Of a DNA stretch of 64,000 nucleotides, positions 1-64,000 are shown piece by piece. The notes below the pieces were generated by a model. That model was given only the letters and a program-made list of their open reading frames with translations. It did no database searches and was not told the DNA's origin. A program made the translations under genes and the position numbers. Every line of letters starts with the position of its first letter. The first letter of the stretch is position 1. This DNA is from Variovorax paradoxus (GTDB lineage Bacteria; Pseudomonadota; Gammaproteobacteria; Burkholderiales; Burkholderiaceae_C): assembly GCF_030811855.1 (NCBI RefSeq), contig NZ_JAUSRN010000001.1:372001-436000 (forward strand), given 5' to 3'.

Positions 1-302
1 AAGGGCGCCGGGGTCCGTCGCGAGATGAAGCCCACCATGGCAGCACGGCCGGTGGGCACGTTGGGGTTGTGCTGGATGTAGGACTCGGCAACGTACTTGT
101 CCGCCTGCGCCACCTGTCCCGCCTCGAAGACCTCACGCCAGAAGTCGTAGACCAGGCGCTTGTTGGCGCGCAGTACCGGATCGGCGCTCGCCAGGAGCGC
201 CTCCTGGTCGGCGGCCGGCTGAACCGGGACCTGTGCTGCCGCGGCGAGGGGCAGGATGGTGGCAAGCGCAAAGAGCAGATGTGCGAACAGAGGATTCTTC
301 AT
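1..302 (-). CDS. SnoaL/NTF2-like secreted protein, partial (C-terminus outside window)
   Basis: The first 100 codons of a small secreted SnoaL-like (NTF2 fold) protein. The start is ATG at 302, followed by a signal peptide ending near AAAQV, then the segment NKRLVYDFWREVFEAGQ and YIQHNPNVPTGR, typical of SnoaL-like polyketide-cyclase relatives that bind small hydrophobic ligands. It is a close paralog of the complete gene at 15632-16135, which shows that about 67 residues are missing here. No catalytic role can be assigned: proteins of this type are often annotated only as nuclear transport factor 2 family. It lies downstream of LysR 3'-end debris on the same strand. Confidence 0.75.
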   Translation of the reverse strand, partial: MKNPLFAHLLFALATILPLAAAAQVPVQPAADQEALLASADPVLRANKRLVYDFWREVFEAGQVAQADKYVAESYIQHNPNVPTGRAAMVGFISRRTPAP

Positions 303-387
303 GGATCAAGCCGGTTGTTGAGGAGCGCTGGACTGAAGCCGTTATAGACGATCATCGTGGCCTTTGTTCTCAAAAAAGGCCAATGAA
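1..387. repeat. Direct repeat, copy A (SnoaL-like gene 5' part plus upstream DNA)
   Basis: This segment reads in the same orientation and with about 90% identity (by eye) to 15834-16218. The match covers the N-terminal coding half of a SnoaL-like gene and runs about 85 bp past its start codon, ending near 387 in the remnant of a LysR 3' end. Copy A may continue beyond the left edge of the window. Because homology covers coding and upstream DNA alike, it is a duplicated segment rather than two independently acquired paralogs. Confidence 0.8.
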
Positions 388-402
388 GAGATTCTGAATA
401 CG
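370..402 (-). pseudogene. Remnant of a LysR-type regulator C-terminus
   Basis: On the minus strand this reads RIQNLFIGLF then a stop. It nearly matches the last residues of the intact LysR protein at 5007-5912 (IRNLFIGLFKD), and about 23 of 27 bases agree with that gene's 3' end. An in-frame stop lies just upstream, so only this tail survives. The same tail is seen at 16174-16245 in front of the second SnoaL-like gene. The sequence match is direct; the origin as gene debris is inferred. Confidence 0.5.
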
Positions 403-471
403 TCCTCAAAAGCCCTCCGGGCATCGCGTGACTTGCACTGGCGGGCGGCGGCCCTGACGAGGTTGCCGATC

Positions 472-1125
472 TCATATTCCGCTGAACCAGTTGTATCCCT
501 GGTCTTCCCAATAACCCCCGGGGTTCGTGTTGGTCACGAAGATCGCGGCGACGTGCTTCGCGCTCTTGAATCCGAGCTTGGTCGGCACAATCAGCCGCAG
601 GGGGAAGCCGTTCGCCGTCGGCAGCGCTTCGTTGCCAAAGTCGAGCGCCAGCAAGGTCTGCGGGTGCAGCGCGCTGGCCATGTCGAGGCTCGAGTGGTAA
701 CGGTCGGCACATTTGAAGCCGACGAAGCGCGCCGTCGTGTCTGCGCCAATGCGCTGCAGGAATGTCTTGAGCGAGACGCCGCGCCAGTCGCCAATCGCGC
801 TCCATCCCTCGATGCAGATATGGCGCGTGATTTGCCGCGCTTGCGGCAGCGTACGCAGGCGCTCGACGGTCCACGCCGTCTTGTCGGCGACGAGTCCCGA
901 GACTTCGAGCCGCCAGCTCGACACGTCGACCTGGGGCGCGTCGAACTCCGGGTAGAACGCGTTGAACGGGAACGGCTTCGTGACCTGGTTCGCCGCATAG
1001 GTCGGCGCGAGGCGGCTGCCGCTGAAGAGGCGGGCCTGCACGCGGTCGTTCCAGCGCGACAGTGCCCACAGGACCTTGTCGACCTGGTCGTTTGGCTGCT
1101 CAGTGAGCGTATTGGGTTGGTCCGA
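472..1125 (-). pseudogene. Molybdopterin-dependent oxidoreductase (sulfite oxidase fold), 5'-truncated
   Basis: The reading frame is open from about 1125 to the stop at 472 and encodes the molybdopterin domain of the sulfite oxidase/YedY (MsrP) superfamily. The segment RHICIEGWSAIGDW carries the conserved Cys that ligates molybdenum, and the end GGYWEDQGYNWFSGI looks complete. The N-terminus is missing: upstream codons (DQVDKVLWALSRWNDR) still look like protein, but there is no ATG, no Tat signal and a stop at 1126-1128. A GTG at 1041 would give 189 residues, clearly short for a family of roughly 260. It is most likely a decaying gene, although a short cytoplasmic product from GTG 1041 cannot be excluded. 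No membrane haem partner lies nearby. Confidence 0.6.
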
Positions 1126-1206
1126 TTACGAGTGCTCCCGTTTTCACGGGGGTTTCGAAAAGTCGAAAGCGGACACCCCATCGACGGCATCGTAGGTCAG
1201 GATTCT

Positions 1207-2163
1207 TCAGTCGCTGCCGCGCGCCCTATACAGAGCCGTCCGTTGTTCTAAAAAGGGGTCGGCCCGCCGATTGAACAAGGCCATGATCTGAGCTCGCAGC
1301 CATTGGCAGCTCGGTTCCTTCTGTGTGCGCCGATGCCAGTACTGGTGAATCGTGACGGAAGGCGGCGTGAAGGGAAGCGGCAGGACCTCAAGCTCCCCGG
1401 AGCGTGCGAAATCGAAGGCTGCGGGTAGAGGAACGGTCGCAATGAGGTCGGTTCTTGCGACGATATGAGGAAGACTGAGGAGGTTGGGCGTACTGAGAAC
1501 CACTCGCCGCCGGACCCGATGGCGCTCCAGTGCAGCCTCCAGCAATATGGTCGACCGGGCCGGCAAGTCCAGCACGGCGTGTCCCAGATTTTGATACGCC
1601 GCGCGGCTCATGCCTCGGGCGACCACCGGATGTCCACGACGAACGATGCACGCATACGTGTGGCTGAAAAGAGATTGGCGAAAGTACGCATCTTTCTCCA
1701 GCGTGGGGAAGTAGCCGATTGCCAAGTCGATGTCGCCGCTGGCGAGCCGCTCGTGGAGCGGCAAGACGATCGGCGAAACGATGTGCACGGAGGTGCGCGG
1801 CGCATGCTCGGCCAGATGCGCCATGAGGACAGGCATGAAGAGAGATTCGGCTGAATCGGGCATCGACACGCGAAAACTGGTCTCGCTGTTTTCGGGATCG
1901 AATGCGCCGCTGTCCAGGACGTCCTTGTCGACCTGATCGAGCATGACGCGCGCCGTTTCCGCCAACGTCACGGCTCGTGGTGTCGGGCGCATTCCGGATC
2001 CAGCGCGGACGAATAACTCATCGCCGAGTTGCTTGCGAAGGCGGCTGAGCGCGGTACTGAACCCAGACTGGCTCATCTGAAGGCTTTCAGCCGCACGGCC
2101 CAAATGACGTGTGCCGTCGAGGGCAACCAGGAGGCGCAGCAGGTTCAGATCGAGTTGCTTCAT
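1207..2163 (-). CDS. LysR-family transcriptional regulator (NahR/LinR-like)
   Basis: A 318-residue LysR-type regulator. Residues 1-65 form the winged helix-turn-helix (LNLLRLLVALDGTRHLGRAA, then SQSGFSTALSRLRKQLGDELF), followed by the linker helix and a periplasmic-binding-like effector domain. The style resembles the NahR/LinR/DntR group that responds to aromatic compounds, which fits its position. It is divergent from the hydrolase-monooxygenase pair starting at 2254, with a 90-bp gap that should hold the shared promoter and operator. The C-terminal tail after ALFNRRADPF is some 20 residues longer than in the LysR at 5007. Effector unknown. Confidence 0.9.
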   Translation of the reverse strand: MKQLDLNLLRLLVALDGTRHLGRAAESLQMSQSGFSTALSRLRKQLGDELFVRAGSGMRPTPRAVTLAETARVMLDQVDKDVLDSGAFDPENSETSFRVSMPDSAESLFMPVLMAHLAEHAPRTSVHIVSPIVLPLHERLASGDIDLAIGYFPTLEKDAYFRQSLFSHTYACIVRRGHPVVARGMSRAAYQNLGHAVLDLPARSTILLEAALERHRVRRRVVLSTPNLLSLPHIVARTDLIATVPLPAAFDFARSGELEVLPLPFTPPSVTIHQYWHRRTQKEPSCQWLRAQIMALFNRRADPFLEQRTALYRARGSD

Positions 2164-2253
2164 CGCTTTTGCAGATAACGGATGTTCATGTTTTCCGGTT
2201 GAGAGTGGTCCGGTGGACGCCTATTCTCTGGCGCAGACCAACAGGAGACAACA

Positions 2254-3351
2254 TTGCCGAGCCCTGTCCAGAGCCACGCAGAGGAACGCAGGAAGCATCT
2301 TGCCGCGATGCAGCGAGCCGTTCCCGTCACAAGGATGGTGGACTACGGGGTGCCACTGGGTGACGCGCTCCACACCCATGGCCTGGTCGCGACGGACGAT
2401 TCAGCCGGTTGGGACGAAATCTGCGAACGGGTGGCGGCACGGCATCATGGCCTGGCAGAAGCCGCAGAGAAGGCCGGCCGGTCCCCAACCGCGGCGCTGG
2501 GTTGGCGAGCCGCATCGGCGCTGCTTCAATGCGCACAGCTCGCGTTCAACCAGGACGTTCCTCGCAAAATAGCACTCTACGAACAGGCCCATGCCGCGCT
2601 CGCCCGGCATGCGCACCTGAGCGGAGATCTTGCAGAGGTGCGGCTACCGACGCCATATGGAGGTCTTCATGGTTGGACCGTCCGTCCCGACGGTACGGCT
2701 GCAACGGCTGCGGTGATCGTGATGGGTGGATTGAGTGGCTGGGGGAGCGTGTACCTCGACATGGGACGGGCACTCGCGGCTCGCGGCCTGCTCGCGATTC
2801 TTGCCGAAGGGCCTGGCCAAGGCCTGACGCGTCTTCGAGGTGGAATGCATCTCGACGACCGAACGCTGCCGCTCTTCGGCGCGTTCCTTGATCACGCCGA
2901 GTCTCTGGGTGTACGCCGGTGCGGTGTGTGGGGCAACAGCTTTGGCGGTTTGTTCGCCGCACAACTGGCCGCGACCGATCGGCGGGTGCAGGCCGTATGC
3001 ATCAATGGCGCGCCGATGACCCCCGCGGTCCCTTCGTTCCGAACCGCGCGTGAGCAAATGGAAGCGCTGTTCGGCGTAGACGAGGAGGCCTCGCTAAGGC
3101 ATCGATTGCAATCTCTGGGCATGAGCCCGCGCCGCCACCGCATCGACGCCAATCTTTTGGTGATCCAAGGCGGGTGCGACGCGTTAGTCCCGTTGGGTGA
3201 ACAGGCGTCGTTCTTCACCTTGGTGCCCACCCGCCCAAAAGCTGTACTCACGTGGCCGAACGGCGAACACACCATCTACAACTATGCCCAGGAGCGCAAT
3301 GCGCGAGCAGCGGACTGGTTTGCCGAGCAGTTGAATCCGCAGGCGGCTTGA
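2254..3351 (+). CDS. Alpha/beta hydrolase with N-terminal helical domain (C-C hydrolase or esterase)
   Basis: A 365-residue alpha/beta hydrolase. About 130 N-terminal helical residues precede the catalytic domain, an arrangement seen in FrsA-like esterases and in 2,6-dihydroxypseudooxynicotine hydrolase, a C-C bond hydrolase. The catalytic triad is visible: Ser229 in GNSFGG, Asp309 in GGCDALVP and His339 in GEHTIYN. The start is TTG at 2254, chosen because a good AGGAG lies at 2243-2247 and no suitable ATG is available. The next gene, a flavin hydroxylase, starts 25 bp after its stop, so they are probably co-transcribed under the divergent LysR. Substrate unknown; hydrolysis of an aryl ketone or ester is a guess. 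Confidence 0.8.
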   Translation: MPSPVQSHAEERRKHLAAMQRAVPVTRMVDYGVPLGDALHTHGLVATDDSAGWDEICERVAARHHGLAEAAEKAGRSPTAALGWRAASALLQCAQLAFNQDVPRKIALYEQAHAALARHAHLSGDLAEVRLPTPYGGLHGWTVRPDGTAATAAVIVMGGLSGWGSVYLDMGRALAARGLLAILAEGPGQGLTRLRGGMHLDDRTLPLFGAFLDHAESLGVRRCGVWGNSFGGLFAAQLAATDRRVQAVCINGAPMTPAVPSFRTAREQMEALFGVDEEASLRHRLQSLGMSPRRHRIDANLLVIQGGCDALVPLGEQASFFTLVPTRPKAVLTWPNGEHTIYNYAQERNARAADWFAEQLNPQAA

Positions 3352-3376
3352 TCGAGAACAATGAAGGAGACATGAA

Positions 3377-5017
3377 TTGGAAGAATCCACAAGCTTTGAA
3401 TTTGACGTGATCGTGGTCGGGTACGGACCAAGCGGTCTTGTCCTTGCGTCACTGCTGGGACAGCAAGGCCATCAGGTGGCGGTCGTCGAACGCTGGCCGA
3501 ACTTGTATGGCAAGCCGCGCCTGACACATATCGACGGCGAGACGGCTCGACTGATTTCCGTCTGCGCGGACGCTGACCAGGCCCTGCGGGACGCGTGGAC
3601 CACGCCCCACTACCACTGGTTCAATGGCAAGGGGCAGCTCCTGCTGGACGTGGGCGGGGTTGGTAATACGCGCCGGATGCTGTGGGATGACCATATCTCG
3701 GTCCATCTGCCCCACATAGAGGAGGCGATTCACGAGCGAATCACGTCCCTTCCCAATGTGCACCTCTATCGAGGATATCTCGCCAACGGCCTCGAACAGA
3801 ACCCCGAGGGCGTCACCCTGAGATGCGTGCCGTGGGGGAAGGCGAAGGATCCCTCTTCTCCGCCACGATCCGAGTTGAGCTTGCGCGCTCGCTACCTCGT
3901 TGGATCGGACGGCTCGAACAGCTTCGTGCGCGAGGCCCTCGGGGTCGACCGCATCGACTTCGGCTTCAACGAGCGTTGGCTGTGCGTGGACACCGAGCCT
4001 CGTCGCAAGCTGCCATCGAAGTTCGACGAAAACGCCATCCAGGTGTGCGATCCGCGCCGTGGTCACATGTTCATGCCGATTGGCACGAAGCGGCAACGAT
4101 TCGAGTTCGCTTTGCTGCCTGACGAGACAACAGAGGAGATGCAGACCGTCGATGCTGCATTTCGCATGCTCAAGCAGTACCACGGGCTGGAGCCGGAAGA
4201 CCTGGATCTCATCCGCAATCTCGTCTACACCTTCGAGTGTCGTCTGGCCAAGTCCTGGAAGGTCGGGCGGGTCTTTCTGGCCGGAGATGCCGCACACACG
4301 AATCCGCCATACCTCGGACAAGGTGCCTGCTCCGGCATGCGCGATGCCGCCAATCTCGCGTGGAAATTCGACCTCGTGCTTCGCGGCCTGTCCGACGCGA
4401 GCCTGCTCGATGCATACGAATCGGAACGCAGGCCGCACGCCCAGCAGATCATGCTGGACTCGCGTGCGCTGGGACTGGTGGCCAACACCTCGAGCCCTGT
4501 GAAAGCGGCGGTGCGGGACCTGCTGTTCAAGTTCAATCTCGCGCCGAAACCCAAGTTTCCGGTGCTCACCGATGGCATTCTGGCCAAAGGGGCCGATGGA
4601 AGACCCATGCGGCAGGCAGGGACCTTGGCTCCACAGGGCCGCATCACGGTGGACGGTCGCACGATGCGCTTCGATGAGCATGTCGGGTTCTCTTTCGCCC
4701 TTCTCGCAAACCCCGAAGTGACAGACGAGTTGCCTGCGACGCTCAAGGCCGCGCTGCGGGCGGTCGGTGTCCGCTTCGTCGAGCTGGCACCTGCTTCAGG
4801 TCTGTGCCAGGGCGATCGCGTGATAGATGCCGACGGCGTGTACGCCCCATTTCTGGAGTCGCTCGACGCCGATGCCGTTCTGACGCGTCCCGACTTCGTG
4901 GTGTATGGACACGCCGATCGTGCAGGTCTCGTGCATCTGGCCGAAAGCTTCCTGCTGCAGTTGCAGCACACCTCGACAAGGCGGCATCATTCCACCATCA
5001 GCGTCCCTAGTCCTTAA
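3377..5017 (+). CDS. FAD-dependent aromatic monooxygenase (MhpA-like, class A)
   Basis: A 546-residue flavoprotein hydroxylase. The FAD-binding GxGxxG is at residues 15-20 (GYGPSG), and the second FAD motif FLAGDAAHTNPP, with Asp304, precedes the conserved GMRDAANLAWKF segment. Length and layout match 3-(3-hydroxyphenyl)propionate hydroxylase (MhpA) and related NAD(P)H-dependent ring hydroxylases, including a thioredoxin-like C-terminal domain. The start is TTG at 3377 with AAGGAGA at 3364-3370; the nearby ATG at 3372 is in another frame and stops at once. It is coupled to the hydrolase upstream. Its last 11 bp overlap the convergent LysR gene. No ring-cleavage enzyme sits in this pair, so the substrate is not predictable. 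Confidence 0.85.
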   Translation: MEESTSFEFDVIVVGYGPSGLVLASLLGQQGHQVAVVERWPNLYGKPRLTHIDGETARLISVCADADQALRDAWTTPHYHWFNGKGQLLLDVGGVGNTRRMLWDDHISVHLPHIEEAIHERITSLPNVHLYRGYLANGLEQNPEGVTLRCVPWGKAKDPSSPPRSELSLRARYLVGSDGSNSFVREALGVDRIDFGFNERWLCVDTEPRRKLPSKFDENAIQVCDPRRGHMFMPIGTKRQRFEFALLPDETTEEMQTVDAAFRMLKQYHGLEPEDLDLIRNLVYTFECRLAKSWKVGRVFLAGDAAHTNPPYLGQGACSGMRDAANLAWKFDLVLRGLSDASLLDAYESERRPHAQQIMLDSRALGLVANTSSPVKAAVRDLLFKFNLAPKPKFPVLTDGILAKGADGRPMRQAGTLAPQGRITVDGRTMRFDEHVGFSFALLANPEVTDELPATLKAALRAVGVRFVELAPASGLCQGDRVIDADGVYAPFLESLDADAVLTRPDFVVYGHADRAGLVHLAESFLLQLQHTSTRRHHSTISVPSP

Positions 5018-5912
5018 AAAGGCCGATGAAGAGATTGCGGATCCAGTGGTGCGCGGGGTCCGATTCGAAGCGGCGGCTCCAGTGCAGCGACACGGTGAAG
5101 GCGCTGCGGGGAAGCTCCGCCGGGAGCACCACATAGCGCTTCGGCTCGATGAACCTGCGCGCAATCGCCTGCGGCATCACGACGGCAAAATCGGTACGCG
5201 CAATGATCGCCGGCAGCGCAAGGAAGTGCGCCGAGTTGAGCACCAGCCTTTCATCGAGGCCGAGCTGCTGCAGGATGCGAAAGGTCTCCGAGTGCGAGCG
5301 CACGGCCACGTACTCCAGGCGCCGCAGGTCCTGGATCGTCATGCGGACATCCGAGGCCTTCGAGGCCTTGGCCATCGGATGCCCTGCCCGCACCACCACC
5401 GCGTAGCGATCGCGCAGCAGCTCGACGCGCTCCGTTCCGCTGACCGAGGGCAGAAACCCGAGTGCGAAATGAATCGCCCCGGTTTCAAGGGCATCGGTGA
5501 TCTCCCCGTGCGGCAGCGGAGTCGTATGCACCCGAATGCCGGGTGCCTGGCGGTGCAAGGCTTCCATCAGTTCCGGCAGCAGCCGAGCCTCGCCGATGTC
5601 GTTCAGATGCAGCCGAACGGTCATCCGCGAGCGCGAGGGGTCGAAGGTGTCTTCGTCCCGCAGCACATCCTCGATGGCGGCCACGGCCGGCTGCACGACG
5701 CTCGCCAGCCGCTCCGCGCGCAGCGTCGGGCGCATGCGCCCGTTGGCGCGCACGAACAGCGCATCGCCCAAGGCAAGCCGCAATCGCGTCAGACCTTGGC
5801 TCGCGGCCGGCTGCGACAACCCCAGCGCATCGGCGGCGCGGCTGACGCTGCCGAGGCGGTACACCGCTTCGAACAGGCGGAGCAGGTTCATGTCCAGCTT
5901 TTCAGTATGCAT
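5007..5912 (-). CDS. LysR-family transcriptional regulator of the benzoylformate/hydroxyquinol operon
   Basis: A 301-residue LysR regulator with the N-terminal helix-turn-helix (MNLLRLFEAVYRLGSVSRAADAL, SQPAASQGLTRLRLALGDALF) and an effector-binding domain ending HHWIRNLFIGLFKD. It is divergent from the mdlC-like gene at 5997, with a dyad-rich 84-bp gap between them, so it most likely controls that eight-gene operon. The 3' end overlaps the convergent monooxygenase by 11 bp. Pieces of a very similar LysR 3' end occur at 370-402 and 16174-16245. Effector unknown; a pathway aromatic is expected. Confidence 0.9.
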   Translation of the reverse strand: MHTEKLDMNLLRLFEAVYRLGSVSRAADALGLSQPAASQGLTRLRLALGDALFVRANGRMRPTLRAERLASVVQPAVAAIEDVLRDEDTFDPSRSRMTVRLHLNDIGEARLLPELMEALHRQAPGIRVHTTPLPHGEITDALETGAIHFALGFLPSVSGTERVELLRDRYAVVVRAGHPMAKASKASDVRMTIQDLRRLEYVAVRSHSETFRILQQLGLDERLVLNSAHFLALPAIIARTDFAVVMPQAIARRFIEPKRYVVLPAELPRSAFTVSLHWSRRFESDPAHHWIRNLFIGLFKD

Positions 5913-5924
5913 ACAGCTTATTTT

Positions 5925-5958
5925 GCTCTAGACATTTCATTGTATTGATGAATAGAGC
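5925..5958. promoter_or_regulatory. Nested dyad, likely LysR operator
   Basis: Between the divergent LysR (start 5912) and mdlC-like (start 5997) genes lies GCTCTA (5925-5930) paired with TAGAGC (5953-5958). Inside it is a second perfect inverted repeat, TTCAT-N7-ATGAA (5936-5952). Two concentric dyads midway between divergent starts are typical of a LysR-type regulatory site. Binding is inferred, not shown. Confidence 0.55.
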
Positions 5959-5996
5959 GGCAAACGCAAAACTGCGGACCTCATCTAGGAGCATTC

Positions 5997-7625
5997 ATGG
6001 ATCGACACGTCGAACTTCCCGCGCAAGCGCCCTTCCAGGCCGGCGGCACCCTGACCGTGCGCGACGCCGTTTTCAAGCTGCTGCGCGCGTTCGGCATGAC
6101 CAGCGTGTTCGGCAACCCGGGCTCGACGGAACTGCCGATGTTCATCGACTTCCCGGAAGACTTCCGCTACGTGCTCGGCCTGCAGGAATCCGTGGTCGTG
6201 GGCATGGCAGACGGCTACGCGCAGGCCACGCACAACGCGGCCTTCGTCAACCTGCATTCCGCCGCCGGCGTCGGCCATGCGATGGGCAACATCTTCACGG
6301 CCTTTCGCAACCGCACGCCGCTGGTGATCACGGCCGGCCAGCAGGCGCGATCGATCCTGCCTTTCGAACCTTTCCTCGGCTCCACGCAGGCGCCCGAGCT
6401 GCCGAGGCCTTACGTCAAGTGGAGCGTCGAGCCGGCGCGGGCCGAGGACGTTCCGCTGGCGATTGCACGGGCCTACTACATCGCGATGACGCCGCCGCGC
6501 GGCCCCGTGCTGGTCTCGATCCCGTCGGACGACTGGGATGTCCAGACATTGCCGGTCGATGCACGCGAGGTCAGCCGCCACGTGCGTGCAGACCCCGACC
6601 TTCTCGCGCGCATTGCCGCGGCCCTCGATGGCGCCCGTTCCCCCGCCTTCGTGGTCGGTGCCGCGGTCGATCGCGACGAGGCGTGGAAAGAAGCGGTTGA
6701 ATTGGCCGAGCGGCACAACGCGCGTGTGTATGTCGCACCCATGTCGGGCCGATGCAGCTTTCCGGAAGATCATCCGCTGTGGGGAGGCTTCCTGCCGCCA
6801 ATGCGCGAGCGCATCGTCGAACGGCTCGCCGGTCACGACCTCGTATTTGCGCTCGGTGCGCCGGCGTTCACCTACCATGTGCCGGGCCAAGGACCGCACC
6901 TGCCGGAAGGATGCGAGCTGGTGCAGCTGACGGACGATCCGCAGGTCGCGGCCTGGGCGCCGACCGGCACTTCCGTGATCGGCAGCATCCGCCTCGGACT
7001 GCTCGATCTGCTCGAGTGCAGCACGCCGAGCGATCGTCCGGCACCACCTGCCCACGTGCGGCCGCAGCGCGTCGCAGAGCCCGAGCCCGGCGAACGCCTG
7101 CCGGTGGCGTGGGTCCTGCAGACGCTGGCCGACGTGCGCGCGCGCGACAGCATCCTGGTCGAGGAAGCACCCAGCGCACGGCCCGTGATGCACGGCCACC
7201 TGCCGGTCTTCGAGTCGGAAACCTTCTACACCATGTGCAGTGGCGGCCTGGGCTATGGCCTTCCGGCCGCTGTCGGGGTGGCGCTGGGAAAACCGGGTGC
7301 ACGGGTCATTGCATTGGTGGGCGATGGCTCGGCGATGTACGCCATCCAGGCACTGTGGAGCGCAGCCCAGCTGGCGCTGCCGGTCACGGTGCTGATCCTG
7401 AAGAACCGCCGCTACGCCGCGTTGTACGAGTTCGCCCGCATCTTCGGCTACCGGCCTGACGAGCATGTGCCGGGCACCGACCTGCCCGATCTCGATTTCG
7501 TTGCGCTTGCTGGCGCGCAAGGCATGAAGGGTCTGCGCGTCGACACCGCGGAGCAACTGCGTCCCGCATTGCACCAGGCGCTGCAATCGACCGCACCGAT
7601 GCTGGTCGAGATCGAAGTGGCCTGA
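5997..7625 (+). CDS. mdlC: Benzoylformate decarboxylase-type ThDP enzyme
   Basis: A 542-residue thiamine-diphosphate 2-keto acid decarboxylase that should convert an aryl-glyoxylate to an aryl aldehyde and CO2. The benzoylformate decarboxylase catalytic set is present: Ser43 in GNPGSTELP, Glu64 in GLQES and His87 in NLHSAAG. These equal Ser26, Glu47 and His70 of the Pseudomonas enzyme with a constant 17-residue offset, and a further His in FTYHVPGQG matches His281. The ThDP/Mg motif GDGSAMYAIQALWSAAQ is near residue 440. A GGAG lies just before the ATG at 5997. It heads the operon and is followed by an aldehyde dehydrogenase, as in the mandelate pathway, but no mandelate dehydrogenase is seen. 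Ring hydroxyls on the substrate are inferred from the downstream genes. Confidence 0.85.
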   Translation: MDRHVELPAQAPFQAGGTLTVRDAVFKLLRAFGMTSVFGNPGSTELPMFIDFPEDFRYVLGLQESVVVGMADGYAQATHNAAFVNLHSAAGVGHAMGNIFTAFRNRTPLVITAGQQARSILPFEPFLGSTQAPELPRPYVKWSVEPARAEDVPLAIARAYYIAMTPPRGPVLVSIPSDDWDVQTLPVDAREVSRHVRADPDLLARIAAALDGARSPAFVVGAAVDRDEAWKEAVELAERHNARVYVAPMSGRCSFPEDHPLWGGFLPPMRERIVERLAGHDLVFALGAPAFTYHVPGQGPHLPEGCELVQLTDDPQVAAWAPTGTSVIGSIRLGLLDLLECSTPSDRPAPPAHVRPQRVAEPEPGERLPVAWVLQTLADVRARDSILVEEAPSARPVMHGHLPVFESETFYTMCSGGLGYGLPAAVGVALGKPGARVIALVGDGSAMYAIQALWSAAQLALPVTVLILKNRRYAALYEFARIFGYRPDEHVPGTDLPDLDFVALAGAQGMKGLRVDTAEQLRPALHQALQSTAPMLVEIEVA

Positions 7626-7664
7626 CGGTTTTTCGCTTTTCCAAATCTATAAGGAGACAAGACG

Positions 7665-9116
7665 ATGGGCACGATATCGATGTTGATCAATGGCGAGGAC
7701 CGCCAGGCTGCGGACGGTGCCACCTTCGAGCGCCGCAATCCGCTCGACGGCACGGTGGCGACCATCGCGCCGGCCGCCACGAAGGCCGACGCCGTGGCAG
7801 CGGTTGAAGCCGCCGCAGCCGCGTTTCCGGCTTGGTCCCGCACCGGCCCGGGCGAACGCAGGGCGCTGCTGCTGAAGGCGGCACAGGCCATCGAGGCCAA
7901 GGCACAGGCACTGACGGATGCCATGGCATCCGAGACCGGTGCTGGCGCCCCGTGGGCCGGGTTCAACGTGCACCTGGCGGCCGGCATGCTGCAGGAGGCG
8001 GCCGGCATGACGACCCAGATCAGCGGAGAGGTCATCCCCTCCGACGTGCCCGGCAGCCTGGCCCTGGGCCTGCGTCGACCGGCCGGCGTGGTGCTCGGCA
8101 TTGCGCCTTGGAACGCGCCGGTGATCCTCGGCGTGCGTGCGATCGCCACGCCGCTCGCTTGCGGCAACACGGTCGTGTTCAAGGGCTCGGAACTCAGCCC
8201 TGCGACCCACGGACTGATCGTTGAAGCGTTCAAGGATGCGGGCTTCCCGCCGGGCGTCGTCAACTTCGTGACCAATGCGCCGGCGGATGCAGCCGAGGTG
8301 GTCGAAGCGATCATTGCCCATACAGCGTTGCGCCGAGTGAACTTCACCGGCTCCACCCGCGTCGGCAGGCTGATCGCGCAGACCTGCGCGAAGTACCTGA
8401 AGCCGGCGGTGCTCGAGCTTGGCGGCAAGGCCCCGCTGGTCGTATTGGATGACGCCGACCTTGATGCCGCAGTCAACGGCGCGGCCTTCGGCGCCTTCGC
8501 CAACAGCGGCCAGATCTGCATGAGCACCGAGCGCATCATCGTGGACCGCAAGATCGCGGATGCCTTCGTCGCGAAGCTCGCCGCCAAGGCCGTGCAGCTG
8601 CCGCTGGGCGATCCGCGCAAGGGGCCGGTGGTGCTGGGTTCGGTCGTCGATGCGAGCACCGTCGAGCGCTGCAACACGCTGATCGACGACGCGCTCGCCA
8701 AGGGCGCGAAGCTCGTGTGCGGCGGCAAGGCCGAGACCACGCTGATGCCCGCGACGCTGCTCGACCACGTCACGCCGCAGATGCGCATCTACCATGAAGA
8801 GAGCTTTGGCCCCGTGAAGCCGGTGGTGCGTGTCGACGGCGTCGACGAAGCGGTACGCGTGGCCAACGACAACCCCTACGGTCTCTCTGCCGCAGTGTTC
8901 GGGCGCGACATCGCACGTGCCTGGGAGGTGGCCAATCGCATCGACTCCGGCATCTGCCACGTGAACGGCCCGACCGTGCACGACGAGGCGCAGATGCCCT
9001 TCGGCGGCGTGAAGGACTCGGGCTACGGCCGCTTCGGCGGCAAGGCCGGCATCGACGCCTTCACCGAACTGCGCTGGCTCACGGTGCAGACCACCGAGCG
9101 CCACTATCCGTTCTGA
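7665..9116 (+). CDS. Aromatic aldehyde dehydrogenase (NAD(P)+)
   Basis: A 483-residue aldehyde dehydrogenase that should oxidise the aldehyde made by the decarboxylase to an aromatic acid. The catalytic Cys285 is in NSGQICMST and the general base Glu251 in LELGGKAP. Cofactor contacts include PWNAPV and FTGSTRVG, and the C-terminal MPFGGVKDSGYGRFGG is characteristic of salicylaldehyde/vanillin/benzaldehyde dehydrogenases. AAGGAGA precedes the start. The gene starts 39 bp after mdlC and is followed 20 bp later by a Bug protein gene, consistent with one transcript. Which ring substituents are accepted cannot be told. Confidence 0.88.
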   Translation: MGTISMLINGEDRQAADGATFERRNPLDGTVATIAPAATKADAVAAVEAAAAAFPAWSRTGPGERRALLLKAAQAIEAKAQALTDAMASETGAGAPWAGFNVHLAAGMLQEAAGMTTQISGEVIPSDVPGSLALGLRRPAGVVLGIAPWNAPVILGVRAIATPLACGNTVVFKGSELSPATHGLIVEAFKDAGFPPGVVNFVTNAPADAAEVVEAIIAHTALRRVNFTGSTRVGRLIAQTCAKYLKPAVLELGGKAPLVVLDDADLDAAVNGAAFGAFANSGQICMSTERIIVDRKIADAFVAKLAAKAVQLPLGDPRKGPVVLGSVVDASTVERCNTLIDDALAKGAKLVCGGKAETTLMPATLLDHVTPQMRIYHEESFGPVKPVVRVDGVDEAVRVANDNPYGLSAAVFGRDIARAWEVANRIDSGICHVNGPTVHDEAQMPFGGVKDSGYGRFGGKAGIDAFTELRWLTVQTTERHYPF

Positions 9117-9136
9117 TGAAAAGCAGGAGACACCCC

Positions 9137-10102
9137 ATGAAATCCCTGCTCGCAACCGCGGCGCTGGCACTCGGCCTCGGACCGTGCGGCATCGCCCAGG
9201 CCCAGGACTGGCCGAAGCAGCCGATCAAGATCGTCGCCAACTTCGCGCCCGGCGGCGCGGCCGACCAGTTGGCCCGCGTGATCAGCGCACCGCTGCACGA
9301 AGCCCTTGGCCAGCCGGTGCTCGTGGAGAACAGGGGCGGTGCGGGCGGCAACCTCGGCGGCGATTTCGTCGCCAAGTCGCCGCCCGACGGCTATACCTTC
9401 CTGATGAGCTCCGGCGGCATGGTGTCGATCAACCCGCACATCTACGCAAAGATGCCCTTCGATCCGGCGAAGGATCTCGTTCCGGTCGCATCCGTCGCTC
9501 GCGTGCCGTTCTACCTGGTGGTCCGCGCCGACAGCCCGGTCAAGGACTTGAAGGGCCTGGTCGCCGACCTCAAGGCGAACCCCGGCAAGCGCTCGTTCGG
9601 ATCGCCCGGCAACGGGAGCTCGCCTCATCTCGCGGCGGAGATGATGACGGGCCAGACGGGAACGACGGCCATCCACGTGCCCTACCGCGGCGCGGCGCCC
9701 GCGCTGACGGACTTGCTGGGCGGCCAGATCGACTTCCTGTTCGATCCCGGCATCAGCATCCAGCACGTCAAGACCGGCAAGCTGCGCATGCTGGCGGTCG
9801 CAAGCCTCAAGCGCGCGCCCCAGATGCCCGAGGTACCCACGCTCGACGAACTCGGGCTCAAGGGCTTCGACGCCGATGCGGTGTTCGGCCTCTACGCGCC
9901 TGCCGGCACGCGGCCGGCCGTGATCCAGCGGATCAATGCCGAAGTCAACCGCGCACTGGCACTGCCGGCCGTCAGGGCAACCATCGAAACCCTCGGCAAC
10001 GTGCCGGAGCCGCTGACGTCCGCAGCCTTCGGCGACAAGGGCGCGGCCGACTTCAAGCGGCTGGGCACCGTGATCCGGGAGCGCGGCATCCGCGCCGACT
10101 GA
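9137..10102 (+). CDS. Bug-family (TctC-like) periplasmic substrate-binding protein
   Basis: A 321-residue tripartite tricarboxylate transporter receptor (Bug family). The signal peptide ends near AQAQDWPKQP, then come the family landmarks IVANFAPGGAADQLAR, VENRGGAGGNLGGDFVA, VPYRGAAPALTDLLGGQIDFLFD and PEVPTLDELG. The start is ATG 9137, which follows AGGAGA at 9125-9130; an upstream in-frame ATG at 9116 lacks this. It probably captures an aromatic acid for the pathway. No TctA/TctB membrane genes lie nearby, so it must work with subunits encoded elsewhere or act as a sensor. Its stop overlaps the next start by one base. Confidence 0.9.
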   Translation: MKSLLATAALALGLGPCGIAQAQDWPKQPIKIVANFAPGGAADQLARVISAPLHEALGQPVLVENRGGAGGNLGGDFVAKSPPDGYTFLMSSGGMVSINPHIYAKMPFDPAKDLVPVASVARVPFYLVVRADSPVKDLKGLVADLKANPGKRSFGSPGNGSSPHLAAEMMTGQTGTTAIHVPYRGAAPALTDLLGGQIDFLFDPGISIQHVKTGKLRMLAVASLKRAPQMPEVPTLDELGLKGFDADAVFGLYAPAGTRPAVIQRINAEVNRALALPAVRATIETLGNVPEPLTSAAFGDKGAADFKRLGTVIRERGIRAD

Positions 10103-11892
10103 TGCATGAAGAAGAAGAAAGACAGCCGATGACCGCCACGTTCCGGCCCGATGCCGGCCACCCTCCCCTCATCGCCACGGATGTGCTGATCGCCGGCGGC
10201 GGCCCCTGCGGCCTGATGCTCGCCAACGAGCTCGGCCGCCGCGGCATCCGCTGCCTGCTCGTCGATGCCAAGCCGGGCACCGCCTTCAACCCGCAGGCCA
10301 ATGCCACGCAGGCCCGCACGATGGAGCACTTCCGCCGGCTCGGCTTCGCGCACGAGATCCGTGCGCTGGGGCTGCCGGCCGATCACCCGACGGACATCGC
10401 CTACTTCACGCGCCTGGCCGGCCATGAGCTGGCCCGCATCAGCCTGCCCACGGCCGCCGAGGCCGCGGTCAAGGTCAAGACGATGAGCGGGTCCTGGAGC
10501 GCCGCCGAGCTGCCGCATCGCGTGTCGCAGAAATTCGTCGAGCAAGCCCTGCGCCGCCATGCACAGGCCTGGCCTTCCACCGATGTGCGCTATGGCTGGC
10601 GGCTGGAGCGCTTCAGCGACGACGGTGAATCGGTGAGCGCCACGGTGCGGCCGAGCGAAGGAGGTCCTGCGCAGGACGTGGTCGCGAAGTTCCTGATCGG
10701 TGCCGACGGCGCGCGCAGTCTGGTCCGGCAACAGCTGGGCATCGAGTGGGGCGGCGTGAGCGGCATCCAGCGCGAGTTCATGGGCGGCAAGATGTTTGCC
10801 ATCTACCTTCGCGCGCCCCGGTTCCTCTCTGCACTGCAATCTCCCAAGGCCTGGATGTACGTGGCCGTCAACCACGAAAGGCGTGCCTTCATGGCCTCGG
10901 TGGACGGCGTGTCCGAGTACGCCTTTCATGCGGCGCTGCGCCCCGGCGAAGACGCCGACGGCTGGACCGAGGCCGATGCGCGCCGCGTCTTTGCCGAGGC
11001 AGTGGGCGTCGACGTGCCGATCGAGATTCTCTCCATGGGCACCTGGCTTGCCGGGCACGCGCTGGTGGCGCAGCGCTTCCAGCAGGGCCGGGTCTTCATT
11101 GCGGGCGATGCGGCCCACCTGTTCACGCCCACCGGCGGGCTGGGCTACAACACGGCCGTCGAGGATGCGGTCAACCTGAGCTGGAAGCTCGCGAGCGTGA
11201 TCCGCTGCCAGGCACCGCTGGCGCTGCTCGACAGCTACGAAGCCGAGCGCAGGCCACTGGCCGAACGCAACACCGGCTACGCGCGCAAGTTCGCCGACTC
11301 GGTGGGGCTCTTCGCGGCAAAGCCCGAACTGGAAGAAACCTCCGTGCGGGGCGATGCCGAGCGCAAGCTCGCGGGCCTGCACTTTGATGCGCATGCCCGG
11401 CTCGAATTCAATATTCCGGGCGTGACCTTCGGCGGCCGGTACGACGGCTCGCCGATCATCCTCGGCGATGGCGCCGTGCTGCCGCCGGACGAGCCGAATG
11501 CCTACACACCCACCGCCAGTCCGGGCGGCCGGCCACCGCATGCGTGGCTCGATGACGGACGCTCGTTGTTCGACCTGTTCCACGCCGAATGGACCCTGCT
11601 CGCGCTGGGGCCTGATGCCCCCGCTACCGAGGCCTTCGAAGCCGCGGCCCGGGCTCTGGAAATGGATCTGCGCGTCGTGCGGCTGCCGCAGCCGTCCCTG
11701 CGTGAACTCTATGAAGCGCCGCTTGCCCTGATCCGACCGGACCAGATCGTCGCGTGGCGCGGTGCAGCCGTGGACGATGCAGCAAGTGTGCTGTCTCGCG
11801 TCACGGCCCGGTCTTTCGCCGGAGCGCCACACGCCACGTCAATACCTTCAACAACAATCTCCGTCGATGCGACGAGAGGAGCCCCGTCATGA
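10102..11892 (+). CDS. FAD-dependent aromatic monooxygenase (phenol/dihydroxybenzoate hydroxylase type)
   Basis: A 596-residue class A flavin hydroxylase. GGGPCG near the N-terminus binds FAD, FLIGADGARSLVR is the DG-type motif, and GRVFIAGDAAHLFTPTGGLGYNTAVED is the second FAD motif; a thioredoxin-like C-terminal domain follows. The start is either ATG 10102, overlapping the preceding TGA, or ATG 10129, which would remove nine residues (MHEEEERQP); the first is kept for coupling. The end overlaps the next gene as ATGA. Its position before a hydroxyquinol-type dioxygenase suggests it makes hydroxyquinol, for example by decarboxylating hydroxylation of 2,4-dihydroxybenzoate or by resorcinol hydroxylation. 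That product is inference. Confidence 0.85.
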   Translation: MHEEEERQPMTATFRPDAGHPPLIATDVLIAGGGPCGLMLANELGRRGIRCLLVDAKPGTAFNPQANATQARTMEHFRRLGFAHEIRALGLPADHPTDIAYFTRLAGHELARISLPTAAEAAVKVKTMSGSWSAAELPHRVSQKFVEQALRRHAQAWPSTDVRYGWRLERFSDDGESVSATVRPSEGGPAQDVVAKFLIGADGARSLVRQQLGIEWGGVSGIQREFMGGKMFAIYLRAPRFLSALQSPKAWMYVAVNHERRAFMASVDGVSEYAFHAALRPGEDADGWTEADARRVFAEAVGVDVPIEILSMGTWLAGHALVAQRFQQGRVFIAGDAAHLFTPTGGLGYNTAVEDAVNLSWKLASVIRCQAPLALLDSYEAERRPLAERNTGYARKFADSVGLFAAKPELEETSVRGDAERKLAGLHFDAHARLEFNIPGVTFGGRYDGSPIILGDGAVLPPDEPNAYTPTASPGGRPPHAWLDDGRSLFDLFHAEWTLLALGPDAPATEAFEAAARALEMDLRVVRLPQPSLRELYEAPLALIRPDQIVAWRGAAVDDAASVLSRVTARSFAGAPHATSIPSTTISVDATRGAPS

Positions 11893-12851
11893 AAGTCAGC
11901 ACCCCGCTTCTTCGTCTCGCCGTCCTTGCAATCGCCTTGGCGATGGCTCCTTCGGCATTCGCGCAGGCTTGGCCGACCAAGCCGGTCCGCCTGGTGGCGG
12001 CATTTCCGCCGGGCACCCCGGGTGACGTGATCGCCAGGTTGATACAGCCGGCCCTTCAGGCCGCCTGGAATCAGCCGGTCGTTATCGAGAACAAGACAGG
12101 TGCCGGAGGCAACCTGGCCGCCGGGGAAGTCGCGCAAGCCAAGGATGGCCACACACTGCTCGTCGGGCCCGACACGATCCTCACCATCAATCCCCATCTG
12201 TACAAGAAGCTGGGCTTCGATCCGAAGGCTTCGCTCAAGCCGGTGACCTACTTCGCGAGTTTCAATCAGTTGCTGGTGTGCAACCCAACCGCCGAAGTTC
12301 CATCGCTCGCAAAGTTCATCCAGTTGCCATCCACCCGGCTGTATGCCTCCGGCGGCGCGGGCTCGCCAAGCCACATGGCCATGGAGATGCTGCTGGCCAC
12401 GACCGGAACCAGGCTCACCCATGTGCCCTACAAGGGTCCCGGCCCCGCCGCGCAGGACGTGATGGGCGGCCATGTGGACTGCGGCTTCATCGTCTCCTCC
12501 GTCGTTCTGCCGCATGTCCAGAGCGGGCGGCTGCGCGCGATCGCCGTCTCCGGAAAGGAAAGATCGGGCCTGCTGCCCGGCGTGCCGACGGTTGCCGAGA
12601 GCGGACATCCAGGTTTCGATGCCACCTTCTTCGAGACCTTGGCCGCACCGTCGAGCTTGCCAGCCGCTACCGTCGAGAAAATCCAGCGCGACGTGCGTGC
12701 CGCGCTCCAGGCTCCGGCCGTGAAAGCACGTCTGGCGGAGATGGACCTGCGTGTCGAGGACTACAGCACGCCGGAGGCTCAACGGCGCAGCCAGGAGGAC
12801 TTCGCCAAGTGGGGTACGGTCGCGCAGCGGACCCAACTGCAACTGGACTGA
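11889..12851 (+). CDS. Bug-family (TctC-like) periplasmic substrate-binding protein
   Basis: A 320-residue Bug receptor, the second in this operon. The signal peptide ends near AFAQAWPTKP, followed by FPPGTPGDVIARL, VIENKTGAGGNLAAGE, VPYKGPGPAAQDVMGGHVD and GVPTVAESGHPGF. The start ATG 11889 overlaps the upstream TGA by ATGA, so translation is coupled to the flavin monooxygenase. It differs clearly in sequence from the Bug protein at 9137 and presumably binds another ligand, such as a hydroxybenzoate versus its keto acid precursor. No TctAB genes are present. Confidence 0.9.
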   Translation: MKVSTPLLRLAVLAIALAMAPSAFAQAWPTKPVRLVAAFPPGTPGDVIARLIQPALQAAWNQPVVIENKTGAGGNLAAGEVAQAKDGHTLLVGPDTILTINPHLYKKLGFDPKASLKPVTYFASFNQLLVCNPTAEVPSLAKFIQLPSTRLYASGGAGSPSHMAMEMLLATTGTRLTHVPYKGPGPAAQDVMGGHVDCGFIVSSVVLPHVQSGRLRAIAVSGKERSGLLPGVPTVAESGHPGFDATFFETLAAPSSLPAATVEKIQRDVRAALQAPAVKARLAEMDLRVEDYSTPEAQRRSQEDFAKWGTVAQRTQLQLD

Positions 12852-12863
12852 AGGAAAGTCGTC

Positions 12864-13706
12864 ATGCGCAATCTGAACCATCACACCATCACCGACGCCG
12901 TGCTTGCGCGGCAGGCGCAGGCGCCTGACCCGCGGCTCAAGCGCATCATGGACAGTCTCGTGCAGCACCTGCATGCCTTTGCTCGCGAGGTGGAACTGAC
13001 CGAAGAAGAGTGGTTCAGGGGCATCGAATTCCTGACCCGCTGCGGCCACATCACCGACGACAAGCGCCAGGAGTTCATCCTGCTGTCGGACGTGCTGGGC
13101 CTGTCGATGCTGACGGTGGCGCAGAACAACGACAAGCCTGCCGGCTGTACCGAGGCGACCGTGTTCGGCCCGTTCCACGTGGAAGGGGCACCTCACTACG
13201 AACTCGGTGCGGACATCTCCAACGGTGCGCACGGCATCCCGTGCCTGGTACGCGGCACGGTGCGCGGCATCGCCGGAGAGCCGGTCGCCAACGCCCGCAT
13301 GGACGTGTGGCAATCGGACGAAGACGGCCTGTATGACGTGCAGCATGCGGAGATCGATCATGCGCAGGCGCGCGGCATCGTGCACGCCGACAGCGAGGGC
13401 CGCTACCACTTCCGCTCGATCCTCGCCGTTCCCTACGCCATTCCGCACGATGGCCCGGTGGGCGATCTGCTGAAGGCCACCGGCCGGCATCCGTGGCGTC
13501 CCGCGCACCTGCACTTCCTGATCGAGGCGGATGGCTACGAGAAGCTGATCACGCACGTCTTCCGCAGCGACGATCGCTACCTGGATTCGGACGCCGTGTT
13601 CGGTGTGCGCCAGTCGCTGATCGCCGACTGGAAGCAGCAAGCCGATGGCTCCTACGTCGTTGAATATGACTTCGTGCTGAACAAGCGGGACGCTGCGGAT
13701 GCCTGA
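12864..13706 (+). CDS. Intradiol ring-cleavage dioxygenase, hydroxyquinol 1,2-dioxygenase type
   Basis: A 280-residue non-haem Fe(III) intradiol dioxygenase. An N-terminal helical dimerisation domain (LTRCGHITDDKRQEFILLSDVLGLS) precedes the catalytic beta-sandwich. All four iron ligands are visible: Tyr157 in GLYDVQ, Tyr191 in VPYAIPHDGPVG, and His215 and His217 in RPAHLHF. The VPYAIPHDGPVG stretch and the C-terminal SDDRYLDSDAVFGV are typical of hydroxyquinol rather than catechol dioxygenases. It should open hydroxyquinol to maleylacetate, and the reductase for that product is two genes downstream in the same operon, which supports the call. Confidence 0.88.
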   Translation: MRNLNHHTITDAVLARQAQAPDPRLKRIMDSLVQHLHAFAREVELTEEEWFRGIEFLTRCGHITDDKRQEFILLSDVLGLSMLTVAQNNDKPAGCTEATVFGPFHVEGAPHYELGADISNGAHGIPCLVRGTVRGIAGEPVANARMDVWQSDEDGLYDVQHAEIDHAQARGIVHADSEGRYHFRSILAVPYAIPHDGPVGDLLKATGRHPWRPAHLHFLIEADGYEKLITHVFRSDDRYLDSDAVFGVRQSLIADWKQQADGSYVVEYDFVLNKRDAADA

Positions 13707-13742
13707 CATCTCGCCTTCGTCAACAACTGCAAAGGACGCGCA

Positions 13743-14087
13743 ATGATTCGGCACATCGTCATGTGGGACGTGAGCGGCGACACGGCCGAAGAAAAGCAGC
13801 GAAACATGGACCGCATTCAAAGCGGCTTCCATGGCCTGCGCGGCTGCATTCCCGGGTTGCTCCACCTGGAGATCGGTATGGATGCCAGCAACGTTGACTA
13901 TGCCTGCGACGTCGTGTTGTACAGCGAGTTCGAATCCTGGGAAGCATTGGCCGCGTATGCGGTGCATCCGGAACATCTGCGGGTACGCGACGAACTGCCT
14001 GGCGTCCGCATCGCCCGGCATCAGGTGGATTACGAAGTCCGGGCCGGCCGAGCCTGGGCTGAGCGCGACATGGCGGGGATCGCATGA
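13743..14087 (+). CDS. Dabb-domain (stress-responsive alpha/beta barrel) protein
   Basis: A 114-residue protein of the Dabb family of dimeric ferredoxin-like barrels: it opens MIRHIVMWDVSG and has a central YSEFESWEALAAYAVHPEH and a terminal IARHQVDYEV. Relatives act as small enzymes or binding proteins in aromatic and polyketide metabolism. AAAGGACG precedes the start, and the stop overlaps the maleylacetate reductase start by ATGA, so it belongs to the hydroxyquinol operon. A helper role such as isomerising or protecting an unstable intermediate is possible but not shown. Confidence 0.75.
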   Translation: MIRHIVMWDVSGDTAEEKQRNMDRIQSGFHGLRGCIPGLLHLEIGMDASNVDYACDVVLYSEFESWEALAAYAVHPEHLRVRDELPGVRIARHQVDYEVRAGRAWAERDMAGIA

Positions 14088-15160
14088 AGGCCTTCGTCTA
14101 CAACAGCCAGCCGTCCCGGGTGGTGTTCGGCGCCGGGAGCTTGGTGCATCTCGAGCGCGAGATCGAACTGCTCGGGGCGCGCCGTGCGCTGGTGCTGTGC
14201 ACGCCCGAGCAGCAGGGGCAGGCGCGGATGGTGGCCGAGCGTCTCGGTGGCCGCGCGGCGGGCATTTTTGCGCGCGCCGTCATGCATGTGCCCATTGAGA
14301 CGGCGCGCGAGGCCCGTGACGAGGCGCACCGCCTAGGCGCAGACTGCGCCGTTGCCATCGGCGGTGGTTCGACCACCGGCTTGGGCAAGGCCATCGCACT
14401 CGACTCCGGTTTGCCGATTCTTGCGATTCCCACGACCTACGCAGGGAGCGAGATGACGCCCATCTACGGCATCACCGAGGGCGGCTTGAAGAAGACCGGC
14501 AAGGACGCGCGGGTGCTGCCTCGCACCGTGATCTACGACCCGGAGCTCACGCTGACGCTGCCCGTGGCCATGAGTGTTACGAGCGGCATGAATGCGATTG
14601 CACACGCGGTCGAAGGTCTGTACGCGCGCGACGGCAATCCCGTGATGGACCTGATGGCCGAGGAAGGCATTCGCGCACTGGCCAGGGCGTTGCCGGCCAT
14701 CCGCCGGCGCAGCGACGACATCGATGCGCGCGCAGATGCGCTGTATGGCGCGTGGCTGTGCGGCACGGTGCTTGGCAATGTGGGCATGGCGCTGCACCAC
14801 AAGCTGTGCCACACGCTGGGCGGCAGCTTCAATCTGCCTCATGCCGAGGTGCACACGGTGGTGCTGCCTCAGGCCATCGCCTTCAACGCGCCAGCGGCGC
14901 CTGAAGCCATGTCCCGCATCCAGCGCGCACTCGGGGGAGCAGCGCAGAGCAGCGCCGCGGCGAGCCTGTTCGATCTGGCGAGAGACAACGGGGCGCCGGT
15001 GGCGCTGCGCGACATCGGCATGAAGGAGGATGATCTCGACCCTGCGGCAGATATCGTCGTGAGCAATCCGTACTGGAACCCCCGAGACGCCGGCTTGGCA
15101 CAGCGCGGTGAGATCAGGCAACTCCTCCGGAACGCCTTCGATGGCGTCCGACCTGCGTAG
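14084..15160 (+). CDS. Maleylacetate reductase (iron-alcohol dehydrogenase fold)
   Basis: A 358-residue member of the Fe-dependent alcohol dehydrogenase superfamily, expected to reduce maleylacetate to 3-oxoadipate with NAD(P)H. Maleylacetate reductase features are AIGGGSTTGLGKAIAL (nucleotide binding), PTTYAGSEMTPIYGITEGG, SGMNAIAHAVEGLYA and HKLCHTLGGSFNLPHAEVHTVVLP. The family often lacks a bound metal despite the fold. The start overlaps the Dabb gene by 4 bp. It is the last gene of the operon; enzymes for 3-oxoadipate are not in the window, so the product must enter the central 3-oxoadipate route encoded elsewhere. Confidence 0.9.
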   Translation: MKAFVYNSQPSRVVFGAGSLVHLEREIELLGARRALVLCTPEQQGQARMVAERLGGRAAGIFARAVMHVPIETAREARDEAHRLGADCAVAIGGGSTTGLGKAIALDSGLPILAIPTTYAGSEMTPIYGITEGGLKKTGKDARVLPRTVIYDPELTLTLPVAMSVTSGMNAIAHAVEGLYARDGNPVMDLMAEEGIRALARALPAIRRRSDDIDARADALYGAWLCGTVLGNVGMALHHKLCHTLGGSFNLPHAEVHTVVLPQAIAFNAPAAPEAMSRIQRALGGAAQSSAAASLFDLARDNGAPVALRDIGMKEDDLDPAADIVVSNPYWNPRDAGLAQRGEIRQLLRNAFDGVRPA

Positions 15161-15269
15161 GCTCTTACCTGTTGTGGTCCAACACAGGTCAACGAATCAT
15201 TGGCGACCCCGACCAAGCTCGGACCATCGGCATCATCAGGCCAGCAGTTCGGCAGAGGCGCCGGCAGCT

Positions 15270-15390
15270 TCAGCCGAACGCCGGCGCAAGGCCATCCCAG
15301 CACAGGTACTTCACCTCAAGGAATTCCTCGATGCTGTGGTGCGAGCCCTCGCGCCCCAGCCCGCTCTGCTTCACACCGCTGAAGCCAGGC
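15270..15390 (-). pseudogene. Aldehyde dehydrogenase (GabD-like) C-terminal fragment
   Basis: On the minus strand the frame reads GFSGVKQSGLGREGSHHSIE, then EFLEVKYLCWDGL and a stop. This is the conserved C-terminus of succinate-semialdehyde dehydrogenase-type enzymes (the family reads GMKxSGLGREG...YLEIKY). Sequence upstream of about 15390 no longer matches the family; instead it abuts the thioesterase fragment. It is therefore a 40-residue relic of a ~480-residue gene. Confidence 0.65.
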
Positions 15391-15586
15391 TGTACATGCG
15401 CCACCATCAGCCTGACCGTGAACATGCAAAGCGCCGGCCAGGAAGGCCAGTTCATTGCGGTAGCGGGGGGGCGACCGGGTTGGCCGGCAGATCGCCTTCG
15501 CCCACGCGAAGCTCTATGACGCGGAGCGCTCGCGGCTGATTGCAAGTGCGACATCGTCGCTCGCCGTCATTCGGCTGCGCCCATAA
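15391..15586 (+). pseudogene. PaaI-like hotdog thioesterase fragment with +1 frameshift
   Basis: Frame one reads CATISLTVNMQSAGQEGQFI then AVAGG; a second frame continues GDRVGRQIAFAHAKLYDAER, SRLIASATSSLAVI and a stop at 15584-15586. Together these match the end of a hotdog-fold acyl-CoA thioesterase of the PaaI group. The frames join at a run of seven G around 15465-15471; six G would restore one frame. The 5' half is missing because the gene is joined to the GabD-like fragment. Confidence 0.6.
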
Positions 15587-15631
15587 GGTGCGCCGGCCCG
15601 CCTGCTCAGACCAGTCGGTCGACTTTCGCGA

Positions 15632-16135
15632 TCAGGGTTTCGGCGGCTTCACGGCACCGTCCCAGTGCTCGACGATCTTGCCGTTCTCGAGGCGGAACAT
15701 GTCGAACCAGGTGGTCGTGTACTTTCGCGTTGCGTCCTGCGGTTCGGGGTACTCGCGCACGAAGCTCAGTATCACCGTGTCGCGCTCGGCGACGATCGAG
15801 ACCAGCGGTGCCTTGATACGAGCCTCTACCGGCAAAGGCGTCGGGGTCCGTCGCGAGACGAACCCCACCATGGCCGCGCGGCCGGTAGGCACGTTGGGGT
15901 TGTGCTGGATGTAGGACTCGGCAACGTACTTGTCCGCCTGCGCCACCTGTCCCGCCTCGAAGACCTCACGCCAGAAGTCGTAGACCAGGCGCTTGTTGGC
16001 GCGCAGCGCCGGGTCGGCGCTCGCCAGGAGCTGCTCCTGGTCCACGGCCGGCTGAACAGGCACCTGCGCTGTTGCGGCGACCGGCAAGATGGCGGCAAAC
16101 GCCAAGAGGAGTTGTGCAAAAAGAGGATTCTTCAT
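15632..16135 (-). CDS. SnoaL/NTF2-like secreted protein
   Basis: A complete 167-residue paralog of the partial gene at 1-302. The signal peptide ends near ATAQVPVQP; the mature part contains NKRLVYDFWREVFEAG, YIQHNPNVPTGRAAMVGF and TTTWFDMFRLENGKIVEHWD, the SnoaL-like NTF2 fold in which a hydrophobic cavity binds or isomerises small molecules. The start is ATG 16135. It lies on the same strand as the Bug and dehydratase genes upstream, but 180 bp away and behind LysR debris, so co-transcription is uncertain. Export and location beside aromatic-acid genes suggest handling of an aromatic in the periplasm, which is a guess. Confidence 0.78.
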   Translation of the reverse strand: MKNPLFAQLLLAFAAILPVAATAQVPVQPAVDQEQLLASADPALRANKRLVYDFWREVFEAGQVAQADKYVAESYIQHNPNVPTGRAAMVGFVSRRTPTPLPVEARIKAPLVSIVAERDTVILSFVREYPEPQDATRKYTTTWFDMFRLENGKIVEHWDGAVKPPKP

Positions 16136-16218
16136 GGATCAAGGCGGTTGTTGATAAGCACTGGACTGCTTCGTTATAGACGATCAGCACGGCCTTTGTC
16201 CTTGAAAACACCAATGAA
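15834..16218. repeat. Direct repeat, copy B (SnoaL-like gene 5' part plus upstream DNA)
   Basis: Same orientation as copy A at 1-387, about 90% identical by eye, covering the SnoaL-like gene from mid-gene through its start and about 80 bp upstream. The two copies bound the 15.5-kb aromatic catabolic block. No insertion-sequence ends are visible at the limits. Confidence 0.8.
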
Positions 16219-16245
16219 CATTTCATCTCGATCCGAGGCTGGCTG
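16174..16245 (-). pseudogene. Remnant of a LysR-type regulator C-terminus
   Basis: The minus strand reads DEMFIGVFKDKGRADRL and stop at 16174-16176. MFIGVFKD corresponds to LFIGLFKD at the end of the intact LysR protein at 5007-5912. As at 370-402, the remnant sits immediately upstream of a SnoaL-like gene on the same strand, pointing to an ancestral LysR-SnoaL gene order. Confidence 0.45.
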
Positions 16246-16315
16246 CGGCCAGAGGGGATATCGCCGGCCGCGCGATCGGTAGTTGCACGTGAGCTCTCGA
16301 TGAGCGCCATTCGCC

Positions 16316-17302
16316 TCAATCCAGGGTAGCGCCAGACTGCTTCACCAGCTTTTGGTGCTTCGCCAACTCGGACTGGAGGAAGGCTGGCGCCTGGTCAGGC
16401 CCTGTGTTGAGCACCGTGAGGCCTTGACCGGCGATGACGTTTCTTGCTTCGGGCGACACCAGGGCCTCTCGCACCGCCGCGGCATAGCTGTCGACAGTGG
16501 GCTTCGGCAGTCCGGCCGGACCGATCAACGCGATCCACGCGTCGAAGCTGTACTTGGGCACGCCCGACTCCATCATCGTCGGCACGTCGGGCAAGGCCGC
16601 GGAGCGCGCCGGCGTCGACACCGCCAATGCACGCAGCGCCCCGACCTTGATCTGCGGGGCGACCTGCGAGATCGAAACGAATGCGAGTTGCACCTGCCCG
16701 CCGATCAGATCGGTGATGAGCGGCCCGGTGCCGCGATAGGGCACGTGCTTCATGTCGATGCCGGTCTCGCTCACCATCAGTTCCCCCGCCAGGTGGAGCA
16801 CGCTTCCGTTGCCGGCGGATCCATAGTTGAGCTTGCCGGGATTGGCCTTGGCATAGGCCAGCAGCTCCTTCACGCTCTTCACCGGAAGCGCGTTGTTCAC
16901 CACCAGCACGACGGGCACGGTGGCCAATACCGCGATGGGCGTGATGTCCTTCATGCTGTCGTAGGGAATCGTCTTGTAGATGCCTGGATTGATGACGTGG
17001 TTGGACGACACCATGCCGAGCGTGAGCCCATCCTTGGGGGCCTTCACGATCTGGGCGGTGCCCGGAATGCCCCCGGCGCCGACGACGTTCTCCACCACGA
17101 TCGGATGGCCGGTCGCGCGTCCGAACGCTGGCGCGACCGCGCGGGCGACCGCATCGACCGTTGAACCGGCGGCCAGTGGAACGACGACCCGTATTGGCCG
17201 GTCGGCATTCGAGGATTGCGCGGCGGCGATCAATGACGTTGCAAGCGACGCCGCAGCAAACGAAAGGGAAAAAATGGCTTTCCGAAGGGAATGTGCACGC
17301 AT
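16316..17302 (-). CDS. Bug-family (TctC-like) periplasmic substrate-binding protein
   Basis: A 328-residue Bug receptor with a signal peptide ending near LIAAAQSSNA. Landmarks are VVVPLAAGSTVDAVAR, VVENVVGAGGIPGTAQIV, VPYRGTGPLITDLIGGQVQLAF and DVPTMMESGV. It starts 28 bp after the stop of the aconitase-like fusion gene on the same strand, so the two are probably co-transcribed, and the ligand may be a di- or tricarboxylate that the dehydratase processes. TctA and TctB genes are absent. Confidence 0.9.
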   Translation of the reverse strand: MRAHSLRKAIFSLSFAAASLATSLIAAAQSSNADRPIRVVVPLAAGSTVDAVARAVAPAFGRATGHPIVVENVVGAGGIPGTAQIVKAPKDGLTLGMVSSNHVINPGIYKTIPYDSMKDITPIAVLATVPVVLVVNNALPVKSVKELLAYAKANPGKLNYGSAGNGSVLHLAGELMVSETGIDMKHVPYRGTGPLITDLIGGQVQLAFVSISQVAPQIKVGALRALAVSTPARSAALPDVPTMMESGVPKYSFDAWIALIGPAGLPKPTVDSYAAAVREALVSPEARNVIAGQGLTVLNTGPDQAPAFLQSELAKHQKLVKQSGATLD

Positions 17303-17330
17303 GGGTTTGTCTCTCTCGATTTGTTGGAAT

Positions 17331-19241
17331 TCATGGATGGCGCGCCTGAAGCGCGGCGAACGAAACGAGTTCGCCCGCGATCGCGCTGGCCGCCACCGTG
17401 GGTGGGCTGGCGAGCCAGACCTTTCCGGGTCCGCCCCGGCCCGGGAAGTTGCGGTTGATGGCGCTCACAGTGACCTGGTCAGCCCGCACCGAACCACCCG
17501 GCCCGCAGTTGCCGCAAGCGCCGCAAGAGGGTTGAAGAATGCGCGCGCCCACGCGTTCGAACGCATCCATGTACCCGGCTGCGACGCAGTGGTCGCGCAC
17601 CGCGGTCGTTCCGAACTGGAGATACAGATCCACCCCGGGCGCGACTTTGAGCCCGCGGTCCGCCGCCCACCTGAGCACCGCGTGGTAATGGTCGAAGTCT
17701 TCGCGTTTGCCGGCCGTGCACGAGCCACCGTAGGCGATGTCGATGCGCACAGGTCCATCAACGGCCGCGAGCGGCAGGCCGTTGCCGGGATCGCCCGGTG
17801 CCGCGACCATGGGGGGAATCTGCGTGCCGTCGATGAAAAGCGTGCTGGCGTAGACCGCGCCGTCGTCGCTGCGCATCCACGGCTCGATTTCGAAGTCGAT
17901 GCCGCGGCGCTCGCGCAGGAAGCGCACGGTCTCGGCATCCGGCGCGACCAGGCCGGTGAAGCCGCCGAGTTCCGCCGTCATGTTGGTGAGCGTGGCGCGC
18001 TCGTCGATGGTCATGCGCCGCACCACGTCTCCCGTGAACTCGAACACATTGCCCACCCCGCCGCCCTCGCGCACGAAGGGCAGCGCGAGCAGCTGCAGCA
18101 CGACGTCCTTGGCGGTCACGCCAGCGGCAAGCGTGCCATCGAGCACGATCTTCAGGGCCTGCGGCACCGTCAGCCGCACCGCTCCCGTCACGAAGGCATT
18201 CGCCATGTCCGTGGTTCCGATGCCGAAGGCCACGCAACCCAGCGCGCCGCTGTGGGGCGTGTGTGAATCCGTGCCCACCACCAGTTGGCCCGGCAGCGCG
18301 TAGTGTTCCGCCACCATGGCGTGCGAAATGCCGGCCACGTTGGTGCCGTCGTCCATCGCGGCCTGTTCTTCCGTCAGCGTGCGATGCGAGCGCAAGCCGT
18401 AGGCGGCCGCGAATTCGCGCTGCGCCTCGACCATGCGGTGAACATTCGGCACCAAACCGCCGCGTACGTGCGCGGGGCTCTCCGCGACGTAAGAGGTGTG
18501 ATCTTCGAAGACGACGATGGAATCGGCGTCGTGCAACACGAGGGGTCGGCCGAATGTGGCATGGAGCATGTGCGCGGCCATGCCTGTGTAGTACTCGTGG
18601 ATGAAGCGAAGGTCGGCGCGCACGAAGGCGCCGTCGCCCGGTGCTGGGTGCGCCTGCGTCAGCTCGGTGGCGAGCGCGTGGCGCGCCACGATCTTCTCGA
18701 ACAGCGTGCGTGGGCGTGCGTCCTGCGCGTCGGGCGGCACCGTGATGTCGCGCATGAACTGCTGGCCGAACCGCAGCAGCCCGCCGCTCTTGAGGATCGC
18801 CGCGGCCAGCGCGTCGCGGCCGGCCACCAGGTCTTCGACCGGAATGGCCTCACCCGCGCGGATGCGCGCCACCAGGCCGAAGTCGGTCGAGGTGAACAAG
18901 CCAATGTTGTCGGCGTTCTGCCGGTACAGGCGCTCGAAGCTTTCGGCGATGACGAGCCGCACGCCGGCCGCCTTCTCGGCGGTCGGGCTGTGCTCGCGCG
19001 ACGAGCCCTTTCCATAGCGCCTGCCCGCGACCACGACCTCGATGCCCGACGCGCGAATGGCATCGGTGCCGATGGGAAATGCCTCGCCGGCCTTGAAGCC
19101 CGTGTACGGGTAACGGCCCAGTTTGTCGTCGTAGTGCGTGAGGATCGGCAGCGGCGTGATCTCGTCGGTCGAAACATCGTCACGCAACGGCAACGCATCG
19201 GCGAGTTCGAGAGGTTCTCCCTGCAAGCTCTGTTCGACCAT
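17331..19241 (-). CDS. Aconitase/isopropylmalate dehydratase superfamily fusion, swivel domain first
   Basis: A 636-residue 4Fe-4S hydro-lyase. Residues ~15-150 form the swivel (LeuD-like) domain with DDVSTDEITP and YGKGSSREHSPTAEKAAGV; the rest is the LeuC-like Fe-S part with GTDSHTPHSGALG, the cluster ligands in GGSCTAGKREDF and PSCGACGNCGPGG, and the end SAINRNFPGRGGPGKVWLASPP. The order is thus small domain then large domain, as in AcnB but without its N-terminal helical repeat domain, and opposite to AcnA. The start is taken as ATG 19241; an ATG at 19325 is possible but adds atypical sequence. It should interconvert hydroxy-di/tricarboxylates by dehydration. The adjacent Bug receptor and LysR gene suggest a dedicated catabolic role rather than the TCA cycle. 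Confidence 0.82.
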   Translation of the reverse strand: MVEQSLQGEPLELADALPLRDDVSTDEITPLPILTHYDDKLGRYPYTGFKAGEAFPIGTDAIRASGIEVVVAGRRYGKGSSREHSPTAEKAAGVRLVIAESFERLYRQNADNIGLFTSTDFGLVARIRAGEAIPVEDLVAGRDALAAAILKSGGLLRFGQQFMRDITVPPDAQDARPRTLFEKIVARHALATELTQAHPAPGDGAFVRADLRFIHEYYTGMAAHMLHATFGRPLVLHDADSIVVFEDHTSYVAESPAHVRGGLVPNVHRMVEAQREFAAAYGLRSHRTLTEEQAAMDDGTNVAGISHAMVAEHYALPGQLVVGTDSHTPHSGALGCVAFGIGTTDMANAFVTGAVRLTVPQALKIVLDGTLAAGVTAKDVVLQLLALPFVREGGGVGNVFEFTGDVVRRMTIDERATLTNMTAELGGFTGLVAPDAETVRFLRERRGIDFEIEPWMRSDDGAVYASTLFIDGTQIPPMVAAPGDPGNGLPLAAVDGPVRIDIAYGGSCTAGKREDFDHYHAVLRWAADRGLKVAPGVDLYLQFGTTAVRDHCVAAGYMDAFERVGARILQPSCGACGNCGPGGSVRADQVTVSAINRNFPGRGGPGKVWLASPPTVAASAIAGELVSFAALQARHP

Positions 19242-19405
19242 ACGTGGGGAACAGCTCAGGAAGAGAATGCGCGGCTTGAACCGGATGCATTCGGCGCTTT
19301 CGGCGGCTGGCGTGGAGGCTGGCATGCCCCGATGTTCGCGGGCCGCGGCGGCGCCATAAAGCGCTCGTACGGCACAGGGGCTCTCACCGGCCGCGAGATC
19401 GGTGA

Positions 19406-20302
19406 TTACCCTTGGAGACTCTCGATGAGCGCCGCAACTGCGCGGGGCTGCGGCGTCTTGCGCAGGGCGTAGATGTTCAGGACGCGGTCGGCCCATTCTT
19501 CCGCCAGCGGACGTCTGGCAAAGCGGTCGGTCCCCGCATAAGCCGTCACCGCGCTCCGAGGCACCACGGCGATGCCGAGGCCGGCCTCCACCATGCGGCA
19601 GACGGCGTCGAAGCTGCTGACGGTCACCTTCGGGTTGAAACGCTTGCCCAATGCCGTGGCGCGTTCGTTCAGCGACCGGTCCATCGCACCGCCCTGATGA
19701 ATGCCGACCAAAGGATATTCGAGCGCACGCGCGAACGTGATGGCCTGCAGGTCCGCCAGTTCGTGGCCCGCAGGCAGAACCACAAGCAAGGGGTCGGAGG
19801 CAAAGCGCCATGAATCCATGCCCGCCGGGACCGCAACATCGGCGCCCACACCAACGTCGGCGCGATCGTCCAGACAGGCGCGCAGCACGTCGCGGGTATC
19901 CTCCTCACGCAAGGCGACCTCCACGCCAGGGTATGCCTCCATGAAGCGGTGCAAGCGCTCAGGCAAAAACCCGATGACCGAGGACATGTTGGCATGAAGG
20001 CGCACGGTGCCCCGCACTTCGCCGCCTTCGCTCTGCACTTCGCGCAACAGGGCTTGCAGTTCATCGTCGAGACGTTCGCCGCGTGCCAGCACCAGCCGGC
20101 CTGCGTCGGTCAGCGCAATGCCACGCGGCGAGCGCACGAGCAACGGCGTCTCGAATGCATGCTCCAGATCCGCAATCCTGCGGCTCAATGCCGAAGGCGC
20201 GATGTTCTCCGCGGCAGCGGCACGGACGATGGAGCCGGCGCGAGCCGCCGCCACGAACAACCTGACGCTGTAGGAATCGATTCGACGGGTCACGGTCTTC
20301 AT
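19406..20302 (-). CDS. LysR-family transcriptional regulator
   Basis: A 298-residue LysR regulator. The start is ATG 20302 because the helix-turn-helix begins at once (YSVRLFVAAARAGSIVRAAA, APSALSRRIADLEHAFETPLL), whereas upstream codons look non-coding. The effector domain contains GFLPERLHRFMEAYPGVEV and LGIAVVPRSAV. It lies 164 bp upstream of the dehydratase-Bug genes on the same strand and 163 bp from the divergent tannase-like gene, so it may control either. Effector unknown. Confidence 0.88.
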   Translation of the reverse strand: MKTVTRRIDSYSVRLFVAAARAGSIVRAAAAENIAPSALSRRIADLEHAFETPLLVRSPRGIALTDAGRLVLARGERLDDELQALLREVQSEGGEVRGTVRLHANMSSVIGFLPERLHRFMEAYPGVEVALREEDTRDVLRACLDDRADVGVGADVAVPAGMDSWRFASDPLLVVLPAGHELADLQAITFARALEYPLVGIHQGGAMDRSLNERATALGKRFNPKVTVSSFDAVCRMVEAGLGIAVVPRSAVTAYAGTDRFARRPLAEEWADRVLNIYALRKTPQPRAVAALIESLQG

Positions 20303-20465
20303 CGGTGGGTGGACTGCAAGTGTGGCATAGAGCCTTGATGCGCCGCCTCCCACACTGCGGCCCCACGCGCCTCCTCGCAAGGCGCGGCAGAATGCGACCA
20401 CCAACACGCTTCCACTCGGTGTATTGACCCCGGATACGACCGATGTAGAAGAAAGAACTGGAGAC

Positions 20466-22178
20466 ATGATGAAGCGAATCTCTTTTCGGGCGCTCGCGCT
20501 CTCGGCCTTCGCCTTGTTGACCCTGGCCCTGTCGGCGTGCACCACGGTGCCGAATGCCGGTCAGCTCGCCGCCTCCTGCGCCAGCCTCGCGGGCCATGCC
20601 ATCGCGCCAGGCGCGATCGGGTTGCCCAGCGGCAAGGCCTCGGTCACCTCGGCCGTTCTCATGCCGGCCTCCGCTGCAACCGTGAACAGCGGGGCGTTCG
20701 TGCCGGCCCTTCCGCAGTTCTGCAAGGTCAGCGGCACCATCGCATCGCGCGACCCCGCGGCCCAGGCCATCAACTTCCAGTTGAACCTGCCGACCACCTG
20801 GAACGGCAAGGCGCTGCAGTACGGTGGCGGCGGCTTCAACGGGGTGCTGATCACCGGATTGGCGCCCTTGCGCGACGCAGCGCCGGACGACCCGCTGCCA
20901 GTCGCGCGGGGCTATGCGACCTTCGGCCAGGACTCCGGCCACCAGGCCTCCGCGTTCGCGCCCGGCGAGCCCGGCGCCTTCGCGATGAACGACGAGATGC
21001 TCGAGAACTTCGCCTTCGCCTCCTACAAGAAGGTGAAGGATACGTCGGTGGACATCATGCGCGCGTACTACGCGCGCCCCCCGCAGCGCATGTACTACTT
21101 CGGCGGCTCTGAGGGCGGCCGCGAAGGGCTGACGATGGCGCAGCGGTTTCCGGCGGACTACGACGGCATCGTCAGCGTCGTTCCCGTGATCAACTGGACT
21201 GGCCTCTTTCATGCCTTCGTGCGCAACCAGGTACCGCAACACGCGGACTGGTTGCAGCCCGAGAAAACAGCGCTCATCGCCAAGTCCACTTCCGCCGCGT
21301 GCGACGCGCTCGACGGGCTGGCTGATGGTGTCGTGAACAACTACATGGCATGCCAGGCCCGCGTGGATCTGCAGCCCCTGCGCTGCCCAGGCGGCAGTGA
21401 CGCAGGCGTGCACTGCCTCTCCGATGCCGAGCTGCGACTGATGCGCGCCATCCACTCGCCGTATGAGTTTTCTTTCCCCATCGCCAACGGCCTGACGGCG
21501 TATCCGCCATGGCTCTATGGGCACGAGGACAGCCTCGACGGTCCCTCCGCGCCCAGCATGGTGCGTTGGGTTTCCGGCACGGCGGCACCCGCGGCGCCGC
21601 CGGACGCCGCGCGCAATTCCACGCAATGGATCTATGGAAGCAACTGGATCCGCTATGCGATTGCGCGCGACAAGAACCACGATGTGCGCGGCTATCGCCC
21701 GGAGGATTTCCGTGACCGGGTGCAGAAGACCTCGGCGCTGATGGATTCCACGAACCCGGACCTGTCGGCCTTCTTCGCGCGCGGCGGCAAGCTGATCCTG
21801 CGCGAGAACGCCGCGGACCGCGCACAGAGTGCGCTCATGGGCATTCAATACCACGATGCACTCGTGGCGCGCCTGGGCGGCGCGGCGGCCGAAAGGTCGG
21901 TACGGCTTTACGTCTCACCGGGCTCGACGCATTCGGGCAACTCGCGCGCGGTTGCGGGCGGCCCGGCGGTGCCGACGATGGTGGACCTGCTCGACCCGCT
22001 GGACCGGTGGGTGAGCGCCGGCGACGCGCCCGCGAACGCCCTGGTGCAGGTCGTCAAGGCGCCCTTGCCGCCATTTGCCATGCAGGCCTCGCGCCCCATG
22101 TGCCGCTATCCGGGGTACCCGCACTACATTGGCGGCGACCGCGCGCAGGCGTCGAGCTATGAGTGCCGGCCTTCCTGA
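20466..22178 (+). CDS. Tannase/feruloyl esterase family lipoprotein
   Basis: A 570-residue member of the tannase/feruloyl esterase family. The N-terminal lipoprotein signal ends in LALSAC, so the mature protein should be anchored by Cys to the outer membrane or periplasmic face. The nucleophile is Ser215 in FGGSEGGREG, and the family segments PTTWNGKALQYGGGGFNG and YFGGSEGGREGLTMAQRFP are clear. It would release phenolic or aliphatic acids from plant esters. Two tandem ATGs (20466, 20469) are possible starts, with GGAGA just upstream. It is transcribed alone and ends in a hairpin terminator that overlaps its stop codon. Confidence 0.85.
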   Translation: MMKRISFRALALSAFALLTLALSACTTVPNAGQLAASCASLAGHAIAPGAIGLPSGKASVTSAVLMPASAATVNSGAFVPALPQFCKVSGTIASRDPAAQAINFQLNLPTTWNGKALQYGGGGFNGVLITGLAPLRDAAPDDPLPVARGYATFGQDSGHQASAFAPGEPGAFAMNDEMLENFAFASYKKVKDTSVDIMRAYYARPPQRMYYFGGSEGGREGLTMAQRFPADYDGIVSVVPVINWTGLFHAFVRNQVPQHADWLQPEKTALIAKSTSAACDALDGLADGVVNNYMACQARVDLQPLRCPGGSDAGVHCLSDAELRLMRAIHSPYEFSFPIANGLTAYPPWLYGHEDSLDGPSAPSMVRWVSGTAAPAAPPDAARNSTQWIYGSNWIRYAIARDKNHDVRGYRPEDFRDRVQKTSALMDSTNPDLSAFFARGGKLILRENAADRAQSALMGIQYHDALVARLGGAAAERSVRLYVSPGSTHSGNSRAVAGGPAVPTMVDLLDPLDRWVSAGDAPANALVQVVKAPLPPFAMQASRPMCRYPGYPHYIGGDRAQASSYECRPS

Positions 22179-22187
22179 GCCGGCACT
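22162..22187. terminator. Bidirectional hairpin terminator between convergent genes
   Basis: A perfect 9-bp stem, AGTGCCGGC (22162-22170) and GCCGGCACT (22179-22187), with an 8-base loop that contains the tannase stop codon (22176-22178). It lies 6 bp from the stop of the convergent amino-acid binding protein gene. There is no long T run on either side, so strength is uncertain. Confidence 0.65.
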
Positions 22188-22192
22188 GCTGG

Positions 22193-23035
22193 TCAGGGGA
22201 GAAGTTCGAACTTGAGATCGGCCAGTGGTGTGACCTTTTCCTGGCGCGCCATCTTGTACTCGGTGTTGGGCCCGAGCCACTTGGCCCAGATCTTGTCGAG
22301 CTCGCCGGATTTTTCCAGCGCGTAGAGCGCGGCGTTGACCTTCGACAGCAGCACCGGCTCGTCCTTCTTCATGCCCACGCCAATGGGCTGAAGCACCATC
22401 GGCTCCGCGATCATCTTGAGCGCCACACCTTCGGTCTTCGACTGGTTGACCAGCTTGGTGATGGTCATCGTGTTCGCGACCATGCCGACCGACTTGTTCT
22501 GCTGCACCGCCATGAACGCCGATCCCGTGTCCTGGAAGGTCACCGGCTCCGAGCCGTTCATCTTGATCGACAGCTCCGAGGTCGAGCCCTTGGTCGAGCT
22601 CAGGCGCTTGCCCTTGAAGTCGGCCTTGCTGGTGCCCGGGTCGGAAGCCTTCACCGCCAGCATTTCCTTGGCCACGTAGTACGGGTCGCTGAACTGGATC
22701 TGGTCGCCGCGGCTCTTGGTGTAGGCCAGGTTGGCAATGGTCACGTCGACGCGGCCGAGCTTGACCTCGGGCACCCGCGCCTCCACCGACAGCGGCGTGA
22801 CCTTGGCCGTCAAGCCGAGCTCCTTGGCGAGCGCGTGGCACAGGTCGACGTCGTGGCCCACCATCTCGCGCGTCTTGGGATCAGGAGCGGCGAAGGGCGG
22901 CACGTCGGCGAAGGTGCCGCAGCGCAGTTCCTTGCGTTGGCTGATGTCGCTCCACTGGTCGGCGTGGGCCAGGAAAGGCGCGGCGCAAAAGCAGGCGCCA
23001 ATGGCGGCAAGACGGAAAGCGGTTCTGTTCGACAT
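22193..23035 (-). CDS. Polar amino acid ABC transporter substrate-binding protein
   Basis: A 280-residue periplasmic binding protein of the polar amino acid (HisJ/GltI, SBP_bac_3) family. A signal peptide ends near FLAHADQW; ELRCGTFADVPPFAAPD, GHDVDLCHALAKELGL, RVDVTIANLAYTKSRGDQI and SDPYYV are typical. The start is ATG 23035, with AGGAG 6-10 bases upstream. It is the last gene of the unit SDR-permease-permease-ATPase-binding protein. The ligand class is amino acid or a related amide; exact specificity is not visible. Confidence 0.9.
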   Translation of the reverse strand: MSNRTAFRLAAIGACFCAAPFLAHADQWSDISQRKELRCGTFADVPPFAAPDPKTREMVGHDVDLCHALAKELGLTAKVTPLSVEARVPEVKLGRVDVTIANLAYTKSRGDQIQFSDPYYVAKEMLAVKASDPGTSKADFKGKRLSSTKGSTSELSIKMNGSEPVTFQDTGSAFMAVQQNKSVGMVANTMTITKLVNQSKTEGVALKMIAEPMVLQPIGVGMKKDEPVLLSKVNAALYALEKSGELDKIWAKWLGPNTEYKMARQEKVTPLADLKFELLP

Positions 23036-23083
23036 GCTGGACTCCTGAGGAAATTCGAGGGGGATGAAGAAAGCGACGATCAA

Positions 23084-23854
23084 TCAGTGCGCGCGCAAGT
23101 CCGACAGGAAGCGCTGCGCGCGCGGATGCTGCGGGCTGGTGAAAAAGGTCTCGGGGTCGGCCTTTTCGAGAATGCGGCCCGCGTCCATGAACCAGACGCG
23201 GTCGGCCACCTCGCGGGCGAAGTTCATCTCGTGCGTGACGCACATCATGGTCATGCCGTCGTTGGCAAGGCCGCGCATGACCGACAGCACCTCGCCCACC
23301 ATTTCGGGGTCGAGCGCGCTGGTGGGTTCGTCGAACAGCATGGCGGGCGGCTCCATGGCCAGTGCACGGGCAATCGCCACGCGCTGCTGCTGCCCGCCCG
23401 AGAGCTGGGCCGGGTAGGCGCCGGCCTTGTTCGACAGGCCCACGCGCTCGAGCAGCTGCGCCGCCCGCTCCTTCGCCTCGGCCCGCTTCACGCCCAGCAC
23501 GCGCATGGGCGACAGCATGATGTTCTCCAGCACCGAGAGATGCGGAAACAGGTTGAAGCTCTGGAACACGAAGCCGATGCGGCTGCGCAGCTTGTTGAGC
23601 GCCGCGCTGCTCATCGGCGCATGGATGTCGTGGCCGTCGAACAGAAGCTGCCCCGACTTCACTTCCTCCAGACGGTTGACGGTGCGGATCAGCGTGGACT
23701 TGCCGGAGCCCGAAGGCCCGCAGACCACCACGACCTCGCCCTTCTTCACCTCGGCGTTGACGTCGGCGAGCGCCTGGTAGTCGCCATACCACTTGTTGAT
23801 GTTGGAGAACAGGATCATGGTGTCATCCCCTGCGGGATGTGGAACGGGGTTCAT
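23084..23854 (-). CDS. Amino acid ABC transporter ATP-binding protein (GlnQ/GltL-like)
   Basis: A 256-residue ABC ATPase. The Walker A is GPSGSGKST, the Q-loop [12 protein letters not shown], the signature LSGGQQQR, the Walker [13 protein letters not shown] and the H-loop CVTHEMNF. These match the GlnQ/HisP subfamily that energises polar amino acid importers. The start ATG 23854 is preceded by AAGGAGAC; an internal ATG at 23818 is less likely. It works with the two permeases and the binding protein encoded beside it. Confidence 0.93.
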
Positions 23855-23899
23855 GGATCTGTCTCCTTGTGTTCCTGTCGATGGCCGTCGAACGCAGCC

Positions 23900-24658
23900 T
23901 CACGGATTCGCCGCTACCGGAGGCGGCAGCGAGACACCGTCTTGGGATGCGTTCACGGAGGCGGCGCCGAGCCGCTTGTGTGCGATGCGCCGCTCCAGCC
24001 ATTGCGTGAGCTGCGTCAGGCTGAAGCAGACGACGTAGTACGTCATCGCCAGAATGAAGAACACCTGGAACGGCTTGGTCAGCAGCTGGTTGTTGATCTG
24101 GTTCGCCGCGAAGGTCAACTCCTGCACGTTGATCACGTAGCCCAGCGTGGTCTCCTTGATGGTGGAGATGAACTGGCTCAGCATGCTCGGCAGCATGTTG
24201 TAGAGCGCCTGCGGCAGGATCACGAACCACATGGTGCCCAGGTGGCTGTGGCCGAGCGCGCGCGCCGCCTCGGTCTGTCCTTTGGGCAGCGCCTGGATCC
24301 CGGCGCGCACCACCTCCGACAGGTAGGCGCCCTCGTAGATCACCAGCGTGCACAGCATGGTGGTGAAGCCGGACACGTCGCGCCCGATCAGGATCGGCAC
24401 CAGGAAGTAGACCCAGAGGATCACCATCAGGAGCGGCACGCCGCGCACCACGTAGACCAGCACCGTGGCCGGCCAGCGCAGCAGCCGCCAGGGCGACAGC
24501 CGCGCGAGCGCCAGCAGCACCGACAGTGGAAACGCCAGCACGATGCCCAGCACCGACAGGATCAGCGTGGCAACGATGCCGCCGAGCGGCCCGCTCGGAT
24601 ACTGGCCGACGAGCAGCAGCAGCCAGTTGTCGCGCAGGATTTCAAAGACACTGAACAT
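23900..24658 (-). CDS. Amino acid ABC transporter permease (GltK-like)
   Basis: A 252-residue inner-membrane permease of the HisM/GltK group. Several hydrophobic segments (GGIVATLILSVLGIVLAFPL, VPLLMVILWVYFLVPILI) surround the ATPase-contact loop EAARALGHSHLGTMWFVILP. The C-terminus ends in a hydrophilic tail. It starts 6 bp after the stop of the partner permease at 24665, so the two are translated together and likely form the heterodimeric pore. Confidence 0.92.
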   Translation of the reverse strand: MFSVFEILRDNWLLLLVGQYPSGPLGGIVATLILSVLGIVLAFPLSVLLALARLSPWRLLRWPATVLVYVVRGVPLLMVILWVYFLVPILIGRDVSGFTTMLCTLVIYEGAYLSEVVRAGIQALPKGQTEAARALGHSHLGTMWFVILPQALYNMLPSMLSQFISTIKETTLGYVINVQELTFAANQINNQLLTKPFQVFFILAMTYYVVCFSLTQLTQWLERRIAHKRLGAASVNASQDGVSLPPPVAANP

Positions 24659-24664
24659 GGCTTG

Positions 24665-25366
24665 CTACCTCGCTTGGGCGATGCGGTAGCGCCGCGACAG
24701 CCAGCCGCCCACCGCCATGATGAGCAGCGAACACACCAGGTACAGCACCGTCGCCATGCTGTAGGCCTCGAAGGTGCGAAAGCTCTGGCTCTCGATTTCC
24801 TTGACCGCATGGGTCAGCTCGGCCACGCCGATCGCCATGGCCAGGCTGCTGTTCTTGAACAGCGAGACGCTGTGATTCACCAGGGCCGGCACTGCATTGC
24901 GGATGGCCTGCGGCAGCATCACATGGCGCATCGAACCGATGTAGCCATGGCCGAGCGCGCGCGCGGCCTCGGCCTGCCCAGCCGGGATGGAGCGCAGGCC
25001 CGAGCGCAAGTCTTCGCTGAAATAGGCGGCTTGGCAAAGGCCGAGCGCGACGATCGAGAGAATCGTCTCCGCGTTGTGCGTCGACAGCCAGCCCTGCAGC
25101 GCATCGGGCAGCAGGCTGAAGATGCCGAAGTACCAGAGCATGAGCTGCACCAGCGTCGGCACGTTGCGGTGATAGGAAACGTAGCCGGCCACCACGCGCT
25201 CGGCCAGCCGGTTCGGCGTGAGGCGCACGACCAGCAGCACGACCGCCATGGCCATGGCCAGCAGCCAGGAACCGGCAGCGATCTTCAGCGTCTCCTGCAG
25301 TCCGTGCCAGAGCATCGCACCGAACTCCGGCTTCAGCAGGATCGCCAGCAGGTCGAAGTCCTTCAT
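24665..25366 (-). CDS. Amino acid ABC transporter permease (GltJ-like)
   Basis: A 233-residue inner-membrane permease with the EAA loop EAARALGHGYIGSMRHVMLP and hydrophobic helices such as WLLAMAMAVVLLVVRL. NVPTLVQLMLWYF is the usual permease segment of the polar amino acid family. It is the first transporter gene of the unit, 33 bp after the SDR gene. Together with the GltK-like protein it forms the membrane channel. Confidence 0.92.
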   Translation of the reverse strand: MKDFDLLAILLKPEFGAMLWHGLQETLKIAAGSWLLAMAMAVVLLVVRLTPNRLAERVVAGYVSYHRNVPTLVQLMLWYFGIFSLLPDALQGWLSTHNAETILSIVALGLCQAAYFSEDLRSGLRSIPAGQAEAARALGHGYIGSMRHVMLPQAIRNAVPALVNHSVSLFKNSSLAMAIGVAELTHAVKEIESQSFRTFEAYSMATVLYLVCSLLIMAVGGWLSRRYRIAQAR

Positions 25367-25399
25367 GCGCTGCTCCTTGACATTGGCCGTGCAGTGAGC

Positions 25400-26152
25400 T
25401 CAGGCCTGCGGCGTTTCCGGCCGCGCGGTCGAGAGCCCGCCGGGCACCTGCAGCGTGGGCGTGATTTCCATGTGGCCCACGTTGACTGCAATGGGCGCCG
25501 CAATCGCGAAGGCGATGGCGTTTGCGATGTCTTCGGCCTGCGGCAGCTCGTAGCCTTCGACGAAGCGCTTATAGGTTTCTTCGGAGTCGCCATGCACGTG
25601 CGCGAAGATGTCGGTGGCCACGCGCCCCGGGCAGATCTCAGTCACCCGCACGCGCTTGCCGAAGACGTCGATGCGCAGCTGGCGCGACAGCATGCTCACG
25701 GCCGCCTTGGTCGCGTGATAGGTGCTGTTGCCGCCAAAGTTGTAGGCCGCGGCAATGGAGCTGATGTTGACCACATGGCCCCGGTCGCGCGCGGCCATGC
25801 CGGGTACCACCAGGCGGCACAGGTGCAGCACGGCGCGCAGGTTCACGTCGACCAGCAGGTCGATGCCATCGGCGTCGGCTTTGAGGATGGAGCCGGGGCG
25901 GTCCACGCCGGCGTTGTTGACCAGCACGTCGAACTCGACCTCCTGCGTGAGGCGGGTGATGCCGGCGAGGTCGCTCACGTCGATAGCGTGCGGAATGCAG
26001 CCGGTGCGCACGGCCAGTTCGCCCAGCTTGTCGGCGCTGCGCGCCAGCGCATGCACCTGAAGGCCTTCCTTGCAGAGGCGTTCGACGACGGCGGCGCCGA
26101 TGCCCGAGGAGGCCCCCGTCACCAGCGCGGTCTTGTAGTCAGAGAACGGCAT
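25400..26152 (-). CDS. Short-chain dehydrogenase/reductase
   Basis: A 250-residue classical SDR. The nucleotide site is TGASSGIGAA, the structural motif NNAG is present, and the catalytic set Ser (NISSIAAAYN), Tyr and Lys (YHATK) is complete. The sequence resembles YdfG/serine-type 3-hydroxy acid dehydrogenases (ICPGRVATDIF, VEGYELPQAEDIANAI). ATG 26152 is used; upstream codons are unlike the family. It is the first gene of the amino acid ABC unit and follows a conserved operator-like block at 26224-26261, so it likely acts on the imported compound or its oxidation product. Confidence 0.85.
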   Translation of the reverse strand: MPFSDYKTALVTGASSGIGAAVVERLCKEGLQVHALARSADKLGELAVRTGCIPHAIDVSDLAGITRLTQEVEFDVLVNNAGVDRPGSILKADADGIDLLVDVNLRAVLHLCRLVVPGMAARDRGHVVNISSIAAAYNFGGNSTYHATKAAVSMLSRQLRIDVFGKRVRVTEICPGRVATDIFAHVHGDSEETYKRFVEGYELPQAEDIANAIAFAIAAPIAVNVGHMEITPTLQVPGGLSTARPETPQA

Positions 26153-26223
26153 CTTTGTTTCTTTCGTTGGAACTGGAGATCGCTGCGTTGAATTCACTGT
26201 ATCGAGCGCTTCTTCGCGGCGCC

Positions 26224-26261
26224 AAGACGGATTGGCTGTGGAGCGATAAGCCGCCCTTATG
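26224..26261. promoter_or_regulatory. Nac-type operator block upstream of the SDR-ABC unit
   Basis: The site ATAAGCCGCCCTTAT (26246-26260) fits ATA-N9-TAT, the known consensus of the LysR regulator Nac. It lies 94 bp upstream of the SDR start. Together with the preceding AAGACGGATTGGCTGTG it aligns over 38 bp, with about 31 identities, to 31100-31137 in front of accB, so the conserved unit is wider than the core dyad. Control by the Nac-like gene at 31146 is inferred. Confidence 0.65.
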
Positions 26262-26316
26262 TTGCCCCTTGTTCGTGCGCACGACCTAGGGTAAGCACCA
26301 TGTCCGGGCGCCGGAG

Positions 26317-27084
26317 CTACCGGTCCGACTGCTTCGAGATGGGCACCACGCGCCCCGCCTGCTCGACCACGCCGCGCACGGCGCGGGCCAGGTCCACCGC
26401 ACCGGGCGTGTCGCCGTGCAGCAGGATCGAATGCGCGCGCATCGGGATCTTCCGGCCGCTGTAGCTGGTGACCGTGCCCTCCTCCAGCAACTGCCGCACA
26501 CGCGCCAGCACCGCACCCTGGTCATGGATCACCGAACCGGGCAGCTTGCGCGGTACCAGCAGGCCGTCGTCGTCGCAGGCGCGGTCGGCCAGGAAGGTGG
26601 TGCGCACGCGCAGGCCGCAGCGCGCGGCGGCATCCTCGATGGCGCGGCTGGCGGACGAGCTGACGATGAGCGTCGGATCGAAATCCGCCACCGCGCGCAC
26701 CAGCGGCTCGGCGAACGCGGCGTCGGCTGCGGCCATGTTGCCGAGCGCGCCGTGAAAGCTCATGTGCGTCATGCGGTGGCCGGCGGTGCGCGCCATGCCG
26801 TCCAGCGCGCTCAGCTGGTAGAGCACGTAGGCGACGAGTTCCTTCGGCTCGATCTGCATCGGCCGGCGGCCGAACCCGAGCAGGTCGGGAAAGCCCACGT
26901 GCGCCCCCACATCGACGCCCCGCGCACGCGCCATGCGCACGGTGCGATCCATGATGACCGGATCGCCCGCATGGAAGCCGCAGGCCACGTTGGCGGAAGA
27001 AACGATGTCCAGCAGCGCCTCGTCCTCGCCCATGCGCCAGGGGCCGAAGCCTTCGCCGAGGTCCGCGTTCAGGTCGATGTCCAT
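26317..27084 (-). CDS. pxpA: 5-oxoprolinase subunit A (LamB/YcsF family)
   Basis: A 255-residue LamB/YcsF family protein, subunit A of the ATP-dependent 5-oxoprolinase PxpABC, which opens the lactam ring of 5-oxoproline. It starts with the family signature MDIDLNADLGEGFGPW and contains SANVACGFHAGDP, GAHVGFPDLLGFGRR and SILLHGDTPGAV. AGAAGGA lies upstream of the ATG. It is the last gene of the accB-accC-pxpB-pxpC-carrier-pxpA unit. Related enzymes may act on other lactams or cyclic amides, so 5-oxoproline is the best but not the only candidate substrate. Confidence 0.9.
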   Translation of the reverse strand: MDIDLNADLGEGFGPWRMGEDEALLDIVSSANVACGFHAGDPVIMDRTVRMARARGVDVGAHVGFPDLLGFGRRPMQIEPKELVAYVLYQLSALDGMARTAGHRMTHMSFHGALGNMAAADAAFAEPLVRAVADFDPTLIVSSSASRAIEDAAARCGLRVRTTFLADRACDDDGLLVPRKLPGSVIHDQGAVLARVRQLLEEGTVTSYSGRKIPMRAHSILLHGDTPGAVDLARAVRGVVEQAGRVVPISKQSDR

Positions 27085-27104
27085 GGGGATCCTTCTCTCT
27101 TTCG

Positions 27105-27539
27105 TCAGAGGGGGTGAAGCTCGACCAGCGGCGTGCCGTAGCCGACCGCAAGGCCGTCGGCCGCGTGGACGCCGTCGACGATGCCGGCCTGCGGCGCGGT
27201 CACGGGCAGCAGCAGCGGGCCGATCTTCAACAGGCCGACGGGTTGGCCGGCTTCTACGCGCTCACCGGTGCGCACCAGTGGCGCGGCGGCTAGCGGATGG
27301 CTGTGCAGGAACACGCCGACCGAGAGCGCGTGAACGGATACGAGTTCGCTCTCGACCTCGGTCACCTCGGCGGGCAGTTCCACGATGTCGTCGCCCTGCC
27401 GGCCGAGGCGCAGCATGCCTTGCGGCGTGCGCAGTTCGAGCAAGCCGATGTCGGTGTCTGCCAGCCAGGCGGCCAGCTGTGGGGTACGCAGTGCGACGTC
27501 CTGCATTTCAGCTTCTTCCGAGGCAAGGAGAGGCTTCAT
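27105..27539 (-). CDS. Biotinyl/lipoyl-domain carrier protein lacking the modified lysine
   Basis: A 144-residue protein with an AccB-like layout: an N-terminal helical part (LAAWLADTDIGLLELRTPQG), a linker, and a C-terminal biotinyl/lipoyl-like hammerhead domain (LVRTGERVEAGQPVGLLKIG). Aligned with the AccB at 30564, the biotin site EAMKM is replaced by GPLLL, so no biotinyl-lysine is visible. A lysine occurs four residues earlier (LLKIG). It starts one base after the pxpC stop (TGAgATG) and lies 20 bp before pxpA, firmly inside the unit. A structural or tethering role rather than carboxyl transfer is suggested; this is inference. Confidence 0.7.
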   Translation of the reverse strand: MKPLLASEEAEMQDVALRTPQLAAWLADTDIGLLELRTPQGMLRLGRQGDDIVELPAEVTEVESELVSVHALSVGVFLHSHPLAAAPLVRTGERVEAGQPVGLLKIGPLLLPVTAPQAGIVDGVHAADGLAVGYGTPLVELHPL

Positions 27540-27540
27540 C

Positions 27541-28536
27541 TCAGTGCCGTCCTGCAGATGCAGGCGCACCGCGGTGCAGTTCCACCATGCGCGCCACCTT
27601 GTCGAGCCAGGCGCGCACTTCATCGAGGGCGGCCAGCGCTTCGTCCCAGGTGGTTTCGATGAAGCGCACGCGGCTGCCGATCGGTGCCTGGCCGAGGCGC
27701 CACATGTCGGCCTCGATGACCGTGCCGAACTTGGGGTAGCCGCCCGAGGGCTGGGCATCGCGCATCTGGATGATGGGCTGCCCGCTGTGCGGCACCTGGA
27801 TCACGCCCGGCACGATGCCGTGCGAACGCAGCTCCATCGGCGCGATGGGACGCAGCGCCTCTCCCTCCAGGCGGTAGCCATAGCGGTCGCTCTGCGAGGT
27901 GATCTTCCATTCGCCGGCCCAGAAGGCGGCGCGCGACGCGGGCTCGAAGCCCATGTATTCGGCTGCGGGCAAGACGCGCACCGCCGCCACGCCATCCCTC
28001 TGCAGCGGCAATGCGAGCGCGGGCGGCACCAGGCCGAAGCCGGTCTTGCACGCAGCGCCCGCGCCTGCCGCGCGCAGCACGTCGCCGCGGCGCAGCGCGC
28101 GCCCTTCGTGGCCACCGAAGGCGCCGCGCAGCTGCGTGCTGCGCGAACCCAGCACTTCGGGCACGTCGACCCCGCCGGCCAGGCACAGCATGGCGCGGCT
28201 GCCGCGCTGCGCGCCGCCTTGCGGAAGGCCCAGCGTCAGCACCTGTCCCGCGCGTGCCTGGTGCACCCACCAGGGCAGCAGCGGCTGATCGTCCAGCCGA
28301 GCCGCGCAATCGGCGCCAGTCAGCGCAAATGCGCAGTCCTCGCCGAAGCGCACCTTGAAGGGAAACACCGGCACTTCGATGGCCGCCGCATCGAGCGCAT
28401 TGCCCAGCAGCAGGTTGCCGGCCGCGAGCGCCAGGTTGTCCATGGCGCCCGAGGTGCCGACGCCCCAGCGCAGGCTGCCGTTGCGCCCCAGGTCCTGCAC
28501 GGTGGCGAGCGCGGCCGAGGAAAGCACTTCGATCAT
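27541..28536 (-). CDS. pxpC: 5-oxoprolinase subunit C / biotin-dependent carboxyltransferase family (KipA-like)
   Basis: A 331-residue AHS2-domain protein: [52 protein letters not shown] and GYPKFGTVIEADMWRLGQ are family signatures. In urea amidolyase the AHS1 and AHS2 domains together form the carboxyltransferase half; in Bacillus the homologs are KipI and KipA, and in PxpABC they act on 5-oxoproline. The start ATG 28536 overlaps the pxpB stop by ATGA. It should form a complex with PxpB. Confidence 0.92.
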   Translation of the reverse strand: MIEVLSSAALATVQDLGRNGSLRWGVGTSGAMDNLALAAGNLLLGNALDAAAIEVPVFPFKVRFGEDCAFALTGADCAARLDDQPLLPWWVHQARAGQVLTLGLPQGGAQRGSRAMLCLAGGVDVPEVLGSRSTQLRGAFGGHEGRALRRGDVLRAAGAGAACKTGFGLVPPALALPLQRDGVAAVRVLPAAEYMGFEPASRAAFWAGEWKITSQSDRYGYRLEGEALRPIAPMELRSHGIVPGVIQVPHSGQPIIQMRDAQPSGGYPKFGTVIEADMWRLGQAPIGSRVRFIETTWDEALAALDEVRAWLDKVARMVELHRGAPASAGRH

Positions 28537-29201
28537 CGGACGATGCCCTCCACGCGGAAACGGATCATGTCGCCCGGCTGCAGCGCCGCCGGCGGGTCTT
28601 GCGCGGGATCGAAGAAAGACATCGAAGTGCTGCCGATGGTGTTCCAGCCGCTGGGCCCGGCCGAGGCCGACACGCCGGTCTGCGCGCCACCGATCGACAC
28701 CGCGCCGCCCGGAATGCTCAGCACCGGCACCTTGCGCCGCGGCGTGGCGATGCGCGCGTCCATGCCGCCCAGGTAGCAGTAGCCCGGATGGCTGCCGAGC
28801 GCATACACCGGGTAGAGCGGCGCGCTGTGCAGCTCGACGATCTGCTCGATGCTGAGGCCGGTGTGGGCCACCACGTCGGCCATGTGCGGACCGCCCGCGC
28901 CGCCGTAGACCACGGGCAGCTCGACCACTCGGCCTTCCCGCGGCAGTGCGACGGCCGCGTCCCACGCATCGCGCAGGCGCGCCTCCAGGGCTTCGAGCGC
29001 GCCGAGGCCGCGCGGCGGACGCAGAAAGGTCAGCATCAGGTTGTTCATGCCCGGCACGGCTTCGCGAATCTCCGGCCAGGCCTGCGCCTCGTGCGCCAGC
29101 GCCCAGATGCGTTGCTGCGAGTTCAGGTTCATCTCGCCGGGCGCCTCGAAGAGCAGCGCGGTCGTGCCCAGCAGGCTGAGGGATGGGCGCTGCGCGATCA
29201 C
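28533..29201 (-). CDS. pxpB: 5-oxoprolinase subunit B (AHS1/KipI family)
   Basis: A 222-residue AHS1-domain protein partnering PxpC. Signatures are LELPVVYGG-type sequence ([19 protein letters not shown]), [16 protein letters not shown] and [17 protein letters not shown]. The start is GTG 29201, which overlaps the accC stop as GTGA, the only start giving tight coupling. With PxpC it forms the AHS1-AHS2 heteromer, equivalent to the carboxyltransferase domain of urea carboxylase. Confidence 0.92.
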
Positions 29202-30550
29202 GCTGCGTTCCTTTGCTGCAGCCAGCGTTCGAGATGATGGATGTCCACGCCGCCAACGGCAAAGCCCTCGTCGCGCAGCAGTTCGCGATGCAGCGGCACG
29301 TTGGTGGCGATGCCGTCGATGCGCATCTCGGCGAGCGCCAGGCGCATGCGGTCGAGCGCATCGGTGCGCGTGGCGCCGTGCACGATCAACTTGGCGATCA
29401 TCGAGTCGTAGTAAGGCGGCACGCGGTAGCCGGCGTTGGCATGCGAATCGACGCGCACGCCGAAGCCGCCCGGCACCTGCCAGCCGGTGATGCGGCCGGG
29501 CGCGGGCGCAAAAGTGTCGGGGTTCTCGGCGTTGATGCGGCACTCGATCGAGTGGCCCTGGCACCGCACCTCGCGCTGCGCCAGCGAAAGGCGCTCGCCG
29601 CGCGCCATGCGCAACTGCTGCTGCACGATGTCTACCCCGGCGGTCATCTCGGTCACCGGGTGCTCGACCTGCAGGCGGGTGTTCATCTCGATGAAATAGA
29701 AGGCGCCCTTCTCGTAGAGGAACTCGAAGGTGCCGACGCCGCAGTAGCCGATCTGCCGGCAGGCAGCCGCGCAGCGCTCGCCCACCTCGGCCATCAGCGC
29801 GTCGTCGATGCCGGGCGCCGGCGCCTCCTCGATCACCTTCTGGTGGCGGCGCTGCAGCGAGCAGTCGCGGCTGCCCAGCCACACGGCATTGCCGTGGCTG
29901 TCGGCCAGCACCTGGATCTCGACATGGCGCGGGTGCAGCAGGAACTTCTCGATGTAGACCTCGGGGTTGCCGAAGGCCTGGCGCGCTTCCTCGCGCGTCA
30001 ATGCCATCGCCTCCAGCAGCGCCGCCTCGTCGTGCACCACGCGCATGCCGCGCCCGCCGCCGCCGCCCGCCGCCTTGACGATCACTGGGTAGCCGATCTC
30101 GCGGGCGATGGCCTGCACGGCGGCCGGGTCTTCAGGCAGCCCTTCGTCGGGCCCCGGCACGCAGGGCACGCCGGCCTTGCGCATCGCGCGCTTGGCCGAA
30201 ACCTTGTCGCCCATGGTGCGGATGCAGGCGGCGCTGGGGCCGATGAAGACCAGGCCGGCCTCTTCCACGCGCGCGGCAAAGCCCGCGTTCTCCGACAGGA
30301 AGCCGTAGCCCGGATGGATGGCCTGCGCCCCGCTGACTTCGGCGGCGAACAGGATGGCGGACTGGTTCAGGTAGCTCTGCCCCGGCGCGGAGGGCCCGAT
30401 GCACAGCGCCTGGTCGGCCTGCGCGACGTAGCTGGCTTCGCCATCGGCCTCGGAATGCGCGACCACGGTCCGCAGGCCCAGGCCGCGGCAGGCGCGCAGG
30501 ATGCGCAAGGCAATCTCGCCGCGGTTGGCAATGAGGACGGTATCGAACAT
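29198..30550 (-). CDS. accC: Biotin carboxylase subunit (AccC-like)
   Basis: A 450-residue biotin carboxylase, which carboxylates carrier-bound biotin using ATP and bicarbonate. It starts [20 protein letters not shown] and has the ATP-grasp glycine loop [32 protein letters not shown] and [14 protein letters not shown], all expected. Full length for the family. It lies 13 bp after accB and overlaps pxpB. A second, housekeeping AccC is probably elsewhere, since this copy is embedded in a lactam/amide-type operon with an AHS1-AHS2 carboxyltransferase-like pair. Confidence 0.92.
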
Positions 30551-30563
30551 CGCGCGGCCTTCC

Positions 30564-30998
30564 TCAAGCGAAGCGGAACAGGGGCTGCCCCGCATCCACT
30601 TCCTGGCCCGAACGCACCAGCACGGCCTGCACGGTGGCGGCGGCGTCGGCGCGGACTTCGTTGAACATCTTCATGGCCTCAATCACGCAGAGCACCTGCC
30701 CGGCCTCGACGGCCTGACCCGGCTGCACGAAGGGCGGCTCGCCGGGGGCGGGCTGCAGGTGCACCACGCCGTAGAGCGGCGCGAGGCATTCGGCCGCGGC
30801 GGCTGCCGATCGCGCCGGTTCTGCGGGCATCGCGGCGGGCCCCTTGCGCGCAGCAGCCGGACGCCGCGCGGCGGGCGCGGCCGCCAGTGCCGACTGCTTC
30901 ACCAGCCGCAACGTGCTTCCGTCTTCGCTGTACTCCAGCTCCGCCAGGTCCGAAGCGGCGAGTGCGTCGATGAGCGTCTTGATCTGTTCCTGCTTCAT
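30564..30998 (-). CDS. accB: Biotin carboxyl carrier protein (AccB-like)
   Basis: A 144-residue biotin carboxyl carrier protein. The N-terminal helix-rich part ([20 protein letters not shown]) is followed by an Ala/Pro-rich linker and the biotinyl domain, in which Lys110 of [11 protein letters not shown] is the biotinylation site. The start ATG 30998 begins the typical AccB N-terminus. It is the first gene of the unit and follows the conserved operator block at 31100-31137. It should carry carboxybiotin between AccC and a carboxyltransferase, here perhaps PxpBC. Confidence 0.92.
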
Positions 30999-31099
30999 GC
31001 CGGGCCTGCCTGTGGCGACAGAACATCCTTGGTGGCCGACGCATTCCGCGAACGCGTGACGGCAGGCATGAAAGGTAACGGGCCGCGGGCGCAATGCCC

Positions 31100-31137
31100 A
31101 AGACGGAATGGCTGTGCCGGGATAAGGCCGGCTTATG
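31100..31137. promoter_or_regulatory. Nac-type operator block upstream of accB
   Basis: ATAAGGCCGGCTTAT (31122-31136) fits ATA-N9-TAT and lies 124 bp upstream of the accB start. The flank AAGACGGAATGGCTGTG (31100-31116) is shared with the block at 26224-26261. It lies between the stop of the Nac-like regulator (31146) and accB, showing that the acc-pxp unit has its own promoter. Confidence 0.65.
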
Positions 31138-31145
31138 ACGGGGCG

Positions 31146-32084
31146 TTACGACAGCGCGGCGAGACCGGGTTCGGGCGTGGCCGCGAAGGTGCCGGCGAGG
31201 TCGACCACCAGCTCGAGCAGGATGCTCTTCACCGCCTGCGCCGGCTCCGAAAGCGGCAGGTGGTCCGACTGGCACAGCGCCAGCGGCGCCTCGATGACCG
31301 GTTCGACGATCTGGAATTGCCAGGCACCGCAGGACGCCACCACTTCACGCGCCATCGACGCCGGCAGGATGGTGGCGCCCAGCCCGTCGGCAATGGCCGC
31401 CGTCAGGGTGAAGGCCGATTCGATCTCGGCCACCACGCGCGGCACCATGCCCGCACGCACGAAAGCCGCATCGACCAGCTTGCGCACCACGTTGTAGGGG
31501 CGCGGCAGAAAGAGCTCGATGTCGCGCAGGTCGGCCAGCTTCACCGGCTGCGCCGGCGCGGGCATCGCGGCCGGCCCCACCAGGAACAGCGGCTCCTTGA
31601 GCAGCGGCTGGAAGCTCAGGCCATGGATCGCCTTGTCGCCGTAGAGCACGGCCAGGTCCATGCGGCCGTTCATGATGAGCTCGCTCAGCGTGGTGCCGTA
31701 GTTCTCGTTCAGGTAAAGCAGGATGCCGGGGTGGCGGGCGCGCACAGTGCGCAAGAGCGGCAGCGAAAGCGCCGAGGCCGCCGTGCCGGGCGCAAGACCG
31801 ACCGACACCTGGCCCGAGAGCCCTTCGCCGGCCGCTTCCATGTCCACGCGCGCCTGCTCGCACTGGCGCAGGATGATCTGTGCATGCCGGTACAGCACCT
31901 TGCCGGCCTCGGTGGGCGTGACGCCGCGCTTGGTGCGCACGAGCAGCTGCTGGCGCACCTCGCCCTCGAGCGTGGCAAGTTGCTGGCTCAGCGCCGGCTG
32001 GGCGATGAAAAGAACCTCGGCCGCCTGCGTCAGGCTGCCGATGTCCACGATCTTCACGAAATATTTGAGGCGCCGCAGGTTCAC
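31146..32084 (-). CDS. Nac-like LysR-family regulator
   Basis: A 312-residue LysR regulator strongly resembling the nitrogen assimilation control protein Nac: MNLRRLKYFVKIVDIGSLTQ and AAEVLFIAQPALSQQLATLE, then RTKRGVTPTEAGKVLYRHA, and GLAPGTAASALSLPLL in the effector domain. The start is GTG 32084, preceded by GAGGG; the upstream TTG at 32102 is less likely. Nac homologs bind ATA-N9-TAT, and three such sites lie in the promoter regions of the nearby units (26246, 31122, 32150), including its own. It probably responds to nitrogen status or to the substrate of this locus. Confidence 0.85.
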   Translation of the reverse strand: MNLRRLKYFVKIVDIGSLTQAAEVLFIAQPALSQQLATLEGEVRQQLLVRTKRGVTPTEAGKVLYRHAQIILRQCEQARVDMEAAGEGLSGQVSVGLAPGTAASALSLPLLRTVRARHPGILLYLNENYGTTLSELIMNGRMDLAVLYGDKAIHGLSFQPLLKEPLFLVGPAAMPAPAQPVKLADLRDIELFLPRPYNVVRKLVDAAFVRAGMVPRVVAEIESAFTLTAAIADGLGATILPASMAREVVASCGAWQFQIVEPVIEAPLALCQSDHLPLSEPAQAVKSILLELVVDLAGTFAATPEPGLAALS

Positions 32085-32135
32085 GCCTTGTCCCTCAAGC
32101 AAAAGCCGAGCCTAGCACTGCCCCTGCACGGCAGG

Positions 32136-32165
32136 TATAGGCGCTCACCATAAGCTGCGCCTATA
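32136..32165. promoter_or_regulatory. Dyad and Nac-type site between the LysR and aminotransferase genes
   Basis: TATAGGCGC (32136-32144) pairs perfectly with GCGCCTATA (32157-32165) over a 12-base spacer. Overlapping the right arm is ATAAGCTGCGCCTAT (32150-32164), again ATA-N9-TAT. It lies 52 bp from the regulator GTG and 83 bp from the aminotransferase GTG, an ideal place for autoregulation and divergent control. Confidence 0.65.
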
Positions 32166-32247
32166 CGACCAGTGAAAAGTCGTCTTGGCCTCGCCTGTTC
32201 GATCTGCGTACCGTTCGGTCCATGCAATCCCAGACACAGGAAGTCAT

Positions 32248-33456
32248 GTGACCACGTCCCGCATTGCCGCCCGCGTGCGGCGCATCAAGCCCTCGCCCAG
32301 CACATCGGCCGCCGACCGGGCCAACGAGCTGCGCCGCCAGGGCAAGTCGATTGTGAACCTGGTCGTGGGCGAGCCCGACTTCGACACGCCGCCCCACGTC
32401 CGGCAGGCCGCGGCCGCTGCCATCGAGCAAGGCGCGACGCGCTACACGCTCATGGCCGGCACGGTGGAACTGCGGCAGGCCATCGTCGCCAAACTCGAAC
32501 GTGAGAACGGCCTGCGCTATGCGATGAACGAGATCATCGCCACGAGCGGCGCCAAGAGCGCGATCTACAACGCCTTTGCGATCACGCTGGAGCCGGGTGA
32601 CGAGGTGATCATTCCCGCGCCCTACTGGGTGTCGTACCCCGACATGGTCCTGGCCTGCGAAGGCACGCCGGTCAGCGTGGCCTGCCCCGAAGCCAACGGC
32701 TTCAAGCTGACGCCCGCGCAGCTGGAGGCCGCGATCACGCCGCGCACGCGCTGGCTGCTGATCAACTCGCCCAGCAATCCGACCGGTGCCAGCTACACGG
32801 CTGAGGAATACCGCGCGCTCGCCGAGGTGCTGCAGCGCCATCCGCAGGTGATGGTGATGACCGACGACATCTACGAGCACATCCGCTTCGACGGCGAGGC
32901 GACGCCGCATCTGCTTGCGGTGGCGCCCGCGCTGCGCGAGCGCACGCTGGTGGTCAACGGCGTCTCGAAAACCTACGCAATGACGGGCTGGCGCATCGGC
33001 TATGCGGCCGGCCCGGCCGACCTGGTCAAGGCAATGGACACGCTGCTGTCGCAGTCCACCGGCAACTGCTGCTCGGTGAGCCAGGCGGCCGCCGCGGCCG
33101 CCTTGAACGGCGACCAGGGCTTCGTGGCCGAGAGCGTGGCCGTTTACAAGCAGCGCCGCGACCGCACGCTGGCGCTCATCAACGACATTCCCGGTCTGCG
33201 CTGCATTCCGCCGCCCGGCGCCTTCTACCTCTACATCCACTGCGGCGGCCTGATCGGCAAGACCACGCCGCAAGGCAAGCGGCTGGAAGAAGACGGCGAC
33301 GTGGTGATGTACCTGCTCGAAAGCGAAGGCGTCGCCCTGGTCGCGGGCACCGCCTATGGACTGTCGCCCTACTTTCGTCTCTCGATCGCCACCGGCATCG
33401 AGACGCTCGAAGAAGGCTGCGCGCGCATCGCGCGGGCCGTGGCCGCCCTGCGCTGA
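32248..33456 (+). CDS. Class I pyridoxal-phosphate aminotransferase (aspartate aminotransferase-like)
   Basis: A 402-residue fold-type I aminotransferase. The PLP lysine is in NGVSKTYAMTGWRIGY; NSPSNPTGASYT and TDDIYEHIRFDG are the usual PLP-contact motifs, and FRLSIATG holds the carboxylate-binding Arg. It resembles the bacterial Asp/aromatic aminotransferases of the I-gamma group. The start is GTG 32248, with CAGGAAG upstream; the overlapping ATG at 32246 stops at once. Divergent from the Nac-like regulator and followed 27 bp later by an RraA-type gene, it probably removes the amino group from a product of the same catabolic route. Confidence 0.88.
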   Translation: MTTSRIAARVRRIKPSPSTSAADRANELRRQGKSIVNLVVGEPDFDTPPHVRQAAAAAIEQGATRYTLMAGTVELRQAIVAKLERENGLRYAMNEIIATSGAKSAIYNAFAITLEPGDEVIIPAPYWVSYPDMVLACEGTPVSVACPEANGFKLTPAQLEAAITPRTRWLLINSPSNPTGASYTAEEYRALAEVLQRHPQVMVMTDDIYEHIRFDGEATPHLLAVAPALRERTLVVNGVSKTYAMTGWRIGYAAGPADLVKAMDTLLSQSTGNCCSVSQAAAAAALNGDQGFVAESVAVYKQRRDRTLALINDIPGLRCIPPPGAFYLYIHCGGLIGKTTPQGKRLEEDGDVVMYLLESEGVALVAGTAYGLSPYFRLSIATGIETLEEGCARIARAVAALR

Positions 33457-33483
33457 GGCGCTCCTGAGTCATCGAGGAACAAC

Positions 33484-34155
33484 ATGCCCTACAAAGCCAT
33501 CCGCAAGAACCCGTCGGCCGCACCGGTCGCTCCCGACATCCTCGCCGCACTGCGGGAGATCCCCGTGGCCGCGCTGAGCGACAACATGCATCGCAACATC
33601 GGCAGCACCGGCCTGCACCCCTACCACCGCCCGATGGCCAGGACCATGGCGGGCACGGCCGTCACGGCGCGATCGCGCGGGGGCGACAACCTCACGTACC
33701 TTCGCGCCCTCGAGTTCTGCCGGCCCGGCGACGTGCTGGTGATCGATGCCGGCGGCGACCTCAACAATGCGGTGGTGGGCGGCATCCTCTCGTTCTACGC
33801 CGCGCACATCGGCGTCGTGGGCGTGGTGATCGACGGCGCGATCCGCGACGTGGCCGAGGTCCGGGCGCGCGAGTTTCCGGTCTATGCCCGCGGCGTCACC
33901 CATCGCGGCCCCTACAAGGACGGGCCCGGCGAGATCAATGTTCCGGTGTCGGTCGGCGGCATGGTCGTCAATCCCGGCGACATCGTGGTCGGCGACCAGG
34001 ACGGGCTGATGGCTTTCGCGCCGGACGAAGCCGCGTTGCTGATCGAAAAGGCGCGGGCGCACCTGGCGACGGAAGCGGAAACGATCCGGGCGATGAAGGA
34101 AGGCCGCTGGGATCGCGCGTTCATCGATGCGCTCGAGGCGCGCTGCGCCAACTGA
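33484..34155 (+). CDS. RraA-family protein (HMG/CHA aldolase or oxaloacetate decarboxylase-like)
   Basis: A 223-residue RraA-like protein. The fold is shared by 4-hydroxy-4-methyl-2-oxoglutarate (HMG) aldolase, oxaloacetate decarboxylase and the RNase E inhibitor RraA. Residues typical of the enzymes are AALSDNMHRNIGS, GDVLVIDAGGDLNNAVVGG and VVIDGAIRDVAEVR (the divalent-metal RD pair), then NPGDIVVGDQDG. AGGAAC precedes the ATG. It is paired with the aminotransferase, so cleavage or decarboxylation of the resulting 2-oxo acid is the best guess. Confidence 0.82.
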   Translation: MPYKAIRKNPSAAPVAPDILAALREIPVAALSDNMHRNIGSTGLHPYHRPMARTMAGTAVTARSRGGDNLTYLRALEFCRPGDVLVIDAGGDLNNAVVGGILSFYAAHIGVVGVVIDGAIRDVAEVRAREFPVYARGVTHRGPYKDGPGEINVPVSVGGMVVNPGDIVVGDQDGLMAFAPDEAALLIEKARAHLATEAETIRAMKEGRWDRAFIDALEARCAN

Positions 34156-34428
34156 ATCCCGAAAAACATGAACGTCTAGTACCAAGTGTGTACAACTTGC
34201 ACCAGGCCGCGCGCCAAAAGACCGGTCACAGGGGCAAGTTCTCCACCATGGCGGTGGATAAGACGGTGGAAAAGGCTGTGCGCATCGCGACAAACCGTTG
34301 CTACGCTTGGGCTGCGACGCGGCGCCTCTAAAAGCAGCACCGCACGCCGCCGTTATCGAACGGCTGCCGGCATCGACAAATCGCGTTGAAGATCGGGCCG
34401 CAGGCCTTTTTTACTGGCCGGCTCTCTG

Positions 34429-34665
34429 TCAGGTTTGAGGATCGGGATCACTTTCCGGAGGGCCACCCCACTCTTCCCGGGCGACCTCCGTCGGGTTTCG
34501 CGCGCCGTAGCGGGCGTACAGCTCCGCGGCTGCTTCGGCCGTTTGAGTGGCGTCGGCACAACCTTCCGCCAGCCGCGCCCATTCGGCCACAAACGCGCAC
34601 CGCCATTGCTGCTGCGGATATGGATGCGTGCCGAGCACATCGAACGGCGATTTCTTTTGCTCCAT
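34429..34665 (-). CDS. Small hypothetical protein
   Basis: A 78-residue acidic soluble protein, MEQKKSPFDVLGTHPYPQQQ onward, with a central helical AEWARLAEGCADATQTAEAA and a Pro/Asp-rich tail. GAGGAGGAA directly before the ATG is a strong ribosome binding site and supports a real gene. No family recognised. It is flanked by 273 bp with nothing recognisable on the left (34156-34428) and about 140 bp on the right that includes an A/T-rich stretch at 34730-34790 likely to hold its promoter. Confidence 0.65.
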   Translation of the reverse strand: MEQKKSPFDVLGTHPYPQQQWRCAFVAEWARLAEGCADATQTAEAAAELYARYGARNPTEVAREEWGGPPESDPDPQT

Positions 34666-34806
34666 GGTTCCTCCTCGTAGGCAGCCGACTTTGCGGGCCG
34701 GCTTGCCGATGACCAGTAAGACAATGGTAAGGCAACCGCCAGAAATGTGAACTTTTTACATATCGATCCAGATGGATATTGGTATCGATGGTGACGCCCG
34801 GCTGTG

Positions 34807-35760
34807 TTAGGAACCGTTGTGCCGCCAAGCCCCTGGCGGCACCCCGTACTCCCGCTTGAATGCGCGATTGAACGCGGCTTCCGATTCGTAGCCGACCCCT
34901 TCGGCAATACGCGCCAGGTTGCACTGGTCCTTGCGCAGCATGCCGGCGGCCAGGATCATGCGCCAGCGCGTCAGGTACTGCATGGGCGGCACGCCCACCA
35001 GCTCGGCGAAGCGGTCCGCCAGCACGCTGCGCGAGATGTGGGTTTCCTGCGCCAGCGCGTCCACGGTCCAGTTGCGCGCGGGCTCGTTGTGCATCAGCGC
35101 CAGGCAGCGGCTCACGTGCGGATCGCGCAGGCCCGCCAGCCAGCCGGGGTTGTTGGCGGGCATGGATTCGATGTAGCCGCGCAGCACTTCGGCAAACAGC
35201 ACCTCCGCCACCTTGGCGGCGACCATCTCCGAGCCGGGCGTGCGCAAGGCGGCATCGGTCAACACGAAGTTGACAGACTGCTCGATCCACGGGCCGGCCG
35301 GCCTGCTGCGCAGCGGCGTGGTGAACAGGCGCGGAATATTCGCCATGACGGGATTGGGCGCGTCGCCTTCGTAGGCGAACCAGCTGCACACCAGCACGGT
35401 GCGCTCGCCGTTGCCGCCGTAGCGGATGCGTTCCAGTTCGGGCGCGCGGGGATTCACCACATGCGCCACGTCCACGGCCGCCTGGTGCAGGCCGCTGCCC
35501 AGCAGATGCGAGTCGCCATGCGGCACGGCGATCACTTCGCCGGCGTGCACGCGGATCGGTTCCCCACCCTCGACCTGGGCCCAGCATTCGCCCTGCAGCA
35601 CCAGATGGCAAATGGCCAGCCGCTGCGCGCCGGGCCTGAGCAGCTGTGCCATGTCCCGGCCCTTGGGCACCTTGAAGCACCAGGGCGCATGCATGTCCCC
35701 GTTCAGGAACAGGGCGCCTTCCAGGCGAATGCTCCGCAGCACGTCCGACAAGACATCCAT
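34807..35760 (-). CDS. AraC-family transcriptional regulator with cupin domain
   Basis: A 317-residue regulator. The N-terminal ~180 residues form an AraC-type cupin (CHLVLQGECWAQVEGGEPIRV, HAGEVIAVPHGDSHLLG), and the C-terminal ~100 contain two helix-turn-helix motifs (LAQETHISRSVLADRFAELV and RIAEGVGYESEAAFNRAFKR) with GVPPGAWR at the end. The start ATG 35760 follows GAGAGG; a GTG two codons upstream is also possible. It is divergent from the DUF4242 gene at 35894 and may regulate it. Ligand unknown. Confidence 0.88.
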   Translation of the reverse strand: MDVLSDVLRSIRLEGALFLNGDMHAPWCFKVPKGRDMAQLLRPGAQRLAICHLVLQGECWAQVEGGEPIRVHAGEVIAVPHGDSHLLGSGLHQAAVDVAHVVNPRAPELERIRYGGNGERTVLVCSWFAYEGDAPNPVMANIPRLFTTPLRSRPAGPWIEQSVNFVLTDAALRTPGSEMVAAKVAEVLFAEVLRGYIESMPANNPGWLAGLRDPHVSRCLALMHNEPARNWTVDALAQETHISRSVLADRFAELVGVPPMQYLTRWRMILAAGMLRKDQCNLARIAEGVGYESEAAFNRAFKREYGVPPGAWRHNGS

Positions 35761-35893
35761 GGTCACCTCTCAGGCAAGCGGGGACGGAGTTTCGGTCAAC
35801 AAGTCCGGAGTGGCGGGCAATACGAAGGTGCTTCGCGTCGGCACCATGGGTCTTGGTCGCCTTTGACCGATTCTAGACAGACAGGAGTCCGCC

Positions 35894-36166
35894 ATGCCCA
35901 AATTCCTCATCGAACGGCACATCCCCGGCGCCGGCAAGTTCAGCCCGTCGGACCTGAAAGCCATCTCGCAAAAGTCCTGCGGCGTGTTGGGCAGCATGGG
36001 CCCGGAAATACAGTGGGTGCACAGCTACGTGACCGACGACCGGATCTACTGCATCTACCAGGCCACCGACGAGGCGCTGGTGCGCCGGCACGCGGAGCTT
36101 GGCGGTTTTCCGGCGGACCGGATCGACCGGGTGCACACCGTGATCGACCCGGCCACGGCCGAATGA
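35894..36166 (+). CDS. DUF4242 family protein
   Basis: A 90-residue protein of the DUF4242 family, a ferredoxin-like fold found widely in soil bacteria: MPKFLIERHIPGAGKFSP, SYVTDDRIYCIYQATDEALV and GGFPADRIDRVHTVIDP. A good AGGAG precedes the ATG. It stands alone and is divergent from an AraC regulator. Biochemical role unknown. Confidence 0.8.
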   Translation: MPKFLIERHIPGAGKFSPSDLKAISQKSCGVLGSMGPEIQWVHSYVTDDRIYCIYQATDEALVRRHAELGGFPADRIDRVHTVIDPATAE

Positions 36167-36285
36167 TCGGCGCGGCGCGTAGGAGAGCGACGTCAGGCAA
36201 ACGCGGCAAACGCCATGGGGGCGCGCCGCCGATGCGTGCCATGTTGGCGGCGCGGATCCTTCCGCGCTGCCCATGGAGAGTCACG

Positions 36286-36636
36286 ATGGCAGGTGTCCTG
36301 CAGAAAACCGGATTCGGCGGCCGGCCCACCGGGTTGGCCGAGCCCTATGAACCGCGGCCACGTGCGCGAGGACCTTGCCGGGAAACGCTGATCAGCCATG
36401 TTCGGCGAATCGCCGTCCACGTGGACGAGCCGAACCCGGGGCACTTTTTCTGGGTGCTCACGGAAGAATGCGACGATGCGAGCCATTGGATTGAGCTCGA
36501 GTCGGCCGACCTGTCTTACGACACATGGCTCGATGCGCTGTACGCCGGCGTCAGGGCGCTGCAGGGCTACGCGGAGGACCCGCGCATCGGCCCCCGCGCA
36601 CTGGGTGAAAACGAAGATTCGAATCCGGTCGGATAG
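36286..36636 (+). CDS. Hypothetical protein
   Basis: A 116-residue protein of unknown function. The N-terminal 35 residues are basic and probably disordered (RPTGLAEPYEPRPRARGPCR); the rest, HVRRIAVHVDEPNPGHFFWV then LTEECDDASHWIELESADLS and TWLDALYAGVRALQGYA, looks like a small alpha/beta domain. GGAGAG lies six bases before ATG 36286. No close neighbour suggests a role. Confidence 0.6.
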   Translation: MAGVLQKTGFGGRPTGLAEPYEPRPRARGPCRETLISHVRRIAVHVDEPNPGHFFWVLTEECDDASHWIELESADLSYDTWLDALYAGVRALQGYAEDPRIGPRALGENEDSNPVG

Positions 36637-36781
36637 CCGGCCTGTGCTTCGCCGAATGGTTTTCTCACATAAACAAGTGAGTGCGCCATCCGAGCACAAG
36701 CACTAGATTTCACATTCCCAAACAGCCTGCATTTGGGGCGTCTGCCATGCTGGCGCCCGAACACCAACATGCACAGAGCCC

Positions 36782-37021
36782 ATGTGGAAGCCTGACAAAC
36801 CGATCATCGTCGCGGGAAGCGCCTTGCCTCCCGCCGAGGCGTGGTGGCACGAATTCAGGAGCGCGTTCTACGATCGCAGCAAAGGCGCGGTCGACCGCGA
36901 ATGGCTGGACTCCCTGGCCGCGGCGCTCTATCCGCTGAATGTCGATCGCGACCCGCGCCAGGCGGCCGAGGTGGCATTCATCACCCTGGCTTTCGAACTT
37001 CCGCGCGAGCCCCAGAGCTAG
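36782..37021 (+). CDS. Small hypothetical protein
   Basis: A 79-residue protein, MWKPDKPIIVAGSALPPAEA, then WWHEFRSAFYDRSKGAVDRE and WLDSLAAALYPLNVDRDPRQ. No clear ribosome binding site precedes the ATG, but the codon pattern and the tryptophan-rich, ordered composition look like a real gene. Family unknown. Followed by the DUF3422 gene 91 bp later. Confidence 0.5.
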   Translation: MWKPDKPIIVAGSALPPAEAWWHEFRSAFYDRSKGAVDREWLDSLAAALYPLNVDRDPRQAAEVAFITLAFELPREPQS

Positions 37022-37112
37022 GGCTCCCCCGGCCCCGCAGCGGCCGCAGAGGGCCGACCGGGCGCCAAGACCTCCAGGTGCTTGAGGAACAATGCGGTTC
37101 CAGGAGCCCCCA

Positions 37113-38393
37113 ATGAAATTACCGACCGAAGTGGAAGGCCGCCAGCAACTGGCCGACGAGATCCACGCGCGCCCGTTCGAGCCCCTCTCCACGCCGGGTG
37201 CGGCGCTGGCCATTGCCACGCTGCGCGAAGGCTCGGACGACGACACGCTTTGCATCGCGCATCTGGCGCGGCTGGGCGGCGAGGCATCCGGAGCGGGCAC
37301 CGCCACGCAGTGCCAGGTGCGCTGCGGCGCGCTGCGCGTGCGCTGGGAGCGCCACACGGAGTTCCACACATTCACCGTGTTCACCGATCTTGGCGAACTC
37401 ACCATGGACCAGGCTTTCGACACCGGCTGGCTCGATGCCCTGCCGCACGATTGGCTGGCTTCGCTGCCCGGCCGCATGATCTCCGCGACACAGCTGGCCG
37501 TGCTCCCCTGCCCCGGCGATCCGCCCCATGCGCGACTGGTGGCGCCGCTTTTCGGCAGCGATCTGCTGGTGGGCAACCGGGTCGCCGAAGGCGCGGCCAC
37601 CGTGGTGTCGGACCTTCGCACGAACGAAGGCGTGACGCGCTTCCTGGTGTTCGACCACGCCATGAACCGGCGGCGCGCGGGCCGCACCGTCCAGCGCCTC
37701 ATCGAAGTCGACACCTACCGCATGATGGCCCTGCTCAGCCTGCCCCTGGCCTCGCGCCGCATGGGGCAGATCGCGGCCGAAGAAACCCAGCTGTCGTCGC
37801 TGATGGCCCGTTTCCACGATGCGACGGACGGCGACGAAGTCCTGCTGCACGAGCTCGTCACGCTGGCCGCGCAGGTCGAGCATGCAATGGCCGAGAACAG
37901 TGCGCGCTTTGCGGCCACCCGCGCCTACAGCGGCATCGTGAAGCAGCGGCTGGTCGATCTGCGCGAGATGCTGGTGCCGGGCCTGCAGCCGCTGTCGGAG
38001 TTTCTGGAGCGCCGGTTCCGTCCGGCCATGGACAGCTGCGCCGCCACGGCGGCCCGGCAGACGCAATTGTCCGAGCGGATCGCCCGGGCCGCGCAGTTGC
38101 TGCAGACGCGCTCGGAAGTCGAGCGCGAACGGCAGAACCAGGCGCTGCTCAGCTCGCTCGACCGGCGCCAGGGCCTCCAGTTGCGGCTGCAGGAGACGGT
38201 CGAGGGCCTGTCGGTGATCGCCATGACCTATTACGGCGTCGGCCTCAGCAACTACCTGCTGAAGCCGCTGGCCAAAGCCATGGGCTGGCACGAAACCGCG
38301 GTGACGCTGGTCGCCGTGCCGGTGATCGCACTGCTGGTGCTGCTCAACGTCCGGCGGCTGCGGCGGCATCTGCACCAGTCGGCGGACAGCTAA
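37113..38393 (+). CDS. DUF3422 family membrane-anchored protein
   Basis: A 426-residue member of the DUF3422 family common in proteobacteria. The N-terminal half carries LADEIHARPFEPL, the family opening, and ERHTEFHTFTVF; a long alpha-helical middle (residues ~200-340) is followed by a C-terminal pair of hydrophobic segments (LSVIAMTYYGVGLSNYLLKP and VTLVAVPVIALLVLLNV) that should anchor it in the inner membrane. The start ATG 37113 is preceded by CCAGGAG; ATG 37092 with GAGG would add seven residues. Function unknown; the topology resembles CorA-like helical bundles, but no CorA motif is present. Confidence 0.82.
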   Translation: MKLPTEVEGRQQLADEIHARPFEPLSTPGAALAIATLREGSDDDTLCIAHLARLGGEASGAGTATQCQVRCGALRVRWERHTEFHTFTVFTDLGELTMDQAFDTGWLDALPHDWLASLPGRMISATQLAVLPCPGDPPHARLVAPLFGSDLLVGNRVAEGAATVVSDLRTNEGVTRFLVFDHAMNRRRAGRTVQRLIEVDTYRMMALLSLPLASRRMGQIAAEETQLSSLMARFHDATDGDEVLLHELVTLAAQVEHAMAENSARFAATRAYSGIVKQRLVDLREMLVPGLQPLSEFLERRFRPAMDSCAATAARQTQLSERIARAAQLLQTRSEVERERQNQALLSSLDRRQGLQLRLQETVEGLSVIAMTYYGVGLSNYLLKPLAKAMGWHETAVTLVAVPVIALLVLLNVRRLRRHLHQSADS

Positions 38394-38403
38394 GCAGCAG
38401 TTC

Positions 38404-38431
38404 TTCAATCGCCTGGTTTCAATCGCCTGGT
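38404..38431. repeat. 14-bp tandem duplication across the TerC-family stop codon
   Basis: TTCAATCGCCTGGT occurs twice head to tail (38404-38417 and 38418-38431). The second copy contains the last codons and the stop of the TerC-family gene; the first lies in the 25-bp gap to the convergent DUF3422 stop. Confidence 0.8.
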
Positions 38432-39168
38432 ATATGCGGCGGGTGCAGTTTCACCGCCTTGGCCGCTTTCTTGCGCATCCGGATATTCAGCATTTCCACG
38501 GCCACGGAAAAGGCCATCGCAAAGTACACGTAACCCTTGGGCACGTGGTGATCGAAGCCCTCCGCGACAAGCACGACACCCACGACCACCAGGAAGGCCA
38601 GCGCCAGCATCTTGATGGTGGGATGGTTCGAGACGAAGCGCCCGATGGGGCCGGCGAACAGCATCATCAGCAGCACGGAGGCAATCACCGCAGCGATCAT
38701 GATGCGCACGTCGTCCACCATCCCGACCGCGGTGATGATCGAGTCCAGCGAGAACACCATATCGACCAGCACGATCTGGAGCATCACGGAGGTGAGGGTC
38801 GCCTTGGCTGCGCTGGATTTCTGCTCGTGCTCTCCCTCCAGCGATTGGTGAACCTCGGTCGTGCTCTTCCAGATGAGGAACAGGCCGCCCAGGATCAGGA
38901 CCAGGTCTCGCCCCGATATTTCTTGATTGAACACCGAGAAAAGCGGAGCGACCAGGCCAACGATCCAGGCCAGAATCAGCAACAGGCCGATCCGCATGAA
39001 CATGGCCAAGACCAGGCCCACACGTCGCGCGAACTCGCGATTGGCGGGGGGCAATTTGTCGACCAGGATGGCGATGAAGATGATGTTGTCGATGCCAAGG
39101 ACCAGCTCGAGTGCCGTCAAGGTAGCGAAGGCGATCCAGACCTGAGGGTCCGTCAAGAGTTCGAGCAT
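38419..39168 (-). CDS. TerC-family integral membrane protein
   Basis: A 249-residue TerC-family protein with about seven hydrophobic segments. The family motifs ALELVLGIDNIIFIAILVDK near the N-terminus and LVDMVFSLDSIITAVGMV in the middle carry the conserved Asp residues thought to coordinate metal. TerC relatives (Alx, YgbE/YceF type) export Mn2+ or act in metal and pH stress. No tellurite genes are nearby, so general metal homeostasis is more likely. A 14-bp tandem repeat spans its stop. Confidence 0.88.
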   Translation of the reverse strand: MLELLTDPQVWIAFATLTALELVLGIDNIIFIAILVDKLPPANREFARRVGLVLAMFMRIGLLLILAWIVGLVAPLFSVFNQEISGRDLVLILGGLFLIWKSTTEVHQSLEGEHEQKSSAAKATLTSVMLQIVLVDMVFSLDSIITAVGMVDDVRIMIAAVIASVLLMMLFAGPIGRFVSNHPTIKMLALAFLVVVGVVLVAEGFDHHVPKGYVYFAMAFSVAVEMLNIRMRKKAAKAVKLHPPHIPGD

Positions 39169-39200
39169 TGAGGTCCTATCTATTCAGCGGCGTCGGACGT

Positions 39201-39701
39201 TTATTTTGCCGCAACGCTCTCGGGCATGGCCGACGAGTGATGGTGCGCAATCAGCCATTGGCCATTGAGCCATTCGTATACATAGGTATAGCGGGCGTGC
39301 ACCGTCTTGCCGTCCTTGAACTTGAAGGTGTAGGTGCCGACGTCCTGTGCGACGTTGCAGCCGACCCTGATCGTGCGCGTGTCGATCTTTCCTTGCGGCG
39401 CGTCCTTGAGAAACTTGACGAAGTAGTCGCGGATCTGGGGCGGCGTGGTGCGAGGCTGGTTCGAAACCGTTGCCAGCAGCACGCCGTCGGGGGCATAGTT
39501 GGCGACCACCTTGTCCGGGTCCAGCGTGGCCAAGGAGGCATTCCATCGATCGAACAGCGCTGCGATCTGGCGTTCCTCGGCGGGAGCACAAGTCGATGGC
39601 GAGGCGGTGGTCTGCGCAAACACGGAAGTCGACATGCAGAGCACCAGCACTGCGGACGCGGAAAGAAGCTTGGGAAAACGCGAGGTCATCAAGGAGTCCA
39701 T
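39201..39701 (-). CDS. Secreted NTF2-like protein (SgcJ/EcaC, DUF4440 type)
   Basis: A 166-residue exported NTF2-fold protein. A signal peptide ends near STSVFAQT; the mature part shows CAPAEERQIAALFDRWNASL, LDPDKVVANYAPDGVLLATV and YTYVYEWLNGQWLIAHHHSS, typical of SgcJ/EcaC-type proteins. Start is ATG 39701 or 39689 (MTSRFPK), neither with a strong ribosome site. It lies 110 bp downstream of the promoter side of the response regulator region, on the same strand as the TerC gene. A role as ligand-binding or assembly protein is possible; unknown. Confidence 0.8.
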   Translation of the reverse strand: MDSLMTSRFPKLLSASAVLVLCMSTSVFAQTTASPSTCAPAEERQIAALFDRWNASLATLDPDKVVANYAPDGVLLATVSNQPRTTPPQIRDYFVKFLKDAPQGKIDTRTIRVGCNVAQDVGTYTFKFKDGKTVHARYTYVYEWLNGQWLIAHHHSSAMPESVAAK

Positions 39702-39811
39702 TCATGCAAGTGGTTGAATACAGGACTCATTGTTCGAGGGCCGTATGAACGTCCATCGCCGCTGCGATGAACCCGCCCTGAGCAGAAGATGAACGCCGGA
39801 TGAACAGCAGC

Positions 39812-40501
39812 CTAGCTCGCGGCCTCGCTGAGCCGATAGCCCAGGCCGCGCACGGTCTGCAGCAGTTGCACCGTGTGCTCGCTGTCGATCTTCATGCGAA
39901 GACGCCGCACGTAGACATCCACGATGTTGGTGAGCGGATCTTCGTGCGTGCCCCAGACATTGGCCAGGATGCGTTCGCGGCTGTACACCCGTCCGGGTGC
40001 GCTCATGAGCAACTCGAGGAAAGCCAGTTCCTTGGCGGTGAGCGCGATCGGCTGTCCCGCGCGTTCGACCCGCATGCGTTCGCGGTCCAGCAAAAGGTCC
40101 GCCACCCGCAACGTCGTGACCTGCGGCCTGAGGTCCCTACCGCGGCGCAGCAGTGCCTCGATGCGCGCGAGCAGCTCCTCGAAGTCGAAGGGTTTGGTCA
40201 GATAGTCATCGGCGCCGAGCCGCAGCCCATTCACCTTGTCTTCGGTCGTGCTCATTGCGGTCAGCATCAGCACCGGTGTTTGCCCGCCCTCGGCGCGAAA
40301 GGTCTGGCACAGCTCCAGACCGTTGATGCCCGGCAGCATCAGGTCCAGGATCAGGAGCGCGAGTTCTCCCCGGCGCGCCAGTTCCAGTCCGTCCGGACCG
40401 GTTCGGGCATGCTGCACCGCGAAGCCTTCCGCCTTCAGCCCGCGCACCAGGAAATCCGCGACACGGGGGTCGTCTTCGACAATCAGGATGCTTCTGTTCA
40501 T
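39812..40501 (-). CDS. OmpR/CusR-type response regulator
   Basis: A 229-residue two-component response regulator. The receiver domain has the acidic pocket VEDD, phospho-acceptor Asp53 in LILDLMLPG and Lys in YLTKPFDFEEL; the C-terminal winged helix is OmpR-type (LTAKELAFLELLMSAPGRVY, VDVYVRRLRMKID). Its style resembles CusR/CopR regulators. It overlaps the histidine kinase gene by 4 bp and is encoded downstream of it. Target genes are not evident. Confidence 0.92.
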   Translation of the reverse strand: MNRSILIVEDDPRVADFLVRGLKAEGFAVQHARTGPDGLELARRGELALLILDLMLPGINGLELCQTFRAEGGQTPVLMLTAMSTTEDKVNGLRLGADDYLTKPFDFEELLARIEALLRRGRDLRPQVTTLRVADLLLDRERMRVERAGQPIALTAKELAFLELLMSAPGRVYSRERILANVWGTHEDPLTNIVDVYVRRLRMKIDSEHTVQLLQTVRGLGYRLSEAAS

Positions 40502-42126
40502 GGCTGCTGGACACTGGCCTCGGGTTCGTGGATCGGCAGGCGTGCAAGGACGACACGAACTTCAGTCCCCTCCTCCGGCGCGCTCCGTATGTCGATGTGC
40601 CCGCGATGGGCCTTGACGATGGCCTGCGCTATCGAGAGGCCGATGCCGCTGCCATCCGCGCGATGAGCGCGTGCCCGATGGCCGCGGACGAAGCGCTCGA
40701 AAATACGCGGCAACTCGTCCTGGTCGATGCCGATGCCGTGATCGCGAACCACGATGGAGACTTCTTCTCCGGCCACCTTGCAGCCCAGGTGCACCTTGCC
40801 GTTCACGCGCGAATAGCGGATGGCGTTGTCCAGGACGATCATCACGGCCTGGCGCAGCCGATCGCCGTCGGCGCGGACCATGACCATTTCCGCTGCCGGC
40901 TCGTAGGCCAGTGCAATGCCATGCAGTGCAGCCAGGGCTTCGCCCTGCTCGGCGGCTTCGCTCAGAAGCATCGAGAGATCCATGGGAGACGGCTGGATCA
41001 CCAGCTGATCGGCTTCGGCCCGCGCAATCAGGAGCAGATCGCCGATCACGTGGGTCAACTGCTGAACGGTCCCGACGATGCGCTTCAACGCCTGGCGGTA
41101 CTCCTCGGCGGGCTTGTCGCCGCCACGCAGCGTGATCTCCGCCTCCCCGCGGATCGCGGTGGCCGGTGTTCGCAGTTCATGGCTGAGATCGACGAAGAGT
41201 TGCCGGCGCCGATGATCCAGCAGTTGAAGCGTGTCATGGGCCGACTGCAATTCCTGCGTCCGGTCCCTGACGGCATCCTCCAGGCGCCGGCGGGCTTCGT
41301 CGGCCTCCTGGCGATGCTGCTGAAGTTCCGCCGCCATCTGGTTGAAATGGCGCGCCACCACTTCGAATTCATCGCCCGATGCAAGTTCGATTCGGTGCTC
41401 CAGGCTGCCGGACTGCAGTGCCCGCGTCCCTTGCAGCAAGAGCTCCAGGGGGCGCTTGAGGCGCCCGCGCAGATGCAGCGCCCACAGCACGGCCGCGACA
41501 AGGGCGATGATCGCCATGGCAATCGCCTGCTGCCGGAGCCGGTCCAGGCCTCGCTCGGTGGCCGCACGGGCAATGGGCACCGCCTTGCGCTGTCCTTCGA
41601 TGGCGCCGTTGAGCAGCTCGCGAAGATCCCGGCCCTGGGTCGTGTCGAAGACCTGCGCCACCTGCCGCCAGACATTCGGGAATTCCGCGCCAGGCGACAG
41701 CGGCTGCAAATCTTGCAGTTGCGCCTGTACCTCGACGATGTTCCGATCCAGCAGCTTGCTGATCTCGACCAGCTGGAAAGCCTCTTGCGGCACGGGGATG
41801 TCCTCTCGCGCGGACACCTTCTGCCATGAGTCCAGATGATGGCGAGACATTGCATCCAGCCGCGCCGCGCCCGCTCGCATTCGCTCAAGCAGCTGATCCC
41901 GGACCGGCGACGTCGCTTCTGCATCCATGAGCCGCTGCGAGGCCCACACGCGCAACCTCTGCTTGTTGGCGGAAATCTCGAGGAGCTCGGAAAGAATGTC
42001 GCTCGTCAGCCGGCTGTGCGCGGCGTATTCGTTGACGCGGTTGGAGCCCCAGTAGACAAAGGCCGCCTGGCAGCACACCAGCGCAACAAGAACCGCAAAG
42101 GCGAATGACAAACGCAGACGAAACAT
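40498..42126 (-). CDS. Sensor histidine kinase
   Basis: A 542-residue membrane kinase. TM1 lies at residues ~5-25 (LSFAFAVLVALVCCQAAFVY), a periplasmic helical sensor follows, and TM2 is near residue 200 (AMAIIALVAAVLWALHL), then HAMP, a coiled coil and the kinase core: His316 in DLSHELRTPATA (HisKA), DNAIRYS (N box), DHGIGID (G1) and GSGIGLSIAQAI (G2). The start is ATG 42126, which places TM1 right at the N-terminus; upstream codons are unlike protein. It should phosphorylate the overlapping response regulator. Signal unknown; no metal-binding motif stands out in the sensor. Confidence 0.9.
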   Translation of the reverse strand: MFRLRLSFAFAVLVALVCCQAAFVYWGSNRVNEYAAHSRLTSDILSELLEISANKQRLRVWASQRLMDAEATSPVRDQLLERMRAGAARLDAMSRHHLDSWQKVSAREDIPVPQEAFQLVEISKLLDRNIVEVQAQLQDLQPLSPGAEFPNVWRQVAQVFDTTQGRDLRELLNGAIEGQRKAVPIARAATERGLDRLRQQAIAMAIIALVAAVLWALHLRGRLKRPLELLLQGTRALQSGSLEHRIELASGDEFEVVARHFNQMAAELQQHRQEADEARRRLEDAVRDRTQELQSAHDTLQLLDHRRRQLFVDLSHELRTPATAIRGEAEITLRGGDKPAEEYRQALKRIVGTVQQLTHVIGDLLLIARAEADQLVIQPSPMDLSMLLSEAAEQGEALAALHGIALAYEPAAEMVMVRADGDRLRQAVMIVLDNAIRYSRVNGKVHLGCKVAGEEVSIVVRDHGIGIDQDELPRIFERFVRGHRARAHRADGSGIGLSIAQAIVKAHRGHIDIRSAPEEGTEVRVVLARLPIHEPEASVQQP

Positions 42127-42172
42127 GGCCGCGAAGTCTACAGTCGACGCAGCACTGCGTAGACGACTCTGC

Positions 42173-42796
42173 TCAGAGACGGGGCGACAAGGCCGGCTGG
42201 ACCGGAAGGGTGTTGTACACAACTGCGCCCGGCACGGCTTGCGCCGAAGCCATCGCCTGCGGGGGCATTCCCTTGGCCAACAGCCAGCTTCCTTCGATCG
42301 CCTGCGCTTGTCCGCCCGTGAGCCATGGCAGCGGCGCTGCATCGGGCGATCGCCGGGCGAGCAGAAGGTCATGCACGCAGGATGCAGTGTGTGCACCTGC
42401 GCACGCGCGAGCCGCATCTTCCGCGTCGAAGGTCCACACGGCCAGGTGGGCCGGTGCCAGAAAGCCATGCGCCTCGCGGACATCGCACACCCAGCGCGAC
42501 AGGTTGCACAGGTGCGGGCGCATGTGCGCGCTCGTCGGCGTGGGCCGGCTCAGCAGAAGCCGATAGGCATCGCTTTCCAGGACCTGCGCGTCGCGCATGC
42601 CGTAGAGCGTGAGATAGCGTGGCGCAGCGCTGTTGCACGCGCGTCGATAGCGCCGGCCCCACAGCATGCCTGGGACCGTCAACCGCTCGGGCACGTGCTC
42701 GCCCGCGTGCCACGCGTTGTATTCGGCATCCACGTCGGGCGTGACGTCGTTCCACAGCGCCAGCACGGCGCCCGTGCCCGCTATGTCGTCATTCAT
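42173..42796 (-). CDS. Hypothetical protein, EthD/Dabb-like two-domain
   Basis: A 207-residue protein of unknown function. The N-terminal half reads VLALWNDVTPDVDAEYNAWH then AGEHVPERLTVPGMLWGRRY, reminiscent of small dimeric alpha/beta-barrel proteins (EthD/NIPSNAP-like); the second half repeats a similar hydrophobic pattern more weakly. Its start overlaps the alcohol dehydrogenase stop by 8 bp, so it belongs to the Bug-dehydrogenase unit controlled by the divergent LysR at 44925. A role as an accessory enzyme in that catabolic route is plausible, unproven. Confidence 0.6.
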   Translation of the reverse strand: MNDDIAGTGAVLALWNDVTPDVDAEYNAWHAGEHVPERLTVPGMLWGRRYRRACNSAAPRYLTLYGMRDAQVLESDAYRLLLSRPTPTSAHMRPHLCNLSRWVCDVREAHGFLAPAHLAVWTFDAEDAARACAGAHTASCVHDLLLARRSPDAAPLPWLTGGQAQAIEGSWLLAKGMPPQAMASAQAVPGAVVYNTLPVQPALSPRL

Positions 42797-43823
42797 CGCG
42801 TGCTTCCGGCTTCAGGAGCACCTTGCTCGCCGCCTTCGCGCGCGCCAGCGCAAAGCCCTCCTTGGCTCGCGACAACGGCAGGACGTGGCTGACCATCGGG
42901 CGCATGACGGAATCCAACTCGCCCATCAGTTCGAGGGCCAGGGGCCAGTCGGATTCCGGAGGGCGAAAGGAGCCGCGTAATTGTTGCTGGTTGCGCACCA
43001 TCGGTGTCAGGTCGAGCAGAAGCGGACGGGCATGGATGCCGGTGACGACCACGATGCCATTGCGCCGAAGCAGCGCCAAGCCTTCCGTGATGGTTTCGGG
43101 CACCCCCGTCGCTTCGAATATGAGATCGAAGGGTTCGCCGCCCGTGTGCGGCCGAACGCCTTCGGCCAGCGGCTGCACAGCCACGTCGACCAGTGCATCG
43201 AAGCCCATCCGGCGCAGTGCATCCAACCGGGCCGCGTCATGGCAGCCGCTGACCACGACCTGCGCCGCACTGGCGCGGCGCGCCAGCGCAGCGATCCCCT
43301 GGCCGATGGTGCCCGGACCCATCACCAGCACGCGCTTGCCGGCCACGTCCCCTGCGATGCGAAGCGCCTGCATCGATATGGTGAGCGGCTCGGTGAGCGC
43401 CGCGAGCTCGTCACTCAGGCTGTCGGGCACGGGAACGCAGTTGCGCAAGGGCACCCTGACCCAGGGCGCGAAAGCACCATCGCGCGTCATGCCGATGCCG
43501 CGGCGCTTCTCGCAGCCATCGTGATCGCCCATGGCGCAAGCGGCGCAGGCGCCGCAGGTCACGGAAGGACGAACGACGACGCGCCGGCCGGCCAGGGGGC
43601 CGGTCTGTGCAACCCCGACGAACTCGTGCCCGATGGTGACCGGAATGCTCTGGGTGATGAAGGCATAGCTGGACGTCCAGTCGTCCACGTGCAGGTCGCT
43701 GCCGCAGATGCCGGTGGCGCCGACCTTCACGAGTACGTCGCTCGAATCGGCTTCAGGCACGGGCGCTGGTATGTCGACCAGTTCGAGGCCCGCTTCCGGG
43801 CGTGTCTTGCGCAAGGCTTGCAT
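42789..43823 (-). CDS. Zinc-dependent alcohol/polyol dehydrogenase (MDR)
   Basis: A 344-residue medium-chain dehydrogenase. The catalytic zinc site is GICGSDLHVDD (Cys), with GHEFVG (His-Glu); the structural zinc site is the four-Cys cluster CGACAACAMGDHDGC; the Rossmann part is VMGPGTIGQGIAALA. It resembles threonine/sorbitol/L-idonate-type dehydrogenases and should oxidise a secondary alcohol with NAD(P)+. It starts 17 bp after the Bug gene stop. The start ATG 43823 begins the usual N-terminal strand (MQALRKTRPEAGLELVDIP). Substrate unknown. Confidence 0.87.
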   Translation of the reverse strand: MQALRKTRPEAGLELVDIPAPVPEADSSDVLVKVGATGICGSDLHVDDWTSSYAFITQSIPVTIGHEFVGVAQTGPLAGRRVVVRPSVTCGACAACAMGDHDGCEKRRGIGMTRDGAFAPWVRVPLRNCVPVPDSLSDELAALTEPLTISMQALRIAGDVAGKRVLVMGPGTIGQGIAALARRASAAQVVVSGCHDAARLDALRRMGFDALVDVAVQPLAEGVRPHTGGEPFDLIFEATGVPETITEGLALLRRNGIVVVTGIHARPLLLDLTPMVRNQQQLRGSFRPPESDWPLALELMGELDSVMRPMVSHVLPLSRAKEGFALARAKAASKVLLKPEARDE

Positions 43824-43840
43824 GGTGCTTGATTCCGGCG

Positions 43841-44800
43841 TCAGTCGATGCTGATGCCGACCTTCTTGATGATGGCGCCCCATTTGAGGCCTTCGGACGT
43901 GATGAAAGTCTTGAACTCGTCGGGCGAGCCTCCGCCGAGGATCAGGCCTTGCTTGGTGAAGGCGTCGCGCACGCCCTTGTCCTTCATCACCTCGTTGACG
44001 TCGGCATTGATGCGGCGCACAACTTCTGGCGGTGTGCCGGCGGCGCTGAACAGGCCGTTCCAGGCCAAGGCTTCGAAGCCGGGATAGCCCGCCTCGGCGA
44101 CCGTGGGCAGGTCCTTCATGGTTTCGGTGCGCTGGAGGCTGGTGGCGGCCAGCAGGCGGATGCGGCCGCCGTGGATCAGCGGCAGCAGCGCGGGCGCCAC
44201 GGTGAACAGCGCCTGCGTCTCTTCGGAAGCCAGCGAAATACCGGCCGGCGGGGAGCCGGCGAACGGCACATGCGTGGCTTCGAAACCCGCCACACTCCTG
44301 AACAGCTCCATGGTCAGGTGCGAAGAACTGCCTGCGCCGACCGAGGCGTAGTTGAGCTTGCCGCCCTGCTTCTTGGCCCAGGCCACGAACTCGGGCAAGG
44401 TCTTGGCCGGGTTGCTGGCCGCAACCGCCAGCACGTTGGGTTGCGACGAGGTGAGCACGATGGGCAGCAGGTCCTTGGCGGGGTCGTAGGCCATCTTCTT
44501 GTACATGTGCGGCCCGAATGCGATCGGGCCGTTGAAGCCGACGCCCAGGGTGTAGCCGTCGGCTGGCGCCTTGACCACCGCGGTCATGCCGAGCATGCCG
44601 CCCGCACCTGCCTTGTTGTCGATCACGACCGGCTGCTTCCATCGCTCGCGCAGCCTGTCGCCCAGCGTGCGCGCGATGAAGTCGAGCGAGCTGCCGGCCG
44701 GTGCCGGCACCACCAGCTTGACCGGCTTGGCAGGCCAGTCCTGGGCCGACGCTGCCAGGGCGAATGCGCAACCCGTCAGCAGGGCGAGAGCTTTCTTCAT
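43841..44800 (-). CDS. Bug-family (TctC-like) periplasmic substrate-binding protein
   Basis: A 319-residue Bug receptor. The signal peptide ends near LAASAQDWPAKP; then VVPAPAGSSLDFIAR, VIDNKAGAGGMLGMTAVV, HVPFAGSPPAGISL and LPTVAEAGYPGF. ATG 44800 is chosen because GGAGACA lies directly upstream; an ATG four codons earlier overlaps that site. It is the first gene of a three-gene unit divergent from a LysR gene, so it probably captures the substrate of the dehydrogenase encoded next to it. Confidence 0.9.
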   Translation of the reverse strand: MKKALALLTGCAFALAASAQDWPAKPVKLVVPAPAGSSLDFIARTLGDRLRERWKQPVVIDNKAGAGGMLGMTAVVKAPADGYTLGVGFNGPIAFGPHMYKKMAYDPAKDLLPIVLTSSQPNVLAVAASNPAKTLPEFVAWAKKQGGKLNYASVGAGSSSHLTMELFRSVAGFEATHVPFAGSPPAGISLASEETQALFTVAPALLPLIHGGRIRLLAATSLQRTETMKDLPTVAEAGYPGFEALAWNGLFSAAGTPPEVVRRINADVNEVMKDKGVRDAFTKQGLILGGGSPDEFKTFITSEGLKWGAIIKKVGISID

Positions 44801-44924
44801 GTGTGTCTCCATTCAGCAGTGCCGGCGCTTCTGCGCCTGGAATACACAGATTCTGGCCGCCGGAGTCCGATACGACAAACACCGATAAGCTATGGTTTCG
44901 ATACCTCCCGCATATGGAGTTTTC

Positions 44925-45842
44925 ATGAGCATGGAACTGAGGCACCTGCGCTACTTCGTGGCGGTGGCCGAAACGGGCAACCTGAGCCGGGCCGCGGAAA
45001 AGCTGTTCATCGCGCAGCCACCGCTGTCGGTGCAGATCCGGCAGCTCGAAGAGGAAATGGGCACTGCGCTCTTCGTGCGCCATCCCAAGGGCGTGCGCCT
45101 GACGGCGGCAGGCGAGTCGCTGCTGCCGGAAGCGCGGTACCTGCTCGACCGCGCGGCGCGCATGAAGGAGTCCGTGACGGGAAGCGCCAGCAGCGGCCAC
45201 CTGGCGCTCGGCTTCGTGCCCTCCGCCAGCAGCACGGTGCTGCCGAAGCTGGTCCGGCATCTCAAGAAGGAACATCCGGCGCTGCATATCGAGCTGCGCG
45301 AGATGATCAGCAGTGAGCAGGCGGAGGCGATAGCCGCGGGCCACCTCGATGCCGGCATCGCGCGCAGCAAGCCGCATCATCCGCGCCTCACGGTCGCGGC
45401 GCAGATGCCCGATCCTTTCTGCCTTGCGTTGACACCGCAGCAAGCACGCCGCGCCGGCAATCCGGTCGAACTGCGCAGCTTCGCCGAGCATGATTTCGTC
45501 GCCTTCACCCGGCACCGGGGACCGGCGTACTTCGACCAGTCGATCTATCTCTGCGCCAAGGCGGGCTTCAGCCCGCGCATCCGCTACGAAGCGAGCACGG
45601 TGCATGGCGTGCTCGACCTGGTCGGCGCGGGGCTCGGCGTGGCCTTGGTGCCGTCCTCATGCGCGTTGCTCGGCGTGGCGGGCGCGAGTTTCTGCCGCCT
45701 GCGCGCACCGGCCGCCAGCGAGGTGCTTGTCTTGCTGAGAAGGAAGACGGATTCGAATCCGCTGCTGCCTGCGTTGGCGGACGCGGTGCGCGTGAGCTTT
45801 GCCGACCTTCAGCGACGGATGGCGGAAAAGCTGGGCTGCTGA
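44925..45842 (+). CDS. LysR-family transcriptional regulator (CatR/BenM-like)
   Basis: A 305-residue LysR regulator: MELRHLRYFVAVAETGNLSR, AAEKLFIAQPPLSVQIRQLE and FVRHPKGVRLTAAGESLL form the DNA-binding part, and GHLALGFVPSAS starts the effector domain, close to the CatR/BenM style. The start ATG 44925 has TGGAG six bases upstream. It is divergent from the Bug-dehydrogenase unit; the 124-bp gap (44801-44924) includes GATACGACAAACACCGATAAG near 44867, but no clear dyad was settled on. Convergent with the lipoprotein gene at 45863. Confidence 0.9.
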   Translation: MSMELRHLRYFVAVAETGNLSRAAEKLFIAQPPLSVQIRQLEEEMGTALFVRHPKGVRLTAAGESLLPEARYLLDRAARMKESVTGSASSGHLALGFVPSASSTVLPKLVRHLKKEHPALHIELREMISSEQAEAIAAGHLDAGIARSKPHHPRLTVAAQMPDPFCLALTPQQARRAGNPVELRSFAEHDFVAFTRHRGPAYFDQSIYLCAKAGFSPRIRYEASTVHGVLDLVGAGLGVALVPSSCALLGVAGASFCRLRAPAASEVLVLLRRKTDSNPLLPALADAVRVSFADLQRRMAEKLGC

Positions 45843-45862
45843 ATCGCAGCCCTTGCCGATGG

Positions 45863-47161
45863 CTACTTCAAAGTGGCGCCGCCTCGCGCGAGGTACTGGC
45901 CCGAAAGACGCGCAAACTGGCCCCCGTCGGTGCTGATCGAGGTCTGAACGCTCCCCCCGGCGCTGAAGACGATCGCAAAGGTGTGGGTGTCACCGTACTC
46001 CTGGGCGTTGCGCAGCATGTAGTCGACATGGTTGTCGCGGTAGTGCAGGTCGGTGCCACCGGGCGTGTCGGACGGCACGCCCATCGGCGTTTGCCACCAC
46101 AGGATCGGCAGCCCATTGCCCAAGGCGGCGCGATAGTCCGAAATCTGGCGCTGCGACTCGTGAAAGTTCGGGCTGGCGGTGTTGCTTGCGTCCCAGTAGA
46201 ACGGGCCACTTCGCCCCGTGCATTCCGCGGGAGGCGACGGGACCTCCCAGCAACCCGCGTCGCGGTCGCTGGTCTGGGCGACGATGAAGTCCGCCTGATG
46301 CGCGCCGACCGCCCGCATCTGGGCGCCGATCGCGGCAGCGGTGCCGCTCCAGAAGGCGGGCGGGAATCCCACCAGCGCCTTGGGCGCGATCTGCCTGCCC
46401 ATCTGCACCAGGCATTGGCCCAGGCCGGCGGCGGTGTTCGGCAACCCGCCGCATTCGGGCTGGCTGTTCACGGCGGCCGCCACCCGCGTCGCATCGCGAT
46501 CGGGCGCCTGCGCCGCAACGAATCCCCAGAAGTCCGGCTCCAGGTTGATCAGAACGGGCGTGCCGAGGGCCGCAATGCGCTGGTACATCAGCCGGACCTG
46601 CGCCCAGTAGTTGTTCATGAAGGCCGCGTCGTTGATGCCGCTCAGATTGCCCTCGCCGAGCGCCGTCATCTGGTACAGCGTGAACATCGGGACCGCGCCG
46701 TAAGCCTGGATGGCCTGCGCGGTGTACGTGATGTACGCCCCATCGGGGCTGTTCCAGGTGGGCCAGGCGCCCGCACCCACACCCACGAGGTAGGTGTCCA
46801 CGATGTCGGGATGTATGCCCTGGCTTTTCATCTGATCGAGGGGATTGCCCGCGCCGAGTCCGAGCAGCACCCGAGCGGGCTTGCCGAGCCTGGTCACCAA
46901 CGCAGTGGTCGCCGCGACGGGTGAAGAAACTCCGTCTGTGCTGCCCGTACCGCCTGTGCTTCCCGTGCCACCACCACTTTGGCTATCGCCACCCTGGGTG
47001 ACGCCATTGGCGCCTTGGCTGCCGCTGCTCCCGCCCAAGCCGATCAGGCCGGCCAAGCCCCCACCTTGAGTACCACCACCGCCACCGCCTCCACCACCGC
47101 AACCGAACAGGAGCACCGAAATCATCAGTGCAGAAAGGCACCGTCGGGAAAAAATGATCAT
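45863..47161 (-). CDS. Glycine-rich lipoprotein with a glycoside hydrolase-like domain
   Basis: A 432-residue lipoprotein. The signal ends LISVLLFGC-like (ISVLLFGCGGG), giving an N-acyl Cys followed by nine Gly and a ~75-residue Gly/Ser/Thr linker (GGTGSTGGTGSTDG). The C-terminal ~340 residues contain ARVLLGLGAGNPLDQMK, VPMFTLYQMTALGEG, PVLINLEPDFWGFVAAQ and GLPILWWQTPMGVPSD, a pattern that suggests a TIM-barrel glycosidase-like domain with acidic residues at strand ends (LEPDFW). The substrate is unknown. ATG 47161 is the start giving the lipobox. The 266 bp to the next gene (47162-47427) show nothing recognisable. Confidence 0.7.
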   Translation of the reverse strand: MIIFSRRCLSALMISVLLFGCGGGGGGGGGTQGGGLAGLIGLGGSSGSQGANGVTQGGDSQSGGGTGSTGGTGSTDGVSSPVAATTALVTRLGKPARVLLGLGAGNPLDQMKSQGIHPDIVDTYLVGVGAGAWPTWNSPDGAYITYTAQAIQAYGAVPMFTLYQMTALGEGNLSGINDAAFMNNYWAQVRLMYQRIAALGTPVLINLEPDFWGFVAAQAPDRDATRVAAAVNSQPECGGLPNTAAGLGQCLVQMGRQIAPKALVGFPPAFWSGTAAAIGAQMRAVGAHQADFIVAQTSDRDAGCWEVPSPPAECTGRSGPFYWDASNTASPNFHESQRQISDYRAALGNGLPILWWQTPMGVPSDTPGGTDLHYRDNHVDYMLRNAQEYGDTHTFAIVFSAGGSVQTSISTDGGQFARLSGQYLARGGATLK

Positions 47162-47427
47162 GAAAAACGTTTTTTGATTGAAAGAGAAGCAGCTGCCGCC
47201 CGGACGCTTTGCCGGCGAGTTGCCGTGGCACAAGGCGCACGATCCATGCCCACTTTCCCGCCAGCGAAAAACGCGCGCGTCGCCCCCGAAAAGTGACATG
47301 GCGCGTCGCTTCGGACTCCCGCATGCGACAGTTTCTGGTTCGCGCTCGAGCCGCGATCGACAAAAAAGAAACACCGGAGCAACAGGTTGCAGGCCGCCGT
47401 TGGCAGCGCAGCTGGTGCGAGAGACAG

Positions 47428-47757
47428 CTACAACTCGAATATCCGCTGCATGCCCACCCACTTTTCTCCAGCAGGTGTCCAGGGCGTAGGCGCCTGGAAC
47501 TTCCACATCAGTTCTTCCCACGCGCGGATCTTCGGATCGTTCCCTGTCGCGGCCGCCATGGCCTCGGCGTCGTACCGCGCGTCATCCGTCTCCATCAGCA
47601 TCACCATCCGGGTCCCGAGCCGATAGATCTCCATTCCCGTCACGCCATGCGCACGCAGATGCGTGCGCACCTCGGGCCAGATGTTGCGGTGGTACGCCTC
47701 GTACTCGGCGATCAGCGCCGGGTCATCTTTCAGGTCAAGGGCAAGGCAGTGGCGCAT
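47428..47757 (-). CDS. L-rhamnose mutarotase (RhaM) family protein, probably L-fucose mutarotase
   Basis: A 109-residue sugar mutarotase of the RhaM family (Dabb-like fold): MRHCLALDLKDDPALIAEYE, YHRNIWPEVRTHLRAHG, YRLGTRMVMLMETDD and a tail ending WVGMQRIFEL. The His near residue 23 (AYHRNIWPE) is the usual catalytic position. It interconverts sugar anomers. As the last gene of the fucose operon, 49 bp after the dehydrogenase, L-fucose is the likely substrate. Confidence 0.85.
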   Translation of the reverse strand: MRHCLALDLKDDPALIAEYEAYHRNIWPEVRTHLRAHGVTGMEIYRLGTRMVMLMETDDARYDAEAMAAATGNDPKIRAWEELMWKFQAPTPWTPAGEKWVGMQRIFEL

Positions 47758-47806
47758 GATCGTTCGATCCGGTCGTCGATGGAAAAAATGAAAGGGCGGG
47801 AAGCGA

Positions 47807-48613
<807 letters not shown>

Positions 48614-49894
48614 CTATCCACGGAAGCGATAGCGCTCGAGCGACTCGGGCTTCATCGTGATCGAGAAGCCGGCGGCCGTCGGCGGCATGTACGCCGCACC
48701 GCGAATCACGCAAGGCTCGGCGAAGTGTTCATGCAGGTGGTCCACATACTCGATCACCCGCCCTTCTCGGGTCCCCGAGATGCACAGGTAATCGATCATC
48801 GACAGATGCTGCACGTACTCGCACAGCCCCACGCCACCGGCATGCGGGCACACGGGCAGCTTGTACTTCGCGGCCATCAGCATCACCGCCAGGATCTCGT
48901 TCACCCCGCCGAGCCGGCACGCATCGATCTGCACCACGTCGATGGCGCCGCGCATGATGAACTGCTTGAACATGATGCGGTTCTGGCACATCTCGCCCGT
49001 GGCCACCTTCACCACCGGCGCGATGCCTTCGCGGATCGTGCGATGGCCCTCGACGTCGTCCGGGCTGGTCGGCTCCTCGATGAACCAGGGCTTGGCGAAG
49101 GCCAGCTGCCGCACCCAGTCGATGGCCTGGTCGACTTCCCAGACCTGATTGGCGTCGATCATCAGGTGCCGGTCGGGCCCGAGCACTTCGCGCGCCACGG
49201 TGAGCCGGCGGATGTCGTCCTGCAGATCGCGGCCCACCTTGAGCTTGAGGTGGTTGAAGCCCGCATCGACCGCCTCCTGCGCGAGGCGGCGCAGCTTCTC
49301 GTCGGAGTAGCCCAGCCAGCCGGCCGAGGTGGTGTAGCAGGGGTAGCCCTCGGCCTGCAGTGTGGCGATGCGCTCGGCCTTGCCAACGGCCGCATCGCAC
49401 AGCAGCGCAAGCGCTTCTTCGGGCGTGATGCAGTCGGTGATGTAGCGAAAATCGATGCAGCGCACCAGCGCCTCCGGGCTCATGTCGGCCACCAGCTGCC
49501 ACACCGGCTTGCCTTCGGTCTTGGCCCACAGGTCCCACATCGCATTGACCACCGCGCCGGTCGCGAGGTGGATGGCACCCTTGTCGGGGCCGATCCAGCG
49601 CAGCTGGCTGTCGGACGTGATGTGCCGCCAGAAGCGGCCCATGTCTTCGGCCACCCACTGCAGGTCGAGCCCGACGACCAGGTGACGCATCGCCTCGATG
49701 GCCGCGCAGCAGATCTCGTTGCCGCGGCCGATGGTGAAGGTCAGGCCATGGCCTTCGAGTCCCGGCTGGTCAGTCTCCAGCACGACATACGCCGCCGAGT
49801 AGTCCGGGTCCGGATTCATCGCGTCGGAGCCGTCGAGCTGCTGGGAAGTGGGAAAGCGCACGTCCAGTACGCGCATGGATCGAACGATGGTCAT
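48614..49894 (-). CDS. L-fuconate dehydratase (enolase superfamily)
   Basis: A 426-residue enolase-superfamily enzyme that should dehydrate L-fuconate to 2-keto-3-deoxy-L-fuconate. Family-specific segments are RFPTSQQLDGSDAMNPDPDY, TSAGWLGYSDEKLRRLAQEA, HLKLKVGRDL (catalytic Lys pair), metal ligands in IDANQVW, FIEEPTSPDD and VATGEMCQNR, and the His in CPHAGGVGLCEYVQH. Full length for the fuconate dehydratase group. It follows the sugar-binding protein gene by 23 bp. Confidence 0.9.
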   Translation of the reverse strand: MTIVRSMRVLDVRFPTSQQLDGSDAMNPDPDYSAAYVVLETDQPGLEGHGLTFTIGRGNEICCAAIEAMRHLVVGLDLQWVAEDMGRFWRHITSDSQLRWIGPDKGAIHLATGAVVNAMWDLWAKTEGKPVWQLVADMSPEALVRCIDFRYITDCITPEEALALLCDAAVGKAERIATLQAEGYPCYTTSAGWLGYSDEKLRRLAQEAVDAGFNHLKLKVGRDLQDDIRRLTVAREVLGPDRHLMIDANQVWEVDQAIDWVRQLAFAKPWFIEEPTSPDDVEGHRTIREGIAPVVKVATGEMCQNRIMFKQFIMRGAIDVVQIDACRLGGVNEILAVMLMAAKYKLPVCPHAGGVGLCEYVQHLSMIDYLCISGTREGRVIEYVDHLHEHFAEPCVIRGAAYMPPTAAGFSITMKPESLERYRFRG

Positions 49895-49917
49895 GAACGA
49901 GGTCTTCCGGGAAAGAA

Positions 49918-50871
49918 TCAGTCGTACAGCACCGCGGCGATCTTCGGGTCGGCGATGTTCGTCTTGTCGTACCAGAAGAAGCCGGTGTCCACGATCTTGG
50001 GCAACTTCTCGCCCTTGACCGCCTTCACCGCCATCTCCACGGTCTTGTAGCCCATGCCCACGGGGTTCTGCGTGATGGCGCCGGCCATGCTGCCGTCGAT
50101 GATGGCGTTCTTCTGCTGCTTGCCGGAGTCGTAGCCGATGATCACGACCTTGCCACTGCGCTTCATCTCCTTCACGCCGTTGACCACGCCGATGGCGGAG
50201 CCCTCGTTGGCGCCGAAGATGCCTTTCAGGTTCGGCGAGGCCTGCAATATCGACTTGGTGATTTCGGTCGATTTCAGCTGGTCGCCCCCGCCGTACTGCA
50301 CGCTAACGATCTTGATGTTCGGATAGGCCGACTTGATGCGGTTGACGAACCCATCGCGGCGGTCCACGCCGGTGCGGCTGGTCTGGTCGTGCACCACCAG
50401 CGCGACCTCGCCCGACTTGCCGATCAGTTCGGCCATCTTGTCGGCGGCCAGCGCCGCGGCGGCCTTGTTGTCGGTGGTGGTGGTGGTCACGGGGATGTCG
50501 CTGTCCACGCCCGAGTCGAACGCCACCACGGGAATCTTGGCGGCCTGCGCCTTCTTCAGGAGCGGAATGGCGGCCTGGCTGTCGAGCGCGGCAAAGCCGA
50601 TGGCCTGCGGTTTCTTCGCGAGCGCGGCGGAGAGCATGTCGATCTGCTTGTCGACCATCGCCTCGGTCTCGGGCCCCTCGAAAGTGACCTTCACCTTCAG
50701 GTCCTTCGCGGCCTGTTCGGCGCCGGACTTCACGGCCTGCCAGAACTGGTGCTGGAAGCCCTTGGACACGAGCGGGATGTAGATCTCCTGCGCCTGCTGC
50801 GCCTGGGCAAGGCCAGACAGGCCGATGAGGGACGCGGCCAGCGTGGTGGCGACGGCTCTTCTTTGAATCAT
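49918..50871 (-). CDS. Sugar ABC transporter substrate-binding protein (RbsB-like), probably L-fucose
   Basis: A 317-residue periplasmic binding protein of the RbsB (Peripla_BP_4) family. The signal ends near LAQAQQAQE; IYIPLVSKGFQHQFWQAVKSGAEQ-like opening, VVAFDSGVDSD, GIFGANEGSAIGVVNGVKEM and VVIIGYDSGKQQ are typical pentose/hexose contacts. GGAGAC lies upstream of its ATG. It serves the permease and ATPase encoded just upstream on the same strand; L-fucose is inferred from the operon. Confidence 0.9.
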   Translation of the reverse strand: MIQRRAVATTLAASLIGLSGLAQAQQAQEIYIPLVSKGFQHQFWQAVKSGAEQAAKDLKVKVTFEGPETEAMVDKQIDMLSAALAKKPQAIGFAALDSQAAIPLLKKAQAAKIPVVAFDSGVDSDIPVTTTTTDNKAAAALAADKMAELIGKSGEVALVVHDQTSRTGVDRRDGFVNRIKSAYPNIKIVSVQYGGGDQLKSTEITKSILQASPNLKGIFGANEGSAIGVVNGVKEMKRSGKVVIIGYDSGKQQKNAIIDGSMAGAITQNPVGMGYKTVEMAVKAVKGEKLPKIVDTGFFWYDKTNIADPKIAAVLYD

Positions 50872-50902
50872 GCGAATGTCTCCGTGGGTTGTGGAAATAG
50901 AG

Positions 50903-51949
50903 TCAGTGCGCGCTGCTGCTGCGACGGCGCAGGATGTCCGCGTACACGGCCAGGATGATGATCACGCCCGTGACCACCGTTTGCCACTCCTGCGCGACCG
51001 AAAGAATGCGCAGGCCGTTGGTCAGCACGCTCATGATGAAGGCGCCGATGATCGTGCCCACGATGGTGCCGGTGCCCCCGCTGAGCGAAGTGCCGCCGAT
51101 GACCACCGCGGCAATCGCATCGAGTTCATAGCCCTGTCCCAGCGCAGGCTGCGCGGAGTTCAGCCTCGAGGCAATCAAGAGGCCCGCAATACCGCAGATG
51201 CCGCCGCTCACCGTATAGACCACGACCTTCCAGAAGTCGGTGTTCACGCCCGACAGGCGCACCGCCTCCTCGTTGCTGCCAAGCGCGAAGGTGTAGCGCC
51301 CGAGGATGGTCTTGTTGAGCACGATGCTCGCGGCCACCGCCACCAAGAACAGGATCAGCACCGCGTTGGGTATCGGCAGCGACGGGATGAAGTAGCCGAT
51401 CAGGGAATCCTGCGAGATGGCCGGAAAGTCCGGCGTGTCGTTGAAGTAGATCGGCTTGGTGCCCGAGATCACGAGGGACAGGCCCTTGAGCAGCATCATC
51501 ATGCCCAGCGTGGCGATGAAGGGCGGGATCTTGAGCTTGGCGATCAGTACGCCCGACACGAACCCCGCCAGCGCACCGAAGAAGATCGCGGCTGCGATGC
51601 CCAGCGCGAGCGGCATGCCCATGTAGGTGAGCACCACGCCGGCCATGACGGCGCAGAAAGTCATCAGCGTGCCTACCGAAAGATCGATGCCCGCGGTGAT
51701 GATGACGAAGGTGCAGGCAATGGCCAGCACACCGTTCACCGCGGTCGACTGCAGGATGCTCACGAGGTTGTCGGTCTGCAGGAACTGCGGCGACGCGACG
51801 CTGAAGAACGCCAGCAGCGCGATCAGGCTCGCAAAGGCCAAGAGCTTCTGCCGCGTGGCGGGACGAAAGAGCCGAGCCCTCAGCGAGAAGCCGGTCGCGG
51901 TGGCGGTCGTAGCGGTGGGGGTTGTCAAGGCGTTGTCTCCAGTCGTCAT
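50903..51949 (-). CDS. Sugar ABC transporter permease (RbsC-like)
   Basis: A 348-residue inner-membrane permease of the RbsC/AraH (BPD_transp_2) family with about nine hydrophobic segments. [20 protein letters not shown] and [20 protein letters not shown], then [20 protein letters not shown] and [15 protein letters not shown] are hallmark motifs. The start overlaps the ATPase stop by 4 bp. A single permease gene implies a homodimeric channel. Confidence 0.92.
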
Positions 51950-53469
51950 GCGGTGGCGGCAGCAGCAGCGGTGGTTTCACGCCGGGTGGCGAGCTGCATG
52001 ATCTTTTCCTGCGAGGCTTCGCGCCCCGCCAGTTCGCCGGTGATGCGGCCTTCGCACATCACCAGCACGCGGTGGCTCACGCGCAGTATCTCGGGCAGCT
52101 CCGACGAGATGATCACGATGGCCTTGCCCTCGGCGGCCAGTTCGTTGAGCAGGCGGTAGATCTCGGCCTTCGCGCCCACGTCGATGCCGCGCGTGGGCTC
52201 GTCGAAGAACAGCACGCTGCAGTCGCGCAGCAGCCACTTGGCGATCACGATCTTCTGCTGGTTGCCGCCCGACAGCAGCCGCACCTGCTGGCGCACCGAG
52301 GGCGTCTTGATGCTGAGCTGCTTCACGTAGCGCTCGCCCGCGGCCTCGATGGCCGCCTGGTCGATGAAGACGCCCATCGACAGGAAATTTTTCATGCTCG
52401 GCAGCGCGATGTTGGTTTCCACGTCCATGCCGGTGGCCAGGCCGAAGTGCTTGCGATCTTCGGAGAGGTAGCCGATGCCATGCGACACCGCGTCTTCGGG
52501 TGACCTGATCGACACTTTCTTGCCGTGCACGAAGACTTCGCCCGCGTCGATGCGGTCGGCGCCGAAGACGGCGCGCGCGAGCTCGGTGCGACCCGCACCC
52601 ATGAGCCCCGCAAAGCCCAGGATCTCGCCCTTGCGCAAGACGAAGCTCGCATCGCGCACCATCGAGCCGCGACGGATGCCCCGGGCCTCGAGCACGATCT
52701 CGTTGCCCGAGGTGTCGGGAAAATCGTTCTCCACCTCGGTGAGCTGGCGCCCCACCATCATGGCGATCAAGGTGTCCATCGGCGTGTGGGCCATCGACAC
52801 GGTGGCGATGTACTGGCCGTCGCGCATCACGGTCACGCGGTCGGCAATGCGCTTGAGCTCGTCCATCTTGTGCGAGATGTAGACGATGGCCACGCCCTGC
52901 GACCTGAGCTGGCCGATGATGCGGAACAGGTCGGCCACTTCCTCGTTGTTGAGCGCCGCAGTGGGCTCGTCCATGATGAGCACGCGCGAATCGAACGAGA
53001 GCGCCTTCGCGATCTCGACCATCTGTTGCTTGGCGACCGTGAGTTCGCCTACCGGCGTGTGCGGGTCGAGCCGCAGGTTCATGCGCGCAAAGATGCGCTC
53101 GGCCTCGGACAGCATCGCGTCCTCGTCGATGAAAAGGCCGAAGCGCCCGCGCGGCTCGCGCCCGATGAAGATGTTCTGCGCGGCGCTCAGGTGGTTCATC
53201 AGGTTCAGCTCCTGATGGATGATCCCGATGCCCAGCGCCTGCGCCGCGCGCGGGCTCGTGACGTCCACGGGCTGGCCGTCGATCATCACCTCCCCGGAGT
53301 CCTTGCTGTAGACGCCGGCCAGCACTTTCATGAGCGTGGACTTGCCCGCGCCGTTCTCGCCCATCAGGGCATGCACCTCGCCGGGCAGCAGGTCGAACTG
53401 CGCCTTGTCGAGCGCGCGCACGCCGGCAAAGGATTTGCAGAGGTCTCGGATGGTGACGATGGGTTGCAT
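51946..53469 (-). CDS. Sugar ABC transporter ATP-binding protein (RbsA-like, two ABC domains)
   Basis: A 507-residue protein with two fused ABC domains. In the first, Walker A is GENGAGKST, the signature region [15 protein letters not shown] and Walker [12 protein letters not shown]. In the second, the Walker A is degenerate (GLMGAGRTE), as is normal for RbsA proteins, with signature [15 protein letters not shown] and Walker [16 protein letters not shown] 53469 is the start that gives the usual N-terminus. It lies 7 bp after the lactonase gene and overlaps the permease. Confidence 0.92.
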
Positions 53470-53476
53470 GGCGCGT

Positions 53477-54352
53477 TCAGTCCGTTGACAGGCCATAGAA
53501 GCGTTGCGCGGTGCCACGCCAGAGGTGCGACTGCTCGCTGGCCGACAGGCCGCCGATGCAGGCCTCGCTGACCGCAATCCATCCTGCGTAGTCGCCGGCC
53601 AGGGTGAGCACCGGCCAGTCGCTGCCCCACATGAGGCGCGCAGGGCCGAAGCTCTCGAGCAGCTGCTCCCACACCGGGCGCACGGCGCATGCCGCCACAT
53701 CGACGTCGCGGTGCGCAGCCTGGGGCGCCTCGCCCCAGAGCCCGGAGAACTTGCAGCACACCTGCGGCAGCGCGGCGAGCTCGGCCATGCCCCTGCGCCA
53801 GGCCGCGAAGGCCTCGCTGCCATGCGCGCCCACGGGCGGCTTGGCGGCGTGGTCGATCACCACGGGCAGCTGCGGCCAGTCCTTCAGAAAGCGCATCAGC
53901 GAGGACAGGTGCCGCGGCTTCACCAGGGCATCGAAGCGCAGGCCCAGGCGAACGAGCGCCTGAATGGCATCGGGCCGTGGCATGCGCGCGATCCAGTCGT
54001 CATCGGACAGGTCTTGCAGCATCGGCCGCACGCCCTTGAACTTGGGATGCCGCGCCATGCGTTCCAGCGAAGCCACGGCGTTGGGGCTGGCGAGGTCGAC
54101 CCAGCCGACCACGCCGCCCACCACGCCGTGCGCGGTGGCCAGTTCGAGCATGAAGTCGGTTTCGGCTTCCGAGTCGGCGGCCTGCACCAGCACGGTTCGC
54201 TCCACCCCGTGCGCATGCAAGAGGGGCGCCAAGTGCTCGGGAAGAAAGTCGCGCACCAGCGGCGAGAGGGTGGGCACGTCGGCGCGCAGCCATGTGTAGT
54301 CGCCGCGCGCGGGTCGCCAGAAGTGCTGATGCGAGTCGATGCGTTGTCTCAT
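53477..54352 (-). CDS. L-fuconolactonase-type amidohydrolase
   Basis: A 291-residue amidohydrolase-2 family hydrolase expected to open L-fucono-1,5-lactone to L-fuconate. The metal/substrate signature [10 protein letters not shown] is at the N-terminus; [46 protein letters not shown] and MWGSDWPV (catalytic Asp) are the family motifs. The start is ATG 54352, with GGAGAG about ten bases upstream; a GTG at 54364 is an alternative. It is the first gene of the fucose operon, divergent from the FadR-type regulator. Confidence 0.88.
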
Positions 54353-54399
54353 GCTGCTTGGCACTCTCCAGTCTCGTCAAAACGGAACACGGTCGTTTG

Positions 54400-54416
54400 T
54401 TTTGGCCTTACCAATT
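54400..54416. promoter_or_regulatory. Candidate GntR/FadR-type operator upstream of the fucose operon
   Basis: TTTTGGCCTTACCAATT resembles the PdhR/LldR-type consensus AATTGGT-N3-ACCAATT, agreeing at 11 of 14 fixed positions. It lies 48 bp upstream of the lactonase start. TTGGCCTT recurs at 54446-54453, and a half-site ACCAAATTG at 54538-54546, close to the regulator's own start. Binding by the adjacent FadR-type protein is inferred. Confidence 0.5.
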
Positions 54417-54560
54417 TGGCAGGCCACTTTGCCATAACGTCAAAATTGGCCTTGATGGAACAAACCCTTGTCGGGTTTTCCCGCAAACTTCTGCTCATTA
54501 GTAGCAATCACTACATTGACGATGGCAAACTGGCATGACCAAATTGCCCACCTACTTGTC

Positions 54561-55274
54561 ATGTTCCCGCCCACCAAACCCGCCGACACCCGCCGGCTCT
54601 ACCAACAGATTGCGGATCAAATCCGGGCTGTCATCCGCAACGGCAATCTGTCCGTCGGCGCGCGCTTGCCGCCGGAGCGGGAATTGGCGTTGCAGCTGGG
54701 TGTGTCGCGGCCTTCGCTGCGCGAAGCGCTGATCGCCCTGGAGATCGACGGGCGCGTCGAGATACGGATGGGGTCAGGCGTGTATGTCTGCGCGTCGCAG
54801 GACGCACCGGAGCGCGCAACGCCCGCAGTCGGCGAAAGCCCCTCGGAAATGATTCAGGCGCGCGCAATGCTCGAAGGCTCGGTGGTCACGCTGGCTTCGG
54901 CCCGCGTCACGCCGCAGCATCTGGAGCGCGTGAGGGCCTCGCTCGAAAGCATGCGTCAGGACGGGCTCAATGGCCGCACGCAGATCGAGAACGACCGTCG
55001 CTTTCACATCGCCATCGCCGAGATGACGGGCAACTCGGTTCTCGTGCGGCTGGTCGGGGAACTGTTCGATGGGCGGCACAGCCCGATCTCGTCCCGCATG
55101 AGCGAGCGCACCGAGAATTCGCAGGCGTGGAAGGCGGCGTTTGCCGAGCATGAGGCGATTTACCGCGCGCTGGAAGCGCGAGATCCGCAGGCCGCGGTAG
55201 CAGCCATGCTGCATCACCTGGGCGCGTCGCATGCGCGGTGGACGGAGGAAGCTGCGGCGCCTGTGACTGACTGA
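54561..55274 (+). CDS. FadR-subfamily GntR transcriptional regulator
   Basis: A 237-residue GntR regulator. The N-terminal winged helix is clear (LYQQIADQIRAVIRNGNLSV, then LPPERELALQLGVSRPSLRE and GSGVYV), and the C-terminal FCD helical domain (DRRFHIAIAEMTGN, EHEAIYRALEARDPQAAVAA) carries the metal/ligand-binding Asp and His residues. The start is uncertain: ATG 54561 gives the usual short N-terminal arm, ATG 54522 would add 13 residues, and neither has a ribosome site. It is divergent from the fucose operon and is its likely repressor, relieved by a sugar acid intermediate. Confidence 0.85.
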   Translation: MFPPTKPADTRRLYQQIADQIRAVIRNGNLSVGARLPPERELALQLGVSRPSLREALIALEIDGRVEIRMGSGVYVCASQDAPERATPAVGESPSEMIQARAMLEGSVVTLASARVTPQHLERVRASLESMRQDGLNGRTQIENDRRFHIAIAEMTGNSVLVRLVGELFDGRHSPISSRMSERTENSQAWKAAFAEHEAIYRALEARDPQAAVAAMLHHLGASHARWTEEAAAPVTD

Positions 55275-55354
55275 TCGGCGGATGTTCCCTGTCGATTGCC
55301 CCCCAGGCGCTCAGGTGCTTCAATATCGCTCTTGCTCTGACGAAGGAGACTTCA

Positions 55355-55670
55355 ATGGCCTACGAAGCGCGATATGTCCTGCGGCCCAGCCCCGGAGCCG
55401 ATCTCGAGGCCGTCATGCAAGCCCTGAAAGCGGGTGCGGCGCTCTGGAAGAAGCATGGCGCACCCAACCCTCAGCTTTGGAGCGTGGTCGCAGGCGAACT
55501 GGGCAACTATGTTCTGACCGTGCAGTTCGAGAACGCCACGGAATACGCGAAGGATCACGGATCCCCTGTCTGCGGATCCCGAGTTCCGCCGCTGGCAAGC
55601 GAACAACGTGCAGTCGGGCGCGTTCACGTGGGTGCGCAGCAACCTCATGCGCGAGCTCCCGCTGCCTTAG
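55355..55670 (+). pseudogene. Small protein gene of unknown family, frameshifted
   Basis: Frame one reads MAYEARYVLRPSPGADLEAV and continues to VQFENATEYAKDHGS. A second frame then continues LSADPEFRRWQANNVQSGAF and TWVRSNLMRELPLP, ending in TAG at 55668-55670. Read together they give one ~104-residue protein of the type found as accessory genes beside aromatic operons. The frame changes near 55560-55572. AAGGAGAC precedes the ATG, so translation would start but yield an aberrant tail. Either a real frameshift mutation or a sequencing error. Confidence 0.65.
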
Positions 55671-55692
55671 GCGTTCGTGCCAGGCGCGAACC

Positions 55693-56649
55693 TCAATCGA
55701 TCCTGATGCCGTTCGCCTTGATGAGGCGGCCCCAGCGTTCGCGTTCGTCCTTGACATACCTGGCCATGTCGTTCGGCGTGCCCGGCAGCCCTTCCACGCC
55801 CAGCGCCTGGAAACGTGCCTGCACCGCCGTCGAGTTCAGTGCGTCGACCAGCGACTTGTTGAGCTTTGCTACCGTGTCGGCAGGCGTGCCGCTCGGCACG
55901 GCGAGCCCTTGCCACGCATAGGCCTCGAAATCGCTCAGCCCTTGTTCGGCGAGAGTCGGCACCTCGGGCAAGGTCGCGATGCGCTTGGCGCTTGCGACTC
56001 CGATGGCCTTGACCTTGCCGGCCAGCACGAACTGGTTGCCGCTGGCCGTGTCGACCATCATGAAGGGCACCTGGCCGCCCAAAATGTCTTGCATCGCAGG
56101 CGCCGCGCCGCGGTAGGCGACGTGCGTCATGGTGATGCCGGTTTTTTCGCGCAGCAGCTCGGTGGCCAGATGGTGCGGACTTCCGGCACCGGCCGAGGCG
56201 TAGTTCACACCACCGGGTTGCGACTTGGCCCAGGCGATGAATTCCTTGAAGTTCTTGGCCGGCACCTGGGGTCCCACCACCAGAACGAGCGGAAAACGCG
56301 CCAGCATGCCGACCGGCGCGAGGTCCTTCTCGGCGTTGTAGCTGAGCTTGGAAAACAGGAACGGATTGGCTGCGAGCGTCGCGAAGTCGGCCGTCAGCAT
56401 GACGCTGCCGTAGTCCTTCGAGCGGGCCACATAGTCGGCAGCGATGTTGGTCGCCGCGCCAGGCTTGTTGTTGATGACGACGGGCCGGGCCAGGCTCTTT
56501 GACATCGCCTCGGCCGTGGCGCGTGCGACGGAGTCGGAACCGCCGCCTGCGGCGTAACCGACCACCCATTCGACGGGCTTGGTGTCTTGCGCAATGGCGA
56601 GATGGGTGGTTGCGGCCAATGCGAGGCCGGTCAGGAAAAGGCGAATCAT
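55693..56649 (-). CDS. Bug-family (TctC-like) periplasmic substrate-binding protein
   Basis: A 318-residue Bug receptor with a signal ending near HLAIAQDTKP. Landmarks: VVGYAAGGGSDSVARA, VVINNKPGAATNIAADYVA, HVAYRGAAPAMQDILGGQVPF and LPEVPTLAEQGLSDF. A GGAGAC precedes its ATG. It is the last gene of a unit with the DUF2783, flavin monooxygenase and MBL-fold genes and presumably delivers their aromatic substrate. TctAB are absent. Confidence 0.9.
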   Translation of the reverse strand: MIRLFLTGLALAATTHLAIAQDTKPVEWVVGYAAGGGSDSVARATAEAMSKSLARPVVINNKPGAATNIAADYVARSKDYGSVMLTADFATLAANPFLFSKLSYNAEKDLAPVGMLARFPLVLVVGPQVPAKNFKEFIAWAKSQPGGVNYASAGAGSPHHLATELLREKTGITMTHVAYRGAAPAMQDILGGQVPFMMVDTASGNQFVLAGKVKAIGVASAKRIATLPEVPTLAEQGLSDFEAYAWQGLAVPSGTPADTVAKLNKSLVDALNSTAVQARFQALGVEGLPGTPNDMARYVKDERERWGRLIKANGIRID

Positions 56650-56681
56650 GGGTTTTGTCTCCGGTGGTTATGAGTGCTGAA

Positions 56682-56888
56682 TCACTGGCGCGTTGCGGCG
56701 GCGAATGCCTCGCGCAGCAGGGGCAGCGATCCGATGTGATTGGCCAGCACGAGCACCAGCCGTGCATTGAAGGCGTGGCTTTCGTCCGTGGAAAGGCCTT
56801 GGTGCGCTTCGATCAGTGCCTCGTAGAAATCGTCCGAGGCATCGATGTTCGGTGCGGTCGTCAGGTGCGCGGCGGTGGTTTGCGGCAT
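56682..56888 (-). CDS. DUF2783 family small protein
   Basis: A 68-residue DUF2783 protein: NIDASDDFYEALIEAHQGLS, ESHAFNARLVLVLANHIGS and a short C-terminus. The family is typically encoded next to FAD-dependent aromatic monooxygenases, as here, 12 bp after the monooxygenase stop. It may be a small partner or stabiliser of that enzyme; no activity is known to me. Confidence 0.8.
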   Translation of the reverse strand: MPQTTAAHLTTAPNIDASDDFYEALIEAHQGLSTDESHAFNARLVLVLANHIGSLPLLREAFAAATRQ

Positions 56889-56900
56889 GGCAGGGATCCT

Positions 56901-58538
56901 TCAGGCGTTGCGGCAAAGCGCGCGATCGAGCGCGGCACGCACGATGCCGGCGTCGGCCCGGCGCCATCGCGCGCACACGTGCTGGTCGGGGCGCAACAGG
57001 TAGACCGTGCCGTCCCGCGCGTCATAGCGCCGGGTCGCCATCGCGTGAGCCTCATCGATCGGAATTCGCACCGTCGCGAGGGGTACGCCTGCGGCGGCGC
57101 CGGCTTCGGTTACGGCGCGCTCCGCGCGGTCCGCCGTCTCGCCATCGCCGAACACCACCGCCGTGAATGCAGAGCGCCCTGCTTCCCGCAGCAGCCAGCC
57201 TGCCTTGCCGTCGGACCGGATCACCGGTGCGTCCGCGGCCACGGCGCCCGGCACCATGCCTCCTTGGAAAGCGTCGATGTCCGGCGTGTTCAACGCCGAC
57301 GTTCGCAGCGTGGCGGGCACGGACAGCCGGCCGCTGTTGACCAGGGTGCGCGCAAAGGCGTGTGACTTCGCGAGCTCCAGCACCGCGTCCCGGAACAATC
57401 TGCTGATCTCGCTCTTGGGCGTAATGAAGTCGGTGGCGCGGGTCGAGTTGAGGATGTTCTCGTCGGCCGCGTATTCGCGCTCGTGGCCATAGCTGTCGAG
57501 CAGCGCATCGGGCGCCTGGTGCCGCAGGACCGCGGCAAGCTTCCAAGCCAGGTTCTCGGCATCCTGCACGCCCGAGTTGGCGCCGCGGGCGCCGAACGGG
57601 GAAACGCCGTGCGCCGAATCGCCCGCGAAGAACACGCGGCCCTGCCGAAACTGATCCATCCGCAGGCACGAGAAGGTGTAGACGCTCGCCCATTCGAGAT
57701 CGAACTGCGCGTCTTCGCCCAAGAGCGCCTTGACGCGGGGAATGATCTTCTCGGGCTTCTTCTCTTCTTCCGGGTCGGCGTCCCAGCCGAGTTGGAAGTC
57801 GATGCGCCAGACGTTGTCGGGCTGCATGTGCAGCAGCACGCTCTGGTTGCGGTGGAATTCGGGGTCGAACCAGAACCAGCGCTCGGCCGGCCGGTCGAGC
57901 TTCATCTTCACGTCGGCAATGAGGAAGCGGTCCTTGAACTGCCGGCCCTTGCTCTCCAGCCCCAGCAACCCGCGCATGCTCGAGCGGCTCCCATCGCAGG
58001 CCGCGACATGATCAGCCTCGAGCTGGTACGCCCCGTCGGGTGTCTCGACCGTCAGCTCGACGTGGTCTGCGAGCTGCACCACGCCCGTGACCTTGTTCTT
58101 CCAACGCACATCGATCAGCGGCAACTCGGACACGCGTTCGGCCAGAAAACCTTCCACGTAGTACTGCTGCAGGTTGATGAAGGCGGGGCGCGCATGGCCC
58201 GCTTCCGGCAGCAGGTTGAAGCTATAGATCTCCTCGCTCTTGAAGAACACACGGCCGACGTTCCAGGACACGCCCTTGTCGACCATTCGCTCGCCACATC
58301 CGAGCCGATCGAAGATCTCCAGCGTGCGCTTTGCAAAGCAGATGGCGCGGGAGCCGGTGGACAGCGTGTTGTCGTTGTCCAGAAGGACCACCGGAATCTG
58401 GTGCTGCGCCAGATCGATGGCCAGCGCCAACCCCACCGGGCCTGCGCCGACGACGACCACGGGGCGGCGCACCGACGCCTCGGCGTCCTGGTCGGGATGG
58501 CGCTTGTAGTCGAAACGCAGGCTTTGGTAGTCGATCAC
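56901..58538 (-). CDS. FAD-dependent aromatic monooxygenase (MhpA-like)
   Basis: A 545-residue class A flavin monooxygenase. FAD motif VVVVGAGPVGLALAIDLAQH near residue 28, CDGSRSSMRGLLG (DG motif), FFAGDSAHGVSPFGARGANS (GD motif) and a thioredoxin-like C-terminus. The start is GTG 58538, because GGAGACAAC lies just upstream and no ATG fits. It forms a unit with DUF2783 and the Bug gene and is probably co-regulated with the MBL gene upstream by IclR at 59838. It hydroxylates an unknown phenolic substrate. Confidence 0.85.
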   Translation of the reverse strand: MIDYQSLRFDYKRHPDQDAEASVRRPVVVVGAGPVGLALAIDLAQHQIPVVLLDNDNTLSTGSRAICFAKRTLEIFDRLGCGERMVDKGVSWNVGRVFFKSEEIYSFNLLPEAGHARPAFINLQQYYVEGFLAERVSELPLIDVRWKNKVTGVVQLADHVELTVETPDGAYQLEADHVAACDGSRSSMRGLLGLESKGRQFKDRFLIADVKMKLDRPAERWFWFDPEFHRNQSVLLHMQPDNVWRIDFQLGWDADPEEEKKPEKIIPRVKALLGEDAQFDLEWASVYTFSCLRMDQFRQGRVFFAGDSAHGVSPFGARGANSGVQDAENLAWKLAAVLRHQAPDALLDSYGHEREYAADENILNSTRATDFITPKSEISRLFRDAVLELAKSHAFARTLVNSGRLSVPATLRTSALNTPDIDAFQGGMVPGAVAADAPVIRSDGKAGWLLREAGRSAFTAVVFGDGETADRAERAVTEAGAAAGVPLATVRIPIDEAHAMATRRYDARDGTVYLLRPDQHVCARWRRADAGIVRAALDRALCRNA

Positions 58539-58570
58539 GTGTTGTCTCCGTGTCCTTGTCTTCTGTACTG

Positions 58571-58674
58571 CTCCTTCCCCCGCTGGGGAAGGCTGGGATG
58601 GGGGCTGACAGCGCTGGAATCTGGCGCTCTGCCTGCCCCCACCCCACCCCAACCCTCCCCCGGAGGGGAGGGAG
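58571..58674. repeat. Inverted pair of REP-like hairpins
   Basis: Two GC-rich hairpins face each other in the gap between the monooxygenase and MBL genes: CCTTCCCCC-GCT-GGGGAAGG with a CTGGGATGGGGG tail (58573-58604), and GCCCCCACCCCACCCC followed by CCCTCCCC-CGG-AGGGGAGGG (58635-58671). Mirror-image palindromes with G-rich tails are the layout of paired REP elements, common between genes in Burkholderiales. They may also attenuate read-through from the MBL gene. Confidence 0.7.
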
Positions 58675-58682
58675 CTAGACGA

Positions 58683-59642
58683 TCAGCCTTCGAGGGTCTT
58701 CCACATCTCGACGTCGCGCTCGGCCGTCCAGATGCGCGGGTCCGGGTACTGGGTGGCCTCGTCGTAGCAGCGCGTCACGTCGAAGGGCATGCAGTGGTCG
58801 AAGATCACCCAGTGGCCATACTTGGGCTTGAGTTGGGCGAAGGTGTCCTGGTAGACCGCATGGAGGTCCTTGCCCGCGGCCACGCCGGCTTCGACGCAGG
58901 CGCGCACGTCGGCGATGAAATCGCCGGTGGCCTTGAGGCCGGCTGCGACCTGCTCTTCGCCCGACAGCGCGGGGCCGCGTCCCGGAACCAGTGCAGCCGG
59001 TTTGAGCGCGGCGATGTTCGCGAGCGTCTGCGGCCAATCCTTGAAATACGCATCCCCTGCGTAGGGCGTGGCATCGAACTCGACCAGGTCGCCGCTGAGC
59101 AGCACCCGGTCCTTTGGCAACCAGACCACGGTGTCGCCCTTGGTGTGGCCGCGGCCCAGCTGCAGCAGTTGCACCTCGAGGGTGCCCAGCCACAGCGTCA
59201 TCTTGCCGGTGAAGGTCATGGTGGGCCAGGTCAGGCCCGGCGGCACCGTCTCGACGTTCTGGAACAGGCGCGGAAAGCGGCCGATCTCGCTGGCCTTGTC
59301 CTGCTCGCCTCGCTCGACGATCAGGTCGCGGGTGTCCTGGCTCGAGATGATCTGCTGCGGCGCGAAGCCGCTCGCGCCCAGCACGCGCACCGCGTGGTAG
59401 TGCGTGAGCACCACGTACTTGATGGGCTTGTCGGTCACCTCGCGAATGCGCCTGACCACGTCTTGCGCCATGGCCGGTGTGGCCTGGGTGTCGGCCACCA
59501 GCACGCAATCGTCACCGATCACGATGCCGGTATTCGGGTCACCCTCTGCGGTGTAGGCCCAGGCGTGCTCCGAAAGCCTCGTGAAGCTGATCTGCTTCTC
59601 TTCAAGGTCGGCTTGCGAGGCGAATTTCTTGGCGGTGTTCAT
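58683..59642 (-). CDS. Metallo-beta-lactamase-fold hydrolase with altered metal motif
   Basis: A 319-residue MBL-fold protein: TGIVIGDDCVLVADTQATPA, VVLTHYHAVRVLGASGF, GRGHTKGDTVVWLPKDRVLL and SGDLVEFDATPYAGD. The usual HxHxDH is changed to HYHAVR, so one metal site lacks its Asp-His pair; the later His (GRGHTKGD) and Asp (SGDLVEF) ligands remain. The protein lacks a signal peptide and has a long C-terminal part. It is the first gene of the unit divergent from IclR and may hydrolyse a lactone or thioester of the aromatic pathway. This is inference. Confidence 0.82.
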   Translation of the reverse strand: MNTAKKFASQADLEEKQISFTRLSEHAWAYTAEGDPNTGIVIGDDCVLVADTQATPAMAQDVVRRIREVTDKPIKYVVLTHYHAVRVLGASGFAPQQIISSQDTRDLIVERGEQDKASEIGRFPRLFQNVETVPPGLTWPTMTFTGKMTLWLGTLEVQLLQLGRGHTKGDTVVWLPKDRVLLSGDLVEFDATPYAGDAYFKDWPQTLANIAALKPAALVPGRGPALSGEEQVAAGLKATGDFIADVRACVEAGVAAGKDLHAVYQDTFAQLKPKYGHWVIFDHCMPFDVTRCYDEATQYPDPRIWTAERDVEMWKTLEG

Positions 59643-59671
59643 GCGGGGCTCCTTGGGATCGGTATTTGTCT

Positions 59672-59710
59672 AAAACAAACGCATTTGCAGTATGCAACTT
59701 AAATTTGTTT
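59672..59710. promoter_or_regulatory. Nested dyad, likely IclR operator
   Basis: AAACAAA (59673-59679) pairs with TTTGTTT (59704-59710), and inside it GCAT-N7-ATGC (59681-59695) forms a second dyad. It lies 30-70 bp upstream of the MBL gene start and 128 bp before the divergent IclR gene. AT-rich concentric palindromes of this size are typical of IclR-type operators. Confidence 0.55.
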
Positions 59711-59837
59711 ATGGCAAACTGATTTGTCGAAACGGACTTGCGGACTTTCCCTAGGTCGATCGGCCACGCCAGGCGATTCGCACGTCGCAAATCTCTCTTC
59801 GGCGGCGCACTAGACTTCCAGCAACTTGAAAGGCGAT

Positions 59838-60650
59838 ATGCGAGACAGCCATCCCGAAGAAGCCGCGAAGGAAGACAAGGCGCAGCGCGCCGTCCAGGCG
59901 ATCGAGGTGGGGGGACGATTGCTGCTTGCCCTGGCCGACAGCCAGACGCCCCTGACGCTCAGGGACCTCTCGAGCCGATCCGGTCTTCCCGCTTCACGCG
60001 CACACCCGTACCTGGTGAGCTTCGGCAAGCTCGGGTTGATCGAACAGGAAGCCGAGACCGGCCGCTATGCGCTTGGCCCGGCCGCATTGCGGCTGGGACT
60101 GACGTGCCTGCACCAGCTGGATCCTGTACGGGTCGTGCTGCCCATCGCCCAGCAGCTGGCGGCGTCCACCGGACACGCGGTGGCGGTGGCCATCTGGGGC
60201 AATTTCGGTCCGACGATCATCCGGATGATCGAGGCGCGCGAACCACTGCACGTCTCGATGCGCGCAGGCACCGTGATGTCGATCCTCGGCACGGCCACCG
60301 GCCGCGCGTTTGCGGCCGTGCTGCCTGCTGATCGCATCGAGAAGGCCATGGCCGTGGCGCTCGGCGACCCGGAAGACCGCAAGGCGCCGCTAATGAAGCC
60401 GAAGACCAGGGAACTGCGCGAGGCTGTGGCGGAGCTCCGCGACCATGGCGTCACACGCGCCGAGGGAAAGCCGATTCCCGGTGTCAACGCTTTCAGCGCC
60501 CCTGTGCTCGATCACGACGGCGAACCCATGGTCGTGATCACGGCGCTCGGGCATCAGGACAGTTTCTCGGCCGACTGGAACTCCAGCGCCGCGTCAGCCG
60601 TTCGCCATGCGGCCGCAGAAGCATCCAGCCGTCTTGGCTGGCGCGGTTGA
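59838..60650 (+). CDS. IclR-family transcriptional regulator
   Basis: A 270-residue IclR regulator. The winged helix-turn-helix (AVQAIEVGGRLLLALADSQT, LTLRDLSSRSGLPASRAHPY) is followed by the GAF-like effector domain (ALGPAALRLGLTCL, GTATGRAFAAVLPA, PGVNAFSAPVLDHDGEPM). The start ATG 59838 follows AAAGG; TTG 59826 is an alternative. It is divergent from the MBL-monooxygenase-DUF2783-Bug genes and probably controls them in response to their aromatic substrate. Confidence 0.88.
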   Translation: MRDSHPEEAAKEDKAQRAVQAIEVGGRLLLALADSQTPLTLRDLSSRSGLPASRAHPYLVSFGKLGLIEQEAETGRYALGPAALRLGLTCLHQLDPVRVVLPIAQQLAASTGHAVAVAIWGNFGPTIIRMIEAREPLHVSMRAGTVMSILGTATGRAFAAVLPADRIEKAMAVALGDPEDRKAPLMKPKTRELREAVAELRDHGVTRAEGKPIPGVNAFSAPVLDHDGEPMVVITALGHQDSFSADWNSSAASAVRHAAAEASSRLGWRG

Positions 60651-60676
60651 GGCCGGCGCTTTAGCTCGGCACCCAT

Positions 60677-61603
60677 TCAGGCCGGGGCGCCCTCCCCGTG
60701 TAGCCGCACGATCAAGGCGCGCATCCAGGCCACGGCGGGATCGCGGTGATACCGCCCATGCCAGAACAGGCTGATCGCGATCTCCGGCAGCTTGGCCGGA
60801 TGGCGGACATATGACAGCCCGAAGGGTCCCGCCAGGGCCTGAGCGAGCCGCTCGGGGACCGTGGCCACCAGGTCGGAATCGTGCAGGATGTGGCCGACCG
60901 CCACGTAGTGCGGCACCGTCAGCACGACCTTGCGATCGATCTTCTTGCGGCTGAGAAGCTCGTCGGCCTTGCCGTGGCCGGTTCCCTCCGACACCACGAC
61001 CACGTGGTCGGCCTGCGAGAACTCGGCCAGCGAAATCTGCCGCTTGTCCAGCGCATGGCCGCTGCGAAACATGCAGACGTAGTGCTGCTTGAACAGCCGC
61101 CGCTGGAAATAACCGCTCTTGAGCTGCGGCAGCAAGCCGATGGCGAGCGTGACATGGCCCGATTCCATCTCGTCCTGCAGATTGACCGCCGTGTTGCGAA
61201 CGGTGCTCAGCGACAGGCCCGGTGCCAAGCGCGCCAGCTCCTTCATGAGCTTGGGGAGGAAATAGATCTCCCCGATGTCGGTCATGCCGATGGTGAAGGC
61301 GCGCGTCGAGGTGGCCGGATCGAACGAGCTACGCTGGTTGATCGCGGCATGGATCGTCTGCAGGGCGCTCGCGGTCGGCTCGGCAAGCTGCTCTGCGAAC
61401 GGCGTCGGTTCCATGCCTTTCGGCGTCCGAAGGAACAGCGGGTCGTCGGTCAGCTTGCGCAGGCGCGCCAACGCGTTGCTCACGCCCGGCTGCGAAAGGC
61501 CGAGATTCGTCGCCGCCTTCGACACCCGTCGATCGATGAGCAGCTGGTTGAACACCACCAGCAGGTTGAGGTCGATGTCCTTGAGCTCCACGCCGGCTCC
61601 CAT
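60677..61603 (-). CDS. LysR-family regulator of the Rieske oxygenase genes (NagR/NahR-like)
   Basis: A 308-residue LysR regulator: LKDIDLNLLVVFNQLLIDRR and VSKAATNLGLSQPGVSNALARLRKL-type helix-turn-helix, FLRTPKGMEPTPFAEQLAEP, then an effector domain with MTDIGEIYFLPKLMKELAR. The style (MTDIGE) is that of NahR/NagR, which respond to salicylate, consistent with divergence from a salicylate 5-hydroxylase-type system. The palindrome TTCGCGAA touches its start (61604-61611). ATG 61603 is used; a GTG at 61591 is an alternative. Confidence 0.88.
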   Translation of the reverse strand: MGAGVELKDIDLNLLVVFNQLLIDRRVSKAATNLGLSQPGVSNALARLRKLTDDPLFLRTPKGMEPTPFAEQLAEPTASALQTIHAAINQRSSFDPATSTRAFTIGMTDIGEIYFLPKLMKELARLAPGLSLSTVRNTAVNLQDEMESGHVTLAIGLLPQLKSGYFQRRLFKQHYVCMFRSGHALDKRQISLAEFSQADHVVVVSEGTGHGKADELLSRKKIDRKVVLTVPHYVAVGHILHDSDLVATVPERLAQALAGPFGLSYVRHPAKLPEIAISLFWHGRYHRDPAVAWMRALIVRLHGEGAPA

Positions 61604-61720
61604 TCGCGAAATCTATATGAGGTATTCGGCACATTCTATTGAACGATGGAGCCGAACTGTCGATCATCGGGTACCACGAGACGAGCGGCGCATGCAACAT
61701 GGCCGCACAGGAGACAACAC

Positions 61721-62986
61721 ATGGACGACACGTCAGCAGTCTTTCCCCAGAAGATCCACTGGGAAGACAAGGGCACCAGCCGCATCCCCTTCATGGCCTA
61801 CACCGAGGCCGACCAGCACCGGCGCGAACTCGAGCGCCTGTTCTACCGCGGCCACTGGTGCTACGTGGGCCTGGAGGCCGAGATTCCGGAGGTCGGCGAT
61901 TTCAAGCGCACCGTCGTCGGCGAACGCTCGGTGATCATGGTGCGGGATGCCGAGGACTCCATCAGCGTGGTGGAGAACGTGTGCGCGCACCGCGGCATGC
62001 AGTTCTGCCGCGAGCGGCACGGCAACCGCAAGGCCAGCGGCTTCACCTGCCCCTACCACCAGTGGAACTACTCGCTGGGCGGCGATCTGCAAGGCGTGCC
62101 CTTCCGGCGCGGCGTCAAGCAGGACGGCAAGGTCAACGGCGGGATGCCGGCCGACTTCAAGCCCGCCGACCACGGCCTCAACAAACTCAAGGTCGCGACC
62201 CGCGGCGGCGTGGTGTTCGCGTCCTTCGATGCGGACGTGGAGTCGCTCGAAGACTTCATGGGCCCGGAAATCATGGGCTACTTCGACCGCCTGTTCAACG
62301 GCCGCAAGCTGACGATCCTCGGCTACAACCGCCAGCGCATTCCCGGCAACTGGAAGCTGATGCAGGAGAACATCAAGGACCCGTACCACCCGGGCCTCCT
62401 GCATACGTGGTTCGTCACCTTCGGGCTCTGGCGTGCGGACAACAAGTCGGAGCTCAAGATGGACAGCCATCATCGGCACGCCGCCATGATCTCGACCCGC
62501 GGCGCCAGCGGCAAGGCCAACGAAGTCACGCAGGTGTCGAGCTTCAAGGAAAGCATGAAACTCAACGATGACCGCTTCCTGGACATCGTGCCCGAGCCGT
62601 GGTGGAAGGGCCCCACGGCGGTGATGATGACGCTGTTCCCGAGCGTGATCTTCCAGCAGCAGGTCAACAGCGTCTCGACCCGGCACATCCAGCCGAGCGG
62701 CCCCGGCGCCTTCGATTTCGTGTGGACGCACTTCGGCTTCGAGGACGACGACGATGCGATGACACAGCGGCGGCTGCGCCAGGCCAATCTCTTCGGACCG
62801 GCAGGCTTCGTCTCGGCCGACGACGGCGAGGTAATCGAGCTTTCGCAGAAGGGCTTCGAACAGAAGCCTTTCCACCGCACGCTCGCCGAGCTCGGCGGCC
62901 GCGAGGTCGGCGACACGGACCACATGGTGACCGAGACGCTGATCCGGGGCATGTACGAGTACTGGCGCAAGGTCATGGAGGCTTGA
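61721..62986 (+). CDS. nagG: Rieske aromatic-ring oxygenase large subunit (salicylate 5-hydroxylase-like)
   Basis: A 421-residue alpha subunit of a ring-hydroxylating oxygenase. The Rieske 2Fe-2S ligands are Cys88 and His90 (CAHRG) and Cys110 and His113 (CPYH); the catalytic iron ligands lie in NIKDPYHPGLLH. PFRRGVKQDGKVNGGMP and VSTRHIQPSGPGAFDFVWTH are strongly reminiscent of salicylate 5-hydroxylase NagG, which makes gentisate; anthranilate dioxygenase is the closest alternative. The start ATG 61721 has CAGGAGA upstream. It leads the set alpha-beta-ferredoxin-reductase, divergent from a NahR-like regulator. Gentisate genes, if present, would lie beyond the window. Confidence 0.82.
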   Translation: MDDTSAVFPQKIHWEDKGTSRIPFMAYTEADQHRRELERLFYRGHWCYVGLEAEIPEVGDFKRTVVGERSVIMVRDAEDSISVVENVCAHRGMQFCRERHGNRKASGFTCPYHQWNYSLGGDLQGVPFRRGVKQDGKVNGGMPADFKPADHGLNKLKVATRGGVVFASFDADVESLEDFMGPEIMGYFDRLFNGRKLTILGYNRQRIPGNWKLMQENIKDPYHPGLLHTWFVTFGLWRADNKSELKMDSHHRHAAMISTRGASGKANEVTQVSSFKESMKLNDDRFLDIVPEPWWKGPTAVMMTLFPSVIFQQQVNSVSTRHIQPSGPGAFDFVWTHFGFEDDDDAMTQRRLRQANLFGPAGFVSADDGEVIELSQKGFEQKPFHRTLAELGGREVGDTDHMVTETLIRGMYEYWRKVMEA

Positions 62987-62987
62987 G

Positions 62988-63458
62988 ATGAACTTCCAGG
63001 ACTACTTCGACCTGACCCAGCTCTACGCCCGCTACGCCCAGGCCGTGAGCTCCGGCGAATGGGAACTCTGGCCGGAATTCTTCACAGACGACTGCAGCTA
63101 CCGGCTGCAGCCGCGCGAGAACTACGACCGCGGCTTTCCGCTGGCCACACTGTCGTTCGAGAGCAAGGGCATGCTGAAGGACCGCGTCTACGGCATTCGC
63201 GAGACCCTGTTCCACGACCCCTACTACCAGCGCCACGTCGTCGGGACGCCGCTCGTGCTGAAGGCCGAGGCGGACCGCTTCGAGTGCGAGGCCAACTACG
63301 CGGTGTTCCGCACCAAGCTGTCCGAACTCTCGAGCGTCTTCAGCGTGGGTCGCTACATCGACGTGGTCGTGCGCACCGAGCAAGGACTGAAGTTCGCCTC
63401 GCGCCAGGTCATCTACGACAGCGAAATGATCCCCAACTCCGTCATCTATCCCCTCTGA
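62988..63458 (+). CDS. nagH: Ring-hydroxylating oxygenase small subunit (salicylate 5-hydroxylase-like)
   Basis: A 156-residue beta subunit with the SnoaL/NTF2 cone fold of ring-hydroxylating oxygenases. [20 protein letters not shown], then [20 protein letters not shown] and [20 protein letters not shown], and [16 protein letters not shown] are typical. It starts one base after the alpha-subunit stop (TGAgATG), so stoichiometric coupled translation is likely. It assembles with the alpha subunit into the terminal oxygenase and has a structural role. Confidence 0.85.
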
Positions 63459-63466
63459 GGCCAGCC

Positions 63467-64000
<534 letters not shown>

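Follow-up and report, generated by a model that had tools for sequence, protein, structure and literature searches.

A conserved cassette of biotin carboxylase and 5-oxoprolinase-type genes in Variovorax paradoxus: a candidate biotin-dependent lactam-opening machine with a carrier homologue lacking the biotin lysine

Introduction

Why do the genes of a biotin carboxylase stand in one row with those of a 5-oxoprolinase, and on what would their products act? The question is raised by a 64,000-nucleotide stretch of DNA from the soil bacterium Variovorax paradoxus, called the window here. A first-pass annotation of its letters read the row, in the order accB-accC-pxpB-pxpC-carrier-pxpA, as a urea carboxylase split into separate, overlapping genes and acting on a lactam or amide.

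Results

The locus

The reading frames and their starts bear out the proposed order at 26317-30998, with all six genes on the minus strand:

accB, 30564-30998 (-), 144 aa, biotin carboxyl carrier protein with the EAMK motif
accC, 29198-30550 (-), 450 aa, biotin carboxylase
pxpB, 28533-29201 (-), 222 aa, GTG start, CT_C_D half of the carboxyltransferase-like pair
pxpC, 27541-28536 (-), 331 aa, CT_A_B half of the carboxyltransferase-like pair
dummy carrier, 27105-27539 (-), 144 aa, full-length AccB paralogue that lacks the biotin lysine
pxpA, 26317-27084 (-), 255 aa, LamB/YcsF-type lactam-opening subunit

The genes do overlap at two of the five junctions (accC/pxpB and pxpB/pxpC, 4 nt each); gaps of 13, 1 and 20 nt separate accB-accC, pxpC-carrier and carrier-pxpA. 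The flanking genes are:

NAC-type LysR regulator, 31146-32102 (-), directly upstream of the operon
SDR oxidoreductase, 25400-26152 (-), adh_short, part of the conserved cassette
polar amino-acid ABC transporter, 22193-25366 (-), four genes, as in the next three lines
ABC permeases, 24665-25366 and 23900-24658 (-), EhuC/D-like
ABC ATPase, 23084-23854 (-), GlnQ/EhuA-like
ABC binding protein, 22193-23083 (-), LAO-binding-like; the true start may be slightly further in
aminotransferase, 32224-33456 (+), divergent, PRK06107 "aspartate transaminase"
RraA-like or hydroxy-oxoglutarate-aldolase-type protein, 33484-34155 (+), PRK06201 at 306.8 bits

Family and profile matches thus confirm the amino acid ABC transporter, SDR, aminotransferase and RraA-type gene that the first-pass annotation had placed around the row. 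The regulator matches the NCBIfam model "nitrogen assimilation transcriptional regulator NAC" at 497.7 bits (cut-off 309), and the aminotransferase matches PRK06107 at 734.8 bits (cut-off 617). As to the substrate of the transporter, the equivalog models for the binding protein, the ATPase and the permeases all score below their cut-offs in the profile search.

The reading that we favour, with modest confidence, is that the operon encodes a biotin-dependent machine for opening a lactam or cyclic amide in an imported nitrogen compound, with the dummy carrier as an assembly subunit. AccC would load CO2 from bicarbonate and ATP onto the biotin of AccB; PxpB-PxpC, as a carboxyltransferase, would pass the carboxyl on to the substrate's amide nitrogen; and PxpA would open the activated ring, with release of an amino acid. 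The aminotransferase, the SDR and the RraA-type protein would feed the product into central metabolism. The AccB-like subunit without biotin would assemble or dock AccC-AccB on PxpBC, in the manner of BADC in plant acetyl-CoA carboxylase. Carboxyl transfer by PxpBC is suggested by the homology of its carboxyltransferase domains and by the precedent of PDB entry 9yx5 (below), and a lactam or an amide is the substrate class that we infer.

Conservation of the cassette

Is the row more than a chance neighbourhood? We consider the best 80 of 568 loci, ranked by PxpC similarity alone, and among them the 61 long loci (each over 19 kb, from alpha-, beta- and gammaproteobacteria). PxpB, PxpC, PxpA and the SDR are present in 61/61 of these long loci; AccB, AccC, the dummy carrier, the NAC regulator and the aminotransferase in 60/61; each ABC transporter gene in 58/61; and the RraA-like gene in 42/61. 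Over all 80 loci, the AccB row is missing in five and the dummy-carrier row in one (L187, with broken fragments). Since, the RraA-like gene aside, the same genes recur in almost every long locus examined, the cassette is no chance neighbourhood, and the survey of co-occurrence that the first-pass annotation had called for finds the AccBC-PxpBC-PxpA linkage conserved (60 to 61 of 61).

Around CT_A_B genes other than those of urea carboxylases, 100 stretches, each about 12.8 kb long, were compared, and 32 of them contain a biotin carboxylase (BC) gene (among the matches listed; the 100 take in most such rows, with G218, G296, G035 and G266 left out). At a threshold of 300 bits, the 6.2-Mb genome of the window gives 6 BC matches, a density from which we estimate a chance of about 1% per stretch; BC-CT_A_B linkage is therefore more than chance. 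In the AccC tree, BC genes linked to PxpBC-type genes fall in at least three separate clades, namely the cassette, the S. aureus-like order (11, plus AccC L300 from another locus) and the fused BC-BCCP type (15).

The S. aureus operon pxpB-pxpC-accB-accC-pxpA, presented as fatty-acid and amino-acid genes in PMC11315280, resembles the cassette in holding PxpBC, AccBC and PxpA in one operon. Loci grouped by that gene order differ from the cassette in having K at PxpB position 155 and one AccB with its lysine, with a dummy carrier not detected.

A search for the dummy carrier in 300 genomes of the same taxonomic order as the window returns the window itself as the sole match above 34 bits, so that the cassette is sparse in this draw. 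The remaining matches listed resemble ordinary AccB or longer biotin enzymes. In the parts of the literature returned by a search on AccBC and Pxp, no description of an accBC-pxp-dummy-carrier cassette was found, and fungal lactam-utilisation genes, followed there as a lead, gave no result.

The two carriers

The cassette AccB scores 64.7 bits for Biotin_lipoyl and 109 bits for BCCP, just under the cut-off of 115.2, and the biotinylatable lysine is present in 76/76 aligned cassette rows. The second "carrier" of the first-pass annotation cannot hold biotin: lysine occupies the biotin column in 0/85 aligned rows, which rules out a second biotin carrier. It is nonetheless a BCCP homologue, with a weak Biotin_lipoyl match (31.6 bits), a profile alignment with AccB that spans 140 columns (E 1.5e-24) and a structural model (mean pLDDT 88.5) whose best PDB match is 1bdo, the biotinyl domain of E. 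coli BCCP, at an rmsd of 1.0. The window's copy has a Lys three residues ahead of the biotin column, where most relatives have Gln or Arg.

To be a BCCP homologue without the biotinylation lysine is one mark of a BADC-like protein. Plant BADCs lack the biotinylation motif and are called unique to the plant enzyme in PMC11926652. The dummy carrier shares with them the absent motif and the encoding beside an active BCCP and BC; it differs in being bacterial and beside PxpBC, whereas BADC belongs to the plastid acetyl-CoA carboxylase, and we draw the likeness without a claim of common origin. By this analogy, the dummy carrier may assemble or dock AccC-AccB on PxpBC.

The role of biotin

The cassette could instead be a biotin-independent lactamase, in which PxpBC phosphorylates the substrate, PxpA opens it, and AccBC and the dummy carrier merely regulate or support; we consider this unlikely. 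The PxpABC 5-oxoprolinase of prokaryotes is indeed assumed to phosphorylate 5-oxoproline without biotin (PMC13274462). Position 155 of PxpB aligns with K1605 of KlUA, the general-base lysine of the urea carboxylase carboxyltransferase (PMC5770610), and is R in 85/85 cassette rows, an Arg that is shared with the biotin-unlinked 5-oxoprolinase-type PxpB. In one gammaproteobacterial family, moreover, 7 of 198 genomes have the cassette without adjoining accBC, and this speaks against a dedicated AccBC being strictly required.

Against such an enzyme stand the retention of AccBC in 60 of the 61 long loci, the repeated BC-PxpBC linkage, and a structure from M. smegmatis. PDB entry 9yx5 is, by its title, a long-chain acyl-CoA carboxylase complex with MSMEG_0435-MSMEG_0436 bound; from titles and chain names, these two are a PxpC-PxpB pair, and the entry also holds the AccA3 alpha subunit. 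It thus places PxpC-PxpB on a biotin-carboxylase complex, the arrangement that we propose for the cassette. It differs in that BC and BCCP form one chain, shared with the acyl-CoA carboxylase, and in that its PxpB has the fused-type signature.

Comparably to AccA3, housekeeping AccBC could serve the version without accBC. AccC matches at E <= 1e-60 in the seven genomes comprise one acetyl-CoA-carboxylase-type gene each plus urea carboxylases, with an S. aureus-type AccC also present in one; the dummy carrier is kept in 6/7. We tentatively entertain a more specific reading: a bacterial BADC-type subunit might dock AccC-AccB on PxpBC, and the heteromeric complex so formed would be a biotin-dependent carboxylase-hydrolase for lactams, with a new substrate. 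In that reading the dummy carrier would be a more faithful partner of PxpBC than the dedicated AccBC. Lineages without accBC would then plug in housekeeping AccBC.

The substrate

A second 5-oxoprolinase for the same substrate, with or without biotin, is an improbable alternative. The PxpC tree places the cassette with 5-oxoprolinase-type PxpC (support 0.996), apart from urea carboxylase, and PxpB (CT_C_D, 206.4 bits) passes TIGR00370, the PxpB equivalog, at 196.1; its AlphaFold model (mean pLDDT 86.6) has E. coli YbgJ as best PDB match. PxpC (CT_A_B, 290.6 bits), however, reaches 302.6 against the PxpC_5OPro equivalog, far under the cut-off of 500. PxpA (LamB_YcsF, 308.7 bits) passes two subfamily models and none of three equivalog models, and it stands apart in its tree from 5-oxoprolinase-type PxpA (that group being 20 rows set by PxpBCA order and similarity), so that the subunits have mixed histories.

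Residues in the predicted pockets also differ from the prokaryotic PxpABC, with K109S in PxpA, R160V in PxpB and further changes, besides the linked AccBC and dummy carrier. By group comparison, the window's PxpB has S137, V160, S178 and S184, and its PxpA has S109, G115 and L221. K109 of PxpA is S in 83/84 cassette rows and K in 85/85 other rows; R160 of PxpB is lost in 84/85 cassette rows and kept in 98/98 others, including two urea carboxylases. One locus, L034, has AccBC and the dummy carrier and yet keeps both K109 and R160. Since PxpB and PxpA have lost residues that are invariant in the other groups sampled, both 5-oxoproline and urea are improbable as the substrate, and loss of this Lys and Arg suggests one less acidic or bulkier than 5-oxoproline. 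Our guesses are substituted 5-oxoprolines, or other lactam amino acids with a 2-oxo acid that could be cleaved by an RraA-type aldolase.

The same genome carries elsewhere a canonical pxpB-pxpC-pxpA-pcp 5-oxoprolinase locus without accBC, and housekeeping accBC as well, from which it follows that the cassette copy has another job. The window's genome and the seven with accBC-less cassettes all own another, canonical-type PxpB. A plain duplicate 5-oxoprolinase is accordingly judged unlikely, given this separate PxpB, the lost K109 and R160 and the low PxpC score. Among the matches listed, pcp without BC occurs in only 9 of the 100 CT_A_B stretches. Of the fused-type loci with linked BC, two (L064, L087) adjoin pcp, so that 5-oxoproline may well be the substrate of biotin-linked PxpABC in other lineages. 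Four alphaproteobacteria-like cassette genomes have no separate canonical PxpC among the matches listed, which makes 5-oxoproline a possible substrate there.

Comparison with urea carboxylase

A split urea carboxylase acting on urea or a simple amide is very improbable, and descent from one is rejected. The domain set is the same, since urea carboxylase/urea amidolyase (K. lactis 3VA7, 5I8I) also combines BC, a biotin carrier and CT_A_B/CT_C_D domains. The cassette differs in its separate chains, in the other descent of its carboxyltransferase and BC parts, in having no K1605 equivalent, and in six proteins without an allophanate hydrolase domain. The PxpC tree joins urea carboxylase with S. 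aureus-like PxpC, apart from the cassette; AccC goes with that of acetyl-CoA carboxylase; K1605 is replaced by Arg; and R160 and Y178 are lost from PxpB, both of them kept in the two urea carboxylases compared. The A. baumannii mumTLUHC operon, which has allophanate-hydrolase-like and biotin-carboxylase genes together, is tied to urea use (PMC5050338), but a mutant in its carboxyltransferase-like gene mumH still used urea (same source). That operon differs from the cassette in its NRAMP transporter, and the loci that we name mum-type by resemblance differ in their fused genes, with a dummy carrier not detected.

The origin of AccBC

AccC has the domains Biotin_carb_N, CPSase_L_D2 and Biotin_carb_C of an ATP-grasp-fold biotin carboxylase and passes the accC equivalog (668.9 against 626.5 bits). 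Its tree groups it with the acetyl-CoA-carboxylase AccC of beta- and gammaproteobacteria (support 0.995), so that by origin AccBC is a recruited copy of the fatty-acid type. Cassette AccC forms its own clade (34/34 sampled, support 0.992), which holds together regardless of host class. The conserved linkage and this clade support the view of the first-pass annotation that AccBC is more than a fatty-acid copy beside a 5-oxoprolinase. A spare acetyl-CoA carboxylase copy merely adjoining a 5-oxoprolinase, which the 65% identity of AccC to the same genome's housekeeping AccC and its place in the tree would allow, is hardly credible against the clade and the fixed position in the pxp operon, with a 4-nt overlap, in 60 of 61 long loci from three classes.

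Discussion

The biotin-dependent lactam-opening machine is favoured by the conserved linkage, the separate AccC clade, the repeated BC-CT_A_B linkage and 9yx5, together with the second 5-oxoprolinase locus, the housekeeping accBC, the pocket changes and the dummy carrier without its lysine. Counting against it are the accBC-less cassettes (7/198), the biotin-free action assumed for PxpABC, Arg155 in place of K1605, the four alphaproteobacteria-like genomes and the mixed histories of the subunits.

To our knowledge, bond opening by biotin N-carboxylation is known so far for urea only. If our reading is true, the same chemistry opens amide or lactam bonds in a machine built from parts of acetyl-CoA carboxylase and 5-oxoprolinase. 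It would account for the recurrence of accBC beside pxp genes in many bacteria, and such copies would no longer be read as fatty-acid genes. The BADC subunits of plants would, moreover, have a bacterial equivalent.

Gene Order and Genomic Context

Reading frames and family searches confirm the six genes of the first-pass annotation in the order that it gave, all on the minus strand. The cassette and its neighbors are:

26317-30998, minus strand: accB-accC-pxpB-pxpC-second carrier-pxpA
27105-27539, minus strand: the second carrier, an AccB paralogue without the biotin lysine ("dummy carrier")
upstream of the six genes: a NAC-type LysR gene
downstream of the six genes: an SDR gene, then the four genes of a polar amino-acid ABC transporter
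strand opposite to the cassette: an aminotransferase gene and an RraA-like gene

Elsewhere in the window, the long frames at 17331-19811, 20424-22178 and 38419-39168 appear by eye to be like an aconitase-family protein, a tannase and a TerC membrane protein, respectively.

A genome-wide search of the same genome gives two CT_A_B (PxpC) genes and two LamB/YcsF (PxpA) genes. The other pair belongs to a compact pxpB-pxpC-pxpA operon without accBC, followed by a pcp-like gene (contig C3, locus L013, 10193-13332; the name pcp, pyroglutamyl-peptidase-like, is taken from the sequence rather than from a family search). This operon is probably the ordinary 5-oxoprolinase of the genome. The housekeeping accB-accC pair lies on a separate contig, adjoining genes that by eye are prmA- and aroQ-like, and its AccC is 65% identical to that of the cassette. 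With a second pxp operon and a housekeeping accBC located elsewhere, the cassette is therefore neither the cell's ordinary 5-oxoprolinase nor its ordinary acetyl-CoA carboxylase. Because the genome-wide CT_A_B search has only two matches, no urea carboxylase is found in this genome.

Conservation and Descent of the Cassette

A contig search with a PxpC alignment gave 568 loci, of which we retained the best 80. These include Variovorax, Cupriavidus, Burkholderia, Paraburkholderia, Caballeronia, Pseudomonas, Bradyrhizobium, Microvirga, Methylobacterium and others, and among them the closest named relatives of the window PxpC are Variovorax, so the window most probably comes from this genus. The co-occurrence survey proposed earlier was made on the 61 of these loci longer than 19 kb, and it bears out the grouping: PxpB, PxpC and PxpA are present in 61/61, and AccB, AccC and the second carrier in 60/61 each. 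The sole exception for the latter three is a metagenome bin (L187), which holds broken fragments of all of them. The same 61 loci also contain the SDR (61/61), NAC (60/61), the aminotransferase (60/61), the transporter parts (58/61 each) and the RraA-like gene (42/61). The cassette is real, conserved and functionally coherent; our literature search, which covered open-licence papers, found no description of it.

In the biotin carboxylase (BC) tree (FastTree, 100 sequences), the cassette AccC proteins form one clade (34/34, support 0.992), nested with the beta/gamma housekeeping AccC in a larger clade (0.995) in which the housekeeping group has no support of its own (0.0). The AccC of four alphaproteobacteria-like cassette hosts are placed elsewhere, outside the cassette clade, so this AccC moves together with the rest of the cassette. 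Separate AccC clades are formed by the S. aureus-order (11, plus L300) and the fused BC-BCCP (15) types. In the PxpC tree (131 rows), the cassette PxpC and that of L059, a locus without accBC, form a clade (0.96) that is nested in a larger one together with the 5-oxoprolinase-type PxpC (0.996). The two urea carboxylases are placed with PxpC of the S. aureus order (0.943). The cassette PxpA does not join the 5-oxoprolinase-type PxpA. From these mixed placements we infer that similar machines were assembled at least twice from different parts. A urea-carboxylase ancestry is wrong, since the cassette PxpC goes with the 5-oxoprolinase type and the AccC with housekeeping AccC.

Two side observations concern the other types. 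The S. aureus-like-order PxpBC (L035, L036, L038-L040, L042, L046, L054, L056, L058, L091) clusters with urea carboxylase and shares the lysine of that enzyme; it is a likelier candidate than the cassette for a true split relative of urea carboxylase. At L064 and L087, fused BC-BCCP type pxp loci adjoin pcp, a hint that the 5-oxoprolinase there may be biotin-dependent.

The Dummy Carrier

The most unusual part of the cassette is the dummy carrier. When both carriers are aligned, the biotin column is Lys in 76/76 cassette AccB rows and in housekeeping AccB, and Lys in 0/85 rows of the second carrier, which has Pro, Gln, Val, Glu and others instead. A stray lipoyl domain is ruled out, as the profile-profile match to AccB spans 140 columns and takes in the N-terminal part (pairwise E-value 1.5e-24). 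For the model of the second carrier (mean pLDDT 88.5), the closest structure is the biotinyl domain of E. coli BCCP (PDB accession code: 1bdo; rmsd 1.0 over 75 columns), followed by the Arabidopsis BCCP1 domain. Residues conserved in the second carrier itself are Gly75, His81 and Pro82, all three found in 99% of 75 rows.

A known parallel is found in the plant BADC proteins, described as BCCP homologues without the biotinylation motif; PMC11926652 has them gluing BC to BCCP and describes them as confined to the plant enzyme. Dummy carriers of a second lineage exist in a gammaproteobacterial family other than that of the accBC-less cassettes below, where locus L082 has accB-accC-pxpB-pxpC-pxpA plus an AccB-like gene without the lysine. 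Across 20 loci of that family, such a gene occurs in 13 (L306-L316, L320, L324), with Thr, Ser, Ala or Gly in the biotin column and several adjoining pxpA; the other 7 have an ordinary AccB. The profile of these lysine-less genes matches the cassette dummy carrier over 139 columns.

Changed Residues in PxpA and PxpB

Numbered by the window proteins, PxpA 109 is Ser in 83/84 cassette rows and Lys in the 5-oxoprolinase-type (17/17), S. aureus-order (10/10), fused-type (15/15) and other (43/43) rows, and PxpA 221 is Leu in 82/84 versus Cys in 85/85 others. In PxpB, residue 160 is Val, Ser or Ile in 84/85 cassette rows versus Arg in 98/98 others, including two urea carboxylases; residue 137 is Ser in 84/85, Phe in 96/96 others and Asp in both urea carboxylases; and residue 178 is Ser in 81/85 versus Tyr in 87/98 others. 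Judging by their invariance, these changed residues may line the pocket. The exception is L034, which retains K109 and R160 although accBC and the dummy carrier are present. PxpB 155 aligns with K1605 of K. lactis urea carboxylase, its likely general base according to PMC5770610, and is Arg in the cassette, 5-oxoprolinase and fused types and Lys in the S. aureus-order type and the urea carboxylases.

Physical Precedent and the Cassette without accBC

By its title, PDB entry 9yx5 is an M. smegmatis long chain acyl-CoA carboxylase complex "with MSMEG_0435-MSMEG_0436 bound"; its entry names the AccA3 alpha subunit and chains called allophanate hydrolase subunits 1 and 2, and its PxpB sequence carries the fused BC-BCCP type signature. 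Other papers report that urea use linked to the mum operon of A. baumannii needs MumC and not the CT-like MumH (PMC5050338), that an S. aureus operon combines pxp and acc genes (PMC11315280), and that P. protegens pxpABC mutants have weaker root attachment (PMC13390462). Phosphorylation by PxpBC is assumed in PMC13274462, and split urea-carboxylase CT genes were noted in 2011, with no function given (PMC3199775).

Cassette-type PxpB (67-100% identical to the query) is found in 7/198 genomes of one gammaproteobacterial family, each with an additional canonical PxpB (about 40%). These seven cassettes (L059, L288-L293) keep PxpB, PxpC, PxpA, the regulator and the aminotransferase, and no accBC is found near them. 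The dummy carrier is present in six and missing from L292; its biotin column was read from an alignment for five and by eye for L290. AccC matches across the seven genomes (E <= 1e-60) are one ACC-type gene each and long urea-carboxylase-like frames, with one S. aureus-type AccC also in genome G407; in G393 the cassette has a urea carboxylase gene about 1-5 kb away. As L059 is nested together with L089 and L096 in both the PxpC tree and the PxpA tree, the simpler history is that accBC was lost and the dummy carrier retained. This version either relies on the housekeeping AccBC, in the way of AccA3 in 9yx5, or makes no use of biotin, and it is the main point against the explanation that we prefer.

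Judged from sequence, that best explanation of the cassette, slightly more probable than not, is a biotin-dependent carboxylase acting on a lactam or amide, which was the main idea of the first-pass annotation. AccBC and PxpBC would N-carboxylate the substrate, PxpA would open the ring, and the dummy carrier would assemble the complex. The cassette is a variant of the biotin carboxylase/PxpABC kind.
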